Below, piece after piece: positions 1 to 38,709 of a stretch of DNA of 38,709 bases. Position 1 is the first letter of the stretch; each line of letters begins with the position of its first letter. The DNA lies in NCBI GenBank assembly GCA_017621115.1, contig JAGATU010000103.1, positions 1 to 38,709 on the forward strand, in the 5' to 3' direction. Under the pieces are notes generated by a model, which was given only the letters and a program-made list of their open reading frames with translations, searched no databases and was not told the DNA's origin. The stretch is from Lachnospiraceae bacterium. GTDB taxonomy: Bacteria > Bacillota_A > Clostridia > Lachnospirales > Lachnospiraceae. Position numbers and translations under genes: made by a program.

Positions 1-1111
1 ATAACTTCTCCGAAGCCTCAAATAGATACGCTCCAAGTAAAAATACAGTAATATTCTTAAATGATGAATTAACAAAGAACGGTTCCGCAATAGCAGCTAC
101 CGCCATACCGATAATAATAGCAATCTCTTTATGTTTCTGATTTTTTATACAATGATGAATGAGAGCCATATAACCGGCAATCAATAAAATAAGCAATACA
201 ACACCATAATGCATGAGCACATATACATAGGAGCAATCTATATTCTGTAAACGAGTCGCAATATTCTCACTTGGTCTTGCGCCAAACAAAGTAATCGGAT
301 CGTTCTGCATATAGTTCATAGCAATAAAAAAGCGGGTATTAAAAACCTTATTACATAAATCCCAGAATTTGGAAGGATAGCATAACGGTCCCACTATTGC
401 AAAAGCAGCACATGCCGGAAATGCCAGATATACACCTGCTTTTTCTATTCCGGACAACTTAGGTCTCATACACAAATACGTATGCACAAAGAGATAAACA
501 AAAACAGTGATTATTCCTGTATAACTAACGGAGTACATAAAAATATATAAATTTATCAATAACATGCATGCTACAACTTTAAATAATCTTTTCCCTTGCA
601 CATGAGTAAAATACAATATTAATGCACATAACATCATTGCCGTAATCTGTAATACATTTGGATGGGGTGCCCCCAGAGACCAGCGTATAATATGACCCAA
701 GCCCAGTTTCTCATGAATCATAAAAATATCATCTTTTACCCCTAACAAGCAGGACAATATCTGTATTATAAAAGTAACTCCCCAGATACCCAGACTAAGT
801 CCTAATACCCTTTTTATATTGATCCCCTTCATCCCTACAATCACGGCAATATAGATAAGTGCACCTGTTTCTCCGGAATTATGATATATCAAAACGCCCA
901 AACCCAATAATGCCAGCGTCCATATCCATTCGTAAACAGACTGCTCTGTTAAGCATATTTTGAGCGCAAAAAATGCAGCCCCTGCCAGCAACGATATTTT
1001 ATATAACGCCATTCCATCATATAATCCAAAACCTTTTGCCAGTGTCATAATCGCTATAAAAATTAGATAACTCAATTCTGCTATTGTGAATTGCCACTTT
1101 TGCGTTTGCAT
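1..1111 (-). CDS. Wzy-like O-antigen/polysaccharide polymerase, 3' end beyond window
   Basis: A frame with no stop runs from an ATG at 1111 to the left edge (370 codons), so the C-terminus is missing. The product is almost entirely hydrophobic, with about ten likely membrane segments. It carries a KGINIKR stretch near residue 93 and a WSLGAPHPN motif in the middle, a pattern common in Wzy/O-antigen-ligase-type proteins. The polymerase at 9460-10599 has the matching KGVAVKR and GFSHANN stretches, so the two may be distant paralogs. Start choice: GGAGAG lies 7-8 nt upstream of the ATG, which sits 3 nt after the stop of the GH88/105 gene. The family predicts polymerisation of lipid-linked repeat units on the outer face of the membrane. 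It could instead be a ligase; family assignment from topology is only moderate. Confidence 0.8.
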   Translation of the reverse strand, partial: MQTQKWQFTIAELSYLIFIAIMTLAKGFGLYDGMALYKISLLAGAAFFALKICLTEQSVYEWIWTLALLGLGVLIYHNSGETGALIYIAVIVGMKGINIKRVLGLSLGIWGVTFIIQILSCLLGVKDDIFMIHEKLGLGHIIRWSLGAPHPNVLQITAMMLCALILYFTHVQGKRLFKVVACMLLINLYIFMYSVSYTGIITVFVYLFVHTYLCMRPKLSGIEKAGVYLAFPACAAFAIVGPLCYPSKFWDLCNKVFNTRFFIAMNYMQNDPITLFGARPSENIATRLQNIDCSYVYVLMHYGVVLLILLIAGYMALIHHCIKNQKHKEIAIIIGMAVAAIAEPFFVNSSFKNITVFLLGAYLFEASEKL

Positions 1112-1114
1112 GAT

Positions 1115-2191
1115 TTATTCTCTCCAATACTTTTGTTCCGTGGATGCAAGGAGCGCCAATGTCATTCCCTGTGCCCATGGGTATGTCCCATATATCTGAG
1201 GATACATTCCAAATCCCTGGCACTCTCCGGAACAATTAACCACATTACCGTCTATGGTATTCTTATACAATGTTTTTGTACCCTTCCAGATACACTGTTC
1301 CAGTTTTTCCCGTTCACTGTCGTTGAACTCCGGTTTATTTAATCCAATTTTCATTGCATAACAAATCATTGCGGTAGCCGAAGTATCTTCATGTCCCTCT
1401 CTTGCTGTAATCTGCCACGCAAAACTTCCGTCCTCGCGCTGGTAATCACATACCTTAAGCAATATGCCTTTCAATTGCTCGACAATTTCAAGATTCGGAT
1501 TTTCTGTATTTTTAACATAATATGCCATGCCCAAAAGCAGCCATCCTAATGCTCTTCCCCAGCCAATTATACCGCACTTATTCCCGGTCCGGGAGTCAAA
1601 CCCATGATAAGGAAGCCCTGTATCGTCATCCATTCCATTCTGCAGAAAATTCAATATCTGTCGCTCTGCCAATTCTAATGCTTTCGTCTCTCCCGGATGC
1701 ATCCGGTAATATTCTGTCAAAAACGGAACTACCATTCCTATGGTATCTACAAAGACGTAATCGGGACAGTGTTTACGATAAAGCAGATTCCCATTCTTAT
1801 CTAAAGGGTGTGAAAAAATCATCTCAATAATCTTACCAATTTCTTCATCCCATCCACCCATACTTTCATTCAAATATATAAGTGCACATCCATTCATTGT
1901 ATCATCTACATTATGTAACGGACAGCCTTTTTTCTTCCAGTCATAGAAGTATTCCTGAAGTACCTCTAACGCACTCTGTTCTATAGATATCCTATGATAC
2001 TCAGCCAAGCCCATTGCCAACATGGCGTGCGGCCAGAAAAAAGTATTCCTTTTGGGTGGATTCTTACCAAGTATTTTCTTAATCATATACTTGATGTAAT
2101 CCTTTTTACTCCACTGAGGATATGTCTGCAACTGTTCAATTGTTTGTCTTGCTAATAGACCAAGCGCCTTATTTTCGACTTCGTTTAACAT
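1115..2191 (-). CDS. Glycoside hydrolase family 88/105 (unsaturated uronyl hydrolase-like, YteR type)
   Basis: The protein is 358 aa from an ATG at 2191 that has AAGGA 7 nt upstream; a longer frame to 2251 would overlap the flippase gene and lacks a ribosome site. It shows the alpha/alpha-barrel hallmarks of YteR-type enzymes: HNVDDTMNG (D96, D97), VFVDTIGM (D149, the likely general acid), a GLPYHGFDS stretch and GWGRALGWLLLGM. Known members hydrate and cleave delta-4,5-unsaturated uronic acids at the non-reducing end of oligosaccharides made by lyases. No signal peptide is visible, so it should act in the cytoplasm, although it sits between a flippase and a polymerase gene. A role in turnover or editing of a uronic-acid-containing repeat is inference. 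Confidence 0.82.
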   Translation of the reverse strand: MLNEVENKALGLLARQTIEQLQTYPQWSKKDYIKYMIKKILGKNPPKRNTFFWPHAMLAMGLAEYHRISIEQSALEVLQEYFYDWKKKGCPLHNVDDTMNGCALIYLNESMGGWDEEIGKIIEMIFSHPLDKNGNLLYRKHCPDYVFVDTIGMVVPFLTEYYRMHPGETKALELAERQILNFLQNGMDDDTGLPYHGFDSRTGNKCGIIGWGRALGWLLLGMAYYVKNTENPNLEIVEQLKGILLKVCDYQREDGSFAWQITAREGHEDTSATAMICYAMKIGLNKPEFNDSEREKLEQCIWKGTKTLYKNTIDGNVVNCSGECQGFGMYPQIYGTYPWAQGMTLALLASTEQKYWRE

Positions 2192-2201
2192 GAATATATC
2201 C

Positions 2202-3734
2202 TTACTTCTTAGTGACTTTTTTCTTTCCCATACGCAACACTTTAACTGCATAATTCATCAGCGTTCTAAGTGCTTCACTTCTATATGCATATATAATAAA
2301 GATCAAGCATGAAACAGCGACACTAATTATTCCTTTGATAATAATCCCTATCAGAGAAACTGCTAATCTATCGGTAATTAACAAAGAACCAATTACAGAT
2401 AACATAAACAGTACTATTCTAAAAGCAAAGGTACGATAATACCTTATCGGAGTTTCCTTAATATAGCATTCAAATACAACAATCGTACGTCCTACAAATA
2501 TAATCAAATGACCAATCACTGTTGCTGCCATGATTCCAACAATTCCATAAATAGGCGCCAAAATAAATGACATACCCACATTAACAATTGCTGCGGCTAT
2601 CATATAATTACGATCACGCTCGAAATGCCCTAATGTATTTCTGAAATAAACCATCGGATTATTACAAAGCGCAACAAAAACATTTAAGGATAACCAGAAT
2701 AAAAACATGAATGGCAATTTCAAATTTTCTTTCTTAAGCCAAATCAAAATTAAGTCCTGCCCACATACAACCATTGCTGTTGCACAAACCAATCCCATAA
2801 AGAATCCGAGCAAATCCAATGCCCTAAAAAAACGGATTCCCTTTTCTTCCTGAGAATCATACACCAAATTACCTATGCTGGCTTGTAACGCATTAAATAC
2901 CGAAAGCATTATTTCCTGAATTTTGGTGGAAATCATACGGTAATTATTTACCATACCTACCATACCAACTCCAAGATAGGATGTAATAATAATATCATCG
3001 GCACTTCCATACACCGTCACTGCAATCTTTGTAGCTAACATATTCTTTACATCGTGCCATAAATTCAATTCTCTAATATCTTCCAAAGTGACATTTATTT
3101 TGACAATCTCCGGATACGCTTTCTTTGATTTCCATGCTATAATCGCATTTGAAACCAAATTGGCCGCAATGGATATGCATAGATAAAGAATATAGTTCTG
3201 GAGGTATACCAGTACTGCCATTTTACAGCATATTGACACAATATTAGTAATCGTATCAACAGTAGTACAGACATATATCTTCTGATGCGTAACAAACAAT
3301 ATTCTTCGATATGCGAAAAAATAAGTGCATAATGTAGCAATTAACTGAAGTCCATAAATTGTATATATAAATCCCCAATCATCTGTTGGATTTTTCAATA
3401 TCAAAGGCAAAAAAGCACCGGCTATTATGCCTGCTACAAGCACAAATCCGCCTACCAGCATGTATATAAGTTTATACATATATAGGAGTTTACGGATTTG
3501 ATGAGTATTATTGGTCGCAATTTCACTGTACATATGATACGTAATAATGTTTGCGATACCCATCTCTGACAAGGTTAAAAAAGAAAAGATGGATAAAAAC
3601 AGGCCATCATATCCCAAATAATCTATCGTAAGAGTATCAAGAAATACTCTTCTGACAACAAAATTCAGAATAGTAATCAGCAGTGTACTACCCCATATAT
3701 ATATTAAATTAATTAAAGAATTCTTAACTCTCAA
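2202..3734 (-). CDS. Wzx-type polysaccharide flippase (MATE/MOP superfamily)
   Basis: The protein is 510 aa and strongly hydrophobic, with about 12-14 membrane segments and the N-terminal MRVKNS.INLIY pattern typical of Gram-positive Wzx/RfbX proteins. It should move undecaprenyl-linked repeat units to the outer face of the membrane. The start is a TTG directly after the TAG of the pyruvyl transferase gene, with AAAGAAG 5 nt upstream; the MRVKNS N-terminus matches the family, which supports this start. It ends 10 nt before the GH88/105 start. The gene is AT-rich (17 G+C in 60 nt at 2701-2760). It is the second flippase of the window, after the ABC-type exporter at 10622-12373. Confidence 0.9.
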   Translation of the reverse strand: MRVKNSLINLIYIWGSTLLITILNFVVRRVFLDTLTIDYLGYDGLFLSIFSFLTLSEMGIANIITYHMYSEIATNNTHQIRKLLYMYKLIYMLVGGFVLVAGIIAGAFLPLILKNPTDDWGFIYTIYGLQLIATLCTYFFAYRRILFVTHQKIYVCTTVDTITNIVSICCKMAVLVYLQNYILYLCISIAANLVSNAIIAWKSKKAYPEIVKINVTLEDIRELNLWHDVKNMLATKIAVTVYGSADDIIITSYLGVGMVGMVNNYRMISTKIQEIMLSVFNALQASIGNLVYDSQEEKGIRFFRALDLLGFFMGLVCATAMVVCGQDLILIWLKKENLKLPFMFLFWLSLNVFVALCNNPMVYFRNTLGHFERDRNYMIAAAIVNVGMSFILAPIYGIVGIMAATVIGHLIIFVGRTIVVFECYIKETPIRYYRTFAFRIVLFMLSVIGSLLITDRLAVSLIGIIIKGIISVAVSCLIFIIYAYRSEALRTLMNYAVKVLRMGKKKVTKK

Positions 3735-4931
3735 CTAATCTTCTTTAACCTTTCTGTATATATCTTCGATTATTTTTCCGGTTTCTTTTGCCCTATTACA
3801 ATATTCCGGCATTGTCTCCTGTAAATGACTACGAATGGATTGCTCATTATCTGCAAGCCATTGATATGCCGCAATAAGTTGTCCTTTTTCACACAATTGC
3901 TGCACCGGAAGAACATAATTCTCCCATTGCCCGAAAATATCTTTTGCTATCCCCCGAGCCTTTACGGAATATCCCACAACCAAGGTAGGAACACATGTAG
4001 AATAGGCAGCAATCGTAGCATGCGTTCTGGCACCGATAAAAAGTTTACACTTAGAGATACAATACTTCAATTCCTCACAAGTGCCATCTTCTATCATAAA
4101 CACTCTGTTACTGTCCTTGAATATTTCATGCAAGTATTTCAATGGTTTCCTGTCATCATTCCGTTCCCACACTACATGCGGCATCAATGCTACATTGTAG
4201 TCTGTAGTTTCCAAAATATAACGTATCAACTCTGAGTAATTTTCAAGTGTAATTCCGGCTTTGCCTTCGCTTTCCTGAATCAAAGGACTCACATTAATGC
4301 CGATTACTTCTTTCTCATTAAACACTTCCGGCAGATGCTTTTTTTCTTTCAATCCCAATGCAAATGCCGGGTCCGGACATAATATAATCTCCGGTTTCAC
4401 ATTGTTGGAATCATACTTATCAACCAATGCTTCGTAAGTAATGGATTCCCTTGCAATTATGGTGTGATACTTAGCCAAATCCTCAATTATTTCTTTTCGC
4501 TGAAGTAATTCCGGTTCAATGGAACATCCGGCTAAGACAGTCTTTGTACCGGCATGGTTAAACGCACCATTTGTCAAGAATAGGTCGTTTAACATCATAT
4601 CGTAACAATAATTATCTCCACCAATAGAAACTGCTAACGGATATTTCTTTTTTCCAATTACCTGATGATAGCGATAGCGGATGAAACTCTCTTTATCCTT
4701 AGTAATCTTCCGGTAAATATAATATAAAACATGGGCAAGTCTGTTTCTTTCAAACTTTCGCTCCTGCAGTATTGTACAATAATTAGGCATAGAATATTTT
4801 TCATCTTCTACTTTGTCATTTGACATTACTACAACCGGAGTATCAATCATATGGCATAAGCTGTTTACAATTGCTTCACAGCCATGGTTTCCACTTCCTG
4901 CATGCATATAAAACAATATACTGTTACTCAA
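3735..4931 (-). CDS. Polysaccharide pyruvyl transferase family protein (CsaB/EpsO/WcaK type)
   Basis: The protein is 398 aa. Family features seen are an early HAGSGNHGCEAIV glycine-rich segment, SIGGDNYCYD, CPDPAFAL, and a C-terminal half containing GARTHATIAAYSTCVPTL and GYSVKARGI. The family transfers pyruvate from phosphoenolpyruvate to a sugar as a ketal, adding a negative charge. The best start is TTG at 4931, which overlaps the previous stop (TTGA) and has GAGG 6 nt upstream. The ATG at 4985 has no ribosome site and would overlap the preceding gene by 58 nt. Some family members have non-pyruvyl roles, so the exact donor and acceptor are uncertain. Neighbours (GT2 upstream, Wzx downstream) suggest modification of the lipid-linked repeat before export. 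Confidence 0.85.
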   Translation of the reverse strand: MSNSILFYMHAGSGNHGCEAIVNSLCHMIDTPVVVMSNDKVEDEKYSMPNYCTILQERKFERNRLAHVLYYIYRKITKDKESFIRYRYHQVIGKKKYPLAVSIGGDNYCYDMMLNDLFLTNGAFNHAGTKTVLAGCSIEPELLQRKEIIEDLAKYHTIIARESITYEALVDKYDSNNVKPEIILCPDPAFALGLKEKKHLPEVFNEKEVIGINVSPLIQESEGKAGITLENYSELIRYILETTDYNVALMPHVVWERNDDRKPLKYLHEIFKDSNRVFMIEDGTCEELKYCISKCKLFIGARTHATIAAYSTCVPTLVVGYSVKARGIAKDIFGQWENYVLPVQQLCEKGQLIAAYQWLADNEQSIRSHLQETMPEYCNRAKETGKIIEDIYRKVKED

Positions 4932-5932
4932 TGTAGACCTCTTTTCTTCCAAATATGATAGGCTGAAATATATAATTGCGGACACATCAGAAACACAATC
5001 GCCTTAAGCCGATATCCCAAACTCAACATGGAAAAAACTTTTTTTCTCTTTATAGCGGATCTGACAGCATCATGGCAAAAATCAATCCAATTCTTATCTC
5101 TTTCACTCGCTGATAATATTGCCAGTTTTCCGACCACTAACATTGCCCCTACTATAATTAAACTTCCTGACTTCGCAGACTGTTCCGGAATCATTTGTGT
5201 TATTATTTTATCTGCTTTTTGCCAACACCTTATCTGATCCAAATATGCAGGTTTAAATGTTCTGTTAATTGCGCCGGCTTCATTCCAGAAATATCCATAT
5301 CCCGAATAATCCGTTATCGCGATGACATCCTTCTCCGCCCCTTCTTTTATAAGCAAAGAAAGTAAAAAAAGCATGTCCTCTCCGATTGACAATGTCTCAT
5401 CAAACCGGCAGTCCTTTACACAATCTCTATGGTACAGTTTGCTCCAGCATCTGGTATCTCCATTCAAAATACCAACAGACACATATTCCTTAAATGAATA
5501 TGTCTTTACAGGATATTCCAAAACAGAGGTTTCTCTTGGAGTAATATCATCTGCATTTTTCCATTGAAAGAATGAGCAACCGGATATTTTAGCTCCCGTA
5601 TCCTGCATTTGATTCCATAATACCTCTAGCATATCCGCCTGCAATATATCATCAGCATCTACAAAGGAAATGTATTCTCCCGTAGACTTCTGAATCCCCA
5701 GATTCCTTGCACAAGATACGCCTTTATTCTCTTCACCCATATCATGGAACGATATGCGGTTATCTTTCTTTTCCAGTTCTTTACAAATCTCTTTTGTACT
5801 ATCTACAGAACCGTTATTAACAATTATTATCTCAAAATCCTGAAATGTCTGAGTAATAATACTATCTATGCATCTTTCTATATATTTCTCAGCATTATAT
5901 GCCGGTATTACAATACTAATCTGTGGTGTCAT
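4928..5932 (-). CDS. Family 2 glycosyltransferase (GT-A fold)
   Basis: The protein is 334 aa and begins with the classic GT2 N-terminus: ISIVIPAYNAEKYIERCIDSI, then NNGSVDST, then SFVDADD, the DXD-like metal and nucleotide-sugar site. There is no membrane segment at the N-terminus; a hydrophobic stretch near the C-terminus may give membrane contact. The ATG at 5932 has AGGAG close upstream. It sits 10 nt after another GT2 gene and overlaps the TTG start of the pyruvyl transferase by 4 nt, so translation is probably coupled. It should add one sugar to the repeat on the cytoplasmic face; donor and linkage cannot be read from sequence. Confidence 0.9.
   Translation of the reverse strand: MTPQISIVIPAYNAEKYIERCIDSIITQTFQDFEIIIVNNGSVDSTKEICKELEKKDNRISFHDMGEENKGVSCARNLGIQKSTGEYISFVDADDILQADMLEVLWNQMQDTGAKISGCSFFQWKNADDITPRETSVLEYPVKTYSFKEYVSVGILNGDTRCWSKLYHRDCVKDCRFDETLSIGEDMLFLLSLLIKEGAEKDVIAITDYSGYGYFWNEAGAINRTFKPAYLDQIRCWQKADKIITQMIPEQSAKSGSLIIVGAMLVVGKLAILSASERDKNWIDFCHDAVRSAIKRKKVFSMLSLGYRLKAIVFLMCPQLYISAYHIWKKRGLH
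4938..4941 (-). promoter_or_regulatory. Ribosome binding site for the TTG start of the pyruvyl transferase
   Basis: GAGG lies 6 nt before TTG at 4931, which overlaps the previous stop as TTGA. The ATG at 4985 has no such site. Confidence 0.5.
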
Positions 5933-5942
5933 ATTTCTCCTG

Positions 5943-6965
5943 TTACTGAATATAACTGTACAATTTTATAGCAAGATATAATGCCCAAATTGTGCTTCTG
6001 CAAGGTTTATTCAATACGTTCTTACACAACTTATTGGCAATTCCCGTTACCTCCAAGCCATATCTCTGAATCCTTACCGATGTCTTTTCCTTTTCACAAA
6101 TCTGCATAATATTTTTCAGATAATTGTGGTTTCCTCTTATCTCATTTTTCAACACCAGCATTAAAAGATATGTGTATTCTCTTTCAATATCAATCTCATA
6201 TATTCTGTTTTCTCTTTTCGCATTTAAAACGGCATATATTCTATCGCGCAGTAACTGGATATTTTGATATAAGCCATCATCATATTTATGCACAAGTGAA
6301 GAATTCAAAAAACGATAATGATAAAAGAACGCATCTTCCATAACAACAATTTCATCCGCATCACATATAGCCGGAATTACAATTGTCATATCGTCGCCCA
6401 TGCGCAATTTAAAATCCCATAAGTCTACATTTTCTGTCAACAGTTCTCTCGAAAACAACTTCATACATCGGGACATGGAAATAACTCGATTCTCCTGTCC
6501 TATAATGTGGTTTTTTATCTTTTGTTCCAGTTCTTCGCCCATATATACGCCCGGCTCAGAACCATGTCTGCAATATTTTTTCTTTCCATTCTCTCTTTCT
6601 ATAACATGATTACAACATACAATCTTTTTATTCTCAGTCTCTAAATTAACTGTCTCTGCCATCCGGCTTATCATGTCGGCATCTACCCAGTCATCACTGT
6701 CACAAAAAACAATATACTCTCCTCTGCTTATTAGAAGCCCTTCATAACATGCCTTATTAGGACCTCCATTCTCCACATGAAGAACTCTTATGTTTTTGTT
6801 ATCAGAAGCATATTTATCACATATACTTCCGCTTCTATCAGTAGATTGATCATCCACCAAGATAATCTCTAACGGACTATAATCCTGAGCCAACCAACTG
6901 TCCACGCATTTGTTCAAGTATTTCTCTACATTATAAACCGGGACAATTACACTAACCGTTTTCAT
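5943..6965 (-). CDS. Family 2 glycosyltransferase (GT-A fold)
   Basis: The protein is 340 aa, beginning VSVIVPVYNVEKYLNKCVDSW with VDDQSTDRSG and FCDSDDWVD, the standard GT2 nucleotide and metal-binding signatures. The LRMGDDMTIVIP segment in the middle resembles the acceptor-side GEDxxF-type motif of this subfamily. It is similar in layout to the next gene downstream (4928-5932), so the pair may be old paralogs. AGAGG precedes the ATG at 6965. Spacing is 9 nt to the GT4 gene upstream and 10 nt to the GT2 downstream, consistent with one transcript. Sugar specificity is unknown. Confidence 0.9.
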   Translation of the reverse strand: MKTVSVIVPVYNVEKYLNKCVDSWLAQDYSPLEIILVDDQSTDRSGSICDKYASDNKNIRVLHVENGGPNKACYEGLLISRGEYIVFCDSDDWVDADMISRMAETVNLETENKKIVCCNHVIERENGKKKYCRHGSEPGVYMGEELEQKIKNHIIGQENRVISMSRCMKLFSRELLTENVDLWDFKLRMGDDMTIVIPAICDADEIVVMEDAFFYHYRFLNSSLVHKYDDGLYQNIQLLRDRIYAVLNAKRENRIYEIDIEREYTYLLMLVLKNEIRGNHNYLKNIMQICEKEKTSVRIQRYGLEVTGIANKLCKNVLNKPCRSTIWALYLAIKLYSYIQ

Positions 6966-6974
6966 TAAATACCT

Positions 6975-8006
6975 CTATATACTCTTATATATTTCTAATA
7001 ATTGTTCTATTCTTAATTGAATATCGTATTTCTCCCGAATCGTATTCTTTGCTTCTGCTCCCATCCGGCTCTTGATTTCTGCATTATCAATCACCGATAA
7101 CAGGGAATTTGTTAACTGTTCCTGTTTTTTGGACTCTACTAAAATACCATTGTTATTATGATTAATAATTTGCGGTATTCCACCCACCTGTGTAGCAATA
7201 CAACAACATCCACACGCCATTGCCTCAAGCAATGATATCGGTTGTCCCTCAAAATAGGAGGGCAAAGCAAAAATACTACATTCGGATAACATTTTATTTT
7301 TTTGTTCTTGACCAATCCACCCTAAAAACCGAACGCCTTCTCTTCCCTCTATTTCTCTTGAAAATGCCTCTTCTTCAAATATTCCGCCCAGATACAAAAC
7401 ACTGTCCGGATACTTTTTACGTACTTGTTCAAATGAAGTTATGAGTTCTCTAATTCCCTTTTCCGGAGTAATTCTTCCTAAATATAAAATATTATGATTC
7501 CGGTAATCTTTCTCAGTTATATCAGGAACCACTATCGCGTTATTGACAATCTGTAAAAGTTCTTTTTTTACAATAGGAGTAAAAAAATCATACCACTCTT
7601 CAGATAAAACAATAAATTTATCTGCCAGATTCAGTACACGACAAATAAACTGCTGCTTTAATTTACTTTTTGATTCATAATAAAATTCCCGGAAATTGCC
7701 TCCGTGTTCGTGTACAATCAATTTTTTTCGATAGATTTTTGTCAGCAAAATAAAAAGTGATTTCCGGTAAAAACTTGAATCAGAAGCCATATGAATATGC
7801 ACTATATCATACTTCCACGCAATACAGACAAACTTTGTATACGCACCCAATGCCACAAAAAGTTTGCACCACTTGCTCCCGTCCTTCATCGAAGGCAGAT
7901 ATTCCATTTCTATCTTTTTATCAAGCCCTGCTTCATAGTAATTATTTATGACCGCTGAGACTCCGCCATGTACCTCTCTGGCGGGGCCAACCATCAGTAC
8001 TCTCAT
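6975..8006 (-). CDS. Family 4 glycosyltransferase (GT-B fold)
   Basis: The protein is 343 aa. The N-terminal domain begins RVLMVGPAREVHGGVSAVI, the Gly-rich acceptor-domain loop of GT4 enzymes. The C-terminal domain has LYLGRITPEKGI, a FLGWIG strand, ALPSYFEGQPISLLEAMACG (the E-x7-E nucleotide-sugar motif) and a GGIPQII segment. It should transfer a sugar from a nucleotide donor to the growing lipid-linked oligosaccharide with retention of configuration. It starts 2 nt after the initiating transferase stop, which suggests it acts early on that lipid-linked sugar. The donor sugar is not predictable. Confidence 0.9.
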   Translation of the reverse strand: MRVLMVGPAREVHGGVSAVINNYYEAGLDKKIEMEYLPSMKDGSKWCKLFVALGAYTKFVCIAWKYDIVHIHMASDSSFYRKSLFILLTKIYRKKLIVHEHGGNFREFYYESKSKLKQQFICRVLNLADKFIVLSEEWYDFFTPIVKKELLQIVNNAIVVPDITEKDYRNHNILYLGRITPEKGIRELITSFEQVRKKYPDSVLYLGGIFEEEAFSREIEGREGVRFLGWIGQEQKNKMLSECSIFALPSYFEGQPISLLEAMACGCCCIATQVGGIPQIINHNNNGILVESKKQEQLTNSLLSVIDNAEIKSRMGAEAKNTIREKYDIQLRIEQLLEIYKSI

Positions 8007-8008
8007 TT

Positions 8009-9433
8009 TTATTTCGCTCCCTTTCGAAAAAGCACAACTCCGACCGTCTGCAATAAAATCTTAAAATCCAGTCTTAATGACCAATTATCGATATATTCCA
8101 AGTCATACTTTACGACTTCATCAAACGATAATACATTACTTCTACCGTTTACCTGCCACATTCCGGTCAATCCCGGAGTAATACTCAGACGTCTTCTGTA
8201 ATTCAAATTATACTTTTCAAATTCATCCACTGTAGGCGGTCTGGTTCCTACAAGACTCATATCTCCAATCAGAATATTATAAAACTGTGGCAGCTCATCA
8301 ATGCTTGTCTTTCGGATAAACTTTCCAACCTTCGTTACACGTGGGTCATCCTCCATTTTAAACATTAATCCGTCCATTTCATTTTGTTCCAATAAAGCTT
8401 TCTTTTTCTCTTCCGCATCAATATACATGGATCTGAACTTGTAAATCTTAAATCTTCTTCCATTTTTTCCGATTCGAATCTGTGAAAAGAAAACCGGCCC
8501 TTTGGACTCTAATTTAATGGCAAGCGCTACAAACGGCGTAATTAATGCCGTTAAGAGAAGTCCGACCAAACTTCCCAATATATCAATTAATCTTTTAATT
8601 AGCAGTCTTCTGAAATCCATGTACTTTAATGAGAACGAAACAACGGCATATCCGGCAAACTTTCCTACCGTCTGCTCTGACGAATGCAAATCAATGATAT
8701 CCACATTATAATGACATACCACTCCCATATTCTCAAAATTGATAATCATTTCTTTAATCTTTGGCATATCTTCGTTAGGAAGATAAATAAAAACTTCATC
8801 GAGTAAAATAAGTTTTGCTACGTCAAACAGATTGTCAGAACATGCTACCACATCTATTCCGCATATTTTTTCTCCGACCTTATTCTCATCCATGACAGTT
8901 ATGGCAGTGATTTCATAATTCCATGCCTTATCATGCAATACATTTTCCATTACCGTTTTTGCATGATTACTGTCTGTAATTATCATAACCTTACTGCTGT
9001 TATTTCCTTTGCGATAAAATATCAGCAGATACTTCTTGAATAAAATATGGGAAATATAAGTAAACACCAAATCAAATATCCCAAAATAAGCAATAACAAT
9101 TCTGGAAAAATTTTGTCCTTCTTTGGTCAGATATAATACCGCAATTACCATCAAGACAGAAACAATAATGTATTTTGTTATTGCTATAAATTCAACATAA
9201 TACCCTCTCTGGATAAAATTATTATTGGCATTAACAAATAAATTATATAAAGTACATGCTAATATCAGATATAATCCAATCGTGTAATGGAAATTACGTG
9301 CATACTGCTCTCCAACAGTCCCGAAACGCAAATACAATGCAAGCATATATGAAATTATGATACATACAATATCAATCAATAAAAGACCATATGTCTCAAT
9401 AAGGTTTTTTCTTGTAAATTGCTGCATATCCAT
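8009..9433 (-). CDS. Large initiating sugar-1-phosphate transferase (polyprenyl glycosylphosphotransferase, WbaP/EpsE/CpsE type)
   Basis: The protein is 474 aa from ATG 9433, which has GGAAAGG just upstream; an in-frame TTG at 9469 overlaps the polymerase gene and has no ribosome site. The N-terminal third has four to five membrane segments, followed by a Rossmann-like CoA-binding-type domain (IITDSNHAK). The C-terminal catalytic domain carries KFRSM, SIDELPQFYN (Asp-Glu dyad), SLVGTRPPT and TPGLTGMWQVNGRS. Such proteins put the first sugar phosphate on undecaprenyl phosphate. It is the second initiating enzyme in the window; the one at 37529-38164 is the short PglC type. This duplication suggests two lipid-linked pathways. 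Confidence 0.93.
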   Translation of the reverse strand: MDMQQFTRKNLIETYGLLLIDIVCIIISYMLALYLRFGTVGEQYARNFHYTIGLYLILACTLYNLFVNANNNFIQRGYYVEFIAITKYIIVSVLMVIAVLYLTKEGQNFSRIVIAYFGIFDLVFTYISHILFKKYLLIFYRKGNNSSKVMIITDSNHAKTVMENVLHDKAWNYEITAITVMDENKVGEKICGIDVVACSDNLFDVAKLILLDEVFIYLPNEDMPKIKEMIINFENMGVVCHYNVDIIDLHSSEQTVGKFAGYAVVSFSLKYMDFRRLLIKRLIDILGSLVGLLLTALITPFVALAIKLESKGPVFFSQIRIGKNGRRFKIYKFRSMYIDAEEKKKALLEQNEMDGLMFKMEDDPRVTKVGKFIRKTSIDELPQFYNILIGDMSLVGTRPPTVDEFEKYNLNYRRRLSITPGLTGMWQVNGRSNVLSFDEVVKYDLEYIDNWSLRLDFKILLQTVGVVLFRKGAK

Positions 9434-9459
9434 AATACCTTTCCATATAATAGTTCTTA

Positions 9460-10599
9460 CTATCCACAAACGGAATTATCTCTCTTAAAGAAAGTGTTCC
9501 ATGTTCCCAACAATAAGACAAATGTAAAATTACACAAAAGCGGAACATTTATCACATATGTGGATTCCATAAAGGTGTAAAAAACACAGGTCATTAATAC
9601 CATGTATTCCACCCATTTTTTCTTTACCATACAATCATGTATCAATGTAAAAATACAAAACAGATAAAGCGCCAATATTACATATCCGTAATCCGATACA
9701 ATCGTGATAAATCCGATATCTACCGGTTCTTTTGCAAAATCTGCACCAAACAATCTCCAAGAGTAAAAATCTTCCCACCATGTCAAACTTTCCAACCGGT
9801 CAGTAAGAAGCTGACTGAACTTATATAATAATGCATTGTGTTTTACACCAAATGCCGCTGAATAAATACTGACCCCAACCAAGAATACCGTTACAATCCC
9901 GCCGAACCAATATATGCATTTTATCTCCTTAATTCGTGGCCATAATGAGTAACACAAAGTTCCGATAATCATAACCTGCGCTACAAGCATTCCGGTCCGG
10001 GAACTTGTTAATTGATATAATCCAATATTTACTATTGTAAGCAAAACTGCATGATACCATCGAAATTTTTCCTTAAGCAGTAACAATCCCAATGATATAA
10101 CATACCATAGGGTTCCATGTAAATTATTTGCATGGCTAAATCCCAAACACCAACGTGTCTCCATTCCGCCTCTACCAAAATCAGCAGTTGACGTTATTTC
10201 TCCACCTACTCCAACCAGTGAAAGTCCTATTACCAGAAGATAACCAATCAATGAGGCTATAAAAATACCGGTAATTATTCTTTTGACCGCAACTCCTTTT
10301 GAAGCAATTACCATTACAACAATTCTCAATACCCATTCATCATCTATTGTAAGGTAAGAAATAGTTCCGATTAAACCAAGGAAAGCAATTATCAGCCATT
10401 CGCGCTTTGAATAGTATGTTAGTAGTATTTTTACCCCAAACAAACCAAATGCAATATGAGTTAATCTCCCGCGAAACGGAATTTCAAAAACACTGAATCC
10501 ACCAACCAAAATAAGGAGTTCTATTATAAATGCCAACCAGAAAAACAAGTCCGCTCTTTTTTTCAATGCGTTATATACTTTAGAACATAACTCTTTCAT
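9460..10599 (-). CDS. Wzy-like O-antigen/polysaccharide polymerase
   Basis: The protein is 379 aa with about ten hydrophobic segments. A KGVAVKRI stretch, a GGMETRWCLGFSHANNLHG loop and a SSRTGM motif are typical of O-antigen polymerase/ligase-like proteins. It should join lipid-linked repeats outside the membrane. It lies 22 nt after the ABC exporter gene and 26 nt before the initiating transferase start. AAGGAG lies about 12 nt before the ATG. The partial polymerase at the left edge has similar short motifs. Polymerase versus ligase cannot be settled by eye. Confidence 0.82.
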   Translation of the reverse strand: MKELCSKVYNALKKRADLFFWLAFIIELLILVGGFSVFEIPFRGRLTHIAFGLFGVKILLTYYSKREWLIIAFLGLIGTISYLTIDDEWVLRIVVMVIASKGVAVKRIITGIFIASLIGYLLVIGLSLVGVGGEITSTADFGRGGMETRWCLGFSHANNLHGTLWYVISLGLLLLKEKFRWYHAVLLTIVNIGLYQLTSSRTGMLVAQVMIIGTLCYSLWPRIKEIKCIYWFGGIVTVFLVGVSIYSAAFGVKHNALLYKFSQLLTDRLESLTWWEDFYSWRLFGADFAKEPVDIGFITIVSDYGYVILALYLFCIFTLIHDCMVKKKWVEYMVLMTCVFYTFMESTYVINVPLLCNFTFVLLLGTWNTFFKRDNSVCG

Positions 10600-10621
10600 A
10601 TATTCTAAGCACTCCTTTTAC

Positions 10622-12373
10622 TTACCTTGTTTTTGTAATCTTTCCGCCCTTTACTTCATAAATGATATCACAGTTTTCTATCGTTCTCAACCGATGTGCA
10701 ATGATAACCATGGTTTTCTGTCCATGAAGTGTATCAATTGCTTCCATAATTGCTGTTTCTGTATCATTATCAAGTGCTGATGTCGCTTCATCAAAAATAA
10801 GTAATTCCGGATCATGGTAAAGGGCTCTGGCAATACCAAGACGCTGTCTCTGTCCACCTGAAATCCGCACACCGCGTTCCCCAATCTGAGCATCCAACCT
10901 GTCCGGCAAGTTTTCAACAAAATCTTTCATCTGCGCTTGTTCAAGAACTTCCCACACACGCGCATCATCAATATCTGCTTCCTTCACACCAAAGGCAATA
11001 TTATTCCGGATGGAATCATCCAACATATAGATGGTCTGCGGTATGTAACCAACATGCGCAAGCCATGCCTCATAATTGTCCATAATATTGGTTCCGTCAC
11101 TGGTAATCGTTCCGGCCTGTGGCTTGAGCAGTCCAAGGAGCACATCTACAATAGTTGTTTTACCGGAACCGGAAGGGCCCACAACACCAACCGATTTACC
11201 AACCGGAATCTTCATATCTGCTTTGTCAAAAATCTTCTTATCCGTATTGGGATAAGCAAATGTAATGTCATTAAGTTCGATTTCTTTTTCCAAAGTAATC
11301 GGAGTCGTATTCGGATTCGCCAGACGGTAGGCGTCCAATTCTTCCTGTCGGCTCATCGCTTCGGTATCTACGTTTTCATAAATATAATTAAGTGCAGATT
11401 CGTAATAAGCAATATTAGCAATATACGTATTAACACGGTTTACACTCGGAAGCAGTCGCATGGCTGCAAGCGCAAATGCTGATATCGCCGGAACCATAGT
11501 TGTCAAATCAACGCCCATTACCATAGACAACGCCAAGTACAAAAGAATCGCAATAATAGCAATTGATTCAATCAATAATCTCGGCATATTAGTATATACA
11601 TTGTGCCTTATCTGGTAATAACCATAGCCTTCTACGCTTTCGCGGTAACGTCCGGTAAAATAATCTTCCTTGTTAGCCACTTTTACATCCTTAATACCGG
11701 AAGCAGATTGTAAAATCCATTTATACATACCGGCCTGTTCTTCTCTTGCGCCATCACCGACACGGTTCAATCTCGGTTTGATTACTTTAGAACTAAACAC
11801 AGTTACCAAAAGCAACAAACCCACAACCATGAACATCATCTTAAAATCGACAAAGAGCAGGAATGTTCCCATAAACAGGCAGATGACAAGTTCAGACACA
11901 AGTCCCATAACCTGTAATAACAGGTTCGAAATATTATCCATATCACCGTAAATGGTTCTGACAATCGTTGAAGTCTCTGCGTACAGATAATACTCATATG
12001 GTCTGTGCAAAAACTGGGACAACAAATTCGTTGTCGTTCTTGAACGGTTCCTGTTTACAAATCTCGCCTGCACATAGGTAAGTCCAATCAGATATGCACA
12101 TTTAAACACATACATAAATATAAGTCCGCCTAAAAGCAGATAAATGAAGGAACGCACATTTTGAATTCCTAACCATTCCATAATCCAAATTACGATGGAA
12201 TTAGTTGCAAATGCCTGCTCATCCAAAATAGCGGTGAGCAACGGAACAATCAACGATATTCCCAATGTCTCCAATATTCCGCCAATCAAAATCAATACGG
12301 TAAGTCCTACTATTTTCAGTTTTTGTTGTCTGTCCAGAATGGAGGACAATTTCTTAAACATTTTGGGTGACAT
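10622..12373 (-). CDS. ABC transporter, fused membrane and ATPase domains (PglK/MsbA-like lipid-linked glycan flippase)
   Basis: The protein is 583 aa. Residues 20-310 form a six-helix exporter domain. The ATPase domain has Walker A GPSGSGKTT (399-407), signature SGGQRQRLG (from 505), Walker B LLIFDEATSALD (D528, E529) and the switch IIAHRL. The combination fits half-transporter flippases such as Campylobacter PglK or MsbA that work as homodimers. With a PglC-like gene in the upstream block, a PglK-like role is attractive; drug export is the alternative. It sits 17 nt after the AsnB-like gene, and GAGGG precedes the ATG. It is less AT-rich than the genes to its left. Confidence 0.9.
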   Translation of the reverse strand: MSPKMFKKLSSILDRQQKLKIVGLTVLILIGGILETLGISLIVPLLTAILDEQAFATNSIVIWIMEWLGIQNVRSFIYLLLGGLIFMYVFKCAYLIGLTYVQARFVNRNRSRTTTNLLSQFLHRPYEYYLYAETSTIVRTIYGDMDNISNLLLQVMGLVSELVICLFMGTFLLFVDFKMMFMVVGLLLLVTVFSSKVIKPRLNRVGDGAREEQAGMYKWILQSASGIKDVKVANKEDYFTGRYRESVEGYGYYQIRHNVYTNMPRLLIESIAIIAILLYLALSMVMGVDLTTMVPAISAFALAAMRLLPSVNRVNTYIANIAYYESALNYIYENVDTEAMSRQEELDAYRLANPNTTPITLEKEIELNDITFAYPNTDKKIFDKADMKIPVGKSVGVVGPSGSGKTTIVDVLLGLLKPQAGTITSDGTNIMDNYEAWLAHVGYIPQTIYMLDDSIRNNIAFGVKEADIDDARVWEVLEQAQMKDFVENLPDRLDAQIGERGVRISGGQRQRLGIARALYHDPELLIFDEATSALDNDTETAIMEAIDTLHGQKTMVIIAHRLRTIENCDIIYEVKGGKITKTR

Positions 12374-12390
12374 AGTTCCCTCGCATTATT

Positions 12391-14289
12391 TTATTTCCCA
12401 CTCTCATGCAAAATCCACTGTTCAAACATAAGAATGTACCAAATCATACTGTTCCAATTACCGTTCTGAATATAATCCTTCCAAACGGCCTGTACCGTCT
12501 TTGTATCAATAAATTCTCCTGCAAGACTCTGCGCATCTGTAAGCACGCTCTCTGCCCACTCGCGCATCTTACCATCCTTAAGCCACAACGACACCGGTAC
12601 GGAAAATCCTTTCTTCGGGCGGTCCATCATTTCTTTCGGGACGTAACGGTATAGCAATTCGCGAAGCGGTTTCTTCGTGATTCCATCCTGCATCTTGTAA
12701 GACAATGGCAGTCTCCATGCAAAGTCCATAACATCCGCATCCAGAAGCGGAATTCTGGTCTCAAGGGAATAAAACATTCCCGCACGGTCCACTTTTACCA
12801 GAATATCATCCGGCAGATATTGACGCATGTTCATAAGCATCAGATTATTCTCTGCTCCGTTAAGCATTCCGTCCGGATAAGTATCATCCGGTGTAGCAAA
12901 CGCATTCTTCCATGACTTTCCAAGTATCTTCTTAACACGGATATCCGAGTCTATAATAAGCCTATAGAGGTCTTCCGGAGTATTAACCGTAAAACAGTTA
13001 CCTGCCTTACGAAGTGCCGGAATATTACTCGCACAGGTATTTAAAAGCAGTTCCCCAAAAGGCTTACGGATTGGTTCCTTGATAAATGGGAGTTTCCCGC
13101 GCATAACTTCAAGGCCGTTACGGATATCTTTATAGGAATTATATCCGCAGAAAAACTCATCGCCCGCATCCCCGCTCAACGAAACCGTCACATGCTCCCT
13201 AGTCATCTTGCTGACAAGCATGGTTGGAAGCTGGGAACTATCTGCAAAAGGCTCTCCATACGCTTCCGGAAGTGCCGGAAGTAGATTGATAACATCTTCA
13301 TAGCCGACATACATCTCTGTATGCTGTGTTCCCAGATGCCTTGCCGTCTCTTTTGCATACGCGGCTTCGTTATATTTTTCTTCCTCAAAACCAATCGTAA
13401 ATGTACGCACCGGTATATCGGAAACCGACTGCATCAGACTGACCACCAAAGTGGAATCGATGCCACCCGATAAAAATGCTCCAAGAGGCACATCCGCCAT
13501 CATCTGTCCTTTTATCGTCTTTTTCAGAATCTTTTCCAGTTCATCGGCGGCTTCTTTTTCACTACCGTCAAACAGGCTTTCCTGTCCCTTTATGGCAGTT
13601 TCCGTAATATCATAATATTTCTCAATCTGCCACTGCTCAAACGGCGCTTTTATCGTCAATATGGACCCCTGTTCCAATTTGTATATATCTCTGTAAATGG
13701 AATACGGTGCCGGAATATATCCGTTCACAAAGTATCCCCGTAATGCTCTTTCTTCAATCGGATTGTGAAACCCGTAGACAGCTTTTATCGCGTTGAGGTC
13801 GGAGGCAAAAACAAAACTTCCGTTTACCAGGCCGTAGTACAACGGCTTTTCACCCATGCGGTCACGTGCAAGCTGTAATACTTTTTCTTCTCTGTCATAA
13901 ACGGCAAGTGCAAACATCCCCCGGCTCATTACCAAGGTCTCTTTTAAACCGTAATGCTCAATCGCACGAAGCAGAATCTCCGTATCGGAGGTTCCTCTGT
14001 AAGATTCTGTTCCAAATACCTCTTCCATCTGAGCTTTTATCTCAGGAGCATTGTAAATCTCGCCATTGTACACAATGACATAGCGCTCACTTGCAGAAAT
14101 CATCGGCTGGGCACCGCATTCACTAAGGTCCACAATCGAAAGTCTTCTGTGCCCCAATACAATACGGTCATTTTCGCAAAGCCAGTGACCGCCCGCATCC
14201 GGACCACGTCTGTGGATTCTGCGATTCATAGCCTCTATATTCTCTATGGGATTGTCCTTATATTTTACAATTCCTGCAATTCCACACAT
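12391..14289 (-). CDS. asnB: Asparagine synthetase B-like glutamine amidotransferase (first of two)
   Basis: The protein is 632 aa. Cys2 of MCGIAGIV is the N-terminal nucleophile of the class II glutaminase domain, with NGEIYN at 75-80. The synthetase domain has the pyrophosphate loop LSGGIDST (273-280) and LSGDAGDEFFCGY. The family uses glutamine and ATP to amidate a carboxylate. In a glycan locus that also makes a uronic acid, amidation of the uronic acid C6 carboxyl (as proposed for WbpS-like proteins) is a reasonable inference; ordinary asparagine synthesis is the alternative. A second copy lies at 18208-20088. The region has higher GC than the left part (31 of 60 at 13441-13500). Confidence 0.9.
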   Translation of the reverse strand: MCGIAGIVKYKDNPIENIEAMNRRIHRRGPDAGGHWLCENDRIVLGHRRLSIVDLSECGAQPMISASERYVIVYNGEIYNAPEIKAQMEEVFGTESYRGTSDTEILLRAIEHYGLKETLVMSRGMFALAVYDREEKVLQLARDRMGEKPLYYGLVNGSFVFASDLNAIKAVYGFHNPIEERALRGYFVNGYIPAPYSIYRDIYKLEQGSILTIKAPFEQWQIEKYYDITETAIKGQESLFDGSEKEAADELEKILKKTIKGQMMADVPLGAFLSGGIDSTLVVSLMQSVSDIPVRTFTIGFEEEKYNEAAYAKETARHLGTQHTEMYVGYEDVINLLPALPEAYGEPFADSSQLPTMLVSKMTREHVTVSLSGDAGDEFFCGYNSYKDIRNGLEVMRGKLPFIKEPIRKPFGELLLNTCASNIPALRKAGNCFTVNTPEDLYRLIIDSDIRVKKILGKSWKNAFATPDDTYPDGMLNGAENNLMLMNMRQYLPDDILVKVDRAGMFYSLETRIPLLDADVMDFAWRLPLSYKMQDGITKKPLRELLYRYVPKEMMDRPKKGFSVPVSLWLKDGKMREWAESVLTDAQSLAGEFIDTKTVQAVWKDYIQNGNWNSMIWYILMFEQWILHESGK

Positions 14290-14322
14290 GTTCTGCGTCC
14301 ATGCTCCTATCAGTTGCTCTTA

Positions 14323-15174
14323 CTAATTTTCCTTATAAAACAATAACATCGGTAGGCAAACCATTCGCTTTACCCACTTCACTTTGCTGCTGCCATGATT
14401 CGTCCGTTCCATGTACCATGCCAGACGCTTTGAATTGGCAATCTTATTTTTTATCTGCCTTTTGAAAAGCGCTGTCTTCTCCGACATTCTGACTGCCCAA
14501 GTCTTTTGTACAGCATTCCCTTCATAACGCACGACATCAAAATCTATAATCACTTCTCTGTTATTTCTACAAAAATCGTCCAGCGCTTTTACATCCTGCT
14601 CATCCATCAGGTTCGTATGCAGACAAACTGTATCAATTCCCTCAGGTTTCTTAAATCCCCTCAATCGGCATGGCACAAAGAGGAGTCCTTTTTCATAATA
14701 TGGCATTTTATACAAGCCATCTGTTACTACCTTAAACCCACATTCTACAAGCGCTTTTAAAGTATCGTTATCGTAAGTATGTCCCGGTGCCATAAAAATA
14801 TCAGCGGCAATTCCATTGTCTTCCAATATCTTTTTACCGGCTTGCAGTTTCTCTATCTGTATATCGTATGGAAGCCCTGCGAATTCACTAAATGGATTAA
14901 TACCAAGCAATCCTGAATTAGTAGTCTCGTACACATGGTATGTACCATGCTGCGCCACCTTCCAACCGCAGTCCTGCAATTCCTTTACAAGATTCCAAAA
15001 CTCTGCATTGTTTTCCGCTTTATGAAGTGTCTCGTCCTGATTCTGTGGCACGACACCAATCAGCGGACATATTTGATACTTGTCCAATACCTCTTTTACT
15101 CTATGAAACCTCTCCATATTCATGTCCGGCGTAATATCATCCAGCCGTATCATGCATTCTGTTCTATTACTCAT
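14323..15174 (-). CDS. DUF2334/polysaccharide deacetylase-like protein (first of two)
   Basis: The protein is 283 aa. It starts IRLDDITPDM with a metal-binding-type D12-D13 pair, then QHGTYH (H76, H80) and FMAPGHTYD, matching the layout of NodB-fold deacetylases, with the DUF2334 style of first motif. The paralog at 32248-32997 shares the same blocks (LDDIT.DM, PLIGVVP, FSEFAGLP, DIFMAP.H). The family is expected to hydrolyse N-acetyl groups on sugars, but few members are proven. There is no signal peptide, so the substrate should be cytoplasmic or membrane-inner-face. AAGGAA precedes the ATG and the gene begins 4 nt after the FemAB-like stop. Confidence 0.83.
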   Translation of the reverse strand: MSNRTECMIRLDDITPDMNMERFHRVKEVLDKYQICPLIGVVPQNQDETLHKAENNAEFWNLVKELQDCGWKVAQHGTYHVYETTNSGLLGINPFSEFAGLPYDIQIEKLQAGKKILEDNGIAADIFMAPGHTYDNDTLKALVECGFKVVTDGLYKMPYYEKGLLFVPCRLRGFKKPEGIDTVCLHTNLMDEQDVKALDDFCRNNREVIIDFDVVRYEGNAVQKTWAVRMSEKTALFKRQIKNKIANSKRLAWYMERTNHGSSKVKWVKRMVCLPMLLFYKEN

Positions 15175-15178
15175 AGGA

Positions 15179-15940
15179 TTATTTCCTTAATATTTTTACT
15201 GCCAGTTTGAACAATTGGGCCATAAGGCCGTTTGCCTGTTCAAAACTGTAATATACTGCAGGTGCGCCTCCGAAAGACTCTTTAAATTCGGTAATATGAA
15301 TCACATCCTCTGTATGTCCGGCTCCTCCCCAGTCGTATCTTGTCTTTCCCTGTTTTTTGAAATGCTTCATCTCCTCAAAATGAAGCAAACGGTTTGCCAT
15401 ACCAATCAGATTCTTGGTATTTCCTTCTTCATCTTTCTGAAGGCGGTATAATGACGCCGAATGCAACAATCTTGCAGTAGTATCATCCGCTATATGCGTG
15501 TGATAAATGGCTTTTTCTCCATTCACTCTTGCATATGCCAATGTCAATGCACCTGCTTTACGATACACCTTCAAATCTTGCAACAACTTTTCTTTATCAG
15601 AAAGAGAAGTTCCTTTACTCTCCCAAAAAGAAGCAAAAAAGTCCCCAAAATCCGTTAATTCCTCATCCGTAATCTTGTCACTGTCAAGGATTGTACATTG
15701 CACATCTTCTCTTGTTGCACGGTTCACTTTATACTTGCAACTTTTCGAAAAATGCTGCTTAATTTCCTCTTCCGTTTCCGTCAAATCCGTGATCAGCGTT
15801 TCAAAATCCGAACATGTTACATCAGGCTTTTTCCCTGCATATTCGTAATATGCTACAATCCCCGGTTTACGGAAAGGTTCTGTTGCAAACCACACAGTAT
15901 AAAAGTTGATTCCATGCTTCTTCTTATGAAGTGATAACAT
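15179..15940 (-). CDS. FemAB/GNAT-fold acyl or aminoacyl transferase-like protein
   Basis: The protein is 253 aa from ATG 15940, which has GGGGAT 6 nt upstream. An upstream in-frame ATG at 15964 lacks a ribosome site and lies only about 10 nt from the predicted transcription start. The C-terminal half, with LLHSASLYR, ANRLLHFEEMKHFKKQG and RYDWGGAG followed by ITEFKESFGG, is typical of FemAB-like and CelD/BioF2-type (GNAT_6) proteins in polysaccharide loci. FemAB proteins transfer amino acids from aminoacyl-tRNA; GNAT_6 members transfer acyl groups. Which applies here is open. It is the first gene after the internal terminator and promoter, so it leads the downstream transcript. Confidence 0.75.
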   Translation of the reverse strand: MLSLHKKKHGINFYTVWFATEPFRKPGIVAYYEYAGKKPDVTCSDFETLITDLTETEEEIKQHFSKSCKYKVNRATREDVQCTILDSDKITDEELTDFGDFFASFWESKGTSLSDKEKLLQDLKVYRKAGALTLAYARVNGEKAIYHTHIADDTTARLLHSASLYRLQKDEEGNTKNLIGMANRLLHFEEMKHFKKQGKTRYDWGGAGHTEDVIHITEFKESFGGAPAVYYSFEQANGLMAQLFKLAVKILRK

Positions 15941-15946
15941 TTCGCA

Positions 15947-15952
15947 ATCCCC
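15947..15952 (-). promoter_or_regulatory. Ribosome binding site deciding the FemAB-like start
   Basis: GGGGAT lies 6 nt before the ATG at 15940. No comparable site precedes the in-frame ATG at 15964, so the shorter protein is preferred. Confidence 0.6.
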
Positions 15953-15981
15953 ACTTATATGCAAACATACTAAATCAATCT

Positions 15982-16010
15982 AGTATACCACACTTTCTTA
16001 CATAAAGCAA
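15982..16010 (-). promoter_or_regulatory. Predicted sigma-A promoter for the downstream block
   Basis: On the minus strand, TTGCTT (16005-16010) is followed by a 17-nt spacer and TATACT (15982-15987). The -10 has an upstream TGG, giving the extended TGnTATACT form. The -35 is weak, which fits an extended -10 promoter. It lies directly after the terminator hairpin and about 42 nt before the FemAB-like ATG. The same TGTGnTATACTA string occurs in the promoter at 35383-35412. Confidence 0.6.
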
Positions 16011-16049
16011 AAGAGCAGGACGATTTCTTATAGAAATCATCCTACTCTT
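16011..16049 (-). terminator. Rho-independent terminator after the SGNH gene
   Basis: Two 18-nt arms (16011-16028 and 16032-16049) enclose a 3-nt loop. Two positions that would be C/A mismatches on the plus strand become G-U pairs in minus-strand RNA, so the hairpin is complete only for transcription in the gene direction. It starts 8 nt after the SGNH stop and is followed by a short U-rich tail interrupted by GC. It probably ends most transcripts of the upstream block. Confidence 0.8.
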
Positions 16050-16056
16050 ATCACTT

Positions 16057-17193
16057 CTACTGTTCGATTCTCTGGATAATCTGACTAGCAATGTGCTCTG
16101 CTATAATACGATATCCTTCTTCATTCGGATGAATTCCATCCGGCACCAATAATTCCCTAACTTTCTCATCATGGGTATTCAGAATATTATTGTTATACAT
16201 GTCAATTACATCAAACTCATAACTGGTTACAATAGCATTAATTGCCTCCGCAAAATCCTTCTGATGCACTTTTCGTTCTGGATTGCTATTATATACCGCA
16301 TCATTCAAGACCGTTGAAGGTGGATTAATATAAAACATTTTCACCTGTTGTCCGGGATCGGGATTATGATCAATATACGCATATTTCATAGCACTGCACA
16401 TTCTATCCAAATCTCCACAGAAGGTATCCTCATTCATTCGCAAATCATAATCTATATGACCAAATTCCCAAATATTTTCAAAAAGGCAATCATTGCTTCC
16501 ACCAAATACAATAATAATATCTGAATCAGCAGGAATACCATGCCACCTATCTACCATTGGGTCATTATTTGCACAAGAACTTACTGTAGAGCCTCCCACG
16601 CCCTTATTAACCACTTCCTTACACCCTAAAATATCTTGCAAGACAGACGGATAAGAATATTTTTCTCTATCCTCTTCCGGTAAATTGGTCGCAGCTGTAA
16701 TACTATCTCCCATAATAGTAATCTTTACATCTGAGAAATCAACAGTACATTCTTCTATTACTTTCCTGTCAAACGCATTCATTGCCATTGTCTCATCATA
16801 GGAAGATCTCTCTTTAACACGATTCTCTAATGATATGGTAGAATTAATGAATGGGAAATCTTCATTCCACTTTAATGAATTACCACTTGCCGTTTCCGAT
16901 TCCTCCCCATCCTCTTTCTCTTCTTTTGTAAGTGCACTTTTTTCAGATTCTGCTCTTAACTGTTGCATTCTCTCTTCCGCTTCTGCTTCATAATCAGAGT
17001 ACAAAAGCACATTCTCTGCAACGGTAATATCCTCAGGCATATTTGTAACCGACGCTTCGGTAATTGGCATCTCCTCTACCAGTACTGTCTCTGAATCATT
17101 ATTTGACTTTACAAAATCTCCTATCTTCATTGTACTTAGAGTTAAAACCACACCCAATAATACACAACCGATACGAATCAAAATTTCTTTCAT
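16057..17193 (-). CDS. Membrane-anchored SGNH/GDSL-family hydrolase (putative glycan esterase)
   Basis: The protein is 378 aa. Residues 4-22 form one hydrophobic segment (signal anchor), followed by an acidic, low-complexity linker to about residue 110. The SGNH domain has MGDSITA (S164), a glycine-rich KGVGGSTV block, GGSND (N234) and DGIHPNEEGY (D352, H355), a complete catalytic set. It should sit outside the membrane and remove or transfer acyl groups such as O-acetyl on the exported glycan. AGGAGG lies 11 nt before the ATG. It is separated by 99 nt from the gene upstream and is followed by the strong terminator, so it closes the upstream block. Confidence 0.85.
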   Translation of the reverse strand: MKEILIRIGCVLLGVVLTLSTMKIGDFVKSNNDSETVLVEEMPITEASVTNMPEDITVAENVLLYSDYEAEAEERMQQLRAESEKSALTKEEKEDGEESETASGNSLKWNEDFPFINSTISLENRVKERSSYDETMAMNAFDRKVIEECTVDFSDVKITIMGDSITAATNLPEEDREKYSYPSVLQDILGCKEVVNKGVGGSTVSSCANNDPMVDRWHGIPADSDIIIVFGGSNDCLFENIWEFGHIDYDLRMNEDTFCGDLDRMCSAMKYAYIDHNPDPGQQVKMFYINPPSTVLNDAVYNSNPERKVHQKDFAEAINAIVTSYEFDVIDMYNNNILNTHDEKVRELLVPDGIHPNEEGYRIIAEHIASQIIQRIEQ

Positions 17194-17292
17194 AATATTT
17201 CATTCCTCCTATTTGATTCTTTATGTTTCCTTCTGGTGTATATCCTACAATAAAGAAGTCACTAATTAACTGACTTTTTTATTAACATTTTC
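17194..17292 (-). other. 99-nt gap between TupA-like and SGNH genes, with a weak hairpin
   Basis: A 6-bp stem (AAGTCA/TGACTT) with a 9-nt loop lies at 17256-17276, flanked by an A-run and a short T-rich tail. It may be a weak terminator or attenuator. A TATACA sequence lies downstream of it, but without a convincing -35 or TG extension, so I do not call a promoter. Confidence 0.3.
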
Positions 17293-18195
17293 TTAAATTT
17301 GGATCAGACTGCCAAAGAAAATATCATCATCTTCTTTATCAAATTTTGCGAATCCCGAACCATCATAAAAGGTAATTTCGCCAAAATAAAGATTGTCACC
17401 GATTACATACCAGTCTATCCGCGCATGATACATATCTTTTGCTATTTTCTCTGACAATTCTAACATTTCATTTAATTTAGGCGGTTTCTCCCTTTTCTCA
17501 TCTGTAGGTGTAAACCCTTTCTGCGCAATATTGAACTTATTCCATTCTCTGTCATAAAAAGTCTGGGTATATCCTCTTTCACGAGCAAAACGATTCTCAT
17601 GCACTTCAATTAATTTGGCCTCTCCATTGAAACACATAACCTTATAATCTCTTAAATCATCTACGCTTTCATCCACCATAAATTTTTCCGCAATAATGCG
17701 TGGTTTAACAGATTTATATGGCCATTCCCTATATGTGTTGTAGTAATTCTTATTTAATGCCTCTGTAAGACGCTCACCTGCTTTTTCTATATCAAATGTA
17801 TTTCTATCCTTACAAATCTCAACACTCCCCGAATCATGCGTACATTTGAGCACAAATTGCTCCGGCAATTTTGAAAAATCAATTTCCTCAAATGAATTGT
17901 ACACACCATAACACGGAATTAAATACCCTTCTCCGATTGTTTCTGCAATATAACCCCTTACCTCATATTTATCGACCATTCGTGCATACTCCGGTTTTCT
18001 GTCATGCAGTTTTAACCATTGCAATTTTTCATTGTATTTCACCGGATTCTTCAGATTACACCTTTCTCCCATAGATAAACGATATAATATCTTCAGATAT
18101 ATTGCGTCCGGCACCCAATTTAAATATCCCTTTGATGCCGGAGATGTAATAAAATACACCGGATTATTCAAAAAAGCCTTGATTTTTTCTATCAT
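17293..18195 (-). CDS. TupA-like ATP-grasp family protein
   Basis: The protein is 300 aa. FVLKCTHDSGS (114-124) is the ATP-binding hallmark of the TupA-like ATP-grasp family, preceded by NEKLQWLKLHDR and the KYEVRGYI segment and followed by PRIIAEKFM and YKVMCFNGE. The C-terminal IDWYVIGDNLYFGEITFYDGSG holds the likely metal-binding Glu. Relatives occur in capsule and teichuronopeptide loci and are thought to form amide bonds or otherwise attach groups to glycans, although many are annotated simply as glycosyltransferases. It begins 12 nt after the AsnB-like stop. The two could act in sequence on a carboxylate, which is inference. Confidence 0.83.
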   Translation of the reverse strand: MIEKIKAFLNNPVYFITSPASKGYLNWVPDAIYLKILYRLSMGERCNLKNPVKYNEKLQWLKLHDRKPEYARMVDKYEVRGYIAETIGEGYLIPCYGVYNSFEEIDFSKLPEQFVLKCTHDSGSVEICKDRNTFDIEKAGERLTEALNKNYYNTYREWPYKSVKPRIIAEKFMVDESVDDLRDYKVMCFNGEAKLIEVHENRFARERGYTQTFYDREWNKFNIAQKGFTPTDEKREKPPKLNEMLELSEKIAKDMYHARIDWYVIGDNLYFGEITFYDGSGFAKFDKEDDDIFFGSLIQI

Positions 18196-18207
18196 ATGAT
18201 AAATCCT

Positions 18208-20088
18208 CTATCGCAAGTAATATTCATTCCACTGTTGGAACACAAAATAAGCCCATATCAGACGTGAGTAATTACGTCCCGATCCGGAACCTCCATCTCC
18301 CGTAACCAGATAATTCTGAATCATGGAATCCACATACTCTGAATCAAATATTCCCTGTCTTATAAGCATGTCCTTGTTACACATATCAAGAAGCTGCTCC
18401 TTTAGCGGTCCGCGTAGCCATTTATCCAATGGCACACTGAAACCAACCTTTGGCCTGTCCAGTAATTCCTTTGGAATATAATCATAAGCAATATCCTTAA
18501 GAATACGCTTCTTATTGCCATTCTCATATTTCATATTATGAGCCATTCTAAAGGAGTATTCCATGACATCCCTATCCATAATCGGACATCTCGCTTCGAG
18601 TGAATACTTCATAGTTGCCCTATCTACCTTACAGAGAATATCTCCCGGAAGATACGTATCCATATCCAGAAGCATCCGGCGAATCTGCCAATCCTTTACC
18701 TGATATCTGCTTTCATTCTCATAATGGCACGGAAGACCTTCTCCCAACACCATCTTACGTGCATGCGTGGCATAATTACCAACACCAAACTGTGTCTTGG
18801 TTTCTTTATTACGGTTACCGGCTATCACTCTTACTTTGAACGGTAGTCTGTCTTCCAGACCGATTTGTTTTAGCCCCGGCAGATTACAGATGCCATGTGT
18901 CACACCACCGAGTACATCTATTTTCTGTGCTTTTCCAATCTTTTCATACACATTATAACCGCAGAAAAATTCATCTCCGCCGTCTCCGGAGAGAACAACC
19001 GTAACATCTCTTTTAGCCAGTTCCGCTACCAGCATGGACGGAATCTGAGATGAATCCGCCATCGGCTCATCATAATACTGTGGAATACTATCCACCATAT
19101 CAAACATTTCTTTTTCAGAAATATAGAGTTCTGTATGGTCGGTTCCCAAATGTTTTGCTACTTCCGCCGCATACTTTGCCTCATTATATTTTTCTTCATG
19201 AAAACCAATCGAAAAGGTCTTAACCGGCTCTTTGGAGTGTTCCTGCGCAATTGCAGTAATCAACGAAGAATCATAACCGCCACTTAAAAATGCCCCCAGC
19301 GGCACATCCGAAATCATACGGGATGCCACAGATTTTCTAAGCAATTCTTTTAACTCTGCTTTTGCCTGTGCATAATCTGTTACTGGATTCTCCTGCATTT
19401 TATGGTATACCGTCTTCACATCCCAGTATTTCCATGTTTTTACCTGACCGTTACGGTAATGCAGAATACTGCCCGGTTCCAATTTATATACATTTTTAAA
19501 AATAGTATCCGGCGCATTGATATACTGCTGATACAAATATCTGGTAACAATATCATTACGAATTGATTTAGAAAATCCGGGTCTGCTCATAAGAGGCTTT
19601 AACTCGGAGGCAAAGTACATATCCTCTCCATCTAATTCGTAATACATCGGCTTTTTACCGATTCGGTCACGTACCAGATATACACTGTCTTCTTCCCTGT
19701 CATAGATACAGATGGCAAACATACCGTTAAATCTGTCCACACAGGAGATTCCCCATTTTAAATAAGCCGCAATAATCACTTCCGTATCACAATGGGAAAT
19801 AAATGTATAATCCGAAAGTTCTTCCCTAAGTTCTAAGAAATTATAAATCTCACCATTAAAAATCACACTAAGGCGTTTATCTTTAGAATGCATCGGCTGG
19901 TGTCCTAACGGCGATAAATCCAGGATGGAAAGTCTTCTCTGGGCAAGACCGACATTTCTATCACCCGACATAGGATGAATCTCAACGCCGCTATCATCCG
20001 GTCCGCGGTGATAAATCGTATCATTCATTTGGGTTAGTTGTTCAATTGTTATTTTTTTCTTTGATACAAAACCGCAGATTCCACACAT
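18208..20088 (-). CDS. asnB: Asparagine synthetase B-like glutamine amidotransferase (second of two)
   Basis: The protein is 626 aa. MCGICGFV gives the glutaminase Cys2, with FNGEIYN around 77-83. The synthetase half has LSGGYDSS (268-275) and LSGDGGDEFFCGYN. The C-terminus has the usual LPGDILCKVDRATM and RPKVGFSVPLDKWL blocks. It is clearly related to the copy at 12391-14289 but differs enough that recent duplication is unlikely. The likely job is glutamine-dependent amidation of a sugar carboxylate or transfer in the same pathway; true asparagine synthesis cannot be excluded. Gaps to neighbours are 18 nt upstream and 12 nt downstream. Confidence 0.9.
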   Translation of the reverse strand: MCGICGFVSKKKITIEQLTQMNDTIYHRGPDDSGVEIHPMSGDRNVGLAQRRLSILDLSPLGHQPMHSKDKRLSVIFNGEIYNFLELREELSDYTFISHCDTEVIIAAYLKWGISCVDRFNGMFAICIYDREEDSVYLVRDRIGKKPMYYELDGEDMYFASELKPLMSRPGFSKSIRNDIVTRYLYQQYINAPDTIFKNVYKLEPGSILHYRNGQVKTWKYWDVKTVYHKMQENPVTDYAQAKAELKELLRKSVASRMISDVPLGAFLSGGYDSSLITAIAQEHSKEPVKTFSIGFHEEKYNEAKYAAEVAKHLGTDHTELYISEKEMFDMVDSIPQYYDEPMADSSQIPSMLVAELAKRDVTVVLSGDGGDEFFCGYNVYEKIGKAQKIDVLGGVTHGICNLPGLKQIGLEDRLPFKVRVIAGNRNKETKTQFGVGNYATHARKMVLGEGLPCHYENESRYQVKDWQIRRMLLDMDTYLPGDILCKVDRATMKYSLEARCPIMDRDVMEYSFRMAHNMKYENGNKKRILKDIAYDYIPKELLDRPKVGFSVPLDKWLRGPLKEQLLDMCNKDMLIRQGIFDSEYVDSMIQNYLVTGDGGSGSGRNYSRLIWAYFVFQQWNEYYLR

Positions 20089-20106
20089 ATTGTACTCCCA
20101 CTATTT

Positions 20107-20865
20107 TTATACCGGAAAGTTTTCCATAAACCAGTCTTTATACTCTCCAAAATCCTTACATTCATTATCTACACTGTTAACCAGTTCGATATATTTTTCT
20201 TTGATTAAGGATTTATAATTATCAAAATTATCATACCCTTGCTTGCACCACGCAAACGGATGGGTTAAAATTTGTACCTTGTCATTCTCTAGGATATTCT
20301 TTTCATCCGGATAACCGTAACGCCAGATGTGATTAGCATCGGAAAGATACTTCACACTTACCGGTGTGTTCTCGGTTACATTCTCCGCAAACGTAAAGAA
20401 TTCATCCTGATATGCATTGATAATTCCCGGAAGCTTGATATTCTCCCTAAGCACATCCTTAGATGGGCGGTGAATGGAAAAGGTATCAATCTTAAACTCA
20501 AACATAGAATTTAAGATATCCATTTCCTTCGCAATCTGCTTACGGATCTGTTCCATATCCGTCATTCCGTTTAATGCAAAATGCAAACCGATAGTATGTC
20601 CTCTCTCATGCATATCTTTAATCAGGTCTTTATTTTTTCTGGACAAAATATTATAGGAATTATTGGTCCACTGGAAAAAGAAAGTAGATGTAAAGTCCAT
20701 GCTGCTTTCTACTTTTGCAAGTTCATACGCTCTTTCCACGCTATATTCCACGTCATGACGCATTAATATGAATTTATCACTGGTAAGTGCCTTGTGATAA
20801 TCCATATAGCGTTCAGTAGATTTAATAATTCGTATTATCTTTTTGTAATCTTCGTATGAAAACAT
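20107..20865 (-). CDS. Polysaccharide deacetylase-like (NodB-fold) protein
   Basis: The protein is 252 aa. FILMRHDVEYS (H37, D38) matches the first motif of the family and GHTIGLHFALNG (H90, H95) the second metal-binding motif. IDTFSIHRPS and the late ILTHPFAW stretch provide further His residues. It differs from the two DUF2334 proteins in order and spacing of motifs, so it is a third, separate deacetylase-type gene. There is no signal peptide. It could deacetylate an N-acetyl sugar, giving the free amine needed by the formyltransferase encoded two genes downstream (inference). Confidence 0.8.
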   Translation of the reverse strand: MFSYEDYKKIIRIIKSTERYMDYHKALTSDKFILMRHDVEYSVERAYELAKVESSMDFTSTFFFQWTNNSYNILSRKNKDLIKDMHERGHTIGLHFALNGMTDMEQIRKQIAKEMDILNSMFEFKIDTFSIHRPSKDVLRENIKLPGIINAYQDEFFTFAENVTENTPVSVKYLSDANHIWRYGYPDEKNILENDKVQILTHPFAWCKQGYDNFDNYKSLIKEKYIELVNSVDNECKDFGEYKDWFMENFPV

Positions 20866-20876
20866 ATTTATACCCC

Positions 20877-21980
20877 TTATCTTTTTGCTATTACCCGATC
20901 AATATAGTCACACCACTGTTTCACAATGGCAGAAGAGTTCAACTCAATAGAAATCTTCTTTGCTTCTTTAGCAATACTCTCTGCGAATTCAGGATCTTCT
21001 ATCAAACGGTTCATCGCCTCTTCCATTGCTTTCATATCTCCCACAGGAATCAACAATCCATTCTCGCCATGGCGGATTACCGTTGCCGGTCCACCACACG
21101 GACAATCGGTTGCCACAACAGGAAGACCAAGCGCCATAGCCTCTAATAATGCATTAGGCAGTCCTTCATTATCAGATGAAAAAGCAAACAAAGATGCATC
21201 TACCAAATCTTTTTCGAGGTTATTACTATTGCCCATTAACTTCACATACTCTTGTGCTCCAAATTCAGCAATAGTCTTTTCCAACTGTTCCCATGTCCCA
21301 TCCCCGGAATCACCACCATATAACTTTAAAGAATACTCCGGATGCTTTTTGTGAACATTGATAAATGCGCGAACCAACATATCCTGATTCTTAAAATCTA
21401 CGATTCGCCCCGAATGAACAACCGTTTTCTCACGCACCTTGGGCATCACAGATTCCACATACTTATCATTTATCGGGTTCAAAATAATCGTTGACTTCTT
21501 TCCAATATATTTAGGGAAAAAATCTCTCTGCCCCACAGTCTGAAACACTGCTCCTGATGCATGCGGAAACAATAAAAAGGTCTGCAACCTACTCAATTTG
21601 GTGCTATATCCGCCTGCCGGATCACACCGAACTGCAACAACTATTTTTTCTTTTGTAAAAAGCGTTGCCAGCAACGAACGATAGATTGCTTTTCTGGCAA
21701 ATGCAACTGTCACATCAGGTTTTTCAGAAAGGAGGAATTTTCTTAAATATATGATTCTTCGCCATGCCTTTGAAATACGCGAACGTCTATTATCCGATTC
21801 TAACAACCCAACATGCACTCTCCGAACTCTATTATCAAGCGGATACTCTTCTTCACCCTGCCACTGTGTTGCCACAATAACCTCATAGCCATCTTGTACC
21901 ATTTGATTAGCAAGCGTGGATACTACACGTTCCGCTCCGCCATGCTCCAAACAATTTAAATGAAATACTACTTTCTTCAT
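20877..21980 (-). CDS. Family 4 glycosyltransferase (GT-B fold)
   Basis: The protein is 367 aa. HLNCLEHGGAERVVSTLAN is the N-terminal acceptor-domain loop. The C-terminal domain shows VHSGRIVDFKNQDML, a KLMGNSNN stretch, SSDNEGLPNALLEAMALG (E-x7-E) and TDCPCGGPATVI. It closely matches the GT4 at 22984-24093 in the last two blocks, so the two are paralogs flanking the formyltransferase gene. It should add one sugar to the lipid-linked repeat; the donor is unknown. Confidence 0.9.
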   Translation of the reverse strand: MKKVVFHLNCLEHGGAERVVSTLANQMVQDGYEVIVATQWQGEEEYPLDNRVRRVHVGLLESDNRRSRISKAWRRIIYLRKFLLSEKPDVTVAFARKAIYRSLLATLFTKEKIVVAVRCDPAGGYSTKLSRLQTFLLFPHASGAVFQTVGQRDFFPKYIGKKSTIILNPINDKYVESVMPKVREKTVVHSGRIVDFKNQDMLVRAFINVHKKHPEYSLKLYGGDSGDGTWEQLEKTIAEFGAQEYVKLMGNSNNLEKDLVDASLFAFSSDNEGLPNALLEAMALGLPVVATDCPCGGPATVIRHGENGLLIPVGDMKAMEEAMNRLIEDPEFAESIAKEAKKISIELNSSAIVKQWCDYIDRVIAKR

Positions 21981-22023
21981 AGAACTTCCTATTCTTCTAT
22001 CTTAGTTATAGTTTTCTGCATAT

Positions 22024-22944
22024 CTATTGCAGGATATCGCCCGGTTTAATCTCACACCCAGCTTCAAACTCCTCAATCAATAACGAACCATCCACTGTAC
22101 GTACAACTAATTTCCCATCAAAAATATCCACCACTTCTCCCGGTGCATATTCCGAAAAATCAATCATCTCATCAAAAGGCTGTGCCTTCCAGATGGTCAC
22201 CTTATCTTCTCCGATATATGCAAATGCCCCCGGAAACGGAGCCGCCACACCGCGAATCAGGTTATGAATTTCTCTGGTGCGATTATGGAAATCCACTTTG
22301 CCGTCCACAGCTGTTCTCTTCTGATACCAAGAATCAAAATCCTTAGATTCCGTACGGATAGACACATTTCCTTCCTGGTATGCCTTTAACAATTTGCGGA
22401 TCAGACGTTTGGAACAAATCATATTTTTATACTGTGCCGTACGTATGTCATCATGAGGTGTTAATGAAAACATCTCCGTCGCAAACACATTCGGACTGTC
22501 CGCTTTTTCATCATAACGGAACAAATTTAAGTTAAAACGGGTATCTCCCAAAATGATAGACCAGTTAAGCGGTGAACGCCCTCTTCCAAAAGGAAGATAC
22601 CCTGCATTTCCATGGAATCCATAGATTCCGTAAGCAAAACAATCCAATACCGACTTTGGAATCAGTCTCTGCCATCCCATTGAAATACCGATATCAAATT
22701 CATTTTCCTTAAAGAATTTCTGTGTCTTTTCATCTGTTAGGAAATAACTTTCCGCTTCATGAACCGAAATCCCCAGTTCTTCCGTCAGATAGTTCAGCCC
22801 CTTATAACCGGACACCTGGTTCTTTTCGGTAACGGACTTATCAATCGTCACAATTAAATCCACAGGGCATATTTTTTCATGGATAAAACGTATTATATTT
22901 TCCGATGTATCTTTTACACCAAAGACTACTACTTTATATTTCAT
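22024..22944 (-). CDS. Formyltransferase-fold enzyme, probably sugar N-formyltransferase
   Basis: The protein is 306 aa. The N-terminal domain has the formyltransferase fold: SMGWQRLIPKSVL, then HGNAGYLPFGRGRSPLNW (111-128), IILGDT and DEKADSP (D149). The C-terminal part, APFPGAFAYIG onward, matches the smaller C-terminal domain seen in MetRNA formyltransferase-like proteins. The classic catalytic Asn-x-His is here replaced by H111-G-N113 when aligned to the LP..RG block without gaps. Sugar N-formyltransferases use N10-formyl-THF to formylate an amino sugar. The locus context favours a sugar over Met-tRNA. It lies between two paralogous GT4 genes. Confidence 0.82.
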   Translation of the reverse strand: MKYKVVVFGVKDTSENIIRFIHEKICPVDLIVTIDKSVTEKNQVSGYKGLNYLTEELGISVHEAESYFLTDEKTQKFFKENEFDIGISMGWQRLIPKSVLDCFAYGIYGFHGNAGYLPFGRGRSPLNWSIILGDTRFNLNLFRYDEKADSPNVFATEMFSLTPHDDIRTAQYKNMICSKRLIRKLLKAYQEGNVSIRTESKDFDSWYQKRTAVDGKVDFHNRTREIHNLIRGVAAPFPGAFAYIGEDKVTIWKAQPFDEMIDFSEYAPGEVVDIFDGKLVVRTVDGSLLIEEFEAGCEIKPGDILQ

Positions 22945-22983
22945 AAAGTTCCTCCATATAGGTACTTTCCCTTTAATTCCATT

Positions 22984-24093
22984 TTATGATTTTCTTGTAG
23001 ACTCAATATATTCAAGCCACTTTCGGTTTACAATATCCGGATGCACCTCATCTATCAACTTCTTAGCCTTATTGCTCATGCTAACCCTGTATTCATCATC
23101 CGACAATAATTTATCCAATGCCTCTGTCAATGCCTTCTCATTATCTACCGGAATCAGAATTCCGTTAATGCCATCCTCAATCAGTTCTGCCGGTCCGCCA
23201 CATGGACAATCAGTGGATACTGGTGCCAATCCTGATACCATAGCTTCAATCAATGCATTCGGCATCCCCTCCTGTTTGGAGGTTAATACAAACACAGATG
23301 CCGGCTGAATAGCACCGGCTACATCATCTATACGGCCCGCAAAATTAACCTGACCGCACAAGACATTCTCTTTACAGAATTCTTCCATTTCTTCCTTCTG
23401 ATAGCCTTCCCCAATAAAGGTAACAGACCATTCCGGGTACTTTTCTGCTATCTCTGCAAACGCATTAAGCAACATCTCCGGATTCTTATTCGAATCCATT
23501 CTGCCCACCCAGACAATCTCTTTTTTACGCTCGCCGGTGTATTCATTCTGTAAAAACTTTTCACTTAATGAATTAGACAGTACTACAGCTTTTTTCTGTA
23601 CGGATTTAGGAAAAAATTCCTTTGCCTGCTGTGTCTGCAATACAATACCTGCTGCCCGACTAAATAAGACATGTGCCAATATCCTCGTCAACTTGTCAGG
23701 ATACTCCCTTGCAGGATTGGAACGCACCGATACAATTACCGGAATATGCAAACCTGCTGCCGCTGTAATTGCCATAAAATTATTTTTCTTAATAAAGGAC
23801 ACAATGTAATCCGGTGCAAGTTGCTTGAAGATATTTCGGAGTTTTGTGATTCTTCGATACAAATTCACAACCCGGTTGTCGCTAATCTCATCACCTGTAA
23901 TATCAGCCAGAATTCTTGTTACACCTTCCGGAACCGGATACTCATCCTCATCCTGTAATTTGGTCACAATGGTTACCTTATAGCCACACGAACGGAAATA
24001 CGCCGCAAGATTTACGATAACGCGCTCTGCGCCACCCATACATAAGCTGCCGATATAAAAAACTATGGACTTTTCATTTGTCTGCCTGCTCAT
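22984..24093 (-). CDS. Family 4 glycosyltransferase (GT-B fold)
   Basis: The protein is 369 aa. FYIGSLCMGGAERVIVNLA is the N-terminal loop. VWVGRMDSNKNPEMLLNAF, FAGRIDDVAG, TSKQEGMPNALIEAMVSG (E-x7-E) and TDCPCGGPAELI mark the donor-binding domain. It is a paralog of 20877-21980. The ATG at 24093 follows the SDR stop by 39 nt. The role is addition of one sugar on the cytoplasmic face; specificity unknown. Confidence 0.9.
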   Translation of the reverse strand: MSRQTNEKSIVFYIGSLCMGGAERVIVNLAAYFRSCGYKVTIVTKLQDEDEYPVPEGVTRILADITGDEISDNRVVNLYRRITKLRNIFKQLAPDYIVSFIKKNNFMAITAAAGLHIPVIVSVRSNPAREYPDKLTRILAHVLFSRAAGIVLQTQQAKEFFPKSVQKKAVVLSNSLSEKFLQNEYTGERKKEIVWVGRMDSNKNPEMLLNAFAEIAEKYPEWSVTFIGEGYQKEEMEEFCKENVLCGQVNFAGRIDDVAGAIQPASVFVLTSKQEGMPNALIEAMVSGLAPVSTDCPCGGPAELIEDGINGILIPVDNEKALTEALDKLLSDDEYRVSMSNKAKKLIDEVHPDIVNRKWLEYIESTRKS

Positions 24094-24132
24094 GCTCTTC
24101 CTCCGTTCTGCTATCGTTACTTTTGGACAGTT

Positions 24133-24879
24133 TTAACACATATAATCTCCACCGGAAAGATTCAGGTTGGTACCATTCACATACGATGCCTCATCCGATA
24201 AGAGATACGCGATTCCACCTACCGTTTCGTCTACACGGATATTTCGTTTCATTGCTGAAGAATCCGCTGTCATCTGTACGATTTTCTCATCTATATTCTG
24301 CAAAAATTTCGTTTCCATCATATTCGGGGAAATGCCGTTAATACATACACCTTTATCCCCGTATTCTGCTGCAGCCGCTTTCACATATCCAAGCAATGCG
24401 CTCTTAACAGCCACATAATCACTCATAAACTTAGGCGGTGTGCCAAGCACATAGGAAGACAGCATCACACATACTCTCCCGTAACCTACCTTTGCCATTT
24501 GAGGAAGAAGTTCTTTCATCATGGAGGCAAAAGAGAAAAACTGAATCTGCATTTCTTTTCTTACTTTTTCTTCATCCCATTTCTTAATCTTTACATGGGC
24601 AAACACAGATGCCGCCAAGTGAAGCACATGAGTTACTTCCATTCCCTGCTCCTTTATAAAGGCACATACCTTGTCCGCACCTTCTGCAAGCGACAAATCG
24701 GCCTGTACCATGCGTAAATCCACATTTACAAGTTCCTTCTGCAATGCTTCCAGTCCGGCCTTTGTATTGGCATAATGAGCTATTACAACCACCTTTTCAG
24801 ATACTGTTTCATCCAACTTCTTAATATATGCCATTCCCACTTCCGAAGAAGCACCTGTAATTAAATATACCTTGTTCAT
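24133..24879 (-). CDS. Short-chain dehydrogenase/reductase (FabG-like)
   Basis: The protein is 248 aa from ATG 24879, which has GGGGAG 6 nt upstream; an in-frame TTG at 24909 is disfavoured. The nucleotide-binding loop is TGASSEVG (8-15), where the middle Gly of TGxxxGxG is Glu. The catalytic set is S141/S142, Y155 and K159 (DYVAVKSAL), and the C-terminus NLSGGDYMC resembles FabG ends. It should use NAD(P)H to reduce or oxidise a beta-hydroxy/keto substrate. It begins 33 nt after the MaoC stop and ends a run of acyl-ACP-type genes. It may act on the ACP-bound acyl group, but a sugar substrate is possible. Confidence 0.83.
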   Translation of the reverse strand: MNKVYLITGASSEVGMAYIKKLDETVSEKVVVIAHYANTKAGLEALQKELVNVDLRMVQADLSLAEGADKVCAFIKEQGMEVTHVLHLAASVFAHVKIKKWDEEKVRKEMQIQFFSFASMMKELLPQMAKVGYGRVCVMLSSYVLGTPPKFMSDYVAVKSALLGYVKAAAAEYGDKGVCINGISPNMMETKFLQNIDEKIVQMTADSSAMKRNIRVDETVGGIAYLLSDEASYVNGTNLNLSGGDYMC

Positions 24880-24885
24880 CCTGTT

Positions 24886-24891
24886 CTCCCC
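24886..24891 (-). promoter_or_regulatory. Ribosome binding site deciding the SDR start
   Basis: GGGGAG, within a longer purine-rich run, lies 6 nt before the ATG at 24879. It supports this start over the in-frame TTG at 24909. Confidence 0.6.
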
Positions 24892-24912
24892 TTCCTTTTC
24901 GAGAGACAATTC

Positions 24913-25332
24913 CTAATCCTCCAGAATTCCAACCTGCATTTTCCCGCGCAGGACTTTTTCACCATTCTGGTTCACAATTGTCGTCTTCATGGTAAATACC
25001 GAAAACATCTCATTACACTCCGTTACCTGTCCTGAAACGGTCAATGTATCACCCACATAAACCGGCTTGGTAAATTTGCTCTCCACACTGTGAATCAGGC
25101 TTCTTTCCCCCGGAAGATATACACCCGCAAGAGTAGATAAAAAGGATGCCGTCAGCATGCCGTATGCCACATTGGACTCATAGCCCTTTGCTTTTGCAAA
25201 GTTTTCATCCGTATGAAGTGGATTCACATCACCTGTAATCTGACAGAACCGCGCAAGCATATCCGCCGTTACCGTTACCTGAAATTCTTCTATTAATCCT
25301 ACATAAATATCTTTGAACTGATACCGATTCAT
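24913..25332 (-). CDS. MaoC-like (R)-specific enoyl hydratase/dehydratase
   Basis: The protein is 139 aa, a single hot-dog domain. GDVNPLHTDENFAKA (from residue 34) carries the hydratase signature with catalytic-type D35 and H40. YGMLTASFLSTLAG and KFTKPVYVGDTLTV are also typical. Known relatives hydrate crotonyl-type thioesters to (R)-3-hydroxyacyl groups on CoA or ACP. It lies 3 nt after the MBOAT stop and before the SDR, with the ACP two genes upstream, so an acyl-ACP substrate is likely (inference). The length is normal for a one-domain member. Confidence 0.87.
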   Translation of the reverse strand: MNRYQFKDIYVGLIEEFQVTVTADMLARFCQITGDVNPLHTDENFAKAKGYESNVAYGMLTASFLSTLAGVYLPGERSLIHSVESKFTKPVYVGDTLTVSGQVTECNEMFSVFTMKTTIVNQNGEKVLRGKMQVGILED

Positions 25333-25335
25333 ACT

Positions 25336-26865
25336 CTAAAATCCCTGATAAATAAATTCCGCCGCACTGTATCCCGGTCCGTAATTCCCCATTAAAATCA
25401 CCCAGAACAACAATGCATACAACAACAACCATCTGACTACAATATTTTTCTTAGCAAGCCACTCTCTTACGCTGTCCTTCTGTTGCATTACAGATATAAT
25501 CCAGAGTAAAGTCAATGAAAATATTAATACAACCCATTCCTTTAATTCCAGTCCCAATTGTAACAGGCTTCCGTCCCATAAAATCCATGGATTCCATGTC
25601 GTCAGCACGTTTCGTATCATCGAAAGCGCGCTAAAAAATCCCGCCGAATTAAAGAATAGGAACGCAAATGACATCAATAGGAAAGTTCTTACCATCTGAA
25701 AAACAGAAAACCATTTTGTGTCCTTTGTTACTCTAAACAAGGCCCGCAGTTTCACCCATAAAGGCTCCAACAATTCTCCGCCGACAATGTAAATCCAAGG
25801 AATCATACCGGAACCGATAATGTATTTCCATGAGCCGCCATGCCATAGACCTACTGCAAACCACAGTATGAACATTGCGGAGAAGGTCGTAATCTTTTTG
25901 GCTGTTTTCTTACCGAAACGTGGCTTTAACTTGCCCGGAAGTTCCATAAAGAATTCTGTTCTGAGTACCGGATAGAAAATGTAATCTTTAAGCCATCCAC
26001 CGAGTGTTATATGCCATCTTCGCCAAAATTCCTGAATCGTTTTGGAAAAAAACGGAGTCTGAAAGTTCTCGGGAAGTGTAATGCCATACACCTGTGATAC
26101 GCCGATTACAATATCCATCGAACCGGAGAAATTTGAATATAACTGTAGCGAAAAACATAATGTGGCAAACACAATATAAAAGCCACCGTAGGTTTCATAA
26201 TCATCATAAACTGTGGACACTACGATTGCCAAACGTTCCGAAATGACAAGCACCTTGAAAAATCCCCATAAGATTCTCTGGAGCCCTCTTGTCACCTGAG
26301 CATAATCAAAGGCATGCTCTCCAAACATCTGCTCTTTCATATCTTTATAACGCATAATCGGGCCACTGATAATGGTAGGAAAATACATTCCAAACAAGAA
26401 TAATCTTGCCCAGTTCTTTTCCGCAGGAGCAATCTCATAATACACATCAAAAACATAACTTAATATCGATAATGTATAAAAAGACACACCAAGCGGAATC
26501 AAAAAATGCAGTGTATCAAGCAGCGCGGGAGACTCTGTTAGACGGCTTGCAAGTGCGTTATAAGTATAAACACCCAGATTTAAGTATTTTAGCACAATTA
26601 AAATGCCTAAATTACATACGACAACAAGAGAAAGGCCCCACTTTCTTTTTTTGCGGTCTTTCTCTTGTTCTATCATTTTCGCCCCGAAATAGGTCACTGT
26701 TATAGATGCCAAAGGATACAAAATCAAAAGTGCATTTCCCGATACCAGAAAATAGAACACACTGATTATTAATAAAAAGGGCCATTGGCATCGTTTGGGA
26801 ATGCTGTAATACAATAACACTGATACTGCAAAAAACAGCAAAAACAAAAACGAGGTAATTCCCAT
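25336..26865 (-). CDS. MBOAT-family O-acyltransferase (DltB/AlgI-like)
   Basis: The protein is 509 aa with about ten membrane segments. It has the core MBOAT pattern FWRRWHITLGGWLKDYIFYP (280-299) and the invariant catalytic-type LWHGGSW with H342. The family moves acyl groups from an inner thioester donor to an exported acceptor: DltB uses D-alanyl-DltC and AlgI helps O-acetylate alginate. It lies 15 nt after an ACP gene, as dltB neighbours dltC, with a membrane SGNH protein beyond. The likely role is O-acylation of the glycan; the acyl group is probably not D-alanine, because I see no DltA-like adenylating enzyme in the window. Confidence 0.92.
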   Translation of the reverse strand: MGITSFLFLLFFAVSVLLYYSIPKRCQWPFLLIISVFYFLVSGNALLILYPLASITVTYFGAKMIEQEKDRKKRKWGLSLVVVCNLGILIVLKYLNLGVYTYNALASRLTESPALLDTLHFLIPLGVSFYTLSILSYVFDVYYEIAPAEKNWARLFLFGMYFPTIISGPIMRYKDMKEQMFGEHAFDYAQVTRGLQRILWGFFKVLVISERLAIVVSTVYDDYETYGGFYIVFATLCFSLQLYSNFSGSMDIVIGVSQVYGITLPENFQTPFFSKTIQEFWRRWHITLGGWLKDYIFYPVLRTEFFMELPGKLKPRFGKKTAKKITTFSAMFILWFAVGLWHGGSWKYIIGSGMIPWIYIVGGELLEPLWVKLRALFRVTKDTKWFSVFQMVRTFLLMSFAFLFFNSAGFFSALSMIRNVLTTWNPWILWDGSLLQLGLELKEWVVLIFSLTLLWIISVMQQKDSVREWLAKKNIVVRWLLLYALLFWVILMGNYGPGYSAAEFIYQGF

Positions 26866-26880
26866 AACTTATTTCCGTCC

Positions 26881-27123
26881 TTATGCAATGGCAGCCAGGA
26901 TAACGTCTACCATTTCTCCTACATTTTTCATTCCGACAACCTGTGCCATTGTAAACTTCACACCGAATGTTTTTTCAACAGCAGAAACCAGATTGATATG
27001 TTCCAAAGAATCCCAATCTTCAATATCATCTGCGGTTGTCTCAGCGTTTACCGTAATGGAATCATCATCAAACACATCCTGAAATACTTCGTTTAATTTT
27101 TCATAGATTGCTTCTCTTGTCAT
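26881..27123 (-). CDS. Acyl carrier protein
   Basis: The protein is 80 aa, acidic, and of normal ACP length. EDWDSLEHINLV contains S39, the site for 4'-phosphopantetheine attachment. The EDWDSLEH form is typical of carriers in specialised acyl pathways rather than fatty acid AcpP, which usually has DSLD. It lies between the SGNH and MBOAT genes and close to the FkbH-like gene. It is probably charged by the FkbH-like protein and read by MBOAT. AAAGGTGAG lies a few nt before the ATG. A 12-nt palindrome precedes it, probably by chance. Confidence 0.93.
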   Translation of the reverse strand: MTREAIYEKLNEVFQDVFDDDSITVNAETTADDIEDWDSLEHINLVSAVEKTFGVKFTMAQVVGMKNVGEMVDVILAAIA

Positions 27124-27164
27124 AGTCTATTCTCACCTTTCAAATATTTGACCAAACGCACTCG

Positions 27165-28220
27165 TCACTTACCATATACTATATATCTGTCTCTATTTTC
27201 GTTTACTTCAATGTAAACATCGCAAAACGCTTTGTAACTATCATTCCATGATTCATAACCGTCTTCATCACGCTTATCAGGCAAAGCATATCTATTAATA
27301 ATATATTCTCCCAATGCCTCAGAACATTTCTTAGCTCCCAATATATTCGAATGTCCACCGTCCAGATATTCTGTCGTACAATCGTAATCTACAACGTCAT
27401 GAACATTCAAATACTGAAAACCTTCCTGCTCAATAATATCCTTCATGTAGTTCATCTGTGCATAATATTCCTCCTTAAAAGTACAGGGCGCAACCACAAA
27501 CAATGCATCCTGTTTGTTTTCTTTCAAGAAAGAAAACAAATCCCTGAGTATAGTTTCCTGCTCTACCGGAATAGGTATAATATCTTCTGTCTTATGATAG
27601 GTGTCATACTCAGGATTATGACACAATATCTCTTCCGGATGTTCAAACCCCTTATGCAAATCTGCTTTTCTGTAAGTAACCTTTTGCAATTCCTTAATAT
27701 CAAAAAACATTCCCCAGTTAGAATGATATTTGATTATATCAAAATAATAAGACAATTTATCGTCAAACCCCTCTACTCCGTCCGTGAGTGCTGACACCGC
27801 TTTAATACGGTGTTGTGAGTAACGCATATTATCAACTACTTCTCTAATATGTGGTTCGTCCTGTGCGAGAACTTCATCCTCATAGGTAAACATGCGTAGT
27901 TCAACAACAATAAGTTCCGGGGTCTGAGTCTTATATGCTTCTTCTAACAAATACCTTATCGCCTTCGGTCTCTGGGTATTAGAAGATAGTGGGTAGGACG
28001 TAAAACCATATTCTCCCCACATGTACCCAGGCGAAAAAGAAGTAGCAACCGTACTGCCACCAAACATCATGACATCAATACTATTCTTTTTTTCCGCATA
28101 AAATCCAGCAAACCTGTCCTTTACATCCCCATTTGTCCTTACAATATAGGACACTCCCGTTAAAAGAAGCACAAAAATCAATATGAAACTAAGCGCTTTA
28201 CATGCTTCTTTGCGGTTCAT
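27165..28220 (-). CDS. Membrane-anchored SGNH-like protein (DltD/AlgJ-type partner of MBOAT)
   Basis: The protein is 351 aa from ATG 28220, with AGAGG 5-6 nt upstream; an in-frame TTG at 28235 is disfavoured. Residues 9-27 form one signal-anchor helix. The SGNH-like domain outside has MMFGGSTVA (S56) and the late YLDGGHSN (D287, H290), which form a plausible Ser-Asp-His set. It is like DltD and AlgJ/AlgX, which act with an MBOAT protein in transfer to the glycan. The gene is more AT-rich than its neighbours (18 of 60 at 27721-27780 against 27 of 60 in the FkbH gene at 28921-28980). It begins one nt after the FkbH stop. Confidence 0.83.
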   Translation of the reverse strand: MNRKEACKALSFILIFVLLLTGVSYIVRTNGDVKDRFAGFYAEKKNSIDVMMFGGSTVATSFSPGYMWGEYGFTSYPLSSNTQRPKAIRYLLEEAYKTQTPELIVVELRMFTYEDEVLAQDEPHIREVVDNMRYSQHRIKAVSALTDGVEGFDDKLSYYFDIIKYHSNWGMFFDIKELQKVTYRKADLHKGFEHPEEILCHNPEYDTYHKTEDIIPIPVEQETILRDLFSFLKENKQDALFVVAPCTFKEEYYAQMNYMKDIIEQEGFQYLNVHDVVDYDCTTEYLDGGHSNILGAKKCSEALGEYIINRYALPDKRDEDGYESWNDSYKAFCDVYIEVNENRDRYIVYGK

Positions 28221-28221
28221 C

Positions 28222-30000
28222 TTAACCTCTTTCAATCACTTCATTTTTGTATGGATATTCTGCAGGGATCTCATATTTCCAAGTTGTATTACCCTGCTCA
28301 TCTTCCTGCGTTTTGGTAAAATCCTGTAAGGAATAGAATTCTCTTACCATGGCATTTTTGGCCGTTGGATAATAATATCCGTAAATAGAATCAATGCCTT
28401 GCTCCTTGCACTTTTCAACCAAAGTATCCATCATAGCAAATTCCATATCACGCTTTAACACACGGCAACTCATAAGCCACAAGCGGATGTGAAGAGTATT
28501 GCCTTCCTTCTCTCCGATTACAACGGATACCACACCGTTGTCGCCGAATTTATCCTCTAATTTACCGTATAGGGTAATAAACTTCTCATCCTGTGCAATC
28601 GCTTCTATTTCACTCTGCGAATAGCGCTTCGTTGTTAGATTAAACTGATTGCTTTTATTTGTCAACTGAGCAATTCTTGCCATATACATGGCTTCAAAAG
28701 GCGCAATTACTGCCTTCATCTGCAGGGACTTCAAATATTCCTTATAATCCCCAAAGGACTGCTCCTGCTGCTTACGCATCACATTGGCCTTGTACATCTC
28801 ATTACGGTTGCGATCATCCTCGGAAAGCTTGGTTACTTCAAAGAATCCGCTGTGGTCCAGAACGCGGATATATTCTTCCGGATTACCAATTTCCGGGACT
28901 GCCGTTCCCACAACCTGCTGCCTGATAATCTCTCTTTCTGCCGGATTATCATCCACAAAAACCAGCGAATCCGGCAGTATATTGAGTTCTGATGCAATAT
29001 CCACAAGATTCTTACTCTTAGGATCCCAGTTAGCTTTAATTATGATAAAATCATCCGGCTTTAACGCTCCGTCCGGATGCTGCAAGCCTGCCAATGCATT
29101 TTCTTCTTCGTTCTTAGAGTTAACATTCAGCATAACGCCAAGCTGTTTCTGCATTTTAATATAATTCTGGAACTCAGAATATACCTGACCAAGAGATGTC
29201 TCCTGACCAATTTCCAAATTCTCCACACCATCGTCACCGACGATACCGCCCCAAAGGGTATTGTCAAGATCGAGGACCAGTGCCTTTTTATTTTTGCCAT
29301 AAATGGATTTAATAATATTGGACACGTTGAACGCCAGATTCGGAATCGCATCCAGGCAAAGCGCATATTTGTACATATGCCAAAAAAACGGGTCCGCCCA
29401 TTTATCCAATCCATAACAAGAAGAAAGATAATTAATATCATTAATATAGAAATTCTCATGCGCATCCGCATATTCATAGAATTTCTCATTCAACCGGTTC
29501 AAAAAATGAATCCTTCCATGCATATCCACTGCATCTCGATTACCCAACAGGCGGTAAAATGGCATCTCAAAATTATTCTGAACAATCGGACAGGCATAAG
29601 TCTCTCTTAACTTATCCCACATAACCTCAAAATGCTTATATGCACTGTCCTCTTTCGAAAGAACTGCTTCCTTACTGTCATTCAAATCGGGATAATCCGT
29701 TATATTACGGTTGCTTGTATGGATATAAATCACATCCGGAGCAAATTCCATAAGTTCCGGATTATCAAACATCGCATCCTGCCAATACATTGCGTATTCG
29801 GATTCGTAAAAAAGCGGCTCAATTCCCTGTTCCAGCAAAAACAATTCCAGCACACGAATAATATCATGTGTCGTGCTGCCACCCAGAACCGCAATCTTTT
29901 TGACAATACGCTTGTCCTCTGATGCAAGTAGTTCTTTTTTTATTCTCTTTGCTTTTTTTAAAATATATTCGTTATCAAACGGATATTGCAATTCTCTCAC
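28222..30000 (-). CDS. FkbH-like HAD-IIIC protein (putative glyceryl-ACP-forming enzyme)
   Basis: The protein is 592 aa. It has an N-terminal SGNH-like part (LGGSTTHD, S42), then a HAD domain with LVLDLDNTLWGG (D244, D246), VNSKNEE (S295), a Lys near 330 and FVDDNPAERE (D350, D351), and a C-terminal GNAT-like region from about 460 to 585. This matches FkbH-family proteins, which take the glyceryl group from 1,3-bisphosphoglycerate and load it on an ACP. The start is GTG at 30000, overlapping the GT4 stop by 4 nt (GTGA). The ACP gene lies downstream, two genes away. Glyceryl loading here is inferred; other acyl groups are possible. Confidence 0.87.
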   Translation of the reverse strand: MRELQYPFDNEYILKKAKRIKKELLASEDKRIVKKIAVLGGSTTHDIIRVLELFLLEQGIEPLFYESEYAMYWQDAMFDNPELMEFAPDVIYIHTSNRNITDYPDLNDSKEAVLSKEDSAYKHFEVMWDKLRETYACPIVQNNFEMPFYRLLGNRDAVDMHGRIHFLNRLNEKFYEYADAHENFYINDINYLSSCYGLDKWADPFFWHMYKYALCLDAIPNLAFNVSNIIKSIYGKNKKALVLDLDNTLWGGIVGDDGVENLEIGQETSLGQVYSEFQNYIKMQKQLGVMLNVNSKNEEENALAGLQHPDGALKPDDFIIIKANWDPKSKNLVDIASELNILPDSLVFVDDNPAEREIIRQQVVGTAVPEIGNPEEYIRVLDHSGFFEVTKLSEDDRNRNEMYKANVMRKQQEQSFGDYKEYLKSLQMKAVIAPFEAMYMARIAQLTNKSNQFNLTTKRYSQSEIEAIAQDEKFITLYGKLEDKFGDNGVVSVVIGEKEGNTLHIRLWLMSCRVLKRDMEFAMMDTLVEKCKEQGIDSIYGYYYPTAKNAMVREFYSLQDFTKTQEDEQGNTTWKYEIPAEYPYKNEVIERG

Positions 30001-31112
30001 TTACGTGTCACCTTTTCAAATAAATCTATATACTCCTTGGCAATATAGGAAACATCAAATTTCTCAGCTGTTCTGCGGATTCTTTCTTCATCCCAATCAC
30101 GCTTCAAACATTCTTCCATCTTCTCTGCCAATTGATTGATATCATTATATTTTACCAAATATCCATTCACATCATCAACTACTATTTCTCTCGGTCCAAT
30201 CGGACAATCATAAGAAACAATAGGAATTCCACAGCCAATGGCTTCAATCAGGCAATTGGGCATACCTTCATACTCGGACGAAAGAACAATCATATCTGCC
30301 TTTGCATAGATTTTTTCCATGTCTTTGCAGACACCCTCAAAACTAACCCACTCAGAAAGGCCTTTATCTTCTACCATTTTCTTAATAGCATCAGTCAGAT
30401 TACCGTTTCCGATTAATCGCAGGCAGGTATTAGGCATTTTCTTATACAACATAGTAAATGCTTCAACCAAATGCGGCAGATTCTTCTGTGGATCCAGCCT
30501 TCCAATAAAAACAATCTCTCTGGTGCGGTCTACTTCCCTTCTCGCAAAAGGAATACGAATCTCCATTGTCTTAGCAATCAAATCGCGACTAACCGGATTG
30601 TAAACGCGGCTTATCTGTTCTTTCTTTACCAGTTTCTTCTCTAAAAGCTGCTCTTTCATTGCATCGCACTGCGCAATGACATGCTCCATGTCTGCAAGTT
30701 GTTTCTGCGCCTTCTGCAAATAGCTTTCTACAATCGGAGACACATTATCTTCTTTTGCAAGGGAAATATTAACATTATTTAACACGCGTACTACAAGTGG
30801 TATATTAAGCAAATGCAATTTTCGCATTTTATTCAGAATAACTGCCATTTCATTGCCAAATACAAATAAAAACGGCGGTCTATATTTCTTAACATAACCA
30901 AGCATGGCCGGCGCCGCATAACGTAATCTGGACACACCTAAAGGGTGTACCTGCACGCGCGAATCCAAAAGATGCGTGTTCACATCATTTTCCAGATTCA
31001 ATACTACGATATGTACTTCATTTCCCTTATCCGCAAATTCATTGGCTAAGTTTACGCAGACTCTCTCTGCTCCGCCGATACCCATATGCGCAATAAAAAC
31101 ATGAATCTTCAT
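29997..31112 (-). CDS. Family 4 glycosyltransferase (GT-B fold)
   Basis: The protein is 371 aa. FIAHMGIGGAERVCVNLANE is the N-terminal loop. FIGRLDPQKNLPHLVEAF, SSEYEGMPNCLIEAIGCG (E-x7-E) and SYDCPIGPREIV mark the donor domain. It resembles the PglJ/EpsD-like GT4 group. The ATG at 31112 overlaps the upstream stop (ATGA), and its own stop overlaps the FkbH GTG start, so three genes are translationally linked. It should add a sugar to the repeat before acylation; donor unknown. Confidence 0.9.
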   Translation of the reverse strand: MKIHVFIAHMGIGGAERVCVNLANEFADKGNEVHIVVLNLENDVNTHLLDSRVQVHPLGVSRLRYAAPAMLGYVKKYRPPFLFVFGNEMAVILNKMRKLHLLNIPLVVRVLNNVNISLAKEDNVSPIVESYLQKAQKQLADMEHVIAQCDAMKEQLLEKKLVKKEQISRVYNPVSRDLIAKTMEIRIPFARREVDRTREIVFIGRLDPQKNLPHLVEAFTMLYKKMPNTCLRLIGNGNLTDAIKKMVEDKGLSEWVSFEGVCKDMEKIYAKADMIVLSSEYEGMPNCLIEAIGCGIPIVSYDCPIGPREIVVDDVNGYLVKYNDINQLAEKMEECLKRDWDEERIRRTAEKFDVSYIAKEYIDLFEKVTRK

Positions 31113-32245
31113 CGCATAATCTCCACATCACCTGTCAAATAGAATTGTTCGTAACATTTTACCTGATAATTAACATCGTAAAAAGTATTTAATAATGCAG
31201 AATTTTCTCCTTCGGTTATACTGCTATCTGCCTCTTCTATCATTCTTAGAAATTTCATCGCCCATGTTTTGCAGTTTTCCTGCAAGGAGAGAAATTCCAC
31301 CAGTTCCGTTGCTTTCACCTGTTTGGTAATAGAATCGGAAATCAGGCAGGGAAGTCCTGCCGCCTGTGCTTCCACAACCGTTCCCGGCATTCCTTCAAAG
31401 CGGGAAGGGAATAAGAAAGCATCAAATGCCTGATAGAATGGCGCAACCGGGTTTTTATTTCCTGCAAAAATAACTGCATTTGCAATACCCAGTTTTCTTG
31501 CCTTTGTCTCCATTTCTGTGCGTCTTGGACCGTCTCCAAGTAAAAATAAAACTGCATTCTCTTTTTGTTCTATTAATTCTGCAAATATCTCTAATAAAAA
31601 TTCATGATTCTTCGCATAATGGAATCTTCCTACATGTCCGATTACAAACTTGTTTTCCATTCCATATTCCTTGCGTATTTGTGCGCGTAACCTATCATTT
31701 GGTGCAAATTCATTAATGTCAACGGCATTCGGAATGAAAATTGTCTTTCCCTCTTCGAATCTCTTGTCTCCAAATACCGCTCTTGCCGCCAAATCCGAAC
31801 AGGCAAACATATAGTCACATTTAGAGTACAAATTCCTGCGCAAGAACTTTGTAATAAATCCTTTTATTCCTGCATCCACTCCGGCACTTCTTGCATGCGC
31901 GATTGTTATAGGAATACCCGCTCTTTTTGCCTGCGGAAGATAAATGGATGCGGTGCTTGTCATATGACCCTGCACCATGGCAAACTCATTATGTTCCGTA
32001 AAAAAATCACGGCATGCCTTTTTATATTTAAAATAGTTATATACACGAAAAGAAGGAAGGTAATAAATATTCCCTCCCATGCGTTTAATCTCCGGTTCAA
32101 AAAAACCTTCTTTTGTAGAATGGACCAGAAAATCAAACTGTATTTTTTCTCTGTCAATATGCCGGTACAAATCCATGATGCGGCTTTCCGCCCCGCCAAG
32201 ATTAGTGCTTCCCAGCACGTGTAATATACGAATCGGTTGCTCCAT
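31109..32245 (-). CDS. Family 4 glycosyltransferase (EpsF-like)
   Basis: The protein is 378 aa. RILHVLGSTNLGGAESRIMD is the N-terminal GT4 loop. HVGRFHYAKNHEFLLEIF, FLLGDGPRR, FAGNKNPVAPFYQAFD and FPSRFEGMPGTVVEAQAAG give the donor domain, with the E-x7-E motif. The overall layout fits the EpsF-like group of exopolysaccharide enzymes. It starts 2 nt after the DUF2334 stop and overlaps the next GT4 start by 4 nt. Specificity is unknown. Confidence 0.9.
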   Translation of the reverse strand: MEQPIRILHVLGSTNLGGAESRIMDLYRHIDREKIQFDFLVHSTKEGFFEPEIKRMGGNIYYLPSFRVYNYFKYKKACRDFFTEHNEFAMVQGHMTSTASIYLPQAKRAGIPITIAHARSAGVDAGIKGFITKFLRRNLYSKCDYMFACSDLAARAVFGDKRFEEGKTIFIPNAVDINEFAPNDRLRAQIRKEYGMENKFVIGHVGRFHYAKNHEFLLEIFAELIEQKENAVLFLLGDGPRRTEMETKARKLGIANAVIFAGNKNPVAPFYQAFDAFLFPSRFEGMPGTVVEAQAAGLPCLISDSITKQVKATELVEFLSLQENCKTWAMKFLRMIEEADSSITEGENSALLNTFYDVNYQVKCYEQFYLTGDVEIMR

Positions 32246-32247
32246 AA

Positions 32248-32997
32248 TTATCCCGCCTTTCGCGCACGGAGTCCCACTAATATATGCTTAAGAGTTGCCA
32301 GACCATACTCCCATATATTACCAATAAACCATCTTTTAGACGGAGATTTCTTTAATAATTCTTCATACGAAATAAATGACTTTCTATTATCTTCAAAGAT
32401 TTTCTTGCAACGTTCGAAATCCTTATCGTCCATGGTATTGGTATGGTAAACCAACGTAGTATATCCTTCGGTTTCTTTGTAACAATCGGACTGTTTTATA
32501 GCTATCGGAAGGAATACTAATCCACTTCTGACAAATGGTTTCTTACCAAATCCATCCGTCACATAAGAAAATCCATTTTTCTTTAACGCCTTTAATGTAT
32601 TTCTGTCAAAGGAGTGCGCAGGTGCCATAAAGATATCAGTTTCTATGCCCCAGTTTACAAGCTGCTCTTTTCCTTTTGCTATCATTGCATTCTGTTTTTC
32701 AAGGGGTAAACCTGCAAACTCGGAAAAGTGATTCAGCGGAAAGAGCCCTCCCTTATCCGTTGAATACAAATGCTCATATCCATGCAACGCTATGCTCCAG
32801 CCTTCGGCAAGCAAGCCCTGTAAAAATCCGGGGAAGTCCTCATGCTTTGGACCCTGCATCAGATTTTTATCCTCATTAAATGGAACTACACCTATCAAAG
32901 GTTTGATTTGATAGGTGTCCAGAATCTGTTTCATTTTATAAAATTTTTCGTAGTCCATATCGGACGTAATATCGTCCAATCGTACTGCTATTTTCAA
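32248..32997 (-). CDS. DUF2334/polysaccharide deacetylase-like protein (second of two)
   Basis: The protein is 249 aa. AVRLDDITSDM (D8, D9), LHGYEH (H72, H76) and FMAPAHSFD are metal-site-type motifs of the deacetylase fold. It is a paralog of 14323-15174 with shared PLIGVVP, FSEFAGLP and DIFMAP blocks, but is 34 aa shorter. There is no signal peptide. It follows the epimerase gene by 19 nt, so the substrate could be the aminouronic acid or a lipid-linked sugar made from it (inference). Confidence 0.83.
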   Translation of the reverse strand: MKIAVRLDDITSDMDYEKFYKMKQILDTYQIKPLIGVVPFNEDKNLMQGPKHEDFPGFLQGLLAEGWSIALHGYEHLYSTDKGGLFPLNHFSEFAGLPLEKQNAMIAKGKEQLVNWGIETDIFMAPAHSFDRNTLKALKKNGFSYVTDGFGKKPFVRSGLVFLPIAIKQSDCYKETEGYTTLVYHTNTMDDKDFERCKKIFEDNRKSFISYEELLKKSPSKRWFIGNIWEYGLATLKHILVGLRARKAG

Positions 32998-33016
32998 TCG
33001 CTACTCCTGCTCTTTC

Positions 33017-33991
33017 TTATAAATACTCTTTATACCATTCAATCGCAAGTGCAATTCCCTTTGCAAAATCATACTCAGGGTCATAACCAAGTAATTTTCT
33101 TGCTTTACTGATATCTGCATTCGAATGCTTGATATCGCCCGGTCTGTCAGGACCAAAGTTCGGTTCTACCTCTTTTCCGAGTGCTTTACAAAGATCATAA
33201 TATATATCAATTAAATATTCTCTTCCGCCATATGCTACATTGAATGCATTACCTGCCGCTTCTGAAGGAGCGAGACAAGCCTTTAAATTGGCTTCAATAA
33301 CATTATCAATATAGGTGAAGTCTCTTGACTGCTTACCGTCACCGTTAATCGTCGGAACTTCATCGTTCATAAGCTGCTTTAAAAACTTTGGAATAACTGC
33401 CGCATAAGCACCATGAGGATCCTGTCTGCGTCCGAATACGTTAAAGTAACGGAGTCCGTATGTGTCAAGACCGTACAGTTTGTGATAAAGTTTACCGTAT
33501 TCCTCATCTACTCTCTTAGTCAGGGCATACGGAGATAATAAATTACCTTCCTGGCCTTCCACCTTAGGAAGAACCGGATGGTCACCGTATACAGAAGAAC
33601 TGGACGCATAAACAAATTTCTTAACACCGTTCTGTCTTGCAGCTTCCATCATATTCAGTGTACCACGGATATTAATCTCTTCATACAAAAGAGGCATTGC
33701 AATACTTCTCGGAACACTGCCCCAAGCCGCCTGATTCAGTACATAATCCACGCCTTTGCAGGCTTCCATACAAGTATCCAAATCCCTGATATCACCCTTA
33801 ATAAAGGTATAATTCGGTCTGTCAATTAATAAGTCCACATTCTCCTGTTTACCTGTGGAAAGGTCGTCCAGGCAACGGACTGTATATCCCATATCCGTAA
33901 TGGCTTCACAGAGATTGGAACCGATAAAGCCAGCACCGCCTGTCACTAAAAATACCGAATTCTTTGGAAATTCCAAATGTTTATAACCCAT
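33017..33991 (-). CDS. UDP-N-acetylhexosamine(-uronate) 4-epimerase, WbpP/TviC-like
   Basis: The protein is 324 aa, an extended SDR. TGGAGFIG (17-24) binds NAD. ASSSSVYGDHPVLPKVE and SPYALTK (Y155, K159) form the active site, and LRYFNVFGRRQDPHGAYAAVIP follows. The GSVPRSI block and the GDHP.LPKVE block are characteristic of the WbpP/TviC group acting on UDP-GlcNAc/GalNAc or their uronates, rather than plain GalE. It lies 46 nt after the dehydrogenase, as in Vi-antigen and WbpO/WbpP-type pairs. The likely product of the pair is UDP-GalNAcA. Confidence 0.9.
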   Translation of the reverse strand: MGYKHLEFPKNSVFLVTGGAGFIGSNLCEAITDMGYTVRCLDDLSTGKQENVDLLIDRPNYTFIKGDIRDLDTCMEACKGVDYVLNQAAWGSVPRSIAMPLLYEEINIRGTLNMMEAARQNGVKKFVYASSSSVYGDHPVLPKVEGQEGNLLSPYALTKRVDEEYGKLYHKLYGLDTYGLRYFNVFGRRQDPHGAYAAVIPKFLKQLMNDEVPTINGDGKQSRDFTYIDNVIEANLKACLAPSEAAGNAFNVAYGGREYLIDIYYDLCKALGKEVEPNFGPDRPGDIKHSNADISKARKLLGYDPEYDFAKGIALAIEWYKEYL

Positions 33992-34037
33992 CTTAACTGC
34001 TTCCTTTCCCGTCCCTAATCACCCAGGGAACTGCTGC

Positions 34038-35351
34038 CTACAATCTCCAGTAAGCAAAATCTTTCTCATACTCTTTACGGTTAAGAATACCTTTAATATC
34101 TGCCAAAACCTTAACTTCATTATTCGGATTAAAGAAACCTTTAATATCATCCTTAGTTAACTTCATAAACTCATCATGGGCAACTGCAATGATAACCGCA
34201 TCCATATCCTTAATATCATCCATGGTACCGAATGTGATGCCATAAAGTCTCTTGGCTTCTGCCGCATCCGCAGTCGTATCCACTACAACCGGTGTGATAC
34301 CATATTCGCCAAGTTCTTTATAAATGTCGATAATCTTAGTATTACGGGTATCCGGGCAATTTTCTTTAAACGTAAATCCTAAAATTGCAACCCTTGCATT
34401 TTTGATTGCAAGGTCTGCGGAAATCATATTCTTAACGATGCTTTCTGCCACATATTTACCCATGTCATCGTTAATACGACGACCGGAAAGGATAATCTGT
34501 GAATGATATCCTAACTGCTCTGCCTTATAAGTAAGATAATATGGATCTACACCGATACAATGTCCGCCAACAAGACCCGGGAAGAACTTAAGGAAGTTCC
34601 ACTTTGTACCTGCTGCCTCCAATACTGCCTTGGTATCAATTCCCATCTTGTTAAAAATAATGGACAACTCATTCATAAACGCGATGTTAATATCACGCTG
34701 GCTGTTCTCGATAACTTTTGCCGCTTCCGCTACTTTAATAGATTCTGCACGGTGAACCCCTGCTTCTACAACAAGCTCATACACCTTTGCCACTTCATCC
34801 AAAGTCTCTTCATCCATACCGGATACAATTTTGGTAATGGTCTCTAATCTATGCACTTTATCGCCCGGATTAATTCTTTCCGGTGAATAACCAATCTTAA
34901 AGTCTACGCCACACTTAAGTCCGGATTCTTTTTCAAGAATCGGTACGCAGATATCTTCTGTTACACCGGGATATACTGTAGATTCAAATACAACGATAGA
35001 ACCTTTTGTAAGGTTACGTCCCAAAATTCTACTGGCACCTTCTACCGGTGTTAAATCCGGTGTGTGATCATCGTTTACCGGTGTCGGAACCGCTACGATG
35101 TGGAATTTGGCTTCCTTTAATTTATTTTCATCTGATGTAAATTCAACGGTAGTATTCTTAATTACTTCATTACCAACTTCATTGGTTGGGTCGATGCCGG
35201 ACTGATATAATTTAATCTTCTCAGCGTTTAAATCATATCCCACTACCTTTACTTTTCTTGCAAAAGCAACAGCAATCGGCATACCTACATATCCAAGTCC
35301 CACGAGGGAAATCTTCTCTTCACCTTTAACAATCTTTTCGTATAAACTCAT
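34038..35351 (-). CDS. UDP-N-acetylhexosamine 6-dehydrogenase, TviB/WbpO-like
   Basis: The protein is 437 aa. LVGLGYVGMPIAVAF (residues 16-30) is the NAD-binding loop. STVYPGVTED, GYSPERINPGD and VGGHCIGVDPYYLT (Cys265, catalytic) are standard for UDP-sugar dehydrogenases that make an aminouronic acid. It oxidises C6 of UDP-GlcNAc or UDP-GalNAc in two NAD-dependent steps. A predicted promoter with an inverted repeat lies in the 66-nt gap upstream, so this gene may begin a sub-operon. UDP-ManNAc dehydrogenase is the closest alternative, but the epimerase next door favours GlcNAc/GalNAc. Confidence 0.92.
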   Translation of the reverse strand: MSLYEKIVKGEEKISLVGLGYVGMPIAVAFARKVKVVGYDLNAEKIKLYQSGIDPTNEVGNEVIKNTTVEFTSDENKLKEAKFHIVAVPTPVNDDHTPDLTPVEGASRILGRNLTKGSIVVFESTVYPGVTEDICVPILEKESGLKCGVDFKIGYSPERINPGDKVHRLETITKIVSGMDEETLDEVAKVYELVVEAGVHRAESIKVAEAAKVIENSQRDINIAFMNELSIIFNKMGIDTKAVLEAAGTKWNFLKFFPGLVGGHCIGVDPYYLTYKAEQLGYHSQIILSGRRINDDMGKYVAESIVKNMISADLAIKNARVAILGFTFKENCPDTRNTKIIDIYKELGEYGITPVVVDTTADAAEAKRLYGITFGTMDDIKDMDAVIIAVAHDEFMKLTKDDIKGFFNPNNEVKVLADIKGILNRKEYEKDFAYWRL

Positions 35352-35382
35352 AAAATAGCCCTTCTTTCTGAATTTCAGACAT

Positions 35383-35412
35383 AGTATATCACATTCACAG
35401 ACAGTCTGTCCA
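35383..35412 (-). promoter_or_regulatory. Predicted sigma-A promoter upstream of the dehydrogenase gene
   Basis: On the minus strand, TGGACA (35407-35412) is followed by an 18-nt spacer and TATACT (35383-35388), with TGA before the -10, the extended form. Each hexamer matches consensus at five of six bases. It lies 31 nt before the ATG at 35351. A perfect dyad ACAGAC-A-GTCTGT (35397-35409) overlaps the spacer and the edge of the -35 and could be a regulator site. Confidence 0.6.
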
Positions 35413-35417
35413 AAATA

Positions 35418-36527
35418 TTACATTCCCGCCTGTATTTTTTTTAGTTCATCGCGGTATTTCTCAACCACAATTCCTCTGTCAAAATGGTCTTCTACGAACT
35501 TTCTTCCGTATTTTCCCATCATCCTACGTTTTTCTCCGGTATAGGAAAGCATTTTTCCTATGGCCGCCATGAGTGCATCTGCATTCTCAGCCTCAAACAA
35601 ATCACCGGTAATACCATTTTGCAATGTCTCCCTGCATCCCGGCACATCCGTTGCGAGTACGGGTCTTCCACATGCTGCCGCTTCCAGTAGCACATTGGAC
35701 AAACCTTCATGATAAGACGGATGCACGATTACATGGCTCTTTGCCATAACTTCTTTTACATTCGGAATATATCCAAGATATTGCAATACACCCTTTTCTA
35801 CCAGCCTGTCCACCCAGGGCTTGTATTTTTCCTTGGTCTCCGCTTCGTACTCTCCTGCAAGAACAAATCGGCAATGTGGATATTTCTCATGAATACTTTC
35901 CGCCGATGTCAAAAATTCTTCAATCCCTTTATCCTTCATAATACGCAGAACCGCAAAAAACTGTATCCCACTTTCTTCAGAAGGATATTCCTGATATGCA
36001 TTCTCCACAAGATTTACACCGGATCCGGGCAGTAATGCAGCATTCTTAAGTGCCACACCTTTTTCCTGCATAAACTCAAGATTGCTCCTGTTCTGAAAAA
36101 ACACACGCTTTGCTTTCTTTGTAGAAATACGGTAAAACGCTAGTAAAAACTTACTAAGCAGCGTATCTCTCTGCAAAGTCGTTCCAAGTCCTGTAATATT
36201 ACTGATATATGGGACTCTTCGTAACCTGCAGGCAAGTCCGCCATACAAATTCGGTTTAATTGTATATAATAAAACAGCATCCGGTTTAATGCTCTTCAAA
36301 TATCCCAGATAGGTTAAAAACAAATTAAAGTCCTTAGCCGGATTCATACCTCTGCGGTTGAACTCTGTCTTGATGACCTTACAACCTTCCTCTGTGAGTT
36401 CCTTGTTGTTGGTGTCATCAGGAAGGGAAGCATAAACCTCATTTTCCCTCAACAAATCCAAGACCAATTCATTACGGAATCCGTAGAGTCCACTAGAAGA
36501 ATTTGCAAGAATTAATATTTTGCCCAT
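35418..36527 (-). CDS. Family 4 glycosyltransferase (PglA/CapM-like)
   Basis: The protein is 369 aa from ATG 36527, with AAAGGA upstream; a longer in-frame start at 36551 would overlap the ATP-grasp gene. ISNITGLGTTLQ and the GLYGFRNELV N-terminus are typical of PglA/CapM enzymes. FAVLRIMKDKGIEEFL and HPSYHEGLSNVLLEAAACG (E-x7-E) mark the donor domain. PglA-like enzymes add the second sugar to the PglC product. This one is two genes downstream of the PglC-like gene, so it may add that sugar, but the donor is not proven. Confidence 0.88.
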   Translation of the reverse strand: MGKILILANSSSGLYGFRNELVLDLLRENEVYASLPDDTNNKELTEEGCKVIKTEFNRRGMNPAKDFNLFLTYLGYLKSIKPDAVLLYTIKPNLYGGLACRLRRVPYISNITGLGTTLQRDTLLSKFLLAFYRISTKKAKRVFFQNRSNLEFMQEKGVALKNAALLPGSGVNLVENAYQEYPSEESGIQFFAVLRIMKDKGIEEFLTSAESIHEKYPHCRFVLAGEYEAETKEKYKPWVDRLVEKGVLQYLGYIPNVKEVMAKSHVIVHPSYHEGLSNVLLEAAACGRPVLATDVPGCRETLQNGITGDLFEAENADALMAAIGKMLSYTGEKRRMMGKYGRKFVEDHFDRGIVVEKYRDELKKIQAGM

Positions 36528-36540
36528 AAAAATATCCTTT

Positions 36541-37524
36541 TTACGGAACAAGTTCTGTTCCGTTCATATCCTTAATCATGACTTCATTGTATTTCATCAT
36601 AACAATATTTTCTTTGTAATTGCCTACATCAACAAAATTCTCTTCGCCACGCAAATTGGTAAGCACTTGTCTCGGCATATTGACGCCACATTCGTATGCA
36701 TGCGGATATCCTCCACCAAAACGTGGGTTTACTTCTGAGAAATAATAAGTATCTCCTATTTTGAAGATATCAATATCTATCATGCCCTTAAAACCGGCCG
36801 CTTCCACAAACTCTACGATTTGTTTAAACAGTCCCTCATCTTTTATTGATACAGACTTGTCGGTTTCTCCGGCACGCATCTTTATTTTTTCTTTTACAAA
36901 TAAGGACGTCACTTTTCCGGATATCATATCGATATAGACATCTGCACCGTATTCGGTTCCGTCCATAAATTCCTGAATCATCAAATCCTCATACATATGG
37001 AAAAGCCCTTCCAATTCCTCATCGGAAGACACTTTGTTAATATGCATGCTGGCGCTTCCGCAAACCGGTTTCACAAATACTGGGTAGGAAATCTCTCCCT
37101 TTTCCTTAGCCTCATAAAATGCCTCCTTGGAAACATAGCATTTTGCAGTAGGGATATTCATACTATTGAACAATTCATACATTTTATATTTATTAAAACA
37201 GGTTTCCACCAAATCGTATTCCGAAACAATCGGTGTTACGCCGATTTCTTCAAATCTTGCTCTTTCTTTTGCAAGCATACTAAGCTCGGGATCAATAAGC
37301 GAAAACACACCGTTAATCTTCTCTTTTTTACAGATGTCCAAGATCTGATCCATATAGCCCGGTGCCGTAATACGCGGAACCAAATAAAACGCATCCGCTT
37401 CATATACTGCCGGTGCAAGATTACTGCAGTCCGTTGCGACTACTTTACCGTTAGCACCAATCTCTCTTTTAAAATATTGCACTACTTTATCGCGCGTCCC
37501 CGCACTTAAAATGAGAATATTCAT
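36541..37524 (-). CDS. ATP-grasp domain protein (CarB-like fold)
   Basis: The protein is 327 aa from ATG 37524, preceded by AAAGAAG; a longer in-frame start at 37611 would overlap the PglC-like gene. ILILSAGTRDKVV is the pre-ATP-grasp N-terminus. SYPVFVKPVCGSAS and IQEFMDGTEYGAD form the ATP site, and FSEVNPRFGGGYPHA the metal-binding end. The family joins a carboxylate to an amine or similar nucleophile through an acyl phosphate. It lies 4 nt after the PglC-like gene and close to an aminotransferase, so amide formation on an amino sugar is a plausible but unproven role. Confidence 0.82.
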   Translation of the reverse strand: MNILILSAGTRDKVVQYFKREIGANGKVVATDCSNLAPAVYEADAFYLVPRITAPGYMDQILDICKKEKINGVFSLIDPELSMLAKERARFEEIGVTPIVSEYDLVETCFNKYKMYELFNSMNIPTAKCYVSKEAFYEAKEKGEISYPVFVKPVCGSASMHINKVSSDEELEGLFHMYEDLMIQEFMDGTEYGADVYIDMISGKVTSLFVKEKIKMRAGETDKSVSIKDEGLFKQIVEFVEAAGFKGMIDIDIFKIGDTYYFSEVNPRFGGGYPHAYECGVNMPRQVLTNLRGEENFVDVGNYKENIVMMKYNEVMIKDMNGTELVP

Positions 37525-37528
37525 AGTA

Positions 37529-38164
37529 TTACGCTTCTTTCTTTTCTTCCATTCTCGCTTTACGGATTTCGGCAAAATTACCTTCCACGAAATTCGTATC
37601 TTCCGCAACATTTTCTTTTACAAATACCACTTTTACCGTCAGAAAGATAATCTTCAAATCCATTAAAAACGATAGATTTTTTACATATTCTACGTCTTTT
37701 TTCAAACGGTTATCCCAATCAAGAAAATTTCTTCCGCTCACCTGTGCAAGTCCCGTAAGCCCCGGGCGCACGGTGTGGCGCAGTTTCTCTTCCTCCGTAT
37801 AATATGGCAAATAGGACACCAAAAGCGGTCTTGGTCCAATAAGGCTCATATCTCCTTTAAAAATATTCCACAGTTCCGGTAATTCATCCAGACTGGCGGA
37901 ACGAAGCAGTTTGCCGAATTTGGTAAGGCGCACATTATCCGGAAGCAGATTTCCGTTTTCGTCCCTTTCATCAGTCATCGTCCGGAATTTACAAAGAGTG
38001 AATATCTTTTCATTCTTGCCCGGACGTTCCTGATGAAAAATCACCGGACTTCCTAATTTTACACGGATTAAAATCGCCAGAATCAGATACACCGGTGACA
38101 AAACAATTAATGCCACGCCCGATATCACAATATCCAGCAATCTTTTTATAAATAGCCGATACAT
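37529..38164 (-). CDS. Short phosphoglycosyl transferase (PglC-like initiating enzyme)
   Basis: The protein is 211 aa from ATG 38164, which has AGAAAGG 9 nt upstream; an in-frame ATG at 38185 abuts the aminotransferase stop. One N-terminal re-entrant helix (residues 8-32) precedes KFRTM, SLDELPELWN (Asp-Glu dyad), SLIGPRPLL and RPGLTGLAQVSGRN. This is the minimal monotopic PglC type, which moves a sugar-1-phosphate (often diNAcBac or related) to undecaprenyl phosphate. The upstream PglE-like aminotransferase supports an amino-sugar substrate. A larger enzyme at 8009-9433 has the same catalytic domain. Confidence 0.93.
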   Translation of the reverse strand: MYRLFIKRLLDIVISGVALIVLSPVYLILAILIRVKLGSPVIFHQERPGKNEKIFTLCKFRTMTDERDENGNLLPDNVRLTKFGKLLRSASLDELPELWNIFKGDMSLIGPRPLLVSYLPYYTEEEKLRHTVRPGLTGLAQVSGRNFLDWDNRLKKDVEYVKNLSFLMDLKIIFLTVKVVFVKENVAEDTNFVEGNFAEIRKARMEEKKEA

Positions 38165-38173
38165 AAAGTTGTA

Positions 38174-38180
38174 CCTTTCT
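38174..38180 (-). promoter_or_regulatory. Ribosome binding site deciding the PglC-like start
   Basis: AGAAAGG lies 9 nt before the ATG at 38164 and supports this start over the in-frame ATG at 38185. Confidence 0.55.
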
Positions 38181-38185
38181 GTCAA

Positions 38186-38709
38186 TTATTTAAAAAAACT
38201 TCTCACAATACCGATAATCTTTTCCATATCTTCCGCTGTGTTCTTAATATCACTCGGCAGACACATACCGCGGTTAAAAATATCTGCTCCGACACTATCC
38301 GGATTCACAATATCACCAACACCGACGTTGCAATCCTTTGCCACAGTACATAAACCATCCTTTGTAAAGAAATCGCAGTCCGCATATACAGGCTGTAAAT
38401 GCATCGGTTTCCAGATAGGGCGGGATTCAATATTCTCTGCCGCCAAGGCATCAATAATAGCTAGCGGATTTATCTTACAATCCTTAGAAAGAGTCAAACA
38501 AGACAACCAACAATTCGCTTCACCATCCGGATTCATCGGATTCATCTCAATCTTTTCGATATCTGCAAATGCTTCTTTATACTGTTCATATATCGCACGT
38601 TTTAACGATACATGTTCATCCAAATGAAGCAATTGTCCTCTGCCAATACCGGCAACAACATTAGACATACGATAATTATAACCATATTGTGTATGCTGGT
38701 AATGCGGTG
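38186..38709 (-). CDS. DegT/DnrJ/EryC1-family sugar aminotransferase (PglE-like), 5' end beyond window
   Basis: The frame is open to the right edge: codons upstream of an internal ATG at 38668 read HTQYGYNYRMSN, the conserved stretch after the PLP-lysine region, so the true start lies outside and about 173 C-terminal residues are present. GIGRGQL and SRPIWKPMHLQPVY are typical of PglE-type, 4-keto-6-deoxy-sugar aminotransferases. The product is a 4-amino sugar, possibly for diNAcBac or a related sugar used by the adjacent PglC-like enzyme. The PLP-binding Lys is not in the window. Confidence 0.9.
   Translation of the reverse strand, partial: PHYQHTQYGYNYRMSNVVAGIGRGQLLHLDEHVSLKRAIYEQYKEAFADIEKIEMNPMNPDGEANCWLSCLTLSKDCKINPLAIIDALAAENIESRPIWKPMHLQPVYADCDFFTKDGLCTVAKDCNVGVGDIVNPDSVGADIFNRGMCLPSDIKNTAEDMEKIIGIVRSFFK

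Follow-up and report, generated by a model that had tools for sequence, protein, structure and literature searches.

Gene content of the locus

The window, by which we mean the whole 38,709-nucleotide stretch of DNA that we analyzed, contains a tightly packed module of six minus-strand genes at positions 24133 to 30000, which encode an FkbH-like protein, a membrane-anchored SGNH protein, an acyl carrier protein (ACP), an MBOAT, a MaoC protein, and an SDR. A sequence-only reading had claimed six consecutive genes, and we located all six at these coordinates on the minus strand, with family matches for all but the SGNH protein, which was recognized through its predicted model. Adjoining genes either overlap or are separated by 3 to 41 bp, a spacing that is compatible with a single transcription unit. 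The features are:

28222..30000, minus strand: FkbH-like protein, 592 aa (TIGR01686, 278.4 bits; PF21211; FkbH_N; PDB relative 3slr)
27165..28235, minus strand: DltD-like membrane-anchored SGNH protein, proposed final acyltransferase (model, Foldseek, one predicted TM)
26881..27123, minus strand: acyl carrier protein, Ser39 (PF00550; PDB best match 2lml, E 2.7e-17)
25336..26865, minus strand: MBOAT with a DltB fold and roughly 85 additional C-terminal residues (PF03062; TIGR04091)
25339..25356, minus strand: putative FxYxxF acyl-shuttle hexapeptide, FIYQGF, at the C terminus of the MBOAT (translation)
24913..25332, minus strand: MaoC-type hydratase/dehydratase (PF01575)
24133..24909, minus strand: SDR oxidoreductase, FabG/YmfI-like (PF13561; best NCBIfam matches all below cutoff)

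The surroundings of the module form a surface-polysaccharide locus with glycosyltransferases and sugar-nucleotide enzymes. The Dlt system, composed of DltA, DltB, DltC, DltD, and DltX, puts D-alanine on Gram-positive cell walls. Among the 34 window proteins that we scanned, we did not detect an AMP-binding match that would indicate a DltA-type activator, nor a match to a ketosynthase, thiolase, or condensation domain.

FkbH and the acyl carrier protein

FkbH matched TIGR01686 with 278.4 bits against a curated cutoff of 146.65, and its architecture comprises an FkbH_N domain, an HAD phosphatase domain, and a C-terminal part with a conserved SCR motif. The DLDNTLWGG, DDNP, and SCR motifs were invariant in an alignment of 16 sequences and occurred in 118, 119, and 125, respectively, of 125 distinct FkbH open reading frames. 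The phosphatase motifs are therefore intact, which fits a phosphorylated substrate. FkbH proteins of the module's type (E<=1e-80) were present in 67 of 397 sampled Lachnospiraceae genomes compared with 10 of 398 Bacillota genomes. Both Ser39 of the ACP and His342 of the MBOAT were found where they had been predicted from the sequence, and the ACP site [DN]S[LFIVM] was kept in 124 of 125 distinct ACP open reading frames. The ACP had no DltC match in NCBIfam; for its PDB relative, 2lml, a role in LPS has been proposed. According to PMC7489565 and PMC8949500, FkbH charges an ACP with a glyceryl group from 1,3-bisphosphoglycerate.

The MBOAT and its SGNH partner

The MBOAT scored 147 bits with the DltB model TIGR04091, below the cutoff of 375, and DltB was the nearest structure to its predicted model. 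His342 did not vary among 23 aligned sequences, the window's own included, and neither did Tyr506, the tyrosine of the C-terminal FIYQGF hexapeptide, which matches FxYxxF. This motif ends 63 of the 65 same-strand MBOATs located within 6 kb of FkbH. In PMC12148441, FxYxxF is defined as an acyl-shuttle motif that DltX carries in the Dlt system. Judged by its sequence, the predicted shuttle motif of the module forms part of the MBOAT itself, like that of PatA, rather than being carried on DltX. We found no DltX gene inside the module, where intergenic gaps of no more than 41 bp leave no room for one.

The SGNH protein had no Pfam or NCBIfam match, and a profile sequence search of the PDB returned nothing meaningful, so that a fold search was needed. 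With its predicted model (pLDDT 87), DltD chains occupied Foldseek ranks 1 to 3 (E 2.2e-4 to 6.9e-4; top matches 6pfx and 3bma). In a second structure comparison, the two DltD entries stood at ranks 39 and 49 by Z score (11.4 and 11.1, respectively), level with many other SGNH enzymes, although the DltD alignments were the longest among the rows listed there (233 and 247 residues). Ser56 and His290 were invariant and Asp287 nearly so in 20 sequences (numbering of P0121), and a hydropathy scan indicated one N-terminal TM helix. Regular expressions for the SGNH motifs matched 68/75 and 57/75 sequences and were too loose to count as evidence.

We also built an MBOAT tree by a quick method, with midpoint rooting and long branches, in which an MBOAT was called linked when an ACP or FkbH lay within 6 kb. 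A branch with support of 98 separated 99 MBOATs, 82 of which lie near a carrier or activator, from 46 others, 41 of them without one; the exceptions were 17 of 99 unlabelled rows on the carrier side and 5 of 46 labelled with FkbH or ACP on the other. MBOATs that accompany DltA-like ligases and DltC-like carriers fell on the same side as the window MBOAT, which strengthens the view of FkbH as the counterpart of DltA. The placement of FkbH in DltA's position as activator, as claimed earlier, is supported. When the 30 best MBOAT-anchored loci (about 1.5 kb on each side) were examined, 17 contained an ACP by model. The remaining 13 were mixed: in some we recognized FkbH, an SDR, or another type of small carrier, and in others no activator or carrier at all.

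Conservation of the module in relatives

Our FkbH-anchored set contained 81 loci, the best 80 among the matches listed plus the window, and 12 loci with a contig or locus end less than 6 kb from FkbH were retained in the counts. A conserved neighborhood, which had been called for beforehand, was found in related genomes: within 6 kb on the same strand as FkbH, 77/81 loci had an ACP, 63/81 an MBOAT, and 71/81 an SGNH- or GDSL-type gene, counts that are biased by the anchor. Against this bias we used MaoC and the MBOAT as further anchors. FkbH-ACP-MBOAT-SGNH genes cluster beyond chance.

The complete six-gene set was found in 8 of the 81 loci, including the window, and additionally in four MaoC-anchored loci (L118, L125, L131, and L141). 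MaoC and SDR were absent from 73 of the 81, and 55 of those 73 had an MBOAT within 6 kb, so lactyl, the product that we propose below, cannot be the general product of such loci. A VOC gene resembling methylmalonyl epimerases was present on either strand in 58/81. MaoC-SDR (8/81) and VOC (58/81) never occurred in one locus (Fisher 1.5e-5, a test that ignores the relatedness of loci), and none of 33 MaoC loci that we inspected had a VOC gene within 3 kb. Such exclusivity would be expected if the two were alternative ways to tailor a single ACP-bound 2-hydroxyacyl group.

MaoC and SDR

In the window, MaoC and SDR directly follow the MBOAT, each after a gap of 3 bp. The best PDB matches of MaoC were 3ir3 (3-hydroxyacyl-thioester dehydratase 2) and the R-specific enoyl-CoA hydratases 1iq6 and 5cpg. 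Its Asp35 and His40, which we take to be the catalytic Asp-His pair of the hydratase motif, were invariant in 13 sequences. The best NCBIfam matches of the SDR, which were to FabG and acetoacetyl reductases, all fell below cutoff; Tyr165 and Lys169 were invariant in 8 sequences, and the usual SDR catalytic Ser was not conserved.

Of the Lachnospiraceae genomes, 23 had a MaoC match at E<=1e-30, a line set after we had seen the gap from 7.2e-31 to 6.7e-28. FkbH (E<=1e-80) was present in 22 of these, versus 45 of the 374 others (Fisher 7.5e-18, likewise ignoring relatedness). Among genomes with weaker MaoC matches only, 1 of 11 (G199) had FkbH, and of the 13 weaker matches themselves, inspection of 8 loci found FkbH, ACP, and SDR within 3 kb at one (L141). 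MaoC of the close class is linked to FkbH at the level of the genome, which is a new observation.

Close-class MaoC loci (n = 25) varied in composition. Nine had FkbH, ACP, and SDR without an MBOAT within 3 kb and four had these genes with one, so that the product of an FkbH-ACP-MaoC-SDR cassette must often go elsewhere. In L133 the cassette lies beside a NeuD-family acyltransferase; in L126, and by eye in L132, genes for an AAC(3)-type acyltransferase and DUF4910 adjoin FkbH-ACP-MaoC. FkbH-ACP-MaoC without SDR was found in L122 (at a contig end), L126, L132, and L134. Five ACP-MaoC loci (L119, L120, L121, L123, and L127) had neither FkbH nor SDR within 3 kb, and L124 had no ACP, FkbH, or SDR on the strand of its MaoC, which means that MaoC need not act on glyceryl-ACP. 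The genomes of these six loci all contain FkbH elsewhere, as is the case for all seven MaoC loci without FkbH within 3 kb.

Proposed mechanism and alternatives

We propose that the module encodes an MBOAT-SGNH system in which a carrier protein supplies acyl groups, derived from glycolysis, for attachment to an exported glycan. The route would pass through glyceryl- and then lactyl-ACP, and we judge it, taken in full, evenly balanced between right and wrong. FkbH would remove phosphate from 1,3-bisphosphoglycerate and place the glyceryl group on the ACP, a loading step that its family makes likely. As a glyceryl thioester is a 3-hydroxyacyl thioester, MaoC can dehydrate it, and would convert glyceryl-ACP to 2-hydroxyacrylyl- or pyruvyl-ACP, which the SDR may then reduce to lactyl-ACP; lactyl as the product has about an even chance of being correct. 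The DltB-like MBOAT would move the acyl group across the membrane to the tyrosine in the FIYQGF at its own C terminus, from where the DltD-like SGNH protein would take it onto its own Ser and form an ester with a hydroxyl group on the polysaccharide that the surrounding locus produces. For these last steps we draw on the protein folds, the motif, and the mechanism published for PatA/Dlt, and a Dlt-like transfer step is highly probable. The sugar coat is thus predicted probably to carry a glyceric- or lactic-acid group, and the presence of MaoC and SDR points to a processed acyl group, for which we propose lactyl, over plain glyceryl. The sequence-only reading of a Dlt-like acylation system with a different activating enzyme stands with respect to the DltB-fold MBOAT, the DltD-like SGNH protein, the carrier, the place of FkbH, and the glycan locus, and gives way in that plain glyceryl is less favored.

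The same transfer machine may instead move plain or epimerized glyceryl, with MaoC and SDR working on some other acyl group or sugar of the locus. The many FkbH loci that lack MaoC and SDR, most of them with an MBOAT, favor this view, as does the precedent of a glyceric acid derivative on C. jejuni pseudaminic acid, described in PMC3068675. We nevertheless find it unlikely, considering that MaoC and SDR follow straight after the MBOAT and that MaoC is genome-linked to FkbH and never found in a locus with VOC. Another reading is that the product of MaoC and SDR is (R)-3-hydroxybutyryl, formed from crotonyl or acetoacetyl thioesters and transferred by the MBOAT and SGNH proteins, with FkbH as a loader or acting on another substrate. 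The R-specific hydratases among the solved relatives of MaoC, the below-cutoff resemblance of the SDR to FabG and acetoacetyl reductases, and the five ACP-MaoC loci without FkbH within 3 kb would suit such a route. The recurrence of FkbH in 22/23 MaoC genomes would not, nor would its presence at a distance in the genomes of all seven MaoC loci without a nearby copy, the phosphatase motifs kept in FkbH, or the lack of a ketosynthase or thiolase match among the 34 window proteins, and we regard this route as rather improbable.

FkbH, ACP, MaoC, and SDR could also provide the donor with which a cytosolic N- or O-acyltransferase acylates a nucleotide sugar inside the cell, while the MBOAT and SGNH proteins separately O-acetylate the glycan from acetyl-CoA. 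Such a division would account for the four-gene cassettes without an MBOAT in 9/25 close-class loci, including the one with a NeuD-family neighbor, and for the AAC(3)-type and DUF4910 genes of L126 and L132; the division of the MBOAT tree into carrier- or activator-linked (82/99) and unlinked (41/46) sides and the position of the window MBOAT between ACP and MaoC make it very unlikely. FkbH is known from PKS and NRPS pathways (PMC7489565 and PMC8949500), but a natural-product pathway merely located in a glycan locus is exceedingly improbable given glycosyltransferases and sugar-nucleotide enzymes as neighbors and no ketosynthase, condensation, or AMP-binding match among the 34 window proteins.

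With somewhat less than even confidence, we also propose a model of modular envelope-glycan decorators in Lachnospiraceae, in which one DltB/DltD-like chassis would accept interchangeable front ends. These would be either DltA-like ligases, for amino acids, or an FkbH supplied directly by 1,3-bisphosphoglycerate and paired with VOC or MaoC-SDR tailoring. As part of this same tentative model, the VOC epimerase would set glyceryl stereochemistry and MaoC-SDR would give lactyl, and lactyl or glyceryl esters at the surface would mirror glycolytic flux.

Comparison with known systems

The MaoC-FkbH genome linkage and the MaoC-SDR/VOC exclusivity are new. If the proposed reading is correct, the module and its relatives would be a second carrier-fed branch whose activator needs no adenylation and ties coat decoration to glycolysis. 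Lachnospiraceae polysaccharides are predicted to carry a small lactyl or glyceryl ester that alkaline work-up would destroy.

The module shares with Dlt a DltB-fold MBOAT, an SGNH protein with DltD as top Foldseek match, a dedicated carrier, and the FxYxxF motif. It differs in having FkbH for DltA, the motif at the MBOAT end rather than on DltX, additional MaoC and SDR genes, an ACP without a DltC match, and a location in a polysaccharide locus. The same logic of glyceryl dehydration and reduction to lactyl is seen in bryostatin biosynthesis, where FkbH with DH and KR in the BryA loading module yields a D-lactyl starter. Our lactyl route leans on this precedent, which our search of open-licence literature did not recover. 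The C-terminal hexapeptide on the MBOAT and the separate SGNH protein are shared with PatA-PatB and the MBOAT-SGNH O-acetylation pairs for alginate, cellulose, and peptidoglycan, as presented in PMC12148441, which reports that PatA-PatB-type pairs use acyl-CoA and no carrier protein; unlike these pairs, the module includes an ACP gene, found near FkbH in 77/81 loci. FkbH with a carrier also recurs in the tetronate, methoxymalonyl, and vioprolide/cystomanamide units (PMC7489565 and PMC8949500), whereas the module is proposed to feed an acyltransferase in the membrane instead of a PKS or NRPS. A search of open-licence literature, which is weak evidence of absence, found no description of FkbH with an MBOAT in a glycan locus; the one paper retrieved for FkbH together with an MBOAT and an acyl carrier protein concerns aeruginosins.

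In the available part of PMC3068675, C. jejuni flagellin carries di-O-methyl-glyceric acid on pseudaminic acid (Cj1295), which resembles the glyceric-acid-derived group proposed here for a bacterial glycan. The acceptor there is a nonulosonic acid, and that part mentions no MBOAT or SGNH protein; the parts of PMC13317340 and PMC13130089 available to us do not mention FkbH, Cj1302, or an acyl carrier. The AAC(3)-DUF4910-(FkbH)-ACP-MaoC loci of relatives recall the C. jejuni Cj1295 region. Presumably, that region holds FkbH and ACP genes.

Organization and conservation of the FkbH module

The six genes proposed by the sequence-only reading were confirmed on the minus strand between 24133 and 30000 by gene coordinates and by Pfam/NCBIfam assignments, which covered every protein except the SGNH protein. 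In order of transcription, these are as follows.

Genes of the module
28222-30000, minus strand, FkbH (first; family assigned)
27165-28235, minus strand, SGNH protein (second; no Pfam/NCBIfam family match)
26881-27123, minus strand, ACP (third; family assigned)
25336-26865, minus strand, MBOAT (fourth; family assigned)
24913-25332, minus strand, MaoC (fifth; family assigned)
24133-24909, minus strand, SDR (last; family assigned)

Adjacent genes overlap or are separated by 3 to 41 bp, with one glycosyltransferase gene (29997-31112) overlapping the FkbH start and another (22984-24093) lying downstream of SDR. By gene content, the window is a surface-polysaccharide locus: it encodes several glycosyltransferases of the GT2 and GT4 families as well as a UDP-sugar dehydrogenase, a TviC-like epimerase, and a pyruvyltransferase, and it contains ABC transporter and ATP-grasp genes. 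We also observed two initiating polyprenyl-phosphate sugar transferases (8009-9469 and 37529-38185) in this one locus and a formyltransferase-like gene (22024-22944) near the module.

FkbH retains the HAD motifs and the SCR motif. Two reports on tetronate and NRPS pathways describe FkbH and a carrier forming a glyceryl thioester from 1,3-bisphosphoglycerate (PMC7489565, PMC8949500). Conserved linkage, which the sequence-only reading suggested as a check, was seen among 81 FkbH-anchored loci (the best 80 of a longer list and the window): ACP (77), MBOAT (63), and SGNH-like or GDSL (71) genes occurred within 6 kb of FkbH. A GDSL family defined by our own model was within this distance in 59 of the 81, and a second SGNH/GDSL protein in the window (16057-17193) fits that model. 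The 80 relatives are labeled as Lachnospiraceae, as other Clostridia or Eubacteriales, with genus names such as Butyrivibrio and Eisenbergiella, or simply as "bacterium"; the choice of anchor biases our locus sets, and metagenome-assembled genomes supplied many of the loci. FkbH (E<=1e-80) was detected in 67 of 397 surveyed Lachnospiraceae genomes, and 30 loci from these matches contained ACP (25) or MBOAT (15) within ~1.5 kb. The module is real and conserved.

Database relatives of FkbH included two at 100% identity and ten at 97-98%, versus 78% for the best SGNH relative, a disparity suggesting mosaic exchange of parts across 27165-30000. Four SGNH relatives (P0205, P0208, P0212, and P0229) have a fused DUF2334 domain, which in the window occurs as two stand-alone genes (14323-15174 and 32248-32997).

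Related MBOATs adjoin FkbH or DltA-like ligases

With MBOAT as the anchor, ACP was within ~1.5 kb in 17 of the best 30 loci and absent there in 13. Some of these 13 had a different carrier together with genes for ligases; in a few, no activator or carrier was recognized within ~1.5 kb on each side. Using our own models, we found five MBOATs adjoining an AMP-binding ligase or DltC-like carrier. Four ligases were tested. Two DltA models, with cutoffs of 476 and 560, gave subthreshold scores of 312 to 332 bits for those of loci L224 and L226; those of L225 (867-2273) and L229 resembled general acyl-CoA ligases. The L224 carrier scored highest with a DltC model, also below cutoff. At L225, a formyltransferase-like gene (4106-4981) lies between a ligase-like gene and the carrier, possibly indicating an N-formyl aminoacyl group.

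In a tree of 145 MBOATs, a branch with support of 98 separated 99 proteins (77 with FkbH or ACP, 5 with a ligase or DltC-like carrier, and 17 unlabeled) from 46 (41 unlabeled and 5 with FkbH or ACP). Unlabeled MBOATs mostly ended in FIYFQF or FYYFQF. The sides of the tree and the ligase and carrier scores argue, at the level of sequence, that FkbH and DltA-like ligases serve related MBOATs. Together with gene linkage, these ligases favor the sequence-only proposal of a Dlt-like module as the best reading: a carrier-fed MBOAT-SGNH acylation module in which FkbH, unlike in the Dlt system, is predicted to take the place of DltA. The product, lactyl or glyceryl, is a prediction.

MaoC-SDR and VOC as proposed alternative tailoring sets

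MaoC and SDR occurred together in 8 of the 81 FkbH-anchored loci and a VOC gene, on either strand, in 58; no locus of the 81 contained both sets (Fisher test, 1.5e-5, ignoring kinship of loci). The VOC gene was often on the strand opposite FkbH and ACP (e.g., L012:12145-12558, L013:12021-12422, and L005:13736-14131). The VOC proteins tested resembled methylmalonyl-CoA epimerase below cutoff (55 and 46 versus 115 bits). The MaoC Asp-His pair is invariant; SDR has retained its Tyr and Lys, whereas the usual Ser is not conserved.

Glyceryl-ACP is at once a 2-hydroxyacyl and a 3-hydroxyacyl thioester. MaoC might dehydrate it to 2-hydroxyacrylyl-ACP, the enol of pyruvyl-ACP, and SDR would then reduce pyruvyl to lactyl; with a VOC epimerase, the 2-position would be inverted instead. 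The bryostatin loading module follows the same logic of dehydration and then reduction to lactyl. We propose that MaoC-SDR and VOC exclude each other because each tailors the same ACP-bound group differently.

With MaoC as the sole anchor, matches at E<=1e-20 were found in 34 of the 397 genomes. At E<=1e-30, a line drawn after seeing the data, FkbH was present in 22 of 23 genomes with MaoC versus 45 of 374 others (Fisher test, 7.5e-18), and in the remaining genome, G109, two reading frames for FkbH lie next to MaoC (L130). Within 3 kb of MaoC in 25 loci of this close class were ACP (24), FkbH (18), SDR (14), MBOAT (6), and SGNH (4), with VOC in none. FkbH, ACP, and SDR occurred with MBOAT in 4 of the 25 and without MBOAT within 3 kb in 9, some near a contig end. 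Seven loci lacked FkbH within 3 kb: L119, L120, L121, L123, L124, L127, and L110, the last of which lies on a contig of 3.25 kb. A search of these seven genomes and of six with only a weak MaoC match detected FkbH elsewhere in each of the seven and no FkbH in the six.

The proposed scheme does not account for loci that have FkbH-ACP-MaoC but no SDR (L126, L132, L134, and L122, the last at a contig end). In L126, AAC(3)-like and DUF4910 genes precede FkbH-ACP-MaoC, and L132 appears similar by eye. The combination of ACP-MaoC with AAC(3)-like and DUF4910/DUF2172 genes occurs in L126 and L127 (tested) and in L120, L121, and L132 (by eye), with FkbH in L126 and L132, and is reminiscent of the C. 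jejuni Cj1295 region. By eye, Sir2-, ssb-, or ribosomal-protein-like genes lie near this set in L120, L121, L126, and L132. Finally, L222 (genome G328) is a window-like locus with, by eye, deacetylase-, asparagine-synthase-, and glycosyltransferase-like genes; it contains ACP-MBOAT-SGNH with no FkbH beside them, and the FkbH match of G328 lies on that contig at a distance of ~70 kb.
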